Source of the DNA: Ceratorhiza oryzae-sativae
Lineage: Eukaryota; Basidiomycota; Agaricomycetes; Cantharellales; Ceratobasidiaceae
NCBI GenBank assembly: GCA_030998015.1
Contig: JARWMV010000090.1
Location: 1-62,621, forward strand
Reading direction: 5' to 3'
DNA: 62,621 nt
Below, one piece after another: positions 1 to 62,621 of the stretch. The translations under genes were made by a program, and so were the position numbers. Positions within the stretch are counted from its first letter, which is position 1. Every line of letters starts with the position of its first letter. The notes beneath the pieces are model-generated. The model did not search any database and had not been told where the DNA came from. It saw only the letters and a list, made by a program, of their open reading frames with translations.

Positions 1-3000
1 TGGTTTTGATATTTGAGCTGTCTAGGAAAACCTTTGATCCAACTTTGATCTTGGGTGCTTCATGATGCTTCTGATTATAATATTTGGAGTATGTTTGATT
101 GGCAATTGTTAGAGCAGCCTTGGCCTCTTCTTGGATTTCTTAGAGGTGTTCAGCATATTGATCAGTGGCAGGTACCTGGCTTTCTTTGGTATTACCCACA
201 GTGAAATCTGGGTTGTAACCATAGCAGGCAAAGAACAGCAAGTAGTTTGATCCTGAGTGCTTCCCATTATTATATGCAAATTCCACCATAGGCAATGCTG
301 CTACCCAATCCGTCTGTCTATGATTTATGTAGTGACAAAGATATATTTCGATGAATTGGTTTAGTCTTTTGCTTTGCCCATCAACCTGTGGTCTGTACAC
401 TGTAGAGTAATGTGGTTCAATGTTTAGGCATTTGTACAGTTGGCGAAGGAATTTGGCATTGAAGTTAGGGCCTTGGTCAGATATGGTTTTTCAGGGTAAT
501 CCATGTAGTTTCCAGACAAAGTTTACAAATAGATTTGCAATGTCTGCTGCAGTGGCTCCCAAGTGTGTGGGGATAAAGTGTACCATTTTTGATAATCGGT
601 CCACCACTGTGAGTATTGCATTGTATCCTTCTGACATTGGTGATCCAGTGATCAAGTCATAGGTGATTTCCTCCCAGGGTTTATTTGGTAAGTCTATGGG
701 TTGTAGGAGACCAGGAGGGGCTTGATTTGAATGTTTGTTCCAGATACACAAGTCACATGCCTGAATATAATTAACAACAGATTTTTTCATTCCAGACCAA
801 TAGTAATCTTGAGATAGAAGATCTAGTGTCCTGAATTGCCCTGGATGCCCTGTTGCAGGATTTTCATGCTGGCTTTCTATGACTGCTCATCTGATTTCTG
901 ACTTGTTTGGTACGTATGTGCAGTTGTGGTAGTACAACAAGTCATCTTCTGGATGCCAGCCTTTAACCAGAATGTTCTCCTCAAGGGACTTTAGAATCTT
1001 TGATATGGTCTTATTGTTATGGATCACTAACATTTTCTATTATTTTAGTCTGCTCTGCCAACTTCAAGCAATGCCTCTGTAATTAATTTGTGAAATACTT
1101 GAAATTGTATGTGCTTCAAATTGTACTATTTTCCGTTCCATTAAATAGTACAAATTTTCCGCTCTCCAACGCATATTTTATTAAGTTTTTACGATAAGAT
1201 CTCAGAGAGATACAGAGGTTGCGATATTTCCTGTTTTCAGGAGATATTGATTACAACATCGTGTCGCCCATATCTTGGCAACCGCTTACACTATCAAAGC
1301 GATCTTATGTTCTACCGATAGCTAATCTTCGGCGGTATCTGCTGCCCGATAATTGTTGCGATCCACCAGATCCTTGTGCTGGAATGGCCCGAAGATCATT
1401 AGAATCTTACTGGACCATCAATCAAGATCTAATGACTCCAGTGAGTCAGGAGAGCCTTCCAAATTGATCCAGAAGCTTCTCTGACTCACTTTATGACTCA
1501 CTGAGATGTAGCCTCTGTTCATTACATGTATATACTATGATAATATGATCTACAAGCCAATAGCAGGTCTCAGATGCATCAATGCCTTCGATCCACACCC
1601 TGTCCTTACTCTTTTATCCTATACTGGGCTAGGGTGTACCCCAAGTATAGCAGTACCCTCTTTTGATGATCGCACTGGCATGCATGTATCTATTTGGCTC
1701 TGGAATGCTCTCCTCAGGGTATAAAAGGACCTCCTCTGAGGCCCTTCCAGACCACCTCCTCTACTCAACCCAGACTGGTTATTGGTTTCTTTTCTCTTTC
1801 TATTTCTTGTGTCTGTGTGATTTCTTATATAACTAGTACTGAGGAATAAAGTACCATATTAGTTATATACTGTCTGATTCATTGTATCTTATATACAGAG
1901 TTATATAAGGATACAATATTGCCTGATTGAGCATGACATTAAGTACCAGCTATTAGAGGAAATCTAAGTACCTGTAGCTGAGGAAGCACATGCATTAGGC
2001 AGCCCACCATCTATCCTATAAGCTATCACTTAAGTCTAGCATTAAGATTAGTATCAGTTAGTCCAAGCAACTAGGGCTGAACTACATTTAAGATATCTAA
2101 GGGAACCTGACCATAGTAGTCTTGCTCTTTATACCTATAAATTAGTCAGTTTACACTGTGAAAGATTAAGACTACCTTGAGTGTTACTTGATTGCATTGC
2201 AACTACTTTGAGCCTTCTTACTCCAGTCTAAGAAGTATTGAGTACAATTAGTGTATACTAACATATCTACATTTTCTTAAGCTCTAGATATTCAAGTGTA
2301 CCCTGACCCATAACACTTATCATCTGGTAACACATCCCTGATTAGATCATTGAGGGAATGGTCAGTGAGAATTGCCAAAATGAAAAGCTTGGGGCTGATA
2401 AGCAGTGGGGTTTCACCCCCCTCTTTAGCTGCCTCTCTCTGAAGTGACTCTCATTGAGATAGTATATCAGCTTTTCCGTTTTGTGCCCCTTTTCTGTACT
2501 TGATTCTGTAATTGTAGTCAGCCAGGAAGCCCATCCACCTTGCTTGTCTCTGGTTTAAGTCCTTTTTTGTCTGGAAGAACTCTAGATTTTTGTGGTCTGA
2601 GAGTACCAAGACAGGGATTTCAGATCCTTCAAGCAAGTGACACTATTCTTTGAATGCTTGTATCATAGCCAGTAACTCTTTATCATGTATATCATAGTTT
2701 TGTTTGGCCAGTGGTAGAGTTTTAGAATAGAAGGCTACCGGATGTAATTTACCATCTTTGCCATACTGGTTCAGAATAGCTCCAGTGGCAAAGTCAGATG
2801 CATCACATTCCAGTATAAATTCCTTTGTGACGTCTGGTTGGATTAGGACAGGAGATTCAACTAGTGCTTTTTTCAGAATTTGGAAAGATGCTTCCTCATT
2901 CTTACCCCATCACCAAGGGACATCTTTAGGCAAGAGCTGGTACATAGGCCAATCTCATCCTGCAAAATCCTCTATGAAGCAGCAATAGTAGTTGAAAAAC

Positions 3001-4409
3001 CCTAGTGCTTCCTGCACTTCCTTTACAGTACATGGTGTTTCCCAATTAACTGCTTCCATGACCTTTTTAGGATCTGTTTTGACTCCTTCACCATTGGCAA
3101 TTACACCTAGATATTCCACTTCAGAAACATTGAAGACACATTTTTCCAGGTTGCAATATAGCTGGTGTTTCCTAAGTCAGGATAACACCTCCTGAACATG
3201 CTTCTTGTGGTCCTCAGGGTTTTTGGAAAATATAAGTATGTCATCAAGGTATACTATAACTGACACATCTAGTAGATCCCTGAAGATCTTGTTCATGAAG
3301 TTCTGGAATGCAGCTGGAGCATTACAAAGACCAAAAGGCATGACCAAGTATTCAAATAGACCATATTTCATTTTAAACACTGTTTTCCATTCATCTCCTT
3401 CTTTAATTCTGACCAGATTATAGCCAGATTTAAGATCCAGAGTTGTGAATACATGTGCTCCTCTCAATTTCTCTACCAAGGTGGAAATGAGAGGTATGGG
3501 ATACGTGTTTCATACTGTGTTGGAATTAAGTGATCAATAATCAACACAGATCCTTCTTTTGCCATTCTTTTTAGGAACAAAGATTACTGGAGAGCTGTAT
3601 TGCAATTTGGAGGGCCTGATCAACCCTTTATCCAACTGCTCTTTAAGTATTCTCCTTAATTCCTTGTCATCTGAAGGGCAAAGGGGGTATACCAGTCCTT
3701 TGACTGGTGCATTTTGATCCTTGAGGACTATCTCAAGGTCATATGGATGGTGAGGAGGTAACTCCATCACTTTGTCCTCAGAAAATATGTCTGCATAGTC
3801 TTGGAGTTCCTCTGGGATGCCTTCAAGTGGTTTTAATGCCATGACAACTCCAGGGTCCCTAGGGATGCCTTCAAGAGGCTGGTAAGCCTTGACACCTCCT
3901 AGGTTTTCATCAAATGGATCAAAGACACCACCAACATTGCCAAGAACTACATTAGAAGCAGGAATGCAATTTTTTATACAAAAGTTTGAGTCAAAAGTAA
4001 CATGTTTATTTGGCCAGTCAATATTTGGGTTATGTAATTTGAGCCATGACATTCCTAGTACTAAAGTGTGTCTTCCTATGTATGCTACATTACAAACCAA
4101 TTGTTCTTTATGACTACCTATTTCTAAAATAAAAACACATTAGGTATCAACAATACCAGAAGAGATTTCACAACCATCAATAACTTTTAATTTTTTTGGA
4201 TTTTTCTTTTTATAAGTGGGTATTCAATATTGTTTGACTAAGCACAGGTGTATAAAGCATGAGGATGCGCCAGAGTCAATCATTGCCCAACCATGCATGG
4301 TTTGCATATGGTTGATGCTTTTATTTTCTGGAGCAGACAGGACTTGAGATGCAACAAAATATATATTTAATGGGGAAACGTTGTCTACAGCATAAATTTC
4401 AAAGTCCAT
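1..4409 (-). pseudogene. Element D pol (protease, RT, RNase H, integrase), broken
   Basis: Reading leftwards: an aspartic protease core with the motif MIDSGASS near 4300; RT pieces over 4100-3534 and 3479-3177, the second with the catalytic box YLDDILIF near 3240; an RNase H tail at 2636-2451 ([11 protein letters not shown]); an integrase H2C2-type finger and core at 790-491 (ACDLCIWNKH, then VVDRLSKMVHF); and more integrase core at 400-140. A family A solo LTR sits between RNase H and integrase. The pieces lie in different frames and are separated by stop codons, so no full polyprotein can be made. It belongs to the Ty3/gypsy class by domain order. The end lies beyond base 1. Confidence 0.85.
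1015..2315 (+). repeat. Solo LTR, family A, TSD CTTAT
   Basis: This 1301-bp copy matches the two LTRs of element A1 end to end in the opposite orientation. It starts TGTTATGGATCAC and ends GACCCATAACA, and is flanked by CTTAT at 1010-1014 and 2316-2320. It contains a core promoter TATAAAA at 1720-1726 and a poly(A) signal AATAAA at 1845-1850, which bracket the likely R region. No internal element sequence adjoins it, so it is a solo LTR left by recombination. It lies inside the pol of element D. Confidence 0.93.
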
Positions 4410-5167
4410 ACTGATTTCACTTGATACATTTGCTCCATCAATGTTGAAGCATCCTTGTTTTCCAACTCATCACCAGAAAGGGAAGCAGCTTGCCCAGAAT
4501 AGGGTTTGGAGGGACAAGCCCTGGAATAATGGCCATGACCACCACAAGTGCTGCATATAACAGGCTTTTTTCCTTTCCCAGCTGAATCTAAATCCATGGG
4601 TCCAGGACCAGAACCTTTAGCCAGGGTAGGAGCCAAGGGAGCAATGACGATCAGATGTGAATCTTTTTGGATATTTTTAAACTTAGTTTCTTTGGAAGAT
4701 CTGTCATTCCATTTGATCATGGGAATCAACTGCCCTTTGGCATTGCGGTTTATAGCCAAAATTGTTCCTTTGTGAGCCTTACCATCTGGACCAAGTGTGT
4801 ACACCTTTTCCCCAACAGACATCTTTTCCCTGGCTGGGCCTTTGGGAGGAGCTGCTGACATAGAGGTGGAAGCTTTGGTGGAGGTGCTAGCCACATTGGA
4901 AGAGGAAGAGGATTTGGAGGATGGGTTTTGGGCCTGGAACAACTCAATATGCTGATCAATTCTGAGTGCCTTGTCTGCAAGGGTTTGCAAAGTGACATTG
5001 GCAGCCATGTGGTTGTAATCTTGGGCCACAAGGAATTCCTTGATTTTGACTGTGAGACCATTGTAGAAATGATCACAAAGAGACGTGTCATTGTAGCCGA
5101 GACCCTGGGAATATGTCTGGAAGTCCTTGAAGTATTCTTGGACCAAATTCTTTTGTTTGAGTGATTT

Positions 5168-5529
5168 TGTCATGAACTGACATGCATATATCCATTCTGT
5201 ATTATTTTCTCGATTTATTACATTTTATGAGATCATTTTTCAAACATACTTGCCTTTTATGGTATATCTGTGTCATGTGACTCAAAGGATGTTCTGGACT
5301 GGTGACCAAGATGTATTTCAACTCTGATGTGAAATTCCACAGCTCCACGGTCACTTCTATCTCTTATTGGTCATGACTCACTGTATGGACTTGTTTGTTA
5401 TGATGCAGCTCATATCATGTATATAAACTGGGTCAAGTTCACAGAGGACTCCTCAAGAACTTGACCTCTCATCAAATACAAGTTCTTTTCTTACTATTTT
5501 CCTCATCACCTGACTTGTCATCATCAACA
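5168..5529 (+). repeat. Solo LTR, family B, TSD GATTT
   Basis: A 362-bp LTR starting TGTCATGAACTGACATG and ending ATCATCAACA, flanked by GATTT at 5163-5167 and 5530-5534. It has a TATA box (TATATAAAC) near 5419. It interrupts element D gag. Two further family B copies are at 6014-6388 and 37293-37666. Confidence 0.9.
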
Positions 5530-6013
5530 GATTTGAATTTCACCCTGAAATTTTCAGTCTTGTTGGCAACATTCCAGCAAGTGTTAAATTGGGTCCAGAA
5601 ATCATTGACATTATGAAGCCAAGTGACTGGATTGTTATTATAACATTGTTTTCCAAATAGGGTTCCGGCCACTCATGGGCTTTGCCATCCAGGCAGGAGA
5701 TGATGTAGGCGATCTGCTCATCAGCAGTCGCAGAGGGATAGGAAGTCTGCAAATAATGGGCCACTGCAACCCTGAAGGATACACCCTTGTTTTTATATGA
5801 ACCATCAAATTTTGCAGGTGCAGATAGCTTGGGTGCTTGAGTACGTGCGACCAAGGTACTTGTACCAGGTGCCTGGACTGCAGCCTGAAGCACTACTACG
5901 TTTGTTTCAAGGTTAGATATGCCTGTATCGTGGTTCTGGAGGGTGGTATTGATGGTGGAAAGTTTGGCCAACTGTTGATTGATGAATACCACAAGATTGT
6001 GTGGGTGAATGCT

Positions 6014-6388
6014 TGTCAACAACAACAAGTCAGGCAACAAGGAAAATAGTAGGAAAGAAAAGAACTTGTATTTGATGAGAGGTCAAGTTCTTGAGGAGCC
6101 CTCTGCAAACTTGACCCAGTTTATATACATGATATGAGCCACATCATAACAAACAAGTCTGTACAGTGAGTCACAACTGATAAGAGATAGAAGTGATAGA
6201 AGCAACTGCAGAACTGCAGAATTTCACATCAGAGTTGAAATACATCTTGGTTATCAGTCCAGAACATCCCCTGAATCACATGACACAGATATACCATAAA
6301 AGGCAAGTATGTTTTTGAAAGGATCTCATAAAATGTAATAAATCAAGGAAATATTATAGAGTGGATATATGCGTGTCAGCTTGTGACA
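6014..6388 (-). repeat. Solo LTR, family B, minus orientation, TSD ATGCT
   Basis: A 375-bp copy of the same LTR in the opposite orientation, flanked by ATGCT at 6009-6013 and 6389-6393. It lies near the start of element D gag, 485 bp from the other family B copy. The two copies are therefore inverted to each other with a gag fragment between them. Confidence 0.9.
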
Positions 6389-6606
6389 ATGCTATTAGAT
6401 CAGCTGGATTGGTGGGTACTTGAATCTGGGTGGCATCAAACTGAATCCAGGCAGGGGTGGGGTTTGGTGTGGACATAGCTAAAAAAGGAAGTGGGATAGA
6501 CAAATATGGTAGGTGTTCTTGAAGCTGGGATTTTCACTCTCAAACACTGTGGCTGCTCTGCTACCTAGCGTTGGACAATGACTACAACTAATCAACAAGC
6601 CTTTGT

Positions 6607-7904
6607 GTTACGGGTCATAGTACACTTGAATATCTAGAGCTTAAGCAAATGTAGATATGTTAGTATACACTAATCGTACTCAATACTTCTTAGACTTGAG
6701 TAAGAAGGCTCAAAATAGTTGCAATGCGATCAAGTAACACTCAAGGTAGTCTTAATCTTTCACAGTGTAAACTGACTAATTTATAGGTATAAAGAGCAAG
6801 ACTACTATGGTCAGGTTCCCTTAGATATCTTAAATGTAGTTCAGCCCTAGTCGCTTGGACTAACTGATACTAATCTTAATACTAGGCTTAAGCGATAGCT
6901 TATAGGATAGATGGTGGGCTGCCTAATGCGTGTACTTCCTCAGCTACAGGTACTTAGATTTCCTCTAATAGCTGGTACTTAATGTCACGCTCAATCAGGC
7001 AATATTGTATCCTTATATATCTCTGTATATAAGATACAATGACTCAGACAGTATATAACTAATATGGTACTTTATTCCTCAGTACTAGTTATATAAGAAA
7101 TCACACACAGACAAGAGAAATAGAAAGAGAAAAGAAACCAATAACCGTCTGGGTTGAGTAGAGGGAGGTGGTCTGGAAGGGCCTCAGAGGAGGTCCTTTT
7201 ATACCCTGAGGAGGGCATTCCAGAGCCAAATAGATACATGCATGCCAGTGCGATCATCAAAAGAGGGTACTGCTATACTTGGGGTACACCCTAGCCCAGT
7301 ATAGGATAAAAGAGTAAAGACAGGGTGTGGATCGAAGGCATTGATGCATCTGAGACCTGCTATTGGCTTGTAGATCATATTATCATAGTATATACATGTA
7401 ATGAATGGAGGCTACATCTCAGTGAGTCATAAAGTGAGTCAGAGAAGCTTCTGGATCAATTTGGGAAGCTCTCCTGACTCACTGGAGTCATTAGATCTTG
7501 ATTGATGGTCCAGTAAGATTCTAATGATCTTCGGGCCATTCCGGCGCGAGGATCCGGTGGATCGCGACGATCTTCGGGCAGCAGATACCGCCGAAGATTG
7601 GCTATCGATAGAGCACAAGATCGCTTTGATAGCGTAAGCGGTTGCCGAGATATGAGCGGTGCGATGTTGTAATCAATATCTCCTGATAAGAGGAAATATC
7701 GCAACCTCTGTATCTCTCTGAGATCTTATCGTAAAAACTTAATAAAATATGCGTTGGAGAGCGGGAATTTTGTACTATTTAATGAAACAAAAATAGTACA
7801 ATTCAGAGCGCATACAAATTCGAGTATTTCACAATTTAATTACAGAGGCATCGCTTGTTGGCAGAGCAGACTAAAATAATAGAAAATGTTAGTGATCCAT
7901 AACA
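6607..7904 (-). repeat. 3' LTR of element A1 (family A)
   Basis: A 1298-bp LTR. On the plus strand it reads TGTTACGGGTCA ... GATCCATAACA, so in element orientation it starts TGTTATGGATC. It contains a TATA box and AATAAA poly(A) signal matching those in the solo copy at 1015-2315. Near 7770-7803 it has an inverted repeat built on TTGTACTATTT. The polypurine tract abuts it at 7905. Confidence 0.95.
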
Positions 7905-7920
7905 TAGCCCCCCCAGTCTG
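7905..7920 (-). other. Polypurine tract of element A1
   Basis: In element orientation the sequence just before the 3' LTR is CAGACTGGGGGGGCTA. This run of purines directly abuts the LTR start and is where plus-strand DNA synthesis is primed in LTR retrotransposons. Confidence 0.8.
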
Positions 7921-7935
7921 GTATGTCAACTCACA

Positions 7936-9074
7936 TTAAAGAGAATCATATCCCTCATCATCAGAGCTGATGTAAATGTACTCCCTTTCTTCCAACTGGC
8001 TTGGTTCAGCTGGTTCAGAAGGAGTGGAGGCACCAGACACAGTGAAGGACTCCTCATCTGACTCTTTAGCCTCAGGATCAGCTTCAGAGAGAGAGACAGA
8101 TTGGGATGGTCCAGCTTCATTTTCAAAATGAACCCTAGGGCGACCATCTGTCACCCCTGTATCCTTGGGGTTGGAAGACCTGTAACCCATTTGGTTAGCT
8201 GGATATGCTACTTCCATTTACTAGGATTTTAAGCATACCAAGGGACAGTTTTGGGCCCTGCAGCAGCAGCCAATTGTTCCATCTTGCTTGTCAGGAACTG
8301 GTAAAACTTCTTGGCAGACAATTGCTGCCTCAGAGTGAAGTAGACATGCTGTTCCTTGGTTGTCAGCTTCTAACCCAAGGGTAGTAGGATTGGGCTTACC
8401 ATATCATCTCCCCAAGTCTTAGGAACTCCAGACTTATTGGGCTCCAGCCATCCCTTCTTGCAGAATATAGAGCGATATAGATGGAAACAATCCTTTCCTG
8501 CAGCTATCATGGCACAAGGGAAAGGAGGGAGGACAGATGTCTTGTCCCTACCATCATACATAGCCAGACAGCGCAGGCTGCAAACCATCTGTAAGGCCCA
8601 AATCTGCAATCGAACCACTTCAGAAATAAGGGCAGGAAGAGATTCAAAAGGATTCTGCCAGTCCCAAGCAGTGAAGCCTGTTATTGGCTCTATAGGGAAA
8701 GCAATTCCTGCTTCCCTGAAGCGTGCATATAGAGGTGAATCCACTGAAAAGTTATGAGACCTGTAGGCCTCTTCCAAAGTCCCATTCTGCAAGTAAGTTC
8801 CCACTGCATCTCGCACTTGGAGGAGCGCATCTACCAAGGCATGGGCTACTTGATCATGCACATACCATCCATCAGTGCCCCAGTCTTCATTGAAACTGTA
8901 GTAAATTTCAATGCCATCCCTGAACTTTCGTTCCAAGATGGAAGTACTGGAGGCATATAGCCCTTCCCCCATGCGCATAGAGGCTGCCAGGCAAGCAAAG
9001 TACTTGGACAGCAGAATTGAATCTGCTACTGCCTTGGCTTGCTCCTCATTGAGCATCATAGGAGGGGACTGCAT
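7936..9074 (-). CDS. Accessory gene 3 of A1: three exons, 344 aa, unknown family
   Basis: ATG at 9074, 90 nt downstream of a TATA box. Exons 9074-8400, 8354-8239 and 8179-7936; introns 8399-8355 (45 nt, GTAAGC...CAAG, branch CTGAC) and 8238-8180 (59 nt, GTATGC...TACAG, branch CTAAC). The total is 1035 nt, exactly 344 aa plus stop. Reading straight through meets TAG at 8372-8370 and TAA at 8231-8229, both removed by splicing. The N-terminal 260 residues look globular and mostly helical (AVADSILLSKYF; ALISEVVRLQIWALQMV). The C-terminus is acidic and Ser-rich (YIYISSDDEGYDS). No family recognised. It ends 32 bp before the 3' LTR. The first intron is at the short limit for fungi, so its acceptor is less certain. 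Confidence 0.65.
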
Positions 9075-9163
9075 GGTGCAAGAATAGAGAGATAGTGGGC
9101 GAAAAGTGCTTAAGAGCTGGTAGGGTGTTGAACCACTGAAGAGAGAGGGCTCTCCAAGGCTGT

Positions 9164-9170
9164 TTTTATA
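9164..9170 (-). promoter_or_regulatory. TATA box of accessory gene 3
   Basis: TATAAAA on the minus strand, inside the near-palindrome GGCTATAAAAACAGCC, 90 nt before the ATG at 9074 and about 100 nt after the stop of accessory gene 2. Confidence 0.6.
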
Positions 9171-9272
9171 GCCCAGAGTCGTCCTGCTTTGCTCTTTGGA
9201 ATCATAGGATTGCCCCTTAAGTTCACACAAGTGGAATTGGGGGACAATAGCATAAATTCCAAGCAAACTAAA

Positions 9273-10108
9273 CTAATACAAGTCATGTGTCTCCATGATA
9301 TCCCTCAGACGTCTTTGTGCAGCTCTGAGGTTCCCTACTTCTTCCACTAGTTCCCTATTCAACTCCTGTACCCTACTTTCCAAGGCCAACTCCGTCACCA
9401 GAAGGTCACCAGATGACTCAGTTCCATCAGAAAGTGAGTCAGATGGTGATTCTGGCTGGTATTCAGGAGAAGGGGAAGGAGGGTAAGCGAGTCTAAACAA
9501 GTCAACTTTAGATCTTGACTCAAGAGAAGCGAACTCACTGATATTCAGGAAGCTCTCCTCCTGACTCATATTCCCCATCAGTAGGTGCTTCAGAGAGTAT
9601 GGAAGCCTCTCTAGAAGCCTCATGGGGCCGATGTGCATAATCCCTAGACAGATCAGCTTTAGATCTTGACTCAATCGAAGTCAAGAACTTACCAGTCCAT
9701 CCTCTCCAGGAACTCCTCATAATCGACAGGGCTTATGCTCCTTGGGGGAGGCACAGGCCTTTCGTCTCTTCTGCCCCATCCATGCATCAAAACCAGATCA
9801 AATGGGGTTGGCTCCAACCCTGGAGAGGGAGGAGTTGGCCATCCAATCTCGAAATGAGGGCCTTGACTGGGAGCTTCCAATGGATAGGTTGGAAGTGGAG
9901 GATAAAGGGCAGAGGGAGCTGGATTGGGGTATACTGGAAGTGGCACATCTGGGGCAGGCTCAATGCCCTCCCTTCTAGATTGTCGCCTATTCTGCCTGTT
10001 TTGAGATCGCACCCTGGTGCGTTCCCATCTGAGGCCCATAAAGCGACGCTCCAGAATGTCCAGATGGGTGCTGGGAGTCTGGGGACGTTCAATTGAGTAG
10101 TCAGACAT
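9273..10108 (-). CDS. Accessory gene 2 of A1: three exons, Pro-rich and coiled-coil protein
   Basis: ATG at 10108. Exons 10108-9693, 9643-9539 and 9492-9273; introns 9692-9644 (49 nt, GTAAGT...CTAG) and 9538-9493 (46 nt, GTGAGT...TTAG), each with a CTGAT/TTGAC branch-like motif near the 3' end. The exon total is 741 nt, exactly 246 aa plus stop. Without splicing, a stop falls right at the first splice site. The product has an Arg-rich segment (about residues 30-45), a long Pro-rich segment (50-115), an acidic Ser/Glu region and a C-terminal helix likely to form a coiled coil (LESRVQELNRELVEEVGNL). No family recognised. The two introns resemble each other over about 25 bases, suggesting a local duplication. 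Confidence 0.65.
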
Positions 10109-10166
10109 GTTTAGAGGGTAAAACTGTGCAGTATACAGCTGTAGTACCTTAGAGACGACACAAAAA

Positions 10167-10173
10167 TCTTATA
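10167..10173 (-). promoter_or_regulatory. TATA box of accessory gene 2
   Basis: TATAAGA on the minus strand 60 nt upstream of the ATG, with an inverted CCAAT (ATTGG) about 30 bp further upstream. Confidence 0.5.
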
Positions 10174-10545
10174 CTGCATGTATTTCACATCCAGTTGCCA
10201 ATAGGAAGCTTACTCCAAATAAAAGAAGCTTGTAACTGGCCAAATAGAGTGCGCTCTGCTGTTATCTGTACAGTTATCACATGCTGATCCTTCCAGATCT
10301 TTCTTATCTAGTCCTTAAACCTTACAGTTGGTGATCGGTCCAAGCAGTCAACTGAGATTACTTTGCAGTGACTCATTCTGATGATCGCTTAGGGGATCAG
10401 ACAACTTTATACTTTAAATCTATATACAGAAAGTTCTGGTACAAGACTTAAAGGGAGTAAGGGGAAAAGGTTTCTTGATGGGGACTAGATGTGATCGATC
10501 CAAATAGATCAGTGGACTTGATAAGATGATCAGGAAAGATCTGAC

Positions 10546-11028
10546 TTACCAAGCTTGGGTAATCTTATCTACAGCTGTAGAAAAGATCCAAGGTATTGCT
10601 GTCGCTCCATTCCTTGCATTTGATCTGTCCAGTACCATAAGCATTAAACCCAGTAAATAGATTTTGGACTTACAGTATGGATGGTCTGGCAGGATGAAAA
10701 GCTCAGAGGGCATGCCTCTGTTTCCTGGACCCCTGTAGGGACTATACTGCCTGCGATTCCTTACCAAGGCAATGGAAAGGATGTTGGCTGGCTTAACAGT
10801 CCAGAGGGTCCTCTGCCTGCTGAAGTACACCAGCTTGTATGGCAGAGAGATCACCACTCTGCCAGTCACAGTGATGGTGCGCTCCAGGTTGGAGTACTCC
10901 ATTACCACCTTTTGTCCAGGTGCGACCCATATAAAGTCTTCTCCTAGACTGTAGAGGTAGTAAAGGATGGCAAGAACCATGAGAGCGATGGGGAGAGTAA
11001 CAGCAATGAAGATGATGGAGTTGGCCAT
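10546..11028 (-). CDS. Accessory gene 1 of A1: small single-pass membrane protein
   Basis: ATG at 11028, 36 nt downstream of a TATA box. Unspliced it gives 160 aa. Residues 4-27 (SIIFIAVTLPIALMVLAILY) form one strong transmembrane or signal-anchor segment, followed by a charged domain with many beta-prone residues (for example TITVTGRVVISLPYKLVYF). No family recognised. A possible 49-nt intron (10625-10673, GTAAGT...ACAG) would change the last third and end at 10569. Another GTAAGT at 10549 overlaps the unspliced stop, so the C-terminus is uncertain. Its place just after pol is where envelope genes sit in errantiviruses, but a single N-terminal segment and small size do not resemble an envelope protein. 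Role unknown. Confidence 0.6.
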   Translation of the reverse strand: MANSIIFIAVTLPIALMVLAILYYLYSLGEDFIWVAPGQKVVMEYSNLERTITVTGRVVISLPYKLVYFSRQRTLWTVKPANILSIALVRNRRQYSPYRGPGNRGMPSELFILPDHPYCKSKIYLLGLMLMVLDRSNARNGATAIPWIFSTAVDKITQAW

Positions 11029-11064
11029 GGTTGATGTGGTGTTTCCAGAGGTAAATGCCAGCCG

Positions 11065-11071
11065 ATTTATA
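11065..11071 (-). promoter_or_regulatory. TATA box of accessory gene 1
   Basis: TATAAAT on the minus strand, 37 nt before the ATG at 11028 and about 90 nt after the pol stop, implying a very short 5' leader. Confidence 0.55.
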
Positions 11072-11157
11072 TCTACAAAATGACTTTGTTAGTAAACAAA
11101 CAACAGAGAAATCACGTGTTGTTCTTGGAATGATTTTCAGGAAAGGGTTAAGACTTC

Positions 11158-14100
11158 TTAGATGTCTTGAGGCGTCTTAAGTTCCCATTCCTTGAGTATC
11201 CTGGGAGCATTTGTCAACTGCTGCCTGGATAACCATTCATCCCATTCAGGTGGATAACCCACAAATCTTGTAAGATATCGACGCTGTTTTCTCTGTCCTT
11301 TCTTGATCATCTTTTCATCCAGAATCTCTTCCACTTCCCATTCAGGTTCCTTGTCAAAGTCAGATCTATTCAGATGTTTCTTGGGACGGTCTGTACCATC
11401 TTTATCTCTATGATAAGGTTCCAGATGAGCTATATTAATCACAGGGTGAATCTTGTAGCTGGCTGGAATCTTGATGCGATAAGTTACATCTGAAAGCTTC
11501 TCTAGAACTTCAAAGGGACCATCATACTTCATCTGGAGCTTCCTTCCTTTTCCCTTCTGATTTCTCAGCAGGTTCAGGGAATGTGGATTCAGCATGACCA
11601 AATCTCCTTCCTGTAGATCAAGATAACTATGGTTCTTGTTGTATTGATCCTCCATGTGAACCTGAGCCAATTTCAAGGCATCCTGAGCTTGAGAGCGAAT
11701 AGCTTTCATCATCTCATTGAAGTTCACAGCTTTAGGATCTTCTACAGAGGGTCTGGCTAAAGCTTTACCAGTAGAAGTGAGTAAATCTGAGGGTCGAAGT
11801 GGTTCAAATCCTAAAAGAAGATAAGAAGGTGTAAATCCTGTAGATGTATGCTCCATGGTGTTGTAAGCAAAGCTAAAATCATTTAGGAGGTCACTCCAAT
11901 TGTCCATTGAAGGAAAGACAAAAGCTCTTAAGGCAATCTCTAAGGTTTGGTTCATAATCTCACTCTGTCCATCAGCTTGTGGGTGATAAGCTGTAGTAAG
12001 ATCTCTGAATGCCAACCAAAGAGGTTAAGTGTTCCCAAAAGGCTCCTGTCCATCTAGAGTCTCTGTCAGTAATAACCTGTCTTGGAAGACCATACTTGGT
12101 CCATATATGCATGGAATAGTTTGGCAGTCTCTTCCTCATTGATAGAAGTATTGCAAGGGATAAAGTGTGCATACTTAGTCAATTTATCAACTATAGTTAG
12201 TATGGCATTAAATCCATTGCTAGGAGGAAGATCCATTATAAAATCCATGGTTACTACTTCAAAAGGCTGACTAGGAATTGGAATAGATTGAAGAAAACCT
12301 CTTTGTCCATGTCTTTTAGGCTTAGCCTTTTGACAAATATCACAAGTGCGCACATATTCCTTAATGACTTGTACCATCTTAGGCCAGTAGTAGGTAGAAG
12401 CTACTTTGTTGTAGGTCCTATGGTAGCCAGCATGAGCTCCTTCTTGAAGAGAGTCATGTATTTCAGCTACTACTTCCTTCTGTAAGTCTTTAGGGACACA
12501 CAGCTTGTAATTGTCATCTCTGCAAAAGTAAATAAGACCATTTTCTCCAATCCTGTATTGTTTGTAGGGTGGATTTAGATGATCATATCACCTTGCAGCT
12601 TCTTGAGTACATCAGCAAAATGGGGATCATTAGTGTATGCTTCATAAAAGCGATTAACTTCAGATTCATTAATACTGATGTGTAGCTCATTCAAACCTGA
12701 TGTAGCAAGAGAGACATTAGCTTTATATACTTTGTTTCTTACCTTAAACCTTGTCCTAAAACCTTTGGAAGGCTTTTCTTCATTGGCTAAAGCATGCATA
12801 GTCGATGGACTAGCAAATCCTTCTCAAAGTCTACACCTATTTCTTGGTACAGATTCTTCAAGGCATCTTCAGTGTCATTGTTAAAAGTAAGAGGGGTTGA
12901 TAAGTCTGCTAAAGGTCCATCTTGTCTAGGGATCCTTCTTCTTAATCTAGAGATTGGGTCAACATTAGTATGGACTTTGCCTGCTCTATGAACTATTACT
13001 AGGTCTGGAAAGGCAGCTATTACTATGCCATAACCAGATAGTCTTCTGTTCACAGTTTGGTAAGTCTTACTCCATTTAAGGGCAGCATGATCTGACACTA
13101 CTACAACTTTAGCACCTTCAAGATACATGTGGAATTTCACTAGACCATCTCTTACACCTAGAGCTTCTCTCAGTGGCTGAGTACCTTGTCTCAGCTGATT
13201 TGAGGAGTCTTGACCAGTAGGCAATGACTCGCTCTATGTGTACTTCAGTTTCTTCAAAGTCTTCATTCCAAGTATCTTCATAGTCAAAAGTTTCAGTACC
13301 ATCAGCCCCCCCAGTCAGGATGACCTTTCCTTTGGAGTCAGGTGTAATAAACCTGGGGACAGGTAACCCTTCTTGGTGAGCTTTCTTACATTGATCATAA
13401 ACTCTAGTTCCTTTCAGGTCCTTAAGTTTCATGGTTTGAATTTGCTGTAAATAGCAGCTATTCCAAAGTCACATGCATCAGTATAAAGCCTATAGGGCAT
13501 CCCTGGTATTGGGTAAGAGAGAACTGGTGCATTGGCTAGGACTAGCTTAGCTAGTTTGAAAGCATGGGATTCCAATTTATCCCATTTCCACTTGACACTC
13601 TTCTTTAAGAGATTAAATAATGGAGCTACTATCCAAGTATAATATGGAATATAACTTGAAAAGTAGGTCATCATTCCTAAGAATGTTTGTAATGTAGGTA
13701 TATCCTTAGGTTCCTCTAATTGTAGAATGCCTTCCACTTTCTCCTTATGGGTAGACATGCCAAGTCTGGACACCTTTTGTCCTAAAAGGAGTAAAGATTG
13801 ATATCCAAGGTGGCATTTACCAGGAGAAAGAGTCAATCCAGAGTCTGCAATGGCCTTTAATACTTTGTCTAAATGCTCACAGTGGTCTTCAAATGACTTG
13901 CTGTATATCACAATGTCATCTATATATACTAGAGCAAATATCCATAAGAATGGGGCCAAAACATCAGTCATAACCCTTTGGAATACTGGAGGTCCATTTC
14001 TCCATCCAAAAGGCATTCTTCTGAATTGAAAGTGTCCTCTGTGACATCTAAATGCTGTCTTAGGCCTATCCTCATCCTTTATCTGGAGTTGAGTAAAGCC

Positions 14101-15724
14101 TGCTAGAGCATCTAGAGTACTGAGATATTGGGCTCCTTCAAGTGAATGAAGGATGTCTTGTTGCCTAGGTAGAGGGTATTCATCTGGTATAGCTACTGCA
14201 TTAAGCTTCCTGTAATCAATGCACAAGCGAGGCTTATTATTCCGCCATACTACAAGCACTGGGAAGCCCCAAGGGCTCTTAGATTCCTCAATTACACCTA
14301 AGCGCAACCAATCATCTATTTGCTTGTCTATAGCAGCCTTAGCTTCTTCACTTGGCCTATAAGGAGTTAAAGCAATTTCCTTTGTACCTGGTCTGAGATT
14401 AATCTCTACCCTGGCTGGGTAATTACCAAGTCTGCCATCTAATCCAAAAGCTTCAAAGTTCTTCTTCACCACCTTTTGCAAGCTTTTCTTCTGATCTGGA
14501 GTCAAATTGTCTCCCCAATGTACTTCTGCCAAGAGTCTTTCCCTAGGGACTGGCTCTGGGTCAGGCAGTTCAGCAGTTTTAGGGCCTCCTTCTGGCTGCT
14601 TTGAGAGTTCAATTCTTCAGCAGTAGGAGAAGGTACTTTGACTTCCTTCATAAGAGTATTTATTAGATGTGCCTTGGCTTCTCCTGCCTTCCTAAGTTCT
14701 TCAGGCAAATCTTTTTCTTTATCCAATGCAATCTTGGGGTCATGCATATATCCTATGACATGTCCTTTGGGTAAATGCACTGGCCTCTGAGAAAAGTTTA
14801 TCTGAATAGTCTTAGTAGCAGTGATGATGCTGTCTGTAGTTCCATGAACATCTAAGTTCCATTATTGCTTTCTAGACTACCTTCAATAAAACCTTCTTGC
14901 TGTCCTTCCTGGAATTCAACTAGAATAGGCACTTGTGTAATGAATTCAGCCTTTAAAAATACATCCCTAGCTAATTTAACTGGGGTAGTACCTTCAGGCC
15001 CTTTCTTTAAGGCTTTCTTCTTAGAAGATTTTTTCCTGTGAAAGGCTCTTCTCTCTAGGTTTGTCTTGAAGTCTGGTCTAGTGTAAACTTGAAATACATT
15101 TCCAGCTTCATCCAATCTTGGTTCAGTTTCTAATTCAATTACTTCAGCAGACCTACCAGAGTTGCCAAAGAGTATTCTGCTAGGAGAGGAAAGACGATCT
15201 AAAGAGATTCTATATTGGTTAGAAAAGTCATTACCCAGAATGAAAGGTACTTTCATTCCTTTCACTACATAGGCTTCTACCTGCATCTTTACAGGTCCAT
15301 CCTTAGTAGGGAAGGTTAAGTCTAATACTACATATCCTGTAATACTAGTTTTACCAGTCACTTGAATAAGATTTATCTTTTGGCCAGATTTCTCTTTAGG
15401 AGGTTGTTTCAAGCTAGTCAGAAAATTATAGCTAATCAGGGTAATATCAGAGCCTGAGTCAACTGTAATTTCTGTTAAGCCTTCTTCATTCCCTACCCTA
15501 GCCATAGCTACTGTAGGTCTAGTTCCCAAGAAATGAGTTCCTGAAGGACGTTCCATCACCTTTTTAAGAGTAATAGTTTTATCCTCAGGGATTGATTTAA
15601 GGTCAAGAGGCTCATTCCTAGTAGATAATTGAATAGAAAATGATTTGGTAGCCATTGTTTGATTTGCTAATGCATTATAATTGTGTACTGCCTGTATATC
15701 CTGGTCATCTGCATTTACTCCCAA
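11158..15724 (-). pseudogene. Element A1 pol: protease, RT, RNase H, integrase, chromodomain; several frame changes
   Basis: Domains in order: aspartic protease with TVDSGSDITLIS (about 15470); RT with FALVYIDDIVIYS (about 13920); RNase H starting YTDACDFGIAA (about 13470), then an insertion of roughly 45 residues before VIAYWSRLL and the later VSDHAALKW; an integrase finger (CDICQKAKPK, about 12340) and core with YHPQADGQSE (about 11990); a basic C-terminus; and a chromodomain around 11350-11180 (EVEEILDEK ... RYLTRFVGYPPEWDEW). The chromodomain places it among the chromoviruses. The reading frame changes by single bases at about seven points while residues stay conserved. As written no full Pol can be made. 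Confidence 0.88.
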
Positions 15725-15758
15725 GTCCTCTGTCTCATTAGATTCAGAAGGCTGGGAA

Positions 15759-18700
15759 TTAATTAAAAATCCGAGTCAGAAGAAGAGCTAGAAGAATCAG
15801 ATTCTTCCTCTTGGTCTTCAGATGGCTCAGTTTCAGATGATTCAGGATCAGAATCATGCAGGCAGCTTCATATTCAGCATAAGCAGTTTGTTCAGCTTCA
15901 ATAGTTTCAGCAAAATAAACTTGGACATTGTTAGCATTAGATTTACTATGCTTGCACTCCTTGTCATAGTGCATAAGACTTCCACAATGAATACAGCCTC
16001 TCATTCCTCTAGCTTTAGGAGTCCCTTTCTTATGTTTGGAAACATTAGAATTGTCTGGAGGGAAGGGCCTCTTATAGCCTTTGAATTTATCAGGCTGCTT
16101 TGACTTGAACTTAGAGTTAGAAGAATTTACTGCATGAGCACTAGCTTTGTGACCATGCTTTTTCTGATGCTTTTCAGCCTTCAAAGCTTTGATCACTTCC
16201 TTGACTGTGTCATAGGTAGCTTGGTTGTTCATATGGCAGGCCAATCTTGCAATAAGTCTTCTTGTTCCTTAATTCTAGTCACATAGGTGGACCAGTCTGC
16301 AATATCCTCATGGTTGACTATAGTTCTCCATTGTGTAGGAGCTGACCTAGCCACTTCAGCAATGATAGTGAGGTCATCCCAATCTTCAACCATGTCAAGC
16401 AGTTTCTTTTTGCGAAGTGCATACTGAACTGGTGTTTCTTTATGTTGCCTGAATCCTTGAACCTGGCTGCCAAAGCTTTGTTCCTAGCCTTGGTAATCCA
16501 AGTAGGAGTCCAAAAGAAACTAATTAAGCAGCTCTCATCTGATTCCAATCTGTAGACATTCTAAGCCTTTGTTCCTCATTGAACTGATACCACCATTGTT
16601 TAGCATCTCCAGTAAACCTGAATGGGATAGTCAGGGTGAGTCTGTTGTTCTCATTTAAACCCATGGCTATATAACGACTGATTTGGTCTATCCATTCATA
16701 TAGTTCATCTGGATCACCATCATACTCTGGTATCACTTCAGGCTTCAATTTCATGTCTAGATGAGGTCGATTATTTTGGTTGTTATTGTTACCATTTCCT
16801 CCAGCTCCTCTAGGGCCTTCTGGGCCTGGTGGACCTGGTGGACCTTGTGGACCATCTCTTCCATCCCTGCCATCCCTTCCAGGGGGACCTTGGTCTCCTG
16901 GACGTCCTGGAGGGCCTTGAATCCAAGGATAAGGACCATTAGGAGGATTTCCAGGGGGCCCTGGAGGTCCAGGTGGTCCTGGTGGTCCTGGTAGTCCTTG
17001 TGGCCTAGGAGTATTGGGTGGAATAGGTGGAATGGGAGGAATATGAGGAACATGTCCTCCTCCTTGCTGAGGGTAACTTTGACCTACTGGAGGGTTAGGT
17101 GGCCCCTGTCCTCCTCCTGGAGGATTAGGTGGACCTGCACTCCTCCTGAGAAATTCCTACCACTAGAGGCAGGAGGTCCAGTGGGAGGAGGTCCTGGTGG
17201 CCTCCTAGGTGGAGTAGAAGCCAGACCAGAGAATCCTGGTCCTAGATTTATCACAAAGGGTTGATAAGGATCAAACCTCTGAGTTCTAAATGTTTCAGCT
17301 TCAGTAGGTCTAGAGACTTGTGGCATATGTATGCTAGCATCAGCAGGTAATTGTGACTGAGGTACTAATGGCTGGAAACCTAATAAGGTATTCCCTTCAG
17401 GACTATAAACTGGCATCTTTGAAGGATCTCCAGTCATAGTTACAGAAGGTCCAGTAGGCTCTCTAAAACCTTCAGCCCTATGATCTTCTGTAGGCCTACC
17501 TGCTTCAGCATCTGAAGTTCTATTAGAACTCCTATGCCTAGGTCTCCTAGCTTCTTCCTCAGAAGAGTCTTCTTCACTAGTAGTAACAATAAGGGGAACA
17601 GCCCTTGAGGAACAGTCCCAGAGTCATCCCTTACTGGCCTAGAAGGGGTTATTGGCTCCCTAGGTGGGTAAGGAGATGCTGGTCTTCCAGTATACTGTTC
17701 CTGAGGAGGAAACTCTTCCTCAATAGTGACTGCATGACCTTTGCTAAGTCGACCCCTGAAAGGTTCCTTTCTAATAGCATTGTCAAAGGATTGACGTGGT
17801 CTAGCAGGTTTATTTACCAAGGGAGAGTCCTGGTCCTGATCAGTATCATCCTCATTTACTTCTCCAATAGTGGGTAAAGCTGAAGTACCAGCTTCAGTCA
17901 CTTGAGCAGGAGGTAATAGAGGTTCTAGCACTCTTCCTGATTGCCTAGGACCTACTCCTATGCGTCTAGGATAGTCTTTCTCTACAGGAGTAAATGAAGT
18001 TCCTAGATAACTTTCCAAGTAAGTAGAAGGACCTCTAACTCCCAGAATGCAAGTAGCTTCTATTTGAGAAACTGATTCTGGAGTAAATAGAGCTTGTAGT
18101 CTCTTCTCGCTTGGAGTCCTTATAGGAGTAATTGCACCTAAAGCTTCTGGTCTAGCTGGAGAACTAGTTACAGGGCCAAGGAAGCTCCTTCCCTGAGCCA
18201 TAGCTGAAGTAGATGCAAATCCAGAAGGTTGAATTGCAGTCATGGTAGTATCCTCAGCAGAATCATCTGCTATCCTTGTGATATCTTCCACTTCCTGCTC
18301 TTCTATTTGAACTAGCTCCTCTCCACCACTCACTGGCTCATCTGGATCCTCCTGAACTTCTAGAGGTTTGAATTCTAGACGACCAGTAGGAGATCTAATT
18401 GAGTCAATAGTATGCTTAGGATGAGGGGCTGGAGCATATTCTGGAGTCTTGGATCTACTCTCAGAATTTTCCCACATTATTTCATTGAGCTCCCTTTGCT
18501 TCCCTTTACCAAGGTCTTGCATAGCTTGGTGTTCAATAAAGAGGTAAGCCAAAAAGCGCTCAACTTCATCCCTGAATAATACACAAGCAACTTCATGCTG
18601 TTTCTTACTGAAAGCAAAATGCTTCCTAGTTTCAGGGAATGCAGGAACATCTGGGTGAGGTATAGGATGCCTGCTCCTAACAGGGAGTAGTTGGGACTTG

Positions 18701-19245
18701 AAAGCAGAGAGCTTAGTCCTAAAACTCCTATGCCTGTTCAAGTCAATGAACATGACAGGTTCTCCAGATGCAGACCAAGACCATTCTGGCCTAAATGTAC
18801 ATAAATAATCCAATTCTTGTAAGAGATCCTTGAAGAATTCTCTACACCCAATGGATGGATATTTAATGTGCATTACATGGGGATGAGGACGTTCATATAT
18901 CTTCCTACCTACTGCTCTAACTAACCTTCTCCTCTCTGCTATCTCTGGATGCATCCTTGTTAGGTTTGTCATCCTAGTAGCAGCAGGTTGGTAAGTCAGA
19001 TGCCTTTGCTCTCTAGGAGTAAGAGCAATATATGAACTAGATCCATTAGGAGGGATGGGCAAATATTGTTCATAATCTACAGTATCCTGGTGATGATAAC
19101 TATAGTCTGATTGTACATGCCTACCTCCTGCATCACTTCCTACCCTAGAATCCGATGCATAAGGATCTTCAGGTGGTAGTGGGTGATGTGTACTGTCCCA
19201 AAAACTTCCAGGGACATGCACAGACATATTTGAAGTACTGGCCAT
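15759..19245 (-). pseudogene. Element A1 gag: long N-terminus, collagen-like tract, capsid, zinc knuckle; frame-shifted
   Basis: The first ATG of the long frame is at 19245 (MASTSNMS). The roughly 540-residue N-terminal part is rich in Ser, Pro and Glu. After a one-base frame change near 17610-17635 it continues as an acidic/basic linker (17437-17084). After another near 17140 it continues as a Pro/Gly stretch and then a collagen-like Gly-X-Y tract (about 16997-16785, starting [12 protein letters not shown]). A capsid-type segment follows in frame (16754-16524, with [12 protein letters not shown]), then the knuckle CIHCGSLMHYDKEC (15955-15995). Gag forms the particle and packages RNA. At about 1160 codons it is far longer than usual fungal Ty3 Gag. 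The frame changes may be decay or assembly errors. Confidence 0.75.
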
Positions 19246-19279
19246 AACAGTTCTTCTCCAATTCAAGATGAATTTGTAC

Positions 19280-19750
19280 TTAGGAATAATTTTCAAAATA
19301 TGTTTCAGTTACAAATTGATAAATGGCTTGATAAACTGTATCCCAGTAGCTGGTATGGGGTGACCAGAAAGACCTAATAAATGTGTGTTGAACTTTTATT
19401 GGTTGTAGTTGATCAGGAAGATGTTGAATATAGACTTCAAATTCAAGTCCAGCACTTAGAGCACTTGATACTGAATTTATTGGAATATATGGCCTATAAT
19501 TCCTAAAGGTAAATGTCAGAGTAATATGTGGGGGTGGACCACCAGTACTACTATAACCTAAAACAGTAATTGTAGGGTTTGGGGCTTGAATCCAGACAGG
19601 ATCTATCTCAAGAGCCCAAGATATGTTGTTGTATTCTGTGGTAAGAAAGGTATTTCTATACACAGAGTGGTCAAAATTGAGAAATTCCGTTTTGGGCAAT
19701 AGATTGACCAAAAATGGCAATGTTAGTTGATAGTTACTTGATGTAAGCAC
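19280..19750 (-). CDS. Leader ORF of element A1, 156 codons, no ATG
   Basis: An open frame starts inside the PBS and runs 156 codons to a stop at 19280, overlapping the upstream end of the gag frame by about 17 bases. It has no ATG; the first usable codon is GTG. The product would be rich in Tyr, Thr, Pro and hydrophobic residues and looks protein-like (for example GGPPPHITLTFTF), but I do not recognise a family. The frame is open back to a TAG in the LTR end, where CTCTAG could be a 3' splice site. It could be a spliced-leader exon, an ORF whose ATG was lost, or chance. It sits where LTR elements normally have an untranslated leader. Confidence 0.35.
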   Translation of the reverse strand: MLTSSNYQLTLPFLVNLLPKTEFLNFDHSVYRNTFLTTEYNNISWALEIDPVWIQAPNPTITVLGYSSTGGPPPHITLTFTFRNYRPYIPINSVSSALSAGLEFEVYIQHLPDQLQPIKVQHTFIRSFWSPHTSYWDTVYQAIYQFVTETYFENYS

Positions 19751-19767
19751 CTGGGTCGCTTCACCAA
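19748..19767 (-). other. Primer-binding site region of element A1
   Basis: Immediately after the 5' LTR (which ends GTAACA) the element reads TTGGTGAAGCGACCCAGGTG. The TGG near the start fits complementarity to a tRNA CCA end. I did not identify which tRNA. Confidence 0.6.
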
Positions 19768-20179
19768 TGTTACGGGTCAGGGTACACTTGAATATCTAGA
19801 GCTTAAGCAAATGTAGATATGTTAGTATACACTAATCGTACTCAATACTTCTTAGACTAGAGTAAGAAGGCTCAAAATAGTTGCAATGCGATCAAGTAAC
19901 ACTCAAGGTAGTCTTAATCTTTCACAGTGTAAACTGACTAATTTATAGGTATAAAGAGCAAGACTACTATGGTCAGGTTCCCTTAGATATCTTAAATGTA
20001 GTTCAGCCCTAGTCGCTTGGACTAACTGATACTAATCTTAATACTAGGCTTAAGCGATAGCTTATAGGATAGATGGTGGGCTGCCTAATGCGTGTACTTC
20101 CTCAGCTACAGGTACTTAGATTTCCTCTAATAGCTGGTACTTAATGTCACACTCAATCAGGCAATATTGTATCCTTATA

Positions 20180-20406
20180 CACTTGCTGACAAAAGTCTTG
20201 CAGCATGTGACCTCAACTGCGATTTTCTGGACCGTTCGTTGTACGATGGACGAACGCAGAGGTTTCAGCCCTCATTCGACTAGTATATTATGTAGACTAC
20301 TATCTAAACTATATATGTACGAAAAACGGTGCGCTCTCGACGCCTGTGAGATGAGATATGGCCATCTTCGCACGGTGGGGGGCTGCAAGACTTATGTAAG
20401 TGGCAA
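20180..20406 (+). repeat. Left terminal inverted repeat of the Tc1/mariner
   Basis: 227 bp, inverse of 21579-21805. Each arm carries the core AAGTCTTGCAGC at its outer end and an inverted copy of it (GCTGCAAGACTT) at its inner end, so the arm itself could fold back. Confidence 0.9.
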
Positions 20407-20477
20407 GCGCCCCTTGGACAGATACACAATTTTTGGGCAGTAGAATCATGGAAACATGTATTAATGAAAATAGAACT

Positions 20478-21501
20478 TTAGTACTGAGTGTTACCACCCT
20501 TCACATCAATTACAGCCTGTAGTCTAGATGGAATAGAATCATACAACTTCTCAATAAAACTATTAGGGATGCAATGCCACTCCTCCTCCAATGCCTTCCA
20601 CAAATCATCTTGGTTTCAAGGCAAAACAGTGCAAGAGTGAACCTTTCAATCCAAGAAGTCCCATACATGCTCAATAATATTAAGATCAGGGCTAGACGCA
20701 GGCCAAGGAGTGACAGGAATGTGATGAGACTGGAACCATTCCCAAGCAACGAGTGAAGTATGCTTCAGGTCATTGTCCTGCTGGAATATAATCTGGCGCA
20801 GCTTGAGCTTCTGATCCTTAAGTGTCCCTAGAAATGCATCTTGAAGGATCTTGGTGTACCTGACGCTGGTGAGTGTTCCATCGATGTGATAGAGGTGCCC
20901 CACACCTGCAGCTGTAATCACTCCCCACACCATGACACTCCCCCCACCGTGTTTGATGTGTTTCTTGGTGTTGAGAGGGTCCAACCCTTCGCCTGGCCTT
21001 CTCCACACATACTGCTTGCCATCTGACCCAAAAAATATTGAACTTGCTCTTGTCTGAAAAGGTGAACTGGCGCCACACCATCATTGACCATTTGATTCGC
21101 TCTGTGACCCAGGCAAGGTGGATACCCTTGTTTCAAGTATTAATGAAGGGAACCTTGTGCCTTATATATGCATGTAAGCCTACACCACGGAGAGCACAGC
21201 GGATTGTGGTGGGATGAAGGCCGGGAAAGAACTCGCGCTGAAGTGCAGTGGCTGTGTAGTTGCGAGTTCGAGTGATGGAAAGTGCAGCAAAGCAAACATT
21301 GGAAGGGGTGAGTTTGTGTGGGCACCCAGCCTTGGCCTTGGTGGAGTATACACTGCGAAGTTTCTTGACCCTCTTGCATATCTAGTGGACTGTAGTGGGA
21401 TGGATACAGAGCTCAGCACCAATCTTGTAAGTCGACATGCCCTGAGCGAGCATACTCATTGCAAGGGCTTGGGTTGCTGGATCAGAGTACTTGCCAGGCA
21501 T
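20478..21501 (-). pseudogene. Tc1-type DD34E transposase, inactivated
   Basis: The frame runs from ATG at 21501 (MPGKYSDPATQALAMS, helix-turn-helix region) to TAA at 20478, 1024 nt, i.e. 341 codons plus one extra base. The extra base is in a T run near 21037. The DDE domain shows FSDKSKF, GGGSVMVWG, QQDNDLKHTS and SSPDLNIIEHVW, with exactly 34 residues between the second Asp and the Glu. In-frame stops occur in the N-terminal domain (TAG), after the linker (TGA) and twice soon after the catalytic Glu (TGA). The TGA stops fit C-to-T change of CGA codons. The enzyme would cut and paste DNA at TA sites; this copy cannot. Confidence 0.92.
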
Positions 21502-21578
21502 AGTAGAGAGTGTTAGAAGAGACTCGGAAGCTGATACTTTACCAGTCGAAAGTTATTGGGCTTAAATGCGCTCGCTAT

Positions 21579-21805
21579 TTGCCACTTACATAAGTCTTGC
21601 AGCCCCCCACTGTGCGAAGATGGCCATATCTCATCTCACAGGCGTCGAGAGCGCACCGTTTTTCGTACATATATAGTTTAGATAGTAGTCTACATAATAT
21701 ACTAGTTGAATGAGGGCTTAAACCTCCGCGTTCGTCCATCGTATGACGAACGGTCCAGAAAATCGCAGTTGAGGTCACATGCTGCAAGACTTTTGTCAGC
21801 AAGTG
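21579..21805 (-). repeat. Right terminal inverted repeat of the Tc1/mariner
   Basis: 227 bp, matching 20180-20406 in inverse orientation up to the terminal TA. The boundary is where similarity stops at TTGCCACTTAC (21579). Confidence 0.9.
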
Positions 21806-22699
21806 TATATCTCTGTATATAAGATACAATGTCTCAGACAGTATATAACTAATATGGTACTTTATTCCTCAGTACTAGTTATATAAGAAATCACACACAG
21901 ACAAGAGAAATAGAAAGAGAAAAGAAACCAATAACCAGTCTGGGTTGAGTAGAGGGAGGTGGTCTGGAAGGGCCTCAGAGGAGGTCCTTTTATACCCTGA
22001 GGAGGGCATTCCAGAGCCAAATAGACACATGCATGCCAGTGCGATCATCAAAAGAGGGTACTGCTATACTTGGGGTACACCCTAGCCCAGTATAGGATAA
22101 AAGAGTAAAGACAGGGTGTGGATCGAAGGCATTGATGCATCTGAGACCTGCTATTGGCTTGTAGATCATATTATCATAGTATATACATGTAATGAATGGA
22201 GGCTGCATCTCAGTGAGTCATAAAGTGAGTCAGAGAAGCTTCTGGATCAATTTGGGAAGCTCTCCTGACTCACTGGAGTCATTAGATCTTGATTGATGGT
22301 CCAGTAAGATTCTAATGATCTTCGGGCCATTCCGGCGCGAGGATCTGGTGGATCGCGACGATCTTCGGGCAGCAGATACCGCCGAAGATTGGCTATCGAT
22401 AGAGCACAAGATCGCTTTGATAGCGTAAGCGGTTGCCGAGATATGAGCAGTGCGATGTTGCAATCAATATCTCCTGATAAGAGGAAATATCGCAACCTCT
22501 GTATCTCTCTGAGATCTTATCGTAAAAACTTAATAAAATATGCGTTGGAGAGCGGGAATTTTGTACTGTTTAATGAAACAGAAAATAGTACAATTCAGAG
22601 CGCATACAAATTTGAGTATTTCACAATTTAATTACAGAGGCATTGCTTGTTGGCAGAGCAGACTAAAATAATAGAAAATGTTAGTGATCCATAACACTT

Positions 22700-23462
22700 T
22701 GACAGGTGTGATATAGTGCGTCTTTTTTGCAAGTGGGTAGATTGCTGTCTGTGACACATGCAGTGATAGACAAGAGTCCTAGGGTTGGGTGATAGGTACT
22801 GTCTGCCTTGTAGACACCTGTTACTGTATAGTCTCTTTCTGCTTTTGATTACTATGCGGTCCAAGCCTTTCTCCATTTCACAGTAGGCTAGCACAGGGGT
22901 ACATCTCAATCCTGAGTGATAAGGAAGAACTTGACCTAATGTCAGAGCTACAACCAGAAGGGATGACCCAAACGTCTAAGGGGACAATGGGAGACCTATA
23001 GGCAACAGTGCTGGAGGTCTAAGTCATGATGTCAAGGGGGAGACGTGCAACAAGGAGTAAGGGTGTGATAAGATGTGGATGTAGAAGTATGTGCACTTGT
23101 CCCTGAGAGGACTGGGCAGGAACTATGGACTATAAGTCACACAGGTAGTAGTGGGGATATGACAGGAGGTTGAGTTCTGAGGCTTAAGGCTCTCAGACTC
23201 TCCCTTATATATTCATACAACAAGCTATATCAAATACATATGGTGCAAGACATCTATCGTATGATGTAAGAATGGTGCCATGTAACAGAATATTCCAGAA
23301 GGTACAAACAGAATGTAAACAACAGCAAGGTCACATGATCATGTAAGTAATTCTATGCATATAACAGATTAAACAGGACTTGTCCAAAAATATGAGAAAG
23401 AGAGATGTATAAAATATAGGAAAAATTATAATAAAATCCACATCATGGTCTAGGCCATGACA
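22700..23462 (-). repeat. Probable 5' LTR of element D
   Basis: On the minus strand this segment starts TGTCATGG at 23462 and ends CCTGTCA at 22700. It has a TATA-like box (TATATAAG) at 23204-23211 and is followed by the element D leader, which resumes at 6606 after the A1 insertion. The A1 TSD CTTTG (22697-22701) overlaps its inner end, so A1 integrated exactly at the LTR/leader junction. No second copy is in the window, so the ends rest on TG...CA and position only. Confidence 0.5.
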
Positions 23463-23482
23463 ATCCAATACTCAACTGTCCC

Positions 23483-24848
23483 ATGATGAACTTTATCAAC
23501 AATGGACCAAGCAAGGGAACACCAGAGCTAAGCAAGCAAGACAAACTACAGAGGTTGGTCTTGCTGTCACCAGGGCCCTGGGAAGCAAGCCCACCCCCTG
23601 AGCTAAGTTCTTCACAGCCTACCTTGATGGATCCTGAGCCTGAAGAGCAGAGGTGGCAAGGGCAAAGCAGTGCCAAGATGCTGAAATTTTGTGTGTAATC
23701 TCAAGCAGTGTTATTAATGTGGAGTACGTTGAGGGATGAGCCAACATCAGGGCTAGTGGCTCGGTAAGCAGCCTACTACAAAAGAAGCCTAGCAGAATAA
23801 CCTTTTATATATGCATATACATAGGTACAAGGCCTTCTGCTGGAGCTGGCCCAACCACTGGGCCACATTGGCAGTAGTAGAACAGCACAATCCTGAGGAA
23901 CCAAACTATGACCCTGAGTCCCCCCTCCACATCCACACCCTAACAATCAGCCAAGAATGCAAGGGTGGATGGAACACCCACAACACCAGAATCTGGGACT
24001 TCAAGGGGAACCACCCCAACATCCTGCCAAAGGATATAAAGGATGGACCAGGGGGGAATCCAGCATGGGATGCCTTCAACTACCTATGGAAGGCTGTGGG
24101 GGAAAATGGGGAGGAAGTGGAAGATCTGATGGCAGGGGATCTGACCCTTGAAGGATTGGAGGAGATTCTGCAAAAGGGATGAGGAGGAAAGCAATCAAGG
24201 CAACAAGCAGACCTGGAGGATGGGGAGGAGATTGTAGGGGCTGCCACCAAGGAGGAGTTTTACCACACATACAAACAACTCTGGCCCCTTCAGCTAACAA
24301 CAGCATGGAACTCTGTACATGCATATGCAGACTATACATACAAGAAGGATGCAGGACTCCTTGAGGTGATTCTGGTGGAACTGGAGATACCAGGGGAGAG
24401 GAGGCATGTAGACTGGGCAGACAAGTGGTTCAGGGAGGAACTGCAGGAAAGAAGGGCAGGAATGCAACACTGCATCCTAGTAATCGAACAAGAAACAGGA
24501 ATGGGGAAGACAGCCTATGCATGATCAAAGGGGTCCCACAGCTGAATGTGCAACACATGGAATGTGGGTGCATTGTCAGAAGAGGCTGACATCTGGATCC
24601 TGGATGATATGGTGGCCACTAATGGCAAATACTCACTCAAGGCTCTGAGCCAGTATGAAGTGGACTTCACAGGGTGCTACAGCCATGTGAAAACTATGAA
24701 GGTCCAGCCAACCATCATACTGGGCAACAGCTGGACAGCCATCACCAAATGCTGGTCTGACATAGAAGGAGAGGAAGGAGAAAGATGGGTGGCAAAGAAT
24801 GTGGAATGGGTAAACTCAGGGAGCCTGCTGTTCTTTGTATTCCCATAA
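23483..24848 (+). pseudogene. CRESS-DNA-virus-like Rep, intron-containing decayed copy
   Basis: Clear homologue of the Rep at 27670-28956 along its whole length, on the opposite strand. Recognisable are motif I (VLLMWSTL), an HUH-like HIHTLTIS, the third motif Tyr/Lys (FNYLWK), a damaged Walker A (ETGMGKT after Gln in place of Gly), Walker B-like IWILDDM and motif C IILGNS. A 61-nt intron-like segment (23764-23824, GTAAGC...CATAG) interrupts the frame between VAR and YKAF; its removal restores the frame. The C1 copy lacks it. At least four in-frame stops (TAA near 23696; TGA near 24180, 24523 and 24544) fit C-to-T decay. It ends 80 bp before the LTR of element C2. Element D sits against its 5' side. 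Confidence 0.85.
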
Positions 24849-24927
24849 AATACTACATTTTGGGTATTGCATACCAGCATTAGAAGCCTAACCAGATAAG
24901 ACAAGCCCAGGCACATTAAGACCATGG

Positions 24928-25483
24928 TGTTATGACATGTCAAATGGATATAACAGAGTAACCAAATATTTTTACAGATTTATGACATTTTTCCTAAGCG
25001 GAACGAGCCATAAACAAGGTCACGTGACCTCAGCACTTAACCAGCACTTACAGTGGTTACCCTGAACTTGCTCCAGCATTTCTCTCCATTGTTACTTGGA
25101 GCAAGGAGTGAGTTGTCACATGATCTCAGTGCTTACAGCATGATCATGTGACCTCAGTGCTTACCCCTTGGACCTTGTGTGGCTCTATAAGATTCAGAGC
25201 TGCACAAACTTAAGATAAACAATTACCTAAACCATAGTACTGTATATAACCTGCATCTACTGTGGATTGTGCTTAGATAATACATCCACAGCCACCACAG
25301 CCACAGGCATATATAAGAAGGATAAAGCAAGACTGGATGCCTCAGCTTGCTTTATCTCATCAACCACCATAGACCATAGCAAACACTGTAACTAGAACAC
25401 ACAATACATACTGCATAGCACCAGACCATCAACACAGCCACTACTTAAGTGCTTCACAAGGAAGCATCCAGAGGGTCATGACA
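24928..25483 (+). repeat. 5' LTR of element C2 (family C)
   Basis: 556 bp, TGTTATGACATG ... GGGTCATGACA, matching C1 LTRs in inverse orientation. It has a TATATAA promoter near 25312 followed by the sequence that can pair with the PBS. The CpGs seen in the C1 LTRs are mostly TpG or CpA here. Confidence 0.88.
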
Positions 25484-25603
25484 TTATAAAGCAAGCTCTT
25501 AACTTAACTAGTGGCAAACATAAGTATACTACACAGATACTAAGGGCTGAGTACACGAGAAACCAGCTAACTCCTGTGATACATAAGAGAACACAAAGAA
25601 ACT

Positions 25604-26691
25604 ATGTCACAGAGACCACAAACTCGATCTCAAAGCAGAGTGGCAAATAGTAGACCACAATCACCCAAACCCATTACTCCCCCAGAGGCTGAAGGTAATC
25701 CAGACAAGACCCTCCAAGGAATGCCAGGGGGGTTGCCACAAAACCCATGACCAGTGGCTCAACCTAACCCCACTTGGGCCCCCATCCTGGGAGGGCAAAT
25801 AGGGGGAATACCACTCTGCAGCCCTCAACCACCAATTCACCTGATAAATCCAGACCCAGAAGATATCTCAAATCCAGAGAGGGATGAGGTAGAAGATATG
25901 ACCTGAACCATATATGAACAAGGCATGGCCTTGGCAGAAGAGGCAAGGACACAACCCCAGCCAGGTTCCAGAGCCATAACCACTGCCAACCCTATTCACA
26001 CCATTGCCACCGCCATCAGGGTGGGGCTCAAGGAACTTAGAGACAATAACCATAGGGAACTAGAAAAGGCAATCATGGGCATAAATCAGTGTCAAATATC
26101 ACTAACCCAGCAAGAAGGAAACATGGACTGGATGGTAAGATCAATGGAAACATCCAACAAAAATGTCCTCTATGTGGCAAAGAACCAGGATGACCTAAAA
26201 GCAGAAATGGGGAACCTGATAAAAGAATTAAAGGACATCTCCATGGAAATAAACCAGGTACTGGGAATTCAAGAGCGAAAGCTCGAAAGCTTAGAGAAGA
26301 AAACTGAAAACACAGGGGAGATCCTGACTGCACTAGAACAATGGGTAACCGATCTAGGAAATGAGCTCCAGAAAACAACTGAAGCAGGAAGGCCAAGGGA
26401 AAGGACAGAAGAGACCAGGGGAAGAACTAGGGTGGTCATAGGAAGCCCCTCACAATCCCCCTCAGCCTCCCCAGTATGAACACCCTTTCTGGGAAGAACC
26501 TTCCAGGCTGAGTCCACAATAAGACCCCAAACAGAACCTCCATCCCAAGCAAACCAACCTACCCTTGCCACAAACCACACTCCTAAGGAGGTGCAACTAG
26601 GGAGACCCAGCAAATTTAATGGGAAAAAAGGGAAGGAAGCAGAGAACTTCATAATTGGCATGGAACTTTTCTTTGCTGACTATGACAAATC
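25604..26691 (+). pseudogene. Element C2 gag, 5' part
   Basis: ATG at 25604 (same start as C1 gag at 36280). The coiled-coil region (about 26010-26400) is well preserved (DDLKAEMGNLIKELKDIS). Stops interrupt it at about 25748 (TGA), 25903 (TGA) and 26477 (TGA). The capsid start is reached before the C1 insertion at 26692, and the frame resumes at 37176 for about 40 codons. It encoded the structural Gag precursor. Confidence 0.8.
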
Positions 26692-27360
26692 TGTCATGAC
26701 CCTCTGGAGGCTCCCTTGTGGAGCACTTAAGTAGTGGCTGCGTTGACGGTTTGGTGCTATGCAGTATGTATTGAGTGTTCTAATTACAGTGTTTGCTATG
26801 GTCTATGGTGGTTGACAAGATAAAGCAAGCTGAGGCGTCCAGTCTTGCTTTATCCTCCTTATATATACCTGTGGCTGCGGTGGCTGCAGACGTATTATCT
26901 AAGCACACTCCGCAGTAGGTGTAGGTTATGTATAGTACTATGGGTTAGGTAATTGTTTGTCTTAGGTTTGTGCGGCTCTGAATCTTATAGAGCCGCGCGA
27001 GGTCCGAGGGGTAGGCGCTGAGGTCACATGATCCTGCCGTAAGCGCCAAGATCACGTGACAACTCGCTCCTCGCTCCAAGTAACATGGGAGAGAAATGCT
27101 GGAGCAAGTTCAGGGTAACAACCGTAAGCGCTGAGGTCACGTGATCATGCTGTAAGCGCCAAGGTCACATGATAACTCGCTCCTCGCTCCAAGTAACATG
27201 GGAGAGAAATGCTGGAGCAAGTTCAGGGTAACCACCGTAAGCGCCGGCTAAGCACCAAGGTCACATGACCTTGTTTATGGCTTGTTCTGCTTAGGAAAAA
27301 TGCCATAAATCTGTAGAAATATTTGGTTGTTTTGTTATGTCCGTTTGACGGGTCATAACA
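26692..27360 (-). repeat. 3' LTR of element C1 (family C)
   Basis: 669 bp, reading TGTCATGACCC ... GGGTCATAACA on the plus strand. It contains two copies of a ~113-bp tandem repeat starting GCGCTGAGG (27015, 27128), each with TCACGTGA-type palindromes. Confidence 0.93.
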
Positions 27361-27377
27361 TTATCCCCCCCTTTGGA
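27361..27377 (-). other. Polypurine tract of element C1
   Basis: In element orientation the sequence before the 3' LTR is CCAAAGGGGGGGATAA. It abuts the LTR and is the expected primer for plus-strand synthesis. Confidence 0.8.
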
Positions 27378-27425
27378 CATGTCGTGGGGGACCTCGAGAC
27401 ATGGTTTAGTTCCTTATGCAAAAGG

Positions 27426-27552
27426 AATCTCATGCACCAAGGAGGTTAAGGGCGCTGGACTCGAACCGACGACCTTTCGGCTGATTCAGTATCGTTCGAT
27501 GAGGTCAGGCTGAGTCAGGCTAGACCCCTTAACCTCTCCGTTACATGAGATT
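27426..27552. other. Long hairpin with tRNA-like motifs between Rep and the 3' LTR of C1
   Basis: Arms 27426-27452 and 27525-27552 are inverse copies with few mismatches (AATCTCATG ... GGTTAAGGG). The loop holds GGTTCGAGTCC on the minus strand (27467-27457), a perfect pol III B-box/T-loop match. The plus strand of the same stretch (GGTTAAGGGCGCTGGACTCG) also resembles the D-to-anticodon part of a Ser/Leu tRNA. No complete cloverleaf can be drawn with a sensible anticodon. It could be a tRNA relic, a SINE piece or an RNA structure for 3'-end formation. Confidence 0.4.
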
Positions 27553-27669
27553 GTTTTTCTTTTCTTTGTTGTGGAGGTTATTTAGGGGTGGGGATTTGTC
27601 TGCTTCTTCTCAGAAAGCCCCAACTGTTTGGATGGGCATAGCAGAAGTTGTACAGTACCATAAATTATT

Positions 27670-28956
27670 CTAAGGGAATACAAAGAATGGCTTTCCTCCT
27701 GCATACACCCATTCCACATTTCTTGATACCCATAAGTCCCCTTCTTCCCCCTCTATGTCCGACCAACATTTCATGATTGCCAACCGGCTATTTCCCAGAA
27801 TGACTGTTGGCCATACCTTCATTGATTTCACATGCGCGTACCTGCCTGTGAAGTCTGCCTCGTACTGGCTCAGGGCCTTGAGCGAGTGCTTCCCATTCGA
27901 CTGGACCATGTCATCCAGGATCCAAATGTTGGCATCTTCCAACAAGTTGCCCATATTCCACACATTGCACATCCGGCTGTGGCAGCCCTTGGATTGTGCA
28001 TATGCCGTTTTCCCTGTTCCAGTTTCTCCTTCTATCACCAGGATGCGATGGCGCACCCCTCTTTCCTTCTTCTCGACCTCCTCGGCAAACCATCTGTCTG
28101 CTCGGTTGATGTGCTCCCGGTCTTCCAGGATCTCTAACTCCACAGGGATTGCAGGCATGCAACCCCGGTCTTCCTTGTATGTGTACTCGGCATATGCTCG
28201 TACCGAGTTCCACGTTGTCACCATCTGGAGGGGGCGGAGGCGCTTGAACGCCTGGTAGTACTCCTGTTTTGTTGCTGAGGCAACAATCTCCGTCCCATCC
28301 TCCAAGTCTGCCTCCATCCTTGACCTTTTTCCGCCCTTTCCCTTTACCAAAATCTCCTCCAACCTTTCCGAGGTCAGGTCCCCTGCCATCAGGTCCTCTA
28401 TCTCCTCGCCATTAGCTCCAACGTCCTTCCAGAGATAGTTGAAGGCCTCCCTTGCTGGGTTTCCTCCCAGTCTGTCCTTGAGGTCCTTCGGCAGGATGTT
28501 GGGGTGTTGCCCCTCGAAGTCCCAGAACCGGGTGTTCTGGGTGTTCCAGCTGCCCTTCCGTTCCTGACTGATGGAGAGGGCATGGACATGGAGGGGCTGG
28601 GCCAGGTCGTAGTTCGGTTCCTCAGGGTTGTGGTGTTCCACCACTGCCAAAGTCGCCCAATGATTTGGCCGTTGGCGGCAGAACGCCTCGTATCGGGCGA
28701 CGAGCCCACTTGAGGGCTGATCGCGTAGCTTCGACCAGGTCAGCAGCACCGCCCTGGTCTGGACGCGGAACCGAGGGGCCGGCGCGGTTTCAGTCAGCTC
28801 TTCGGACCCTTGATCCGTCGGCGTAGGCTGCATAGAAGCGGGCAAGGGGGCTCGGCTTGATACCAAGGGCGCTGGCAATGGCAACGCCGACCTCTGCCCT
28901 TTGCTTGATCCGCTTGGCTGGGGTGTTGCTGCATTCGATCCATTTCCACTTAGCAT
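27670..28956 (-). CDS. CRESS-DNA-virus-like Rep (HUH endonuclease + SF3 helicase) in element C1
   Basis: 428 aa, intact, ATG at 28956, about 80 nt downstream of a TATA box. After a Pro/Ser-rich N-terminus (residues 1-60) the nuclease domain shows motif I (VLLTWSKL), the HUH metal-binding motif (HVHALSIS) and motif III with the nucleophile Tyr and a Lys three residues on (FNYLWK). The helicase domain has Walker A GETGTGKT (about residue 307), Walker B-like IWILDDM and motif C VILGNS. This order is that of geminivirus/genomovirus-type initiators, which nick and join single-stranded DNA for rolling-circle replication. No intron. The gene is in the sense orientation of the retrotransposon, 309 bp from its 3' LTR. 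Whether it acts on the element is unknown; domestication or cargo are alternatives. Confidence 0.88.
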   Translation of the reverse strand: MLSGNGSNAATPQPSGSSKGQRSALPLPAPLVSSRAPLPASMQPTPTDQGSEELTETAPAPRFRVQTRAVLLTWSKLRDQPSSGLVARYEAFCRQRPNHWATLAVVEHHNPEEPNYDLAQPLHVHALSISQERKGSWNTQNTRFWDFEGQHPNILPKDLKDRLGGNPAREAFNYLWKDVGANGEEIEDLMAGDLTSERLEEILVKGKGGKRSRMEADLEDGTEIVASATKQEYYQAFKRLRPLQMVTTWNSVRAYAEYTYKEDRGCMPAIPVELEILEDREHINRADRWFAEEVEKKERGVRHRILVIEGETGTGKTAYAQSKGCHSRMCNVWNMGNLLEDANIWILDDMVQSNGKHSLKALSQYEADFTGRYAHVKSMKVWPTVILGNSRLAIMKCWSDIEGEEGDLWVSRNVEWVYAGGKPFFVFP

Positions 28957-29032
28957 CGTTTACAGTTTTAGAGGTATTTGGGGACTGGGAAGAGAGCATG
29001 AGAGTGCGGGTTATCTCGGGCCTTGTGCTTGT

Positions 29033-29040
29033 CTATATAA
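29033..29040 (-). promoter_or_regulatory. TATA box of the C1 Rep gene
   Basis: TTATATAG on the minus strand, 77-84 nt before the ATG at 28956. A short upstream ATG at 28999 in another frame would be near the transcript start. Confidence 0.5.
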
Positions 29041-29252
29041 GCTGCAAGGTCCGTTTTGATTGTCACATGACTCCGTCTTGCATTTGTTGTGATCACATGA
29101 CCTTGTTTCGGTGATGACGCATCTCCGAGGGGTGCCCTCCCATCCGTTCCTCCGCGTCGGCCTTGGTCCTCGCTACGCTCAGGGCCTCCGCTCCCCCACT
29201 TCAGTCAGTGCCCCCTCTCCAACCCCTCCGGTAGTTAGGGGATAGCGTATAT

Positions 29253-29385
29253 TCACGTGACTAGGCTAGGTCATGTGATTCCTGTGCTTTGTTGTTTGTT
29301 TTCTGGCAGGTGGTCATGTGACTAGGCTAGGTCATGTGATTCCCATGCTTTGTTGTTTGTTTTCTGGCAGATGGTCACGTGTCTG
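29253..29385. repeat. Two 61-bp direct repeats plus a partial third between the divergent Rep and plus-strand genes
   Basis: Units 29253-29313 and 29314-29374 differ at only a few bases; a third begins TCACGTGT at 29375. Each unit has two TCAYGTGA palindromes (for example TCACGTGA, TCATGTGA) and the string GACTAGGCTAGG. The same GGTCAYGTGA word recurs in the family C LTRs. Position next to the Rep promoter recalls iterons of CRESS-DNA replicons, but I find no TAATATTAC-type nonanucleotide hairpin in 28957-29414. Confidence 0.75.
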
Positions 29386-29498
29386 TTGGTGTCACCTGAC
29401 CAGTCCTTGTTTTGATGTTTGTGCAAGTTATTGTGTTGCACCGTGATTTTTTAATGTTTGTGGTTTTGTTGTTTTCCTTCCTCATCCTGTTCTTTACT

Positions 29499-30040
29499 AT
29501 GCGTGTTATTTCCCTTAACTACAATCCCCTTGACTGCACCTGCTGGTCTCTCCCTGAGGGGGAGTACTGCGCCTACTGTGATGCTGTGTGTGACGCCTCC
29601 CTTGAAGATTTCTATCAAGGTGTTGGGGACTGGTTCTTCTGTGGGGTGCCAGGTATGTGTGTTTGTTCTTCGTCATTCTCACGTAGCTAACTTGTTCTGT
29701 AGAAGAGCGCATCCTCCTTGATGGTCAGGCCCATGAGGCCACCCTTGAGCGTGTCTGGGCGCTTGTTGATCAGGAGTACAAGTCCTTTGAGGAGCGGTCT
29801 CACCAGGCTGCTCTTGCTGAATTCTTCGAGGAGGGCTCTGCTCCCTTGTTTGATGAGGCTTCGCCCTTTGTAGCATCTGGTTCTGGGTGTTTCCAGAACT
29901 ACATGGCTGACTTCCCAGGGGGGGAGGCCCCCTGGCTGTTGCCTGAGAACCAGGCTGGTGGTTCTGCAGCCTGTACTACTAGGAAGGATAAGAAGGCAAA
30001 AAAACCCTATGCCCAGCCCCTCAAGGGCAAGAGAAAATAG
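29499..30040 (+). CDS. Antisense spliced gene in element C1, Cys-rich N-terminus, basic tail
   Basis: Plus strand, opposite to the element. Exons 29499-29652 and 29703-30040, intron 29653-29702 (50 nt, GTATGT ... GCTAAC ... TGTAG). The total is 492 nt, exactly 163 aa plus stop. The ATG at 29499 is preferred; an in-frame ATG at 29415 would add a hydrophobic segment (FLMFVVLLFSFLILFF) and give 191 aa. Cys residues cluster in residues 12-33 (CTCW ... CAYCDAVC), possibly metal-binding. The middle is acidic and helical. The tail is Lys-rich (KDKKAKKPYAQPLKGKRK) like a nuclear localisation signal. It diverges from Rep across 540 bp and ends 80 bp from the convergent 272-codon ORF. No family recognised. 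Confidence 0.6.
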
Positions 30041-30120
30041 AAAACATTTTGAAATGTATTATTGTATGATAGTGAAAATTATTCTTAAGACATTCCAAAA
30101 ACATGTGATAGGCCCGATAG

Positions 30121-30939
30121 TCACAAGGGCTCCGTGTCCAGCAGGGGCACTTCCTCCAAGGCGCCTGCCAGCTCATCCTCCCATTTGGCCCAGTCCGTTT
30201 GGACTCCCTCTCGGGCTGGGTCCGGGGTTGGTTCCTTCATGGTTACTCTTGGCTCCTCCTCCTTCACCACCAGGGACTCCAGGCTTGCCGTGAGGCTCGA
30301 CATATCCATATCATAACTGTGCAGGTTTGGGCGTACCTTCACCCAGTTACGGAAGTCGGCCAAGTTTGCTTCCTTCAACCTGATGGCAGTAAACATTTCA
30401 TCAGTGGTAGTGGCCTCAAGCAGTCCCACATACGGTGCCGCCAGTGCCAGCTTCCACTGCTCCAACAGGACCCTGGCCTGCTGCTCTACTTCCCAATCTG
30501 CATTAGTCGTTTGGAGGCCCCCCGCCTCCCTCTGTTCCTTGGTGGCATAGACCACCCCTGTCACCGTTGCCCCTACTATGTTGTCGATTACATACATTGG
30601 CGTGCGCAACATTGCGCTCTTGGTTGTCGGCCTTCGGACTCCCTGCCACCACAGTACTCCTAACTTGGGGTCCTTGTAAAGGCTGTCATTAAGCCAGTTC
30701 CTCTTGTCCCTATCCTTCTTTGGGATGTACACCAAGTTGGCCCCTGGCAGTAAGCTCTCCGCAATCATTTGGTGTTCCTCCACGCTCGGGGTGTACTGGC
30801 CTGGCTTCCTGCAGTTTTCCTTGCCTGGGTAGGGAGCTGGCCGTCTTGTGGTGGGCGCCAACCGGATGCGGGTGACCTGATTATTAACCAGGGGTGCAAA
30901 ATGGCCTGAGGGAAACGTGGGGCGAGTGGCGAAAGGCAT
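30121..30939 (-). CDS. 272-aa protein of unknown family in element C1
   Basis: ATG at 30939, uninterrupted to 30121. A TTTAAAAG box at 31021-31028 overlaps the pol stop codon and lies about 85 nt upstream, so it may have its own promoter. N-terminal part basic and Pro-rich; the middle (about 50-180) looks globular (LGVLWWQGVRR; MYVIDNIVGATVTGVVYAT); the C-terminal 60 residues are acidic (KEEEPRVTMKEPTPD). No intron is required. It is convergent with the antisense gene. I do not recognise it; it does not resemble any accessory gene of A1. Confidence 0.6.
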   Translation of the reverse strand: MPFATRPTFPSGHFAPLVNNQVTRIRLAPTTRRPAPYPGKENCRKPGQYTPSVEEHQMIAESLLPGANLVYIPKKDRDKRNWLNDSLYKDPKLGVLWWQGVRRPTTKSAMLRTPMYVIDNIVGATVTGVVYATKEQREAGGLQTTNADWEVEQQARVLLEQWKLALAAPYVGLLEATTTDEMFTAIRLKEANLADFRNWVKVRPNLHSYDMDMSSLTASLESLVVKEEEPRVTMKEPTPDPAREGVQTDWAKWEDELAGALEEVPLLDTEPL

Positions 30940-31023
30940 AGTGAAATTGGGTTTATGTGTTGTGGTGCAAGTGTGGTGGTAGAGTGGACTCTGGCCTTTC
31001 TTGGGTATCCTGGATGGCTCCTT

Positions 31024-34000
31024 TTAAAGCTTTCCAGATCCTCGTTTGGTTCTCTTTGGCCTGCCTTTCGAGTCACCTGAGTGCTGACTTGTCTTGACTG
31101 GCATTGGTGCGTCTGGTAAGCGCCTTTGCAAGTCATTTAGAACCTCTTTCATGTCAGCAAACTTGCTGGCACGTTCCATTGTGTCCTCTATTGGGTCGTA
31201 GCCCTTCCATCTGATTTGGTAAAACAGCTCGCCATTCCGCCATTCATAATTTGCAATGTGGTCCACCTTGTATTCCTCCTCTCCTTTTTCCGTTATGATT
31301 GGTGGTGGTTTGGCCTGCCTTCTTTGGAAGTCTTTATCTTCTGTGAATGGCGAGAGGAGATTTACATGGAATACATTGTGTACACGTATGGTTTTAGGTA
31401 GGTCCAGGCGATATGCATGGGATGAGATCTTTTCTGTGATTTCAAAGGGCCCCCCTTTTCGGTTGTCCAGTTTCTTGGAGGGTCTCTTGGACAAGAGGTT
31501 TGTTAGGAGCAGCCAAACCTTGTCTCCTACCTTGAATTCCCTCCCTTTCTTTTCCATTTGTTGGTGTAACTCCATTGAGGCTCTTGCCTCATCCCATACC
31601 TTTTCCATTTGATTACGCATGTTGTCTGCAGCAGGTGCCTCAGATGGTTCTTCTCCCTCTTGGACAACCCATCTTGGGTTTTTTCCATATACTGTTTCAA
31701 ATGGGGTTTGTCCTGTTGTAGCATTTACGTGGTTGTTATGGCAGAATTCGGCAATGGGTAACCATTTTACCCAATCATCTTGTCTATAATTGCAGAAGGT
31801 TCTTAAGAACCCTTCTACCCATTGATTTGTCCTTTCCGACAGACCATCTGTTTCTGGATGGAAAGCAGTGGAGAATCTGGGCTTTGTCCCAATTCCTTTG
31901 TATAGGGCTTTTAGGAATTGGCTGTTAAAGGTTGGCCCTCAGTCTGAGACAGTGGTTTCTGGGGTCCCGTGATGTCTCCATACTTCCCTTATGAATATTT
32001 CTGCCAGTTCTTCTGCATTGGTGCTCTCCAGACATGGTACAAAATGGGCCTGCCAGGAGAAGCGATCTACAACTGTCAAGATACTGTCGTACCCCTTTGA
32101 GACAGGTAATTTGACAATGAAATCATATGCGACATCTGCCCATGGTTTCCATGGGATTGGTAAGGACTTCAGGGGAGTGCCTTGTTTGTGTCCTTTGCTT
32201 CTTTGACACGTTTCACAAGATTCCACGTATCGGTTTACTTGGGCCTTCATTCCTGGCCAATAGTAATCCCTTGATAGTAATTCTAGTGTTCGGGCTTGTC
32301 CCTGATGACCTGCCACTGGGGTGTCATGGCACTCCTCAAGGAGACTCAACCTCAAGTCCTTGTCATCCGGGATGTAGAGCCTATCATCATACCTTAATAG
32401 GCCCTCCTTCATTTCATACCGTCTAAATTCCTTCTGTACTGAGGGCGGTAGTTGTTCTTTATTTGCCACGCTCAGCCTTAAGGATCTGATAGATTCGTCT
32501 TCTTCCTGAGCTTCTTTAAGCTCTTCCCAGAAATTCCCCTGTACTTCTGCCATGAAACCTATGAACCTTTCTTCTGGAATCATGATCTGTGGTTCCATAG
32601 GGGTATCCCCATGGTCGCTCCTTCTGGAAAGGGCATCTGGCTTCTGTGAGAGTTTCCCTGGTCTATACACAATCTGAAAATTGAAGGGTGCCAGAGTGAG
32701 ATACCATCTGGCATGCCTTCTATTCCACATCTGGGCATTTTGCCAGTACTGGAGGTTCCTATGGTCAGTGTATATCACAATAGGTTCCTCTGTCCCTTCT
32801 AAGTATAACCTCCAGTGCTCTAAGGACCTAACAATTGCAAGCAACTCCTTGTCATAGGTGTCATAATTTTTCTCTGGTGGGGTGAAGCTCTTCGATAGGA
32901 AGGCAATTGGATGCAATCGGTTGTCATCACCCTTTTGGCTTAGTACCGCCCCCATGGCCACTCCTGAGGCATCTGTTTCCAGTATGTATGGCCTGTTTGG
33001 GTTTGGGTGGATCAGGACCGGTTCTCTTGCTACTGCTTCTTTGATAGCTTCAAATGCTTCCTGTTGTTTTCTTTCCCACAGGAATTTGACATCTTTTTGG
33101 GTGAGATCTGTGAGGGGTTTGGCTAAGGTACTAAACTTCTCTATCCACCTTCTATAGAACCCCACGAAGCCTAGGAAGGCTTGGACTTCTTTTACTGTGT
33201 TAGGTTCTGGCCATTCTAGAACTGCCTTTACCTTTTCCTTTTCCATCGATATCCCTTCTGGGGATATGACAATTCCAATGAAGCTTACCTCCTTCACAAA
33301 GAACTGACACTTGTGTGGTTTGAGGAAGAGGTGGTTTTCCCTCATTCTTCTTAACACTTCCCTGACATGTTGTACGTGTTCTTCCCTGTTTCTGGAAAAC
33401 ACTAGTACATCGTCCATGTAGATTACCACATAATCGTCTATTATATCACGGAACTTTTCCATCATGAACCTGGTAAAGGTTCTTGGTCCTTCTTTTACTC
33501 CGAATGGCATGACCAAGCATTCAAACTGGCCTTCTCCTGTCCTGAAAGCTGTTTTCCATTCGTCTCCCTCTTTTACCCTGATGTTGTTGAACCCCCATCG
33601 AACATCCATTTTTGAATAGATGGTTGCATCCTTCAGTCTCTCAATCAATTCTATTTGGATTGGAAGTGGAAACCTGTCTGGCTTGGTGATGTCATTCATC
33701 TTACGGTAGTCGACTACCAACCTAAGCCCTCCATCTGCTTTGTTCACATAGAAACAGGGTGCAGCTACAACTGACTGGCTGGGCCTTATTTTCCCGTTTC
33801 TTAGTTCCTCCTCTAGGTACTCCCTGAGCGCCTTTGTTTCTGCTGGCGACATACTGTACCTCTTTGCAGGCTTTGGCAGCTGCTCCCTCGATCAGGTCCA
33901 TTTTGAAGTCTAGGTTACCTGGTGGGGTGGAAGTTCTCGGAAACCTTCTTCCCCAAATAGGTCTTCAAAATCCCTAAATTCTTCTGGGATTTGTAGGCTT

Positions 34001-34434
34001 TCACTTGCTGCCCTTGCCTTGATTTCGTCTGGGTATGAGATGGTAAGGTCTTTCCAATCTATGATAGGTTCTGCTTCTTCAAGCCATTCTTTCCCTAGGA
34101 CTATGTCAGTGTCACCTAGGGTCATTACATAAAGGGAGCATTTTAGTGTCTTCCCTTCCACCTTGATGTTTAGTTCTGCCCTTTCTTCTATGGCATCCTT
34201 GATTTCATTTCCATCAATGGCCACAATTGATTTCTTGTGTTTGAGGGGAGTGGTTGGAATCCCTTTTTCCCTTGAATAGGCCTTATCGATGAAGTTGGTT
34301 GAAGATCCTGAGTCAATCAGCGTCTTAGCCAGTTCCATGATTCCCTCTACCATAGTGTATATTATTGATTGATTACTAGACTTCTTGAGGTAACATACAT
34401 CTGTGGTAGGGGTTATATTGGGGTCCTCCAACAT
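31024..34434 (-). pseudogene. Element C1 pol: protease, RT, RNase H, integrase, chromodomain; near-intact
   Basis: Protease with TLIDSGSSTNFID (about 34320). RT from about 33880 with VVIYMDDVLVFS (about 33425). RNase H with LETDASGVAMGAVLS and VIYTDHRNLQYW. Integrase finger (HDTPVAGHQGQ ... CETCQRSKG, about 32330-32200), core DVAYDFIVKLP and FHPETDGLSERTNQW (about 31860). GPF motif and chromodomain at about 31290-31130 (YKVDHIANYEW ... YQIRWKGYDP). Defects: two single-base frame changes near 33880-33925 and one TGA near 31940 where CGA is expected. The long ORF 33852-31939 (637 codons) is otherwise clean. It drives reverse transcription and integration; the chromodomain would steer insertion to marked chromatin. 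Confidence 0.9.
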
Positions 34435-34451
34435 GGAAGTGGTAGGACCAA

Positions 34452-36280
34452 TTAGTTTTCCGACTCAGAGCTGCTTTCTTCCTCAACTTGTCTGCTGGCC
34501 TTCCCTTGTATCTTAGCTTTGTCGTAGGTCCACTGGCCTTGGCATTCCTTCAGGACATGCCCTGATTTACCGCATTTGATACAGAGTCCTTCTTTCCTTC
34601 GCCTGTCCTTTTCACTGTTTGGTATCCTTACCATGTTGTTGGTTTGGGTATTCCCCTGTTTGCCGCTGGTCCCTAAAGGCTTGTTCCCCCCTTGTTTGTA
34701 TTTTGCTGGTGCCCAGGTTGAATTTGATGAGTTGCTGGTCCTTGTATTCATTTTCTGGTTCGCAAACTGCATGTCGTCCATTTTGCAGGCAAAGTCAATT
34801 AATTGATCTAAGGTATATGATGGACCTTCAGCCTCATTTGCCAGTACTTCAATCCTTAAGATCTCTTGTCGTACTTCGGGTTTTAACCCTTCCCTGAATT
34901 GGTCCTTGAGGGCTTCCTGGTTCCAGTCTACCTCTTGGATCAGGATCCGGAATTGGGTAGCATAATCCAATGCACTCTTGGTCTGTGTTAATTTCCTTAG
35001 TTTCCGGATGGTCTTTTCCTTTATGACTGGGTCATTAAAAGCATCCAGGAATCCCTTCCTGAAATCCTTCCAGGATGCAAGAATACCTGTGTGTTCGCCT
35101 GCTATAGTTTCCGGCGGTAAGGTTGTGCCCAGTTTGCTGCTTCCCCATCCTCCATGTTCATTAGCACAGCAGATATCTTTTTTCGGTCATCAAAGGCTGA
35201 TTCGTCATAGTCAGCAAAGAAAAGTTCCATGCTGATTATGAAGTTCTCTGCTTCCTTCCCCTTTTTCCCATTAAATTTGCTGGGTCTCCCTAGTCGCCTC
35301 CTTAGGAGTGTGGTTTGCAGCAAGGGTAGGTTGGTTTGCTTGGGATGGAGGTTCTGTTCGGGGTCTTATTGTGGACTCAGCCTGGAAGGTTCTTCCCAGA
35401 AAGGGTGTTCGTACTGGGGAGGCTGAGGGGGATGTGAGGGGCTTCCTATGACCACCCTAGTTCTTCCCCTGGTTTCTTCTGTCCTTTCCCTTGGCCTTCC
35501 TGCTTCAGTTGTTTTCGGAGCTCATTTCCTAGATCGGTTACCGTTGTTCTAGTGCGATTAGGATCTCCCCTGTGTTTTGGTTTTCTTCTCTAAGCTTTCG
35601 AGCTTTCGCTCTTGCATTCCCAGTACCCGGTTTATTTCCATGGAGATGTCCTTTAATTCTTTTATCAGGTTCCCCATTTCTGCTTTTAGGTCGTCCTGGT
35701 TCTTTGCCACATAGAGGACATTTTTGTTGGATGTTTCCATTGACCTTACCATCCAGTCCACGTTTCCTTCTTGTCGGGTTAGTGATATTTGACACTGATT
35801 TATACCCGTGATTGCCTTTTCTAGTTCCCTATGATTATTGTCTCTAAGTTCCTTGAGCCCCGCCCTGATGGCTGTGGCAATGGTGTGAATAGGGTTGGCA
35901 GTGGCTATGGTTCCAGGACCTGGCTGGGGTTGTGTCCTTGCCTCTTCCGCCAAGGCCGTGCCTTGTTCGTATATGGTTCGGGTCATATCTTCTACCTCAT
36001 CCCTCTCTGGATTTGAGATATCTTCTGGGTCTGGATTTATCAGGTGAATTGGCGGTTGAGGGCTGCGGAGTGGTATTCCCCCTATTTCCCCTCCCAGGAT
36101 GGGGGCCCGAGTGGGGTTGGGTTGAGCCACTGGTCGTGGGTTTTGTGGCAACCCCCCTGGCATTCCTTGGAGGGTCTCATCTGGGTTACCTTCAGCCTCT
36201 GGGGAAGCAATGGGTTTGGGTGATTGTGGCCTACTATTTGCCACTCTGCTTTGAGATCGAGTTTGTGGTCTCTGTGACAT
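34452..36280 (-). pseudogene. Element C1 gag with coiled coil and zinc knuckle; frame changes
   Basis: ATG at 36280 (MSQRPQTRSQSR). N-terminal basic and Pro-rich segment, then a long coiled coil (about residues 140-235), a second disordered segment, a capsid beginning RPSKFNGKKGKEAE (about 35290) and a knuckle CIKCGKSGHVLKEC (about 34590-34545). Compared with C2, three single-base deletions lie within about 80 bp (35575, 35545, 35518 approximately). Together they restore the frame, so only a short stretch is garbled. Another change falls near 35110-34970. Confidence 0.8.
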
Positions 36281-36387
36281 AGTTTCTTTATGTTCTCTTA
36301 TGTATCACAGGAGTTAGCTGGTTTTCTTGTGTACTCAGCCCTTAGTATCTGTGCAGTATACTTATGTTCGCCACTAGTTAAGTTAAG

Positions 36388-36399
36388 AGCTTGCTTTAT
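36388..36399 (-). other. Self-priming PBS of element C1
   Basis: Two bases inside the 5' LTR the element reads ATAAAGCAAGCT. It does not begin TGG as a tRNA PBS would. It is a perfect 12-base complement of AGCTTGCTTTAT in the LTR (36530-36541), located about 30 bp downstream of the LTR TATA box, i.e. at the expected mRNA 5' end. This is the layout of Tf1-type self-primed reverse transcription. C2 has the same 12 bases at 25486-25497. Confidence 0.75.
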
Positions 36400-36401
36400 A
36401 A

Positions 36402-37170
36402 TGTCGTGACCCTCTGGAGGCTCCCTTGTGGAGCACTTAAGTAGTGGCTGTGTTGACGGTTTGGTGCTATGCAGTATGTATTGAGTGTTCTAATTACAGT
36501 GTTTGCTATGGTCTATGGTGGTTGACAAGATAAAGCAAGCTGAGGCGTCCAGTCTTGCTTTATCCTCCTTATATATACCTGTGGCTGCGGTGGCTGCGGA
36601 CGTATTATCTAAGCACACTCCGCAGTAGGTGTAGGTTATGTACAGTACTATGGGTTAGGTAATTGTTTGTCTTAAGTTTGTGCGGCTCCGAATCTTATAG
36701 AGCCGCACAAGGTGAGGGTAGGCGCTGAGGTCACGTGATCCTGCGTAAGGCGAGATCACGTGACAACTGCTCCTCGCTCCAAGTAACATGGGAGAGAAAT
36801 GCTGGAGCGAGTTCAGGGTAACCGTAAGCGCTGAGGTCATGATCATGCTGTAAGCGCCAAGGTCACGTGACAACTGCTCCTCGCTCCAAGTAACATGGGA
36901 GAGAAATGCTGGAGCGAGTTCAGGGTAACCACCGTAGGCGCTGAGGTCACGTGATCATGCTGTAAGCGCCAAGGTCACATGACAACTCGCTCCTCGCTCC
37001 AAGTAACATGGGAGAGAAATGCTGGAGCAAGTTCAGGGTAACCACCGTAAGCGCCGGCTAAGCGCCGAGGTCACGTGACCTTGTTTATGGCTTGTTCCAC
37101 TTAGGAAAAATGCCATAAATCTGTAGAAATATTTGGTTGTTTTGTTATGTCTGTTTGACGGGTCATAACA
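36402..37170 (-). repeat. 5' LTR of element C1 (family C)
   Basis: 769 bp. It is the same as the 3' LTR but has three copies of the ~110-bp repeat (starts 36722, 36828, 36938) instead of two. Minus-strand TATA at 36569-36577; the predicted transcription start is near 36541. Confidence 0.93.
36530..36541 (-). promoter_or_regulatory. Predicted 5' end of C1 mRNA, complementary to the PBS
   Basis: AGCTTGCTTTAT in element orientation, 29-36 nt downstream of the TATATATAA box. It is also the 3' arm of an inverted repeat with GATAAAGCAAG about 20 bp upstream in element orientation. Confidence 0.6.
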
Positions 37171-37292
37171 AAATCAGCCTTTGACAACCAAAAAAAGATA
37201 TCTGCTGTGTTAATGAACATGGAGGACAGGGAAGCAGCAAACTGGGCACAACCTTACTGCTGGAAACTACTAGCAGGCCAATGCACAGGTAT

Positions 37293-37666
37293 TGTCACAA
37301 GCTGACATGCATATATCCACTCTATAATATTTTCTTGATTTATTACATTTTATGAGATCCTTTCAAAACATACTTGCCTTTTTTGGTATATCTGTGTCAT
37401 GTAATTCAGGGAATGTTCTGGACCAATAACCAAGATGTATTTCAACTTTGATGTGAAATTCCACAGTTCCACAGTTGCTTCTATCGCTTCTATCTCTTAT
37501 TGGTTGTGACTCACTGTACAGACTTGTTTGTTATGATGTGGCTCATATCATGTATATAAACTGGGTCAAGTTTGCAGAGGACTTCTCAAGAACTTGACCT
37601 CTCATTGAATACAAGTTCTTTCTTTTCTTACTATTTTCCTCATCGCCTGACTTGTTGTCATTGACA
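37293..37666 (+). repeat. LTR copy, family B, no TSD
   Basis: 374 bp from TGTCACAAGCTGACATG to GTCATTGACA. The flanks (GGTAT / ATAAC) do not match, unlike the two copies at 5168 and 6014, so this one was probably involved in a recombination or deletion. It abuts C2 gag on its left. Confidence 0.8.
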
Positions 37667-37768
37667 ATAACACTAGATACATCAATATATACTATAGGAA
37701 AACACATAAGAATGTAGCCACTACTTAAGGGATCAACAAGACAACAGAAGAGACAGAGGGGTCTCAAC
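37667..37768 (+). repeat. Probable diverged end of a family C LTR
   Basis: The stretch around GCCACTACTTAAG and GAGGGGTC resembles the last ~60 bases of the family C LTR (25440-25483) with substitutions and a small gap. It may be the remnant 3' LTR of C2. Confidence 0.35.
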
Positions 37769-38005
37769 ATCAATATCTCCTGATAAGAGGAAATATTGCA
37801 ACCTCCATATCTCTCTGAGATCTTATTGTAAAAACTTAATAAAATATGTGTTGGAAAGCAGGAAATTTGTACTATTTAAGGGAACAGAAAATAGTACAAT
37901 TTGGAGTGCATACAAATTCAAGTATTTTCAAGAAAATTACAGAGGCATCACTTGAGGTTGGCAAAGCAGACTAAAATAATAGAAAAATGTTAGTGATCCA
38001 TAACA
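37769..38005 (-). repeat. Truncated family A LTR with all CpGs lost
   Basis: 237 bp matching about 7675-7904 up to the terminal GATCCATAACA. Every CpG of the A1 LTR in this interval is TpG or CpA here, and I see no CG dinucleotide at all. It is the right boundary of the transposon nest. Confidence 0.85.
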
Positions 38006-38344
38006 ACCATAGTTATATCATTTGTTTTGGAGATCCCTATGGCACTGCTCAGTGGAAATGTCATACTTATAATGAATTGTGTCAAGCCAAACACCAAGTT
38101 GGAATCACAAAATAGAATGTATATGCCATAAATGTTGGAAAATTACAAACTAAAATCGAACCAGGGGCCCTGAACCTCAACCCGGAAATCAACCAACCCG
38201 GAATTTGCCTTGGATATTGCCAACCGTGAATCCAGTGGACCAAGCAGTGCCCGTGTAAATTTACATTTATTTTGTAAGAACCAACATGCATGCCTAGCAC
38301 TGTGGAAGCAGAAAATGTCTCTCACCATCAGGTAAGATAGATTC
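38006..38344. other. Intergenic, nothing recognised
   Basis: 339 bp between the last LTR fragment and the stop codon of the armadillo gene. An open stretch (for example GDPYGTAQWKCHTYNE) is too short to assign. Confidence 0.4.
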
Positions 38345-41300
38345 TCAAACGTCTCTGCCTTCGAACGCTGAGAGGGCTCGCTTTGCGTGGTCCCTAGTCT
38401 CTGAGTCTTCTTCGGTACTCCTCATAACTCTCAGTCTAGCATCAATCCCTAGTTCTCGCATTTCCCTCAGCCGCCTGGGCACGGCATTTGCTAAGCTACC
38501 AACGCAATGTGCAGCTGCGCATCGAACCTGTGCGTCCCGATGGCCCAGGCTTGAGGACAGGAACTCTAGAGTGCGACGTCGACTGAGAGTTTGTGAGCGT
38601 ATTGTGGGCGTGGTGACAAGTTGGGCGAGGGCGAATAACGCAGCCGTGGCGGTAGACTCGAATGATAGTGTACGTTCAATAGCCGAGAGTAGACGCAGCG
38701 CGGTAACGTGAGAGACAAGCCATTCAGCGTCGGAATCTGTTGTCGTTACATTGCGAACGATGCCCAACACTTGTTCCAGCGTGTCTCCTGTTGATTCATC
38801 CAATAACCTGTGATTATATCAGGAGATTCAATCAGGGATATTCGAACACATGAACGTACCGATTTAACCTCGGGAATCCTAGGATGGATAATACAACTCG
38901 ACTTTCCGTGGTTGTTGATTTGAACAACATATTCTTAATAGCCCATAACGCATTTAGTTTGACCGCCGTTTCAGCATCGTCGATTAGCTCTACTAGCCGA
39001 GCCGTACCGCCATCCCGAATAAACATCTACTCATAGCGCTTGACAACGGCGTTGGTGAAACTAGTTGGATCTTTACCTACCTCACGCATAGGTGAGTACT
39101 GATTTAGCATATTGCAGCATGCCATTAGAACCGCCACCAACACCCTACGATCGGGATCTCCACGCATCAAAAGCTCGAAAACGGCTCGCCGATTCCAGAG
39201 TCGTACAACCCTGTTCTGAGAGGTTTAAATCAGCATCCTCCGAAATATAAAGTAGCTGCCGGGGATCATACCTCAAAACACTCGTGCTACGGCCTACGGC
39301 ACGCACAACCATGGTCCCACTCCATCGAACTTCAGCGTCGGGGCTGCCGAGAGCTCCCAACACCCCAGTTACCCCTTCAGGAATTCCTTTAGCCCCTTTT
39401 TGTATGGCCGCTGACCCGGTCTGACCAAGCACACCTCCCAACGCTCCGGCTTCGACGAGAATCCTGCGATGATCCTCGCTGTGCATAACCAATGCTGCAA
39501 GAAGAACCAGCAACGCAGCTCGAAGGGGTGAAGTTGGAGCGGGGGGAGCGAGCGGCCCGGAGTCTGATGTACCCGTAGAAGGGGGAGAAGAAAGAGGATT
39601 GATATATGGTTCCAAAGCTGGATCTGGCTGAGGCTTTCGTCTGCGGCGAGTAGTTGCGTTCGTGTTCAACGAGAGAGCGACTGGGTGTATGGTTGAACGT
39701 GGAGGAGCTGCAGGGGCTGATGCTGACACCAAAGCGGGAGTATCTGCAACATTCATGATGGCATCCATCGATTCGGGGGTCCGAGTGATTGGCTCGGCTG
39801 CTCTCATTATCACATCGCCAGCAGCAGCAATAGCTACAGGATCGGCCAGAGCTGGGTCTATGGGCATCCCCTCACTTGGGTTCGCGAAACTTGTTCCCCT
39901 GCCTGGCTCTTCGGAGGTACTTGGGTGATGCTCTGCCCCTTGAACCGAGGTAGTAATGGGTAATCTTGTATGGACTGGGTTTCGCGCCTGCTCCGCTCGG
40001 AGGCCTGGCCCTGGGTGTAAAAGTTTCCACAGCCCCCAGATCAGCTTCGCTTCCTCGCCTTGCCAGTTCGCAAAGGAAAGTCTACGTTGCACGGTCCCAG
40101 ACGAAACGGGAGTGGAGCTCCAAGCGGTGAGAGGTGGGGGCTACGGGTGTACGTGTCGGCGAGTTGGATATCGGATGCGTCGTACTGGATATAGCAATTG
40201 GCGAGTGTATGGCAGGAGTGGTTGAACTAGACCGCCTAGTTCTCGATATTCCCGAAGGACCTCTATAGCGACAAGGCCAGGGGTAACGCCAATTGTCATA
40301 CTGCCGGTCCGGCAGTGGTACCCCCGCCCTCGGTTCTAGCACCAGTGCTGGCATCGCTCGGCGCTCTGGCGACGCTCGCCCCAAGGCTCAGTCCAGCCCC
40401 TGATCCCGTTGTTATTGGGGTTGGGCCCCACCTCCCAACCGGCCCCAACCACCCGGGGGAACGGAACCGGTGGGAGGGCAAGAAGAGCTCGAACCGCGCG
40501 CTGCAGGGTGCCAGCCCTGACGGCGATTTGCTGTAAATCGGGCCGATCGTTGGACAAAATCGGCTATTCAGTGCTGAGAATTAGAGGCTGCTTCATGCAA
40601 AAACAGAAAGAGACGAACCTAGAATATAGCTGGCCCGCAACGCCCGCCTCGCAGCTTCCCCCCCTCCTACCTCGCTAGACTTCCATCTGCATTTGTCGGG
40701 CTCGATGGTGGAGGCCAACGATTCAGGCCCAGGCGCAAAATCTTCGAGTGCAACGTTTAGCCACGCAACGAGTGCGTGGCTCGGGTCATTCATGAGTGGT
40801 GGATGCTGTCGGATGATGTTTGATAGGCTGGCGAATTCAGATATTTAGATTCGGACAAGCTGAAGATGAACGCCAACCACTCACCATAAGCAAGCAGCCT
40901 CCCTAACATCCCCATCTCTTGCACTCAATAACGCTCTCACAATGTCCAGCACTCGCGGTCCGCCCGATGTCTCCCCTCGTGCAGAGCCAGATACGGAGCG
41001 GGACATCGAACGCCCGCCAACACCGCTCCTCGCAGTCATGGCAAACACGAAAAGGGTTCTCCCGTACGTCCCCGCTCCACAAGGGGTGATATCGGACTAT
41101 CAGAAGGGGCATTCTCCGTTGGTTGAAGAAAAGGAATCGAGGACGAGAGGATTACAAACGGAGGAACTGGCGAGGAGAGAATTCGCGCCACCACATCATT
41201 GTCTCGTGACAATTCGGCCAGCGCGTAGAGAGATGAGGCTTGACTCTAAAAACCCACACATGTTAGTAAGAGGTGGATTCGTCTAAACGGTGAGTCATAA

Positions 41301-42268
41301 TAGCAAGGTAAATGGACGCGAGAAATGTTTAACCAGCGCTAGTCCTGGATCAGAAATAGCATTCCCACATACCCTCGCATCTCCGCCCAACATCTCAACC
41401 AAGCTCCAAACTGCCGACTTTTCATTCCATTCCGCCACCTTGGCTCGATGCGCTTCAATGCGTACACCTCGCCCGAGAAGTAATGAGACGTTTCGCCGGA
41501 CCTCGAGCTCGGGATATCGAAGAAACGGTAGGATCACGTTCAAGGTGTCGTGGGCAAAAAACGTCTTCGAGAACAAGCCGGGCCTCGATGCAAGCGGGGT
41601 GTGCGATTAGCCGCGGAAGATGCCAGCGGAACGGCCCGACCGTATCTGCCGCGGCTGCAATGACGGCCCTCAGGGCGCTAGTTGCAGCCATGTGTCAGTC
41701 CCAGGAGTGCGATCAAGTGGACGAGGAGTACCGTGTCATGCGATGAGCAGTCGAGGTGCTTCGGTTGCCCCAGCATCCTTCAGAGCCTTAATGAGTGCCT
41801 GCGGTGCTTGTGCAGAGAGCACACCAAGCAATGCCTCTGGCGGGCCTGGAGAAACGCTTGAGGACTAGGAAACTGGAGACCAGTCAAACACACCTTGCGC
41901 CTCCGCAGCGATTATGTGGGCCGCTTCAATTCGGATCAGCTCGAATATGGGATCAGGAATGTCTTGGTGGGTGTTGATCCATTCAAGAATCCTGTGCTAC
42001 AATTAAATTGACTAATATTTCAAACGATAGACGTGGCACACAGTGAGAACGTTCCATCGGACGTGAGTTTTTTTCTTTGCGACCGGATTGCCGATAATTG
42101 TGTTCTTGGACGTTGCGGAGGGTGTCGAGGGTCGCTTGAGCGTCGACCATGCTCGTGGTGAGCGTCAGGGTTTCCAGCTGGGGTAGCGCCTGGTTCCCCG
42201 AAGCGGCGCTCGATCGCCCTCCCAGTTAAGCGCTTTGTGCCAACATCGAGATCCTTAGCTTCGGACAT
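38345..42268 (-). CDS. ARMC8/Vid28 (Gid5)-like armadillo-repeat protein
   Basis: Multi-exon gene, likely ATG at 42268 (MSEAKDLDV; one at 42313 is possible), stop at 38345. Recognisable segments: NTIIGNPVAKKK (about 42080), RILEWINTHQDIPDPIFE (42000-41890), LPFLRYPELEVRRNVSLLL (about 41520), SLYALAELSRDNDVVARIL (about 41230), a low-complexity linker (40600-39600), an armadillo block (39540-39310), ELLMRGDPDRRVLVAVLMAC (about 39150), AVKLNALWAIKNMLFKS (about 38940) and a C-terminal block to 38345. The KLNALWA motif and layout match the GID/CTLH ubiquitin-ligase scaffold subunit, which bridges substrate receptors to the catalytic core. Introns have usual borders (for example 38863-38814, GTACGT...CACAG). 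At least five single-base frame breaks, often in T or G runs, remain unexplained. Confidence 0.75.
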
Positions 42269-43138
42269 TTTCTGTACATGAACAGGAACTAAACGCAAAC
42301 GCGCTCCACTCATCTCTTTTTTCTTTCTAACTTTTCACACAAGCTACTCAACAACACGGGCCCCAGCCATTTGGAACCAATATATATTAGTCATAAAATA
42401 AAATACACATGCGTAAACAAAAGAAAGCGCTGAAGGCGCGAGAGCGTAAAAGGCTCAACAAATAAGGAATAAAATAGAAAAAATAGCTAGAAAATTGTAA
42501 CGATCGCTTAGGCATAGAAATAACCTCGTACCATGCGTACGAGGTGTGGCGATGGTACGCATACATGCTGCCGAGCCATGAGGAATGAAGCACCCTTCGC
42601 ATATTCACTTAAGCGTCGGATCTCTCACTCCCACTTAGTATAAATACCCTATCTGTTGAATTTACAATCATATTTGTGCATGTATGCGGCGTTTTTGTAT
42701 TTGTTTCTGTCCATCTCTGATATCATGCGCAAGTTTGCGAGTACCCCCTCTTCCCTTAGTTCTCTACCTTCGTAGTTGAGCTAAGGTATTGTAGTTTTCT
42801 TTCTTTTCTTATTTATTCTTTTCTCCCTTTACTTCGTAGTACGATTGTATCTTAGGTACAGTAAATACACAGTTCTCTACCTTCGTAGTTAAGCTAAGTA
42901 CGATTGCATCTTAGCCACCGAAACCTTCCTACGTGAGACTCTCATCTACCCCCCAAACTATGTGTTCTTAGCGACTGTCAATATACGATTATTGAGGCGA
43001 GTCTACTCGTCGTTGACGACGGTTCACTCATGTGTTTACTATTGTTAGCTAGGTGCGCCGCTAGGACAACTGTTCATTACTAACTACTTTTGTTTGTAAA
43101 TATAGGAGCCTTGCACCATTCTCACGTCTGATCCAAGA
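42269..43138. other. Intergenic between the armadillo gene and catalase
   Basis: 870 bp with no supported gene. It holds a TATA-like TATAAAT near 42641 on the plus strand without a convincing ORF behind it, and a 29-bp direct repeat (AGTTCTCTACCTTCGTAGTT..., 42758-42786 and 42871-42898). A segment at about 42400-42650 resembles one at about 45840-46060. Confidence 0.5.
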
Positions 43139-45380
43139 TTATGCAATTGGCATCCCCATAAAGTTCGCTCCCTTTCCAGCAGAGAAGAATCTGGGGTTCT
43201 TTCCGACAAGGTGTGCCTCCTTTGATTCTTGCGCAATCTGCTCCAACGTATATCCATCATGGACAGGGATGAGATCATATATGGCCCCAGCGTAACGGGG
43301 ATCAATTGCATATAGCTGCACGAGGTAGTTCTTTTGAACGATAGAATCGGCATGCTGCGAGTCGCACCGTTAGTTTCACCGCGCGGGTTCCTAAGAATGC
43401 ACCTACTTTTAATAGCGTCGCGGTATTCTTGTGCAGTTCGTCGCGCTTCTGGGGCGTCAAGACCCGCAAATACAGCTCACGTACTTGGTTGTACTCGGTC
43501 GGGCTCCCTTCGTGAAGATAATAACTTTTGCGCGAGAGAATATTGCTGGCCACCTGCATAGGTACCTCCTCGGCTTCTGGAAGGAAACCGGGTGCGCCTC
43601 TCGTAGTTGGCGTTCTATTATGATAGCTATTCGGGGACTTTGTACAATTCAGCTTCAGGACCCGGCCTCCAAACCAGCACGTAAAACAACCCACGTAAGT
43701 TGGCTTTCCGGCAACATTTCCGTCGATTCGCATGCTGCCTGCATAGTTATCAGGAGAAACGAAACTATGATGAATGAACCTTGTGAACAAAGCAAACCGA
43801 AGTCAAACTCTGAGACGTACCGCGCCATAAATGGACAATTAACGGGAATTTGATGAATATTCGCACTTCCCAGGCGATGGTACTGAGCATCACGATAGAA
43901 GAAAGCGCGCCACTGAAGAAGCGTGTCTGGAGACAACTCAATTCCGGGAACCAATGATCCAGGCGAAAACGCGGCCTGCTCAACATCGCGATGATAGTCC
44001 TATATTTCTAACCCATGAGCGATACGACGAATATCACGGGTTTAGATTTCACACATACTTCAGGATTTCTGGCGAGAACCAGCTCCCCGACTTCCTGCAT
44101 TGGAATCTCGTTTCTCGGCCAGACCTTCGTGACGTCAAACGGATCGAAATCGATTGTGCCAGAGACAAACATCTCCAGCTTCAAGACTTGAACAAACATA
44201 GTCCAACGAGCATCCCCACCGCTTTCGATATGGTTCCATAGATCACGCTTGGCAAAATCGGGATCTTGACCTGATGTCATGATCGCCTCCTCGTTCGTAA
44301 ACTCCTTGGTACCTTGCTTTGATCGCCAATGGTACTATTCAATGATTAAATACGTCGGAGCGAAATCGCAAAATCAATAATGAAACTCACCTTAACGTGG
44401 ACCGCTTCTCCTGACTTGTTCACCCAACGGAACGTATGGCAGCCGTATCCACTCATGAAGCGCCAGCCAACCGGTGTGGCATGGTCAGACATTAGCATTA
44501 GGCCTGCATGTTGCGATTCGGGCACATTCGCAAGGAAGTCGAACCAGGTATTATAGTCGATAAGCCCGTTCTTCGGGTTACGTTCTTGAGAACGAATATT
44601 ATCTGGCCCCATAAACGGGTCGCGAACAAAAAACACGGGCCAGTTAAGCCCGACGGGTCGTAGTTACCTACACTCCCAACGCGTTGAGACACCAAGCACA
44701 CTTATTTGACCCGTTTACTCCACCTTCCTCGGTATAAAACTTGGTTGCAAATCCGCGTGGATTGCGAGCGCTGTCTGGAAACTCTCGCTAGGAACGCGTC
44801 AGCTGTAGGGCGTTGCATGCAGAACTGAAATATGCCTACGCCGTAAGTCACAGTCGAGAACCGAGTGTACGCTGGAGTCTTCTTCCCCAGCTGGAATAAC
44901 GCAGCTTTGGTCAAATGCGAGACATCGTGGGTAACTTGGAAGTATCCAAAACTACGGAACGATTCATGTTAAGGAATCCAACTATGAATTCGGCGTGGAA
45001 CTTACGCAGATGATCCACATGGGTGGACGATGCGTTCCTGGATCTTCCCCCTGTTAAATGCTTGTTGTTTCTCGAGCAATAGCGTATCGCCTTGGTACGG
45101 AATTCCACCAACATTCAAGGCATGTCTGCGGACGAAATGTTAAGATATGCTCGCGCAATGATAGTAAACGTATATACCCTGAGTCCGCGATCGGCTGACC
45201 AAAATTACTAGTGTAAATCGGCGAGTCATCATTAGCATGCGTGTCTTGAACCAGCCCCGCAAGTCGGGATGCGATGACGGCGGGTCCATCATTCAGACGG
45301 AGAACGCCTGGTTGCGTTGCAGTACACGAGGGTCGATCCCAGGGATCTTAGAAAGTGCATCCTGGATGAATGAGGTCATG
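43139..45380 (-). CDS. Divergent catalase (heme hydroperoxidase), multi-exon
   Basis: ATG at 45380 ([16 protein letters not shown]), stop at 43139 ([10 protein letters not shown]). Catalase landmarks in order: [12 protein letters not shown] with the distal His (about 45040), [16 protein letters not shown] (about 44930), [15 protein letters not shown] (about 44740), [18 protein letters not shown] (about 44610), [11 protein letters not shown] (about 44430), [11 protein letters not shown] (about 44130), and the proximal heme-ligand region [14 protein letters not shown] (about 43880) with Arg and Tyr kept. It would split hydrogen peroxide. Where catalases read GNNTP just before FF(I/V)RD, this one reads GLTGP, so the distal Asn is missing. 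A one-base frame break lies in exon 1 near 45289. It may be a non-canonical paralogue or a decaying gene. Confidence 0.78.
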
Positions 45381-46389
45381 GTTTCGGCTGTCAATTGGGT
45401 GGGGGTACAGAGTAAAGACACCAAATCGTGCTCTTATCCCTAGCAGGACAGTTCGGGCGATAGAACAATTGCTTTACTTGCCCTCAATATTTCATAGGTG
45501 GTGCGACATTAGAACCATAATTCGCTAACTGTGATGTAGACGATTTGGAAGTTGCATACGGAAGTCAAACGGAACTACTTCAAATGATGGACAACTGCGA
45601 CGCGGTACGTCAGGCTTCCAGTTGTTTGTCATGAGGTTGGTCATACCGTCGCGTGCCAAGGCATTTTGTTCAAGTTGGGGTGAGTCCCTGATGAGGGTGG
45701 TTGAGCAGCGTCTCCAGCTCGCGCAGGTCACATCAGAATAACATCGCTTTTGTAAAAGCGATTGGTGCTTACGACCGGTTACACGGAAGGATTGTAGGAT
45801 TAATAAAAATACAAACCCCATATATATACAACTAGAACAAGCGCCGCACCAGTGCATCAAGAGAAACACGAATAGAAAAGGTAGAACGAATCGCTAGAGG
45901 ATTCTAGCGACCCAGTCAGATTGCAAAAAGACCTGAGGGTTGTATGGACTGACGATTAGCGAAGGCACGCATATACGCTGCCCGAGAGAGAATGGAAACG
46001 TATCTCATGCGCATCGCTTGTGCATTGGGGTTTCTCGGCATTCGTATAGTATAAAAGTGTGCCCCGTTGTACTCGAAATCAATGCACTCGATTCACTTTC
46101 AATTCAAGATTAGTTAAGCTGGTCAAATCGTCGCCCACACAGAGAAATCTATTAATCTTAGATATGGTTTGCACCGGTTTAATAGGTGCGCCGCTGGCAT
46201 GCCGTACAACTGACTGCAATAGATTTGCATCTACATACAGGAATCTTGCATTACGCCTTTTTCATGTCCCTGTCCCGCTGCGTCAACAAAGATGGGAAAT
46301 GCGAGGCTCAACGTCGGACATGGTATAGAGGACAGTAAGGAGCATCCTATCGAGTAACTCATCATTCTTTGAACATCCTACTGGTCAGA
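45381..46389. other. Intergenic upstream of catalase
   Basis: About 1 kb with no gene I can support. A TATA-like TATAAAA lies near 46049 on the plus strand. The block at about 45840-46060 partly matches 42400-42650. Confidence 0.45.
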
Positions 46390-46668
46390 ATGAGCCTAAA
46401 ATTATTATTTTTGACGTTTCAAGTAATTTCAATTGTTTTGGTAGGCGAAGTCACCGCGATAGCAAATAGCGTCCCCATACGCCGAACAGCGCCGGGACGT
46501 GGGGCATTGCAAGTCCGTTGTGTTGTGTCGAACTTGGCTGGGATCGGGACCAGAACTTCTTCTCTTGCCGCTACGGTGCTTCGAGATCAGATCGAACATA
46601 TCGTGCTATGGCCGGCTGAAATCACGCGCTCCATAGGTTATCAGCACTCTCCCAGAGTTTTAAGCTAA
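46390..46668 (+). CDS. Possible small secreted protein, 92 aa
   Basis: ATG at 46390. The first ~25 residues (SLKLLFLTFQVISIVLVGEV) look like a signal peptide with a small-residue cleavage region (TAIANS). The rest has no recognised domain and only one Cys. Weak support: single exon, no homologue known to me, in a region with many random ORFs. Confidence 0.2.
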   Translation: MSLKLLFLTFQVISIVLVGEVTAIANSVPIRRTAPGRGALQVRCVVSNLAGIGTRTSSLAATVLRDQIEHIVLWPAEITRSIGYQHSPRVLS

Positions 46669-48116
46669 TTGGAAAACAGGTTACCTTCGATTACATCTCC
46701 CTTATTTATGTGCGAGAATCCAAATGGTGGTTTAACCCATTTCGTTCAGATTTTTCACGCTTAATTTGGGGGCTTGGGTGCTCTTTCTCTCTCAACACAT
46801 CCTAACACGCTAATCTAATTTTGTATCTTTCATATCTTTCCCCCTTTGCTATGTCTTCAATCTGATGATAGCGATATTTATCCCCGTTTAATGATGTCAT
46901 CAGCGGTCTGATTGTTTCTGAAGATTGAATAATCATGTTCCTTTGCTAATGGGCAAGCCTCACGTTATAGTTCTAGAAGAGATTGCGAAATTGCTCTTAC
47001 GTGAGGCTGGTTTCAACTTTTTTGTTTTAACCTCAACAAATGAACAAGATAAAAACAATTTTCAGTCGAACCGTTAGCCCAGCATGTTGTACATGACAAT
47101 GGCGTGCAATAGTCCGTGAAAAATTTCTCCGATCGCCAAGTTTATCTTTGGAGGTTCATCACGAGCATGCACAAATATTATGGCCCCAGGGGTTATGTTC
47201 GCCAAAACAGTTTCTAAAACCCGAACACCAACACCTATGTTGGGCATATGGGATGTCCTTCGGGCGAGGGACCATCATAGTGAATTTTAGTCAATACCTG
47301 CAAACAAACATAACATTGGCTAAGAACTTGGAGATTCGTGATTTCATTCCCCAATGGAATCGTTCCTGGCCTCCAACGCTTCAGAGCGACCAGGGGACTC
47401 TGTACCTAACCGATGAGATTTTCGGACGGGCCGCTGAGCGTTCGCTGGTTCTCCACTTGACTTGAGATCGTGGAGATTGTCGAGTCGCCGAGTAAAGTGC
47501 TTACACCCTTTGGGGCATAACTTAGCCATATGTAGGGTCTATAGGCGCTTGGAAGTGCATGCAATCTGAAATAACAATCAAAGCCACAACATTGTTGTAA
47601 CTAAAAGAGGTCTCGGAAAACCATTGTAGCACTTCGAATGAGGAACATTTACCTTTAGGCGTCAATCACGCTTCGTAAATTAGGCGTTATTCCCGCATAT
47701 AGCATGTCCGCCACGTCGACTCTGTTTATATAACAACACAGTGGAATACTCGTCACTTTCAAGGCTGCATTAAGTTGAGCACACGCTTGGCCCGCGCGAC
47801 CTTTTGAGACCAGCCAGAGAGGCCCTCTGCTTAGACACATGTATTTTGACCAAGAGGGTTTCTTCCGAGACACCAGTGCCAACCCTACCCACGTGGACCT
47901 CAAGGCCGAAGCAATACAATTTTGCGGGTCCGTTAAAAAGGAGCAAAGAGTGTGTATAAACGAACAAGAATATGCATACACGAACGAAAGCTTCGAGTAT
48001 ATAGCCACCCGAGGGAACTGTATAGTCAGCCACACAAGAGCGCCGTAGGAGCCATAAAAACCGAAATTGGCCCTTGAGATTGCTCCGGCTTCCATCCGTG
48101 CTTCTGGAGGACGAAA
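46669..48116. other. Intergenic, nothing recognised
   Basis: About 1.4 kb, AT-richer between 46800 and 47100, with only short overlapping ORFs on both strands. Confidence 0.4.
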
Positions 48117-48491
48117 ATGTCTGGCCAAGTACCGTTCCTAAGCGGCCCGACAACTGGGACCGAATTGACGAGGAAACTATTAGGGCGTCTCGCTCCATTC
48201 CTCTATGCTATTCTCCTCAATATTCTGCGAGTCGCTATTGAATCCATTCGAATACCGAGAGGTTTCCTGACCGATGATCAATTTCTCACAACTACAATCT
48301 TAGATCTCAAAGCTTATATCGTCACTGATGTAGACAAGGAGACAGCCGAGTTCTGGTTCGAGTATAATGAGGCTCCTTTGAGTAGTAAACAGACAGTCCG
48401 AGACCTAGACCTGGGGTCAGACGGTGGAAGGATCCGTACTTATGCCGCGAATCGTTTCGAGTTGGAATCAGGTGGGGGAGGTGACGTCTGA
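48117..48491 (+). CDS. Hypothetical protein, 124 aa
   Basis: ATG at 48117 in a fair context (AAAATGTC), stop at 48491. A hydrophobic helix (RLAPFLYAILLNILRVAI) is followed by a mixed region ending in a Gly-rich tail. No family recognised and no neighbouring context; it may be chance. Confidence 0.2.
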   Translation: MSGQVPFLSGPTTGTELTRKLLGRLAPFLYAILLNILRVAIESIRIPRGFLTDDQFLTTTILDLKAYIVTDVDKETAEFWFEYNEAPLSSKQTVRDLDLGSDGGRIRTYAANRFELESGGGGDV

Positions 48492-49775
48492 TTGAATTTT
48501 CCCGTATCCTGTTTTGACCGACACCCCTAGTCAATATCACAACTCTTTGCTATTTCCTAGCTGCAGCGCTGTGAAAAAATTGATTCGATCCAAGCATTGA
48601 TTTGCGGAAGCGGAAACAGATGAAACAGCCCGGCCTACCCAACCCAGGAATGCCCATGTATGATACGGTCGAGATAAAGGACACCCCGATCGTCATGATT
48701 CTCAGTGCCTTTGTGAGGCAAAACTCTACCTCAAGTGTGGGGCGGGTAGAATAGTCTTTAGAGGGCAACGGTTCTTTTATTCTGGTAATCTTGTCTTCGA
48801 CGTGCTAGTACTGTGCGTGCTTCTCCGAGCTTACCTGCCTTCCCCCAGCGATTGAAACGTATACCAAATCTTAAAAGTAGGTTGGAGTATCTAATAAATA
48901 GGCTCCTGTACGTACAACTCGAATCGTCGCCTTCTCGCAAGGGTACGTTTAGATGTTCGATACAGTCTCACCCCCCTGCGCCACCGTACTCTGGATTTCG
49001 CCACACCTACGTAAACATATCCATTTGACGAATACAGTTTATAAGCCTTGGACACACCACACTCGGTAGCACACCCAACTGGTACCACTAGCGAACAACA
49101 GATCACACATCGTCATCCAGTTGTGCTGCTTGTCAAACAAAAAGCCAATCGGGAACGTATCAGATCTCAGCAAACGGACCCGATCGCCTGAGATCTCGTG
49201 GGTTCCTTGGATCTCCCCGCATCAACCCTACTTGCTGTGCAGCGAAAAACGGATTTCGAACGGATGAAGCTCCAGGGAGGGATTAGTCCTACTGGGAAAC
49301 TCGATTGTACTACACGTTGAGGCTAACGAACTCGTGATCTCTCGATTTGAAACGTCTTTCGAGTGCTCCAGTACGGGAATGGATCAATGCAAGAGTACAC
49401 AGGGACCGCGGACGGTTGCCAATGCAGTATCACCGCTGCAGGACATCCGGGAAACAACACCAAGCCAAAAGCTATTATCTCCAGACCGAATTCTTTACTA
49501 AGAATCCAAGCTCCCAAAATTCTGTCGAAATCGATGGGAATCACAGGGAAAGTGCTTCAAACCAAATAGAAAGGCGGTTTATTCACTACCGCAAATCCAC
49601 AAATGACATTAGAAAAAGGACAAATAGGGAACCTCTCCAAGTAGATGTACAAGAGAGATATACAATTTATTCTTCAGCCGTTGGAATGTTCTGTTCGCAT
49701 TATAAGAGTTGTAAAAATAGGAGCTCCAAAATAATCCACGAGTGCGAAACGCAAGCCGGATGTATTATGATATTC
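48492..49775. other. Intergenic, nothing recognised
   Basis: About 1.3 kb downstream of the 578-aa gene; only short ORFs on both strands. Confidence 0.4.
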
Positions 49776-51669
49776 TTAGGATACGCCCTTTAATATCGCG
49801 AAAACCTCCTGCTGCCGCTCCCTAAATGCTGGGAGCCCCGTCATACGTAGTGCTAGTTCGTTTATCCGGTTCGCAAACCGAACCGTTGAAGAGCTTGGGC
49901 TTCTTCTGCCCTCGTCACTATCCTCGTCACTTCGATTCCCCGGGCCGGGGCTACGGCCCCTCTCCCGTCGAGTGTTTCGGCGGATGGCACGTTCTTCGGA
50001 TCGTTGCTCTGCTACTCCTGTGCGGAGTGTGCGTTTAAGGCGGTCGATGCGAGGTTCCGGTATGTCGAGACCTCGCTCAGCAAGGTACATGGCTCGGCGG
50101 TCATCTTCTTCCGAAAGTTCCTATATAAAGATTGTGTCAGTCTCGTCCATCACTCGGTGTGGGAATGACTCGCCTTGGCGGCTTCACCGATGCTGGCAAG
50201 CTCAATCATTAGCGGGCGCAAGGGGGCTGGGCAATCCTCGAGCGTCAGTTCTTGGCCGAGCACAGCCCGGACGGATCCACGTGGGGTGATGGACGAAAGG
50301 GAAACATTCAGGATGGCTAGCGCAACCGCAGCAAAATATGCTCCTGCAAATCTCGACAGTCAGTCGTGAGAAAAGGGAGGAAAATCCCGACGTACGAGGC
50401 GGGTCATTGACCAATAGCTCTCTCAGTTTTGGCGCTTCAGCCAGTGCGTCGCCTAGGCCGGCATAAAGTGTCTCTCGGATGATCATAATCGACGGGTCGT
50501 TGGCGGTCAAGAACGAGGGGCTCGCCGGTCGAGCTGGGATGGAACTGGGCCCTGGAACACTCAGCTGGGCGGACTGTGTCGCTCGATGGCCACCCGCTGG
50601 GGTACCGGTGCGTGCGGGGGTGGGTGTACTCGAGCGCTGGGGGACTCTTAGGGGGGCCCATCCGTTTGAGCCCGAGGCAGCTCCAAAGCCTCCAGGGCCG
50701 ACCGGACTACGTGGGCTGCTGGGCGATACAAAGCCACCGATAAAGGCCGGTTCGTTCTCGGTGCCAGGCGGCACGGGGGGGAGAGCAGCATAACGGCGCT
50801 CGGTCGAGCTTTGGCGAGAATGAGTACGAGAAGAGGACGGGGAAGCTGGAGAGCCTGGGACGCCAAGCGTATCGCCGTATGCCGGCGACTGCGGACGCGC
50901 CGAGACGGGACCGCGGCGGGACTCGTCGTATTCCTTCCCACTAGCCCCGGCGGATGGCGCAGGCGATGGCGGTGCCTCGTCGTAGCTCGGCGGGGGGACA
51001 AACTTGGCGGTAGCCGTGGGACCCCTGGACCCCGCAGGACTGGTCGGATCTCCCAGGTTGAGCGCGGCCTGCAAGTCTTCGGTGTAGCGCAGCTGGAACG
51101 ACCGTCGCTGGGATATCTCGATGGCAACGGCGCGCAGATCGGCGGCGATGGCGTGGACCTTGGCAAGCGCGGTCTGCTCTGGGCTGGGCGAGTCGGGAAA
51201 GGGCGAGGGCAGGTCGGCGGAGAGCGTGACGGGCTGCTTGCCGCAGATGATGCATGCGAGGTCGTAGGTGTGCTCGGCGGCAAGGGACTGGATGCGGGGG
51301 ACAGCGCGGGCCCAGAGGTCGAAGAAGGGGAGGAAGCCGGGCGGGCATGTCGCGGCGGTGAGCCGCTTCTGGGGCTCGCTGGGGTCGGTGCCGCGGGGGC
51401 GCGGGATGGGGACACCAGGTGGATTCGTGTTGGAGCGGAGGGCGGCAAAGTACAGACAGAGGGCGGGGCCTGCGGTGGCGGATGAGTGCAGACAGCGGGG
51501 GCCAGAACGAGGCAGACGCACCACATATCATCAGATCGGCCTCGGCACTCGCGAGCAGATCGTCGCTGAGCAGCCGCTCGGCCTTGGCGTGCTTGAGCGC
51601 GCTGGTCAGGAACGCGTGGAAGCCGTTGATCACCTCCTGCTCGGACAGCACTGCGTTGTCCGCCATCAT
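49776..51669 (-). CDS. Conserved-looking 578-aa protein of unknown function, four exons, one GC-AG intron
   Basis: Exons 51669-51522, 51469-50396, 50343-50174 and 50120-49776. Introns of 52, 52 and 53 nt: GTGCGT...CGCAG, GTACGT...TGCAG, and GCGAGT...TATAG (a GC-AG intron after AAG). The sum is 1737 nt, exactly 578 aa plus stop with no frame break. Residues 1-165 look globular (SEQEVINGFHAFLTSALKHA; FLPFFDLWARAVPRIQSLA), with one CxxC (CIICG). Then come a long Ser/Pro/Gly-rich disordered region, a helical segment (ETLYAGLGDALAEAPKLREL) and a charged, Arg-rich C-terminus. I do not recognise the family. GC content is clearly higher than in the transposon half. Confidence 0.75.
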
Positions 51670-54600
51670 CAAGGACGTGCAAACCGATCTGCGCTCGTGG
51701 CTCCAGCCCTTATCTACTCCCAAAACACGATGACGTCAGCGCGCCAATCCGGTGCCGGGCCACCGCCGGGCCACGTGCCACACCGCCATCCGGCCACCCC
51801 ACAGCGCCACCTCGTACGCCCTCACCTCATTTCTCCGGCGCAAACAGCTTCTCATGCAATCTGACTGCCTCGCTACCCCAGTGCTAGGGTCAGGTAAATA
51901 ATTCATTTACAGTTACTTACTGTGTATATACCAATGTGTAAGAGTACTGTTAAGTGGTGTATGACATGAACATTTTATCGATCAAACACTACAAGTTGTA
52001 CGGTACATCCAGTAGTGAGTTGTCCAGTTGTGTTGGATTTGGTTACGAAGAGCTAATGGCAGCAGGTTTTGGGCTTCTCCACGCTCAACTACGCCAGGAG
52101 CCGGGTAGTCGCCAAGTAAGTCACACAACAAGCCCTCTCGCAAGTCAACCCACTCGGTCATTGCACGTTTAAACTATTCATCCGACCCACGAAGTGCTGG
52201 TATAACCTCATCAAAACCTGCCTCGGCCTCCCATGTACCCAGGCCTTCTTGTGAAGGGTTGGCCTCGACATCAGATAATCCCTCCCCAGACAGTTTCACG
52301 GTTGGCTCTCCAACTTGCTTAAGGTGGCCGGATAGGTCACGGAAACACACAGTGGGGCACATATAGTTGTCTTTAGTGCCCTATAAGCAATATATACATG
52401 CTTAACTCTCCTTGCTGCTAGTTGTAATAATAATTCACTCACGTTTCGTTGACAATGTTCGTGTTGTTTGATCCGAGTCATAAAAATAATGGTACTCTCT
52501 TTTTGCCTGCCGCGATCAGGAGATTTTAGCTTTATAAAATTAGATACCGTCCGCTCCTTGGCCATAGGGTTCGGGCAACGAATATGACTTGATGGCAAGA
52601 TTACTCAACACACGAGCATCCAAGTCGCGAGATAGGCTAGTCTAGTATTCAAGAGCAGTGGTCGATTGGAGATATCGATCAAATAGAGATCTTTGTCGAA
52701 CGTATGTTTCAAACTTGGTTCGAAACTCATCGAAACCGGTGAACGGACCCCTGACCGATCTTGTGTCGCCGATCCATTCCGCATTGACTACAAAACCTTG
52801 AAACGGGTAGGTGAACACGCGGGGCTAGGACTTTGGTGCTAGCTGTGAGAAGAGGTCGCACAGAGTTTGTAGCTCACGCTGAACGTCAGGCGGGGTCGCC
52901 ACAGTGTCGGAAGAAGCGGAATCTCGTTTCGGAAGTGTTTCACGTAGCATATACGAAAGATTTTCGAGTGGCTGAGCATCTACAAAGGATCGGTAATAGG
53001 GAATTGCATACCAGCCACCTAATAAAAGCGGACCGCTGGGTCGGCGTAATTAAAAACACGTTTACTTATCGTGTTTTATATGTATGTAAATGTCGGTTAT
53101 GTAACTAATTGGTCCTCACCGTACCCGAGTCTGGATCTCAGGATTTACTAGAACCCTCGAATCATGATCCCCCCGAACTCACACACTCCGCTCTCTAGTC
53201 AACATGAATACACAGATGTGTTGGTATGGGACACATATTAGCGCCTGCGCACTGGCCGAATGGTACCTAACAATCCAAGGAAATCGTTCGTGGGAAACAT
53301 GCGGATGATCTTGCTAAAAACCTGCTTTGCTGCTTTGGCACTCATACGAGCCGCTTCATTTCCCCTTGTACTGGTTCACCAACCCCATCGCTCGCCGGTT
53401 CGCCCCAAAAGCTGAGTCTGAGCTGCTCATCCGTTAGTCGATTCAGCGCTGTGTTTGAATCTATACACATACATACTATCCTTTGAACCCGGACTCCGTA
53501 ATGCTTCCATGAACACCGATCGCCGCCGAACCTGTTCTCGAACATCAGGCAGAGCCTTACACTCCCTCGTCGGAGGGCTGCGCTATCTTTTGACTACGTC
53601 CGAAACCAATCCCATGGGCCAACTAATTGAGTCAACGTACAGAAATGTGCTAAGATGTTGTCCAGCTACGCTGCCGCGACCCGGATTGCTGTTTTGTGAC
53701 AACTCAGGAGCCCTCGGGTATCGTCCACCTAATGATCTTAGGGTTATGACTACATAAGACCTTACTCCAATACGCTTACGCTACCATATAATAGGAGCGA
53801 TGTGCGGCACACGATCCCTTCTACGACGATCACAACTGTTCGACGCCGTAGATCTGGTTGGCCATTTGAATAGGGTTCTCACCTGGTACCATATGCTCCT
53901 TCACACTACGTTTCTCAAGCGGCGTTCTCGCTTGATGTGCTGCTCATCTTGTGATGCGTCGTTGGTCGTCGCGACACCCCCGTTACGTCTGACTGGTGCG
54001 TTGTGTCCTCATGCCGTACGAAACCTCACTGTTATGGAATAGGGGTCGAGCATTCTTTCCAAATCGCCGGCAGGCTTAGAAGCGGGATTAAGTCCAAGTA
54101 GGTGATATATCTCGAGCAACGACAATCGCCCAAGTACTGGATACCATCCCCCGGCACTTCGATCTGCCTCCCTCGATCCTCCTTTCGAATAAACTGTCGA
54201 TCATCCATAAATAAAGACGGCACTCACAGATCGTGATCCCTAATTGGTGTAGTCCAGGCGCGTGCACGAACAACGGGAGTGTAACAAACCTAGCCCGAAT
54301 TTGTGGGTATCTTGTCCAACCTCCGGTCCTGTTGCCACAAGTGTATTTCCGACTCTACCTGGCTCATATGCGTGGCAATACGCCCACTTCTGCAGTACGT
54401 CCTTGCACCTCACGAAGGCGTAGGAATGCGGCACCCCAAGGCCGTGAACCCCGACCCTTGTATGCCCCCCCTCCCATTAATGTCACAGAAAATAACATAG
54501 TTTAAGGTGGAACGCCACAATTGAACGGAGTAGCTATGAAAAGCCATTCTTGTAGATCGGACTGCAGATCCTTCCCCGTTACGGAACTACATTATATTAG

Positions 54601-57600
54601 TAAGTGCTGTTTGATCCAGCCCTCCGTCTGGATTAACCCGCATATGCTTGTATTATGTGACAGGTTATGTAAACCGATGCACTTCCAGAAGACGCGAGAT
54701 TGCACAGTGTTTTCACACCGCCGATAGGGTCAGAAGGTTCTATGCTAAATGCAGTATTTGTTTCTAAACCCTATGTGCTGGTTTTTTGTATGCGATCGAC
54801 AAGATATCCTCCTTTACGGCGTAGCGCCATCATGGACCAGTAGCGGCTGACGCCAAGCTTGGCCGGCCTTACAACTGTTTGACCGCCGGGTCACTCGCTT
54901 GGGGACTAGGTGGTCCAACCAAGCTTGTTACAGGGTTGATGGGTTCGCTGACTGAAATTTAGCAGGGCGTTGTGCAAAACATCCTTTTGCCATTATTTGC
55001 ACGCCTCACTGGGCTAATCTTTCCCCGAATGCGTCACTTTTACCCTACGCTAAGTATAGGTTTGCGTTGGAAATTATGACAACCGTCACTTGAGCTTACA
55101 CTACACCTTGTCCTACCCATACTCCATTTTGTTCGATGATCCACCTTTCCGGTCAGAAAAAAATATGGTGACAATCTATACGAAGGCTATTGTCTCTCTG
55201 AATCAGACGAGCGGCATAACCAAGCACCCTAGAATGTGCCCTCACTACTCGGCGCCACGATCCTGCGCCCCTCCCCACCTTTCTCGGCTTGTGACTTTTA
55301 CTACTGCAGTTGCTGCTCTTGAGTAAATACGACAAAAATTTTAACACCAATACAATCATTTTACACGATATTTCCTCAGCGGTTCGATCAATCATCTCCG
55401 AGATAGTATGGCCACTTTTTTTCTCCCGTGCTACCTCATGACAGAAATGTTGTTAGCTCGTTCGTCGAGCTAGCTAAATGCGGTTATCCCCTCTTATAGA
55501 TGAACAGCTGGTAGGGCAAGGGTTCCACGGATGTTTTGTAAGCTCCTGGCCATGCTGCCTGTACCGAAGCATGACGAAACACGCATTAGATCTCCCCCCA
55601 AGCTGGAAGGAAAAGTCACTATTAACTCCCCAATGCACCCCGAGCTTACTGCCAGTTCGATTTTATGTCTTGATTCAGCCAGTGTAATGCTACGCACCAA
55701 AACGTTTTATCTTTTCAACCAATCGACTGCAAGCCCACCTAGGCGGTTGAGCAAAGCCTGACGACCCTTGTATAAGACAATCATATAATTATCCTAGGGG
55801 GATGGCAGACTTAGAGCTCTCTGCATTCCAGCGGCGTGTTTTTTTTCATTGTGATGGCGCCTCGTCGTATGCATCTTGTCAACGAAAGGAGCGCAAAGGT
55901 GGGGGGTGAGTAAAGATAGAGATTCGATGCTACCGCGCCAAAAATCGCAGGTCTCCACAACTCTCTGAGTTTAGCACTCGATCATGTGTTGGAGATCTGG
56001 ATCATATTCTGGCCGCCTTGAGGTATTAATTTCATGTATTTGTTCTCCCCACCGAGTCTGCTAAACAACCAGCTCATCTATTCTTGCTAAATATATTCCA
56101 AACAGTATGATTGAACACCCCATAGCTGTCGTTAATCGTTCTAGCATGTAATTAACTGTAACACATCTACCTAGTAAAGAGACCGAGGCGGATGAGAAGC
56201 ACAGCCTCATGGAAGAAGCACAGACAGCAAAAGCAGTAAGTCCGTCACTCAATCAAGCGACTCCTTCAGGGCGCTCCCTTGCACATGCCTGGGCCGATCA
56301 TGATCTCCTCTGATCCTCGTGTGCTCGGCCTACCTCCAAGTTCGAGTTTACGAACTTGTATAATAGATGAGATCAACTTTCAGCCCGAATGTATGAACCG
56401 TTGAGCTGGGTCAGGTATGACCTACAACGTTACTCGAATCTTCAAGCCGAGCAATCGGCCACCTGCCACCAAGTCTTTCTCGAAACAGATATAAATGTTA
56501 CTTCGCCCATGGTTCTCTTGCGTTTCTGGTTGCATTTATATCTCGTCCAAGGCTCCATGATACGAAATCTATATCCGGAGCAAAACCAACCATGCGAGGT
56601 ATTTTCTTAAAAGGCTTCGATCCAGACAGCTTCAATGGATACCGTGGAATGACCCAATGGCATGGCTGTTTTCCTATCTGGTATAGAATAACAAGATGTG
56701 CCCTTTGTCCAATTGTCTCAACAAGTAGCTATCCTCGTGATTCTAATTCCATCTGACTAATTGTGCCAGGTCTGGCGCACGGCAAGAGACCAGCCGCCAT
56801 TGGTCCAGGCACCTACTTGCGTGCTGATCCTGAGGGATTACTGCATCTTAATCACGGCGATCAGGCTACCCAGCTTGGCAGTGCCCTAGCCGAGGCGAGA
56901 TCAATGTACATCAGTGGCCAACGCACCTGGAGTGCTTCAGTCCGTTTGCGTATATGGGAATGTTCTTATTCTTGTGGGAGGCGGGAAACTGCAGGGAACG
57001 CTGATCCGTATTCTATCTCCTATCACAGGTAACAAGGCTTCGCCAGCGCCAGCTCATGGATCTACCTCCGCACTGGGGGGAGGGCGATTTTCAGCGGCAT
57101 TGGATCTACGAACCTTTGCTTAATTTTAGGGGTAGCCCATGTCGTGTCGAAGTGATTTTTGATAGCCAGATTACGGCTCAGAAAGCACCATTTACTCGAG
57201 TCAACGTTCAGCACGCTGTCAGAATCGTCAAATCATTCTTCCAACTGAGTGATCCCGCGGATCGTTTTGTAAACAAACTGTGGAACCCCTAGGTACCCCC
57301 ATACCCCTCTTGATGATGCCGTATCAAGTTTTATTCGCTGTATCCTTAAATTGAGGGACAATGTAGAGTGCTCGACATTCCGTCAGAGCCGAGGCGGTCG
57401 ACACAACATCCCTACTTAACCCACGTCCCGGGCGACCTTAACGACCTCTCCATCTGAGTACTAGTGCAATAGACTTCTCAGAATACCTAACCAAAGCTAT
57501 CAATCTAGCAGAGACATCCTTCTCCCCACCGCTTCCTGTATGCACAGGTTACGCTCTTTCAGCCACTCGAGATAACGATACGTGGAACACGTTGTATAAC

Positions 57601-59258
57601 AGAACCCCCATATACGAGTGATGAACCAATGCCCGAAAGCAGTCCGTGCAGTCATCATCACGCACATAGTAAACACGCGCCATGATCCAGGTTTTCATAA
57701 CTAAGCTTCCTCAACGAGTTGTCGAACTTTTCTGTACTCCCAAGACCCATTGATGCCCAATCTCCTTTGCCTTTTGATGTAACCATTCCACTCGCTGTAC
57801 AGATAATTGTTCGGCTAACATGTATCAGGATTACAAGACAAGCCCACTGGGCGCCACACTAGACGGTCATGCACCCCACACGCCGTGCTTCGTTTTTAAT
57901 ATTTATACATTACTCTCCTGCCTGAGAAGAATATTTACAAAGCTGTTCCATCCAGGAGCCAATCACGGCGAGGGTCAAGATCTGATATATTCTAGCTCTT
58001 TTTTTTTAAGTCCGCCTTTCCGCTCAGATTCCGCCATTCACGATGCGTGGTGGCTGGCCCCAATTGATCAACTTTACGGCGCCTCGCGCAACATCGGGAA
58101 CCAAGAAGAAGCAAGCTTTACGTACTCCCCCACCCAGCAGAACATCAACAGGTAAACATTCAGTACAAGAAAGCATACTACCTTGTGCGCCAAGCGACGG
58201 AGGTATCCACGCAATGAATACGTGGTTAAAACTGTCCGGGGTTTAGTTTACATCAACGCAAAGTGTTTCTAACACGTGAATCACACGATACTCCACCGAG
58301 CCACGCCAAGAAGAGATGGCTAGCGTTGTGGTCGTAGAAGGTGATGCTGCTAAACCCATAGTCCTGACATCTCGTATTCGAATTCTTCAAACGGCCTAAT
58401 CGTTTAAGAAAATATTGTTAGGAAAACTAACGGAACACTGTGAAGTAGAGAAGCATATTGTCATCCCGCCAACGAGAGTATCCGCGTAACCGCATACGCC
58501 ACTAAGCCCGAGGTGATATCGGTCTGGCGCACGCTCGTCGCGACAACCCAATCGGCCAAGAGTCACTGTGCCATATGTCACCGAAAGACCACATAGCGCC
58601 AAACGGAAACGAACGTCTGGGCACGTCAAACTAAGCCAAGGACGGCAAAATCCCAAACTGGCGTGCATATGAATGTGGCTGGTTCGCCGATCAAACAGTA
58701 AAATTACCAATCGCGCCACCCCAGGCCATTTCAACCAACGTCGGTGATGACAAAAAGCGCATTTTATTCATTCAGAGACAGGCACAAGTCTAGGGGGCGG
58801 AACAAGGGTGAGATGGAATATACACAGCAACGCGACCTTCATCACATTTCGTTACAAACAACAAGTACCGGACTCGGCTCGACACCAGGCCACGACAGCA
58901 AACACGACAAGGAGCACGAGGACAGCAGCGAACAGGAATACAGTGAGCATACGACAAAGTATGGATGGGTATCGACAAATCAAACATGTCGGTGCAATAA
59001 GCCTTGTCGAACGGGTCAGCAAGGAAGGTGGGTCGAGGGCCAACGGGTCGGATCGATTCGGGGGGGGGGGTGTAACAAGGCCACTCGGGGACGCAAGGGA
59101 CGGGGATTAAATAGGGAGACCGGTCAAGAGTACATCAGACAGCCCATAAGCCAAGGGGAGAATGTTCAAAGGAAGCTTTGTTCTGGTGGGGAGGGGGGGA
59201 GACTCGTTCGAAGACTGGATGGTGCGTATATAAAACATGAAGGGAAAGGCATGGAAGC
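51670..59258. other. 7.6-kb stretch with no supportable gene
   Basis: Stop codons are frequent in all six frames and ORFs stay short. I see no retrotransposon, transposase or conserved protein motif. An 62-aa frame at 52362-52174 (ending in an acidic tail) and the frames near 56763-57292 and 57820-58155 have no recognisable domain. It could be old degraded DNA or a region of long non-coding transcripts. Confidence 0.5.
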
Positions 59259-60895
59259 TCAAGCTCGCGGGTCGCGGCCGTTGTAGCGGTCCCATTGGGG
59301 AGGCTGCGGTTGGGGTTGGGGGCTCGTCATTGGACCTTGGTTGGCTGGAGGATAGCCAACAGGGGGTTGACCATACGACTGCTGCATGGTCGGTGGGCCA
59401 TACGACGTGGGAGGCGGACCATAGGCGCCCGAGTACGTACTCGGATGCGAGTATGCCATTGGCGGAGGGTACGAGGGGCGCATGCTAGGGAGCGTATGGC
59501 TGTGCATCGGGGCCGGCGGGGGAGGGAGGGTCATGTTTGGGGGTGGGAGGGCCATTGACTGGCCAGGGCTCATGTGAGACGCGGACGGTGCGGGGAGATA
59601 GGGCGACGTGGCCTGGCCACGAGAAAAGGGACTATGGATAGGCGAGAGCATCGGCTCGTCGACTTCGGCTTCGCGGCGGCCCCAGCCCCTGCGACCGCTC
59701 CCGCTATCGCGGGCAGGCTCCGGTTCGGAGTCGGTGGTGCGCCTGCTGCTGGAAGCGTCCGACCTGGGCTTATCCCTGTCCTCCGCGGCGCGACGACGGC
59801 CGACAGAACGAGCCATGGCCGAGTTTTCGGCGGCGAGCCGGGCCGACTTGCGGAGGAAGGCAATGTCGATGGGGGGCGGGACCTGACCGCCCGCGGGGAG
59901 GGAGCTGATAATCCTGTCGCGCTTACGCACGAGCTTTGCGTAATCTGGGGATAGACGAGGGCGCAGGGTGTGGGGTCAGGTCCCGTCGGCAGGCAGGAGG
60001 ACTAGAACTCACGAAGGCCGCAAGCGTTGCAGAGGGTGCGCTGGCCGTCCGGACCGCGGCGCCATTCGGGGGTGTCGACAATCTCGCACGAGTGGCACCG
60101 GCCGGGAGGGTTGGCTCGCTGTGGAGAAGGAATTGGATGAGGTGGGGCCGGGGATAGGGTCCAGTCGTACTCACGCTCCGCTTCTTGTATTTCATCTTGA
60201 CCTGCCCTGCAGCTTGGCCGGTCGCGCGGCGGGCGCGGATATCATCGATGGCGCGGGCGGCGGCGGCCTTGGCGTCGTCGTCGAGCTGGGCAGGACGCTC
60301 GGGGACGCCCTGGACAAAAGAGTCAATATCAAATGCAAAATAGGCAACGATCGACGGACATCAAACACGTGCATGTGGACCTCCTGCGCAAACGAAACGC
60401 GGGGCGCGGTGCTCGCGCTCGATCCGGATGCTGGGCGCTCGGCGGGGGGCGACGAGGAGACACGGCGGGCCATCTGCTCGTCGGCGGCGTCCTCCCAGGG
60501 GCGCTTGGGCGGGCGGGCGGCGGAGGCGGAGGCGGAGAGCGGGGCGGGTGGCGGGGGCGGCGGGGCAGAGCACTCGACACGGCGGTAGTCCTCGAGCATG
60601 GTGATGACCTCGACGGCGCGCTCGACCATGGCCGCAATCTCCGACTCATCGGGCTTGGGCGAGACCGATGCTGGGACAATGTCAGTGACGGTCGCGCGGG
60701 ACGATCGAGATACGCACCATAGTGGTCGGCAAACTGGCAGAGCACATGGCAGTTGGCGACGACCTGCACGGGGGATGAGGGCGAGCACAACAGCAGCAGC
60801 AGCTGACAGACCTTTGCGAGGCGCTCGTCGCGGGGCGGGGCACCGTAGTCGTCGTCCGAGAGCTGGAGGTCGCGGATAGGAGGGAGGCGAAGCAT
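59259..60895 (-). CDS. GATA-type zinc-finger transcription factor, NsdD/SUB-1-like
   Basis: Exons 60895-60718, 60670-60381, 60309-60175, 60118-60013 and 59944-59259. Introns of 47, 71, 56 and 68 nt, all GT-AG. The total is 1395 nt, exactly 464 aa. The single GATA finger reads CHSC ... [20 protein letters not shown] (Cys pairs 18 residues apart) and continues [11 protein letters not shown] across the last intron. This finger sequence is typical of the NsdD/SUB-1 class that controls sexual and fruiting development in ascomycetes; a similar role here is inference. N-terminus: helix with [15 protein letters not shown]. Middle: Pro/Ala-rich, then a basic helix before the finger. C-terminus: Pro/Tyr/Gln-rich, likely an activation domain. 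Confidence 0.88.
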
Positions 60896-62621
60896 CGGGC
60901 AGATCTGGCACTCCAGTCTCTGAGAGCAGGCCTTTTGTTTTCTTGCCGCCAGGGTTTCTGCCAGGGTCCACCAGGGTCTCGCCCGAATCGGGCGTCCTGT
61001 ATTCGCGCTGGGCTGAACCCAACTGTCGGGTGCACCCGATCTTCATTTCCGCATCTCTGGGCCCGCCCACGGCTGTTTCCGCCGGGTCCCCGATTCCCTG
61101 CCAGGATCTCACACTCAAAACGGCCTCACATATACTCGGTGCGCCACCACGTGAGCCCGACCCGACCCCCCCCCCCGTGGTGTGTGCTCGAGACCCAAGC
61201 GCACAATGCATCTGGCTCGCGTCGGCAAGTGAGCTATATCGGCCTTGTGTGCCAGGCTCACGAAACCCCATCTGCCACGAGCGGATCGGCGTCTGGCTTC
61301 TTGCCTTTGACGGGCGTCGAGTCCAAATCTATACCGCACTGATATCCCTAACCCGTCTGTGTTATACCGAACATTTCCGTGTCCAATACACCTGGACTGG
61401 CCGGATCTCTCGGCTTCCTCGTGATCGATTCTGTGATTCAATGCGATGAGCAGCCTCCGCTTGCTGGTCATCATCCACCTAGGCGTCTCCATTTGGCTAA
61501 CCAATATTTTTCCGCCAGATTTCCGTACATGCAATTGTCCGGTTCGGGCATTGATCCGTCATAATCATGCGCAACTGACTGGGTGTAAATATGTGATTGG
61601 CCAATACGACACATCCAGTCTGTGAGTTCTTCGTTGCGAGTATTCCGCCCAATTCCGGATTTCCAAGGCGGACTTAATTTTTCTATCCACTACGAGATAT
61701 CATGACTCCAAGCTCCGTCGATGCTCGTCGCAACTCGATTTACTGGGATCTGATTGGGTCCCTGCGGTTTCAGGGTAACGCTATTGCTATCAGAATCAGT
61801 GATAGTTGAATGTCATCATGATCTCTACTTCGGCTTTAGACGCCGCCTTTCAATGCAACGGCTTAAGGTTCACTCGCCCAAACACGTTCCCTTTGGCGAC
61901 CTGGATGGGAACTGCGGAGATCAACTGGCCGCCGCCGTGCGAGATATCCTCACACTATCGCTCCATACAAGCCATGGTTCAGTCACGGAACATCTTGGGA
62001 ATGCCTCACACGGACTCAATTCATTTTACTTGTACCACTGGAGGAGTGCGTGATACCCACATGCGGATACCCCTACTCGTTCACTCAAACACAGACAGGT
62101 TGTACAAATGTTCATATAGGTTCTCAGCAACCGGGAGGCAACCCAGACTCCTCGTGTAGATCGTTGATACCCCACGTCCGAATTTCGATTGAGTAGGTAG
62201 AACATCCTTGGCGTGCCGTTAGTTTACCTCATCCACCCAAAATGATGCTACACGGCCGTATCTAGAGTCTCGATCTGCTGAAAGGTCTTTGGACGAGTCT
62301 CCTAACGAATACTTACGCTTGAATCCACGCTGCTCAAGTGTCCCCTCGTGCGGGTCGCTTCTGCTTTGTCCAGTAATTTACCCTCTCGAAGCATTAGCGG
62401 GCTTGACAGTACGTGCCGTCGATCATACAAATGAATCATAGAGCAGCGATTCTGAGCAAGCCGTACCGCCGGCAAAAGCCAGGCTCATTCTCAACTCCCT
62501 GAAGGGACGTTGTAAGCGGAGTCCATGTACAGTGTACCCTCGGATATGCTCAACATAAACAATTGACCCTATACGGAAGCCGTCGTGCCGTGTACCCTGT
62601 ATAGGCATACCGAAAGCGGAG
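60896..62621. other. Upstream region of the GATA gene; no further gene supported
   Basis: 1.7 kb to the window edge. ORFs on both strands are short and without known domains. A C-rich run lies near 61170. Confidence 0.45.

Follow-up and report, generated by a model that had tools for sequence, protein, structure and literature searches.

In the fungus Ceratorhiza oryzae-sativae, a Rep-like gene belongs to the regular gene set of an abundant Ty3/chromovirus family rather than being a one-off insertion, and it is under purifying selection. Modules for RNA-based and for DNA-based replication are taken to distinguish different classes of mobile elements, and our literature search found no element in print that combines reverse transcription with a Rep. 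The window analysed here is the whole stretch from position 1 to 62,621 of the forward strand of contig JARWMV010000090.1 (assembly GCA_030998015.1). Within it, as first noted, the gene lies between pol and the 3' LTR of a Ty3 element, here called C1, that has both LTRs and the target-site duplication (TSD) AAATC; beside it are a divergent spliced gene, repeats in the shared intergenic region and a 272-aa ORF. The features are as follows.

23463..24927, + strand: sister-family relic in which Rep exon 1 is followed by an intron (23764-23824) and an exon 2 that reaches about 24845; several stops
24928..26691, + strand: older C1-family element (LTR 24928-25483, leader, gag), broken by C1
26687..26691: left TSD, AAATC
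26692..37170, - strand: Rep-bearing Ty3/chromovirus element C1, with LTR pair and TSD
26692..27360, - strand: 3' LTR, 669 nt
27361..27374, - strand: polypurine tract AAAGGGGGGGATAA, directly 5' of the 3' LTR
27426..27551, - strand: conserved 126-nt hairpin with 23 stem pairs, 3' of Rep and 5' of the polypurine tract
27670..28956, - strand: Rep-like gene, 428 aa, an uninterrupted ORF, intronless in the C1 family
28957..29498: bidirectional intergenic region; contains six TCAYRTGAY palindromes and, at 29033-29040, a conserved TATATA element
29253-29374: two units of a tandem 61-bp repeat, within the intergenic region
29499..30040, + strand: divergent spliced gene, 163 aa with a basic C-terminus, exons 29499-29652 and 29703-30040
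30121..30939, - strand: 272-aa gene between chromodomain and divergent gene, no Pfam domain
31024..31620, - strand: integrase C-terminus and chromodomain (PF24626, 1.3e-20; PF00385, 1.2e-05)
31939..33852, - strand: reverse transcriptase, RNase H and integrase H2C2 (PF00078, 8.7e-34; PF17917, 3.2e-36; PF17921, 2.7e-23)
33910..34434, - strand: aspartyl protease (PF08284, 2.7e-09)
34452..34970, - strand: end of gag with a CCHC zinc knuckle (PF14787, 0.0009, under its cut-off)
35558..36280, - strand: start of gag, pairing with 25560-26309 at 95%
36387..36401, - strand: primer-binding site TTATAAAGCAAGCTC, read from the sequence
36402..37170, - strand: 5' LTR, 769 nt, longer than the 3' LTR by internal repeats
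37171..37175: right TSD, AAATC

A chromovirus with additional genes

C1 has LTRs and a short TSD, the order protease, reverse transcriptase, RNase H and integrase, a chromodomain (PF00385 at 25.6 bits against a cut-off of 25.1) and a polypurine tract, and is on these grounds a Ty3/Gypsy chromovirus. It has in common with other fungal members of this group (Metaviridae) the LTRs, 5-bp TSD, polypurine tract and gag zinc knuckle, the protease-RT-RNase H-integrase-chromodomain series and probably self-priming, but differs from them in its extra post-pol genes (the 272-aa gene, the antisense spliced gene and the Rep-like gene) and in the hairpin before the polypurine tract. Self-priming is the mechanism of Tf1; because 12 nt of the C1 primer-binding site are complementary to AGCTTGCTTTAT within the LTR (26820-26831), the comparison suggests Tf1-like priming here as well. 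C1 sits within an older member of its family, having inserted into the gag of that copy, which resumes at 37172. The description of C1 as complete and recent stands as far as the LTR pair, with TG...CA ends on both LTRs, and the TSD are concerned, but not beyond: the LTRs differ at 23 of 665 aligned columns (96.5% identity) and by a further 108 gap columns, gag is split over several frames and the pol frame has in-frame stops. Among the LTR mismatches 22 are transitions and 13 are of CpG type.

The divergent gene runs from an ATG at 29499 through a GT-AG intron (29653-29702) to a stop at 30038-30040. It has 162 matches in the genome, pN/pS of 0.17 and 0.30 in its two exons, and an intron-sized gap that is retained in 45/45 locus entries. 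The 272-aa gene has 144 matches in the genome, while none of 932 candidates was a homolog at E 0.001. Neither its product nor that of divergent exon 2 matches a Pfam family, capsid proteins included, and Pfam scans found no transposase between pol and the LTR. The C-terminal stretch of one AG-Ba gene model, P0027, bears a faint resemblance to the divergent gene (E 0.011), on which we do not rely. The hairpin carries in its loop GGTTCGAGTCC, which resembles a tRNA B box. The strict pattern of the hairpin is present in 30/32 full-length copies and the other two have a changed letter in an outer arm; 98.9% of cells are paired. The window has 23 TCAYRTGAY palindromes, of which LTRs contain 14 and the Rep intergenic region 6. 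Counted on both strands there are 45 matches where 4.9 are expected, a count raised by the three LTR copies.

Fixed position and selection of the Rep-like gene

A search with Rep counted at least 98 Rep places in the genome, and 32 distinct full-length copies were examined. In every one of the 32, the polypurine tract and LTR start are identical 3' of Rep, the LTR starting 242-312 nt past the last Rep codon. The same organization is seen from the other direction: among 20 loci picked by the pol end alone (by chromodomain rank, regardless of Rep), 17 have the order chromodomain, 272-aa gene, divergent gene, Rep, LTR, and divergent exon 2 is present in all 17. Within 8 kb, the 272-aa gene lies upstream of Rep at 84 of 98 Rep places and downstream of 93 of 97 top-ranking chromodomain ORFs. 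A sister family has the same gene order in 3/4 loci, and two sister copies, L052 and L053, have the hairpin, polypurine tract and LTR too. It had been suggested that the other copies of the family be searched for Rep at this position, with copies lacking Rep, or Rep boundaries of its own, as the case against integral cargo; that case came out negative, and integral cargo is upheld. It is accordingly very improbable that Rep came in as a passenger or by a single nested insertion. A few places could be read that way, namely the 14/98 Rep places without a scored 272-aa neighbour upstream, two of which (C53 and C62) begin less than 500 nt from a contig end, and the single full-length copy of 32 (L004) with no divergent gene start within 1.5 kb. 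Against this stand the constant position before the polypurine tract, the like arrangement of the sister family and the selection described below, and we reject a one-off insertion into C1.

Pooled pN/pS of Rep is 0.18 (120 pairs from 16 stop-free copies), compared with 0.68-0.73 in 20 neutral simulations, and falls to 0.11 with CpG changes masked. Between C1 Rep and three sister-type copies it is 0.09-0.10 (exon 2), with a dN/dS between families of about 0.10, while two decayed sister copies compared with each other give 0.80. For the chromodomain ORF at the same loci the value is 0.20 (neutral, 0.56-0.65). Rep is thus under purifying selection. Between the two subfamilies pS is about 0.70, which is near-saturated, and residues 86-428 are about 69% identical, so the gene has long been held inside a gag-pol element. 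Sister Reps carry an intron in codon 88 that is precisely missing from C1 Rep, as after passage through spliced RNA, whereas the antisense divergent gene has retained its intron. Stops of the CpG-deamination kind occur in 16/32 copies, which points to methylation-type attack on the family.

Identity of the protein and related systems

The Reps of CRESS-DNA viruses such as geminiviruses and genomoviruses have the order HUH, YxxK, Walker A, B, C, and these viruses have two divergent genes flanking a common intergenic region. The claim of an intact 428-aa gene with HUH nuclease and SF3 helicase motifs was borne out: the ORF contains RAVLLTW, LHVHA, YLWK, GETGTGKT, WILDD and VILGN in that order. 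None of 200,000 shuffles of the protein matches the six-motif pattern, and of 47 window frames of at least 150 aa only the Rep gene itself does. Homologs are present in Ceratobasidium sp. AG-Ba, 394, 395, 414, 428 and UAMH 11750, and in jgi and lgn entries. The strict whole pattern is found in 12/32 Rep proteins of at least 340 aa (that of the window included), several of the others being truncated or shifted gene models, and H123, Y174, K177, K316, D348, D349 and N389 are invariant in 11 homologs, with H125 nearly so.

The proposed assignment to CRESS-type Reps thus holds for the ordered motifs but not at the level of a significant profile match. In HMM searches against CRESS Rep profiles, Gemini_AL1 (PF00799) matches neither Rep nor its homologs nor the genome, and Gemini_AL1_M (PF08283) matches 9/31 homologs at E up to 1, the best only marginally (E 0.001; 19.5 bits, cut-off 24). 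That best match, in homolog P0010, covers profile positions 11-106 of 107 immediately N-terminal to the P-loop, and Gemini_AL1_M is the sole Pfam family to match at near-full domain length in the right place; a PF08283 search of the genome did not single out the Rep copies. A PDB search with two Rep alignments gave no significant match, two scans of viral contigs found no viral relatives, and tblastn found none in phages and three unconvincing matches (E 9) in plasmids. Two AlphaFold models of the Rep-like protein were too poor to use (mean pLDDT 33 and 37), and fold searches of PDB and BFVD with a poor model gave no match with an E of 0.001 or less. Six of the 50 matches listed by the viral fold search named Reps; we give that search no weight because none reached E 0.001. 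On its motifs, the C1 protein is likely a Rep-type protein with HUH nuclease and SF3 helicase halves, with no significant profile match. Should it instead be some other P-loop ATPase in which HxH and YxxK arose by chance, the lack of significant profile or fold matches (the latter partly from a poor model) would be explained; we consider this improbable given the six ordered motifs, the catalytic residues among the invariant columns and the placement of the geminivirus Rep central domain match.

The C1 module resembles CRESS-DNA viruses in its motif order and in its divergent gene pair around an intergenic region, but its Rep-like protein has diverged too far to give a significant profile match and is encoded inside a retroelement, and the module has no known nonanucleotide origin and no recognised capsid gene. 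A Helitron joins Rep to an SF1 (Pif1-type) helicase and makes no TSD; C1, with SF3-type motifs, LTRs and a TSD, is not one. In Tuber melanosporum, a geminivirus-like transposon with 37-bp terminal inverted repeats, transposase ORFs, an interrupted Rep ORF and no obvious TSD is reported with 42 Rep genes or remnants (PMC3198968). As described there, it is like the C1 family in that a Rep-like gene has multiplied in a fungal genome within a mobile element, but the C1 family has LTRs, a reverse transcriptase, a TSD and many open, selected Rep ORFs. We reject a transposon of the Tuber type, since Rep is followed by polypurine tract and LTR in 32/32 copies and C1 is bounded by LTRs and TSD. LTR retrotransposons of bdelloid rotifers likewise carry extra ORFs on gag-pol, some of them enzymatic: captured ORF3 types are env (of viral origin, from paramyxoviruses), GDSL esterase and DEDDy exonuclease, and the types named in that source include no rolling-circle Rep (PMC5408684). 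Plant Retand elements share with C1 a long region between pol and 3' LTR, antisense ORFs and tandem repeats, but their antisense ORFs are of TRP28 type, their lineage is not a chromovirus one, and that account names no Rep (PMC11963269).

Possible roles of Rep in the element

Having established that Rep is a selected gene of the family, the next question is what it does there. We predict, at close to even chances, that it nicks and unwinds the extrachromosomal DNA of the element for rolling-circle copying. Rep would be expressed from the conserved TATA element of the bidirectional region and would act on the circular cDNA, with the conserved hairpin or the TCAYRTGAY palindromes common to LTR and intergenic region as possible sites; the additional DNA copies would supply integrase. 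A bolder version, for which we would claim only a minority chance, is a two-mode element, copied through RNA by reverse transcriptase and multiplied as circular cDNA by its own Rep, with rolling circles running between RNA rounds and starting at the conserved hairpin or at Rep-binding repeats that the LTR and the Rep promoter have in common. If so, this would to our knowledge be the first mobile element shown to encode a reverse transcriptase together with a functional rolling-circle initiator. Retention of Rep in a gag-pol element through subfamily divergence makes dual-mode use directly testable. The arrangement also suggests a possible route by which ssDNA-virus-like genes spread in fungal genomes, riding a retrotransposon.

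It is also possible, though we think it doubtful, that the protein is an accessory factor acting on the host, for example by weakening silencing, bringing in DNA polymerase and S-phase factors or stimulating recombination, while element DNA is copied only via RNA. Geminivirus Reps are known for such host-directed effects. Selection and fixed position fit this equally well. The CpG-type stops also favour it, as do two negative results: no recognisable origin was found, the C1 LTR, intergenic region and Rep 3' region and two sister intergenic regions all being free of a TAATATTAC-like nonanucleotide, and no integrated concatemers were seen (0/42 Rep-LTR units run into a second element). Both negative results count against the rolling-circle prediction. 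However, both enzymatic halves are kept, including the catalytic tyrosine and the HUH histidines, which a pure adaptor would not need. An unlikely further model is an HUH-type nickase for integration or cDNA processing, opening circles, choosing targets or priming the second strand without rolling-circle synthesis. It would suit the fact that all 42 units pass into other flanking sequence, so that whatever Rep does to DNA would have to leave normal insertions of one unit each, but the SF3 helicase half is equally conserved and points to processive unwinding.

The concatemer count leaves out three further Rep-LTR units whose LTR end lies outside the locus. An apparent concatemer in the window itself, where Rep at 23.8-24.8 kb is followed by LTR and gag, was rejected: it is a sister-type relic that ends at 24927 and abuts a C1-type element. 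This relic is 94% identical to sister copy L053, and its intron has the boundaries GTAAGC...CATAG.

The Rep-like gene as part of its element

The chromovirus C1 carries the predicted Rep-like gene, which is indeed intact:

26692-37170 (-), element C1, LTR pair with an AAATC duplication on each side
27670-28956 (-), Rep-like gene of 428 aa, an uninterrupted open frame

The LTRs of C1 start with TGTTATGACC and terminate in CA, the target duplication AAATC flanks both, and pol has the Ty3 order of protease (PF08284), reverse transcriptase, RNase H, H2C2 integrase and chromodomain. Twelve nucleotides of the primer-binding site TTATAAAGCAAGCTC could pair with AGCTTGCTTTAT in the LTR, the arrangement by which Tf1-type elements prime themselves. 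C1 was inserted into an older member of its family, within gag. The original prediction had called it complete and recent, which holds only in part: gag is scattered across frames, stops lie within the pol frame and the two LTRs differ at 23 of 665 aligned columns (96.5% identity), with Rep still open.

The 48.8-Mb assembly (253 contigs) holds at least 98 Rep places with a C1-type query (98 of 253 candidates scored), and at least 151 matches with a query from a sister chromovirus family (150 of 210 scored). By coordinates, a 272-aa gene lies within 8 kb upstream in 84 of the 98 scored places, and two of the 14 without it begin less than 500 nt from a contig end. Of the chromodomain ORFs, the best 97 of 150 were compared, and 93 have the same gene downstream. 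We also took a sample without regard to Rep, namely the 20 loci ranked directly below the window by chromodomain ORF. Seventeen have the order chromodomain, 272-aa gene, divergent gene on the opposite strand, Rep and LTR, with Rep or the 272-aa gene fragmented in some and three loci (L037-L039) resembling near-duplicates of each other. In the three exceptions the contig ends (L032), or what follows is an LTR and Rep in inverted orientation (L040) or another retroelement (L050).

Full-length gapless Rep entries number 39, and the 32 distinct ones were used for counts. In all 32, the polypurine tract GTCCAAAGGGGGGGATAA and then the LTR start TGTTATGAC follow Rep, the latter 242-312 nt past its last codon; Rep therefore lies within the element, 5' of the polypurine tract, without boundaries of its own. 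This constant site, together with the 17 loci picked blind to Rep, excludes a one-off nested insertion. The divergent gene starts within 1.5 kb in 31 of the 32 copies, L004 being the exception. Loci L031-L050, leaving aside the cut or interrupted L032, L040 and L050, look mosaic: their chromodomain DNA matches that of the window at 98-99%, against 67-95% for the 272-aa gene and 87-96% each for Rep and LTR, and types are combined differently among loci, as if by template switching in reverse transcription.

Identity of the protein and constraint on it

The protein has, in order, motif I (RAVLLTW), LHVHA, YLWK, GETGTGKT, WILDD and VILGN, the motif set of CRESS-type Reps. This six-motif pattern arose in 0 of 200,000 shuffles and, among 47 frames of the window, in none besides Rep. 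Key positions vary little or not at all across 11 homologs. On the other side, only 12 of the 32 proteins that reach 340 aa fit the strict pattern in full. The geminivirus Rep central domain (Gemini_AL1_M) gives a near-full-length match directly before the P-loop (best E 0.001, under the family cut-off); PF00799 gave no match, a PDB sequence search found nothing, and no structure model was good enough for use. The predicted kinship with CRESS-DNA-virus Reps stands on the ordered motifs rather than on a significant profile match, and we consider the protein very probably a Rep. Its named protein relatives come from Ceratobasidium species only, the remaining entries being jgi and lgn ones, which suggests a Ceratobasidium-like basidiomycete as the host. 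A second frame (AKFFAAY...) overlaps Rep exon 1 in AG-Ba models P0011, P0012, P0014, P0018 and P0019 and at about 2383-2704 of L053; it recurs across different species and could reflect an overlapping gene or faulty annotation.

Among 16 stop-free distinct copies, pooled pN/pS is 0.18 (120 mutually non-independent pairs), compared with 0.68-0.73 and 2.5 stops per copy in 20 neutral simulations that preserve mutation spectrum and CpG context; once CpG-type changes are masked, the pooled value is 0.11. The chromodomain ORF of the same loci gives 0.20 (neutral 0.56-0.65), so constraint on Rep is about equal to that on this end of pol. The other 16 of the 32 full-length copies have stops of the CpG-deamination type, which suggests that the family is methylated. 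Between C1 Rep and those of sister loci L052 and L053 and a decayed sister-type relic in the window, dN/dS is 0.09-0.10, with synonymous sites near saturation; two decayed sister copies give 0.80 against each other, the neutral decay expected after insertion.

Sister family and introns

The chromodomain ORF of the four sister loci (L051-L054) is 68-72% identical to that of C1. Gene content and order agree with C1 in three of them, L052-L054. Their 272-aa homolog is 32-41% identical, in pieces, and exon 1 of their divergent gene 61-65%; Rep is about 69% identical over residues 86-428 in L052 and L053 and fragmented in L054. Past Rep, L052 and L053 have the hairpin and then a polypurine tract, and their LTR shares about 67.5% identity with that of C1. 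L051 has the 272-aa homolog and, faintly, the divergent gene; Rep is absent, and other retroelement matches take up its distal part. In a more distant chromovirus, L055 (chromodomain 53%), similarity to the 272-aa gene is weak (21%, E 4e-07), and neither Rep nor the divergent gene was found in 5 kb. This single locus suggests, if thinly, that the 272-aa gene was acquired first and the Rep pair later; L055 is a possible outgroup for dating Rep capture.

The Reps of the sister type, that of the relic (23463-24927, +) among them, are split by an intron GTAAGC...CATAG inside the codon for residue 88, where gene models P0023, P0055 and P0061 have extra residues. All 98 scored C1-family rows span this residue in one piece, and on these alignments the C1 family is without the intron; the 32 counted copies, selected as gapless, are uninformative alone. 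An intron would be removed this exactly if a sense RNA had been spliced and then reverse-transcribed. Because the divergent gene runs antisense, splicing of the genomic RNA of the element cannot remove the intron of that gene. All 45 entries with a match to each exon (overlapping loci are separate entries) retain a gap of intron size, with the strict donor pattern in 26 and an acceptor-like AG in 44. Both exons are constrained (pN/pS 0.17 and 0.30, against neutral values of 0.53-0.57 and 0.68-0.75, five simulations each). The spliced gene predicted beside Rep is upheld.

Candidate signals and a possible role for Rep

In the intergenic region, a TATATA element 5' of Rep is invariant in 31 aligned copies. 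TCAYRTGAY has 45 matches (23 palindromic sites) where 4.9 are expected, a count inflated by three LTR copies; 14 sites fall in LTRs, six in the C1 intergenic region, one in that of the relic, two elsewhere and none in C1 genes. These sites may serve host factors or Rep. A further element occupies part of the stretch from Rep to the polypurine tract and has copies in L001-L049, L052 and L053:

27426-27551 (-), hairpin of 126 nt

Its strict pattern fits 30 of 32 copies, the other two deviating by one letter in an outer arm. Across 28 distinct rows, 98.9% of the stem pairs are maintained, whereas the loop, which is tRNA B-box-like, diverges. Both-sided change affects 2 of 23 pairs, in just 3 cells; 0 of 500 shuffles, which take no account of relatedness, reach 3 cells and 18 reach 2 pairs. 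Further pair types are unexceptional (195/500), and 14 pairs are constant. Support for pairing is therefore moderate. Rfam holds no matching family; the hairpin may be a signal for RNA export, priming or replication.

Our favored, if tentative, reading is that Rep would act on the element's own extrachromosomal DNA; it draws on the retention of both enzymatic halves and on the module seemingly having its own promoter. A host-directed role ranks second, not far behind. An origin of known type was not found in the intergenic region, the Rep 3' region or the LTR, and none of 42 Rep-LTR units continues into a second one as a concatemer would. Both points weigh against the favored reading, though integration as single units would mask an extrachromosomal rolling circle.

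In the open-licence papers searched, no report of Rep in an LTR retrotransposon came up; the closest among them are a Tuber TIR transposon (PMC3198968), rotifer ORF3 captures (PMC5408684) and Retand (PMC11963269). A term search of PMC3411680, on Laccaria elements, returned neither 'geminivirus' nor 'Rep protein'. Elsewhere in the window, 231-bp inverted repeats (97% complementary) at 20176-21809 enclose an ORF (20646-21008) that by eye resembles a Tc1/mariner transposase fragment. Reverse transcriptase or integrase fragments at 476-3683 and 12090-14334, 33-42% identical to those of C1, mark further retroelement families in the contig.
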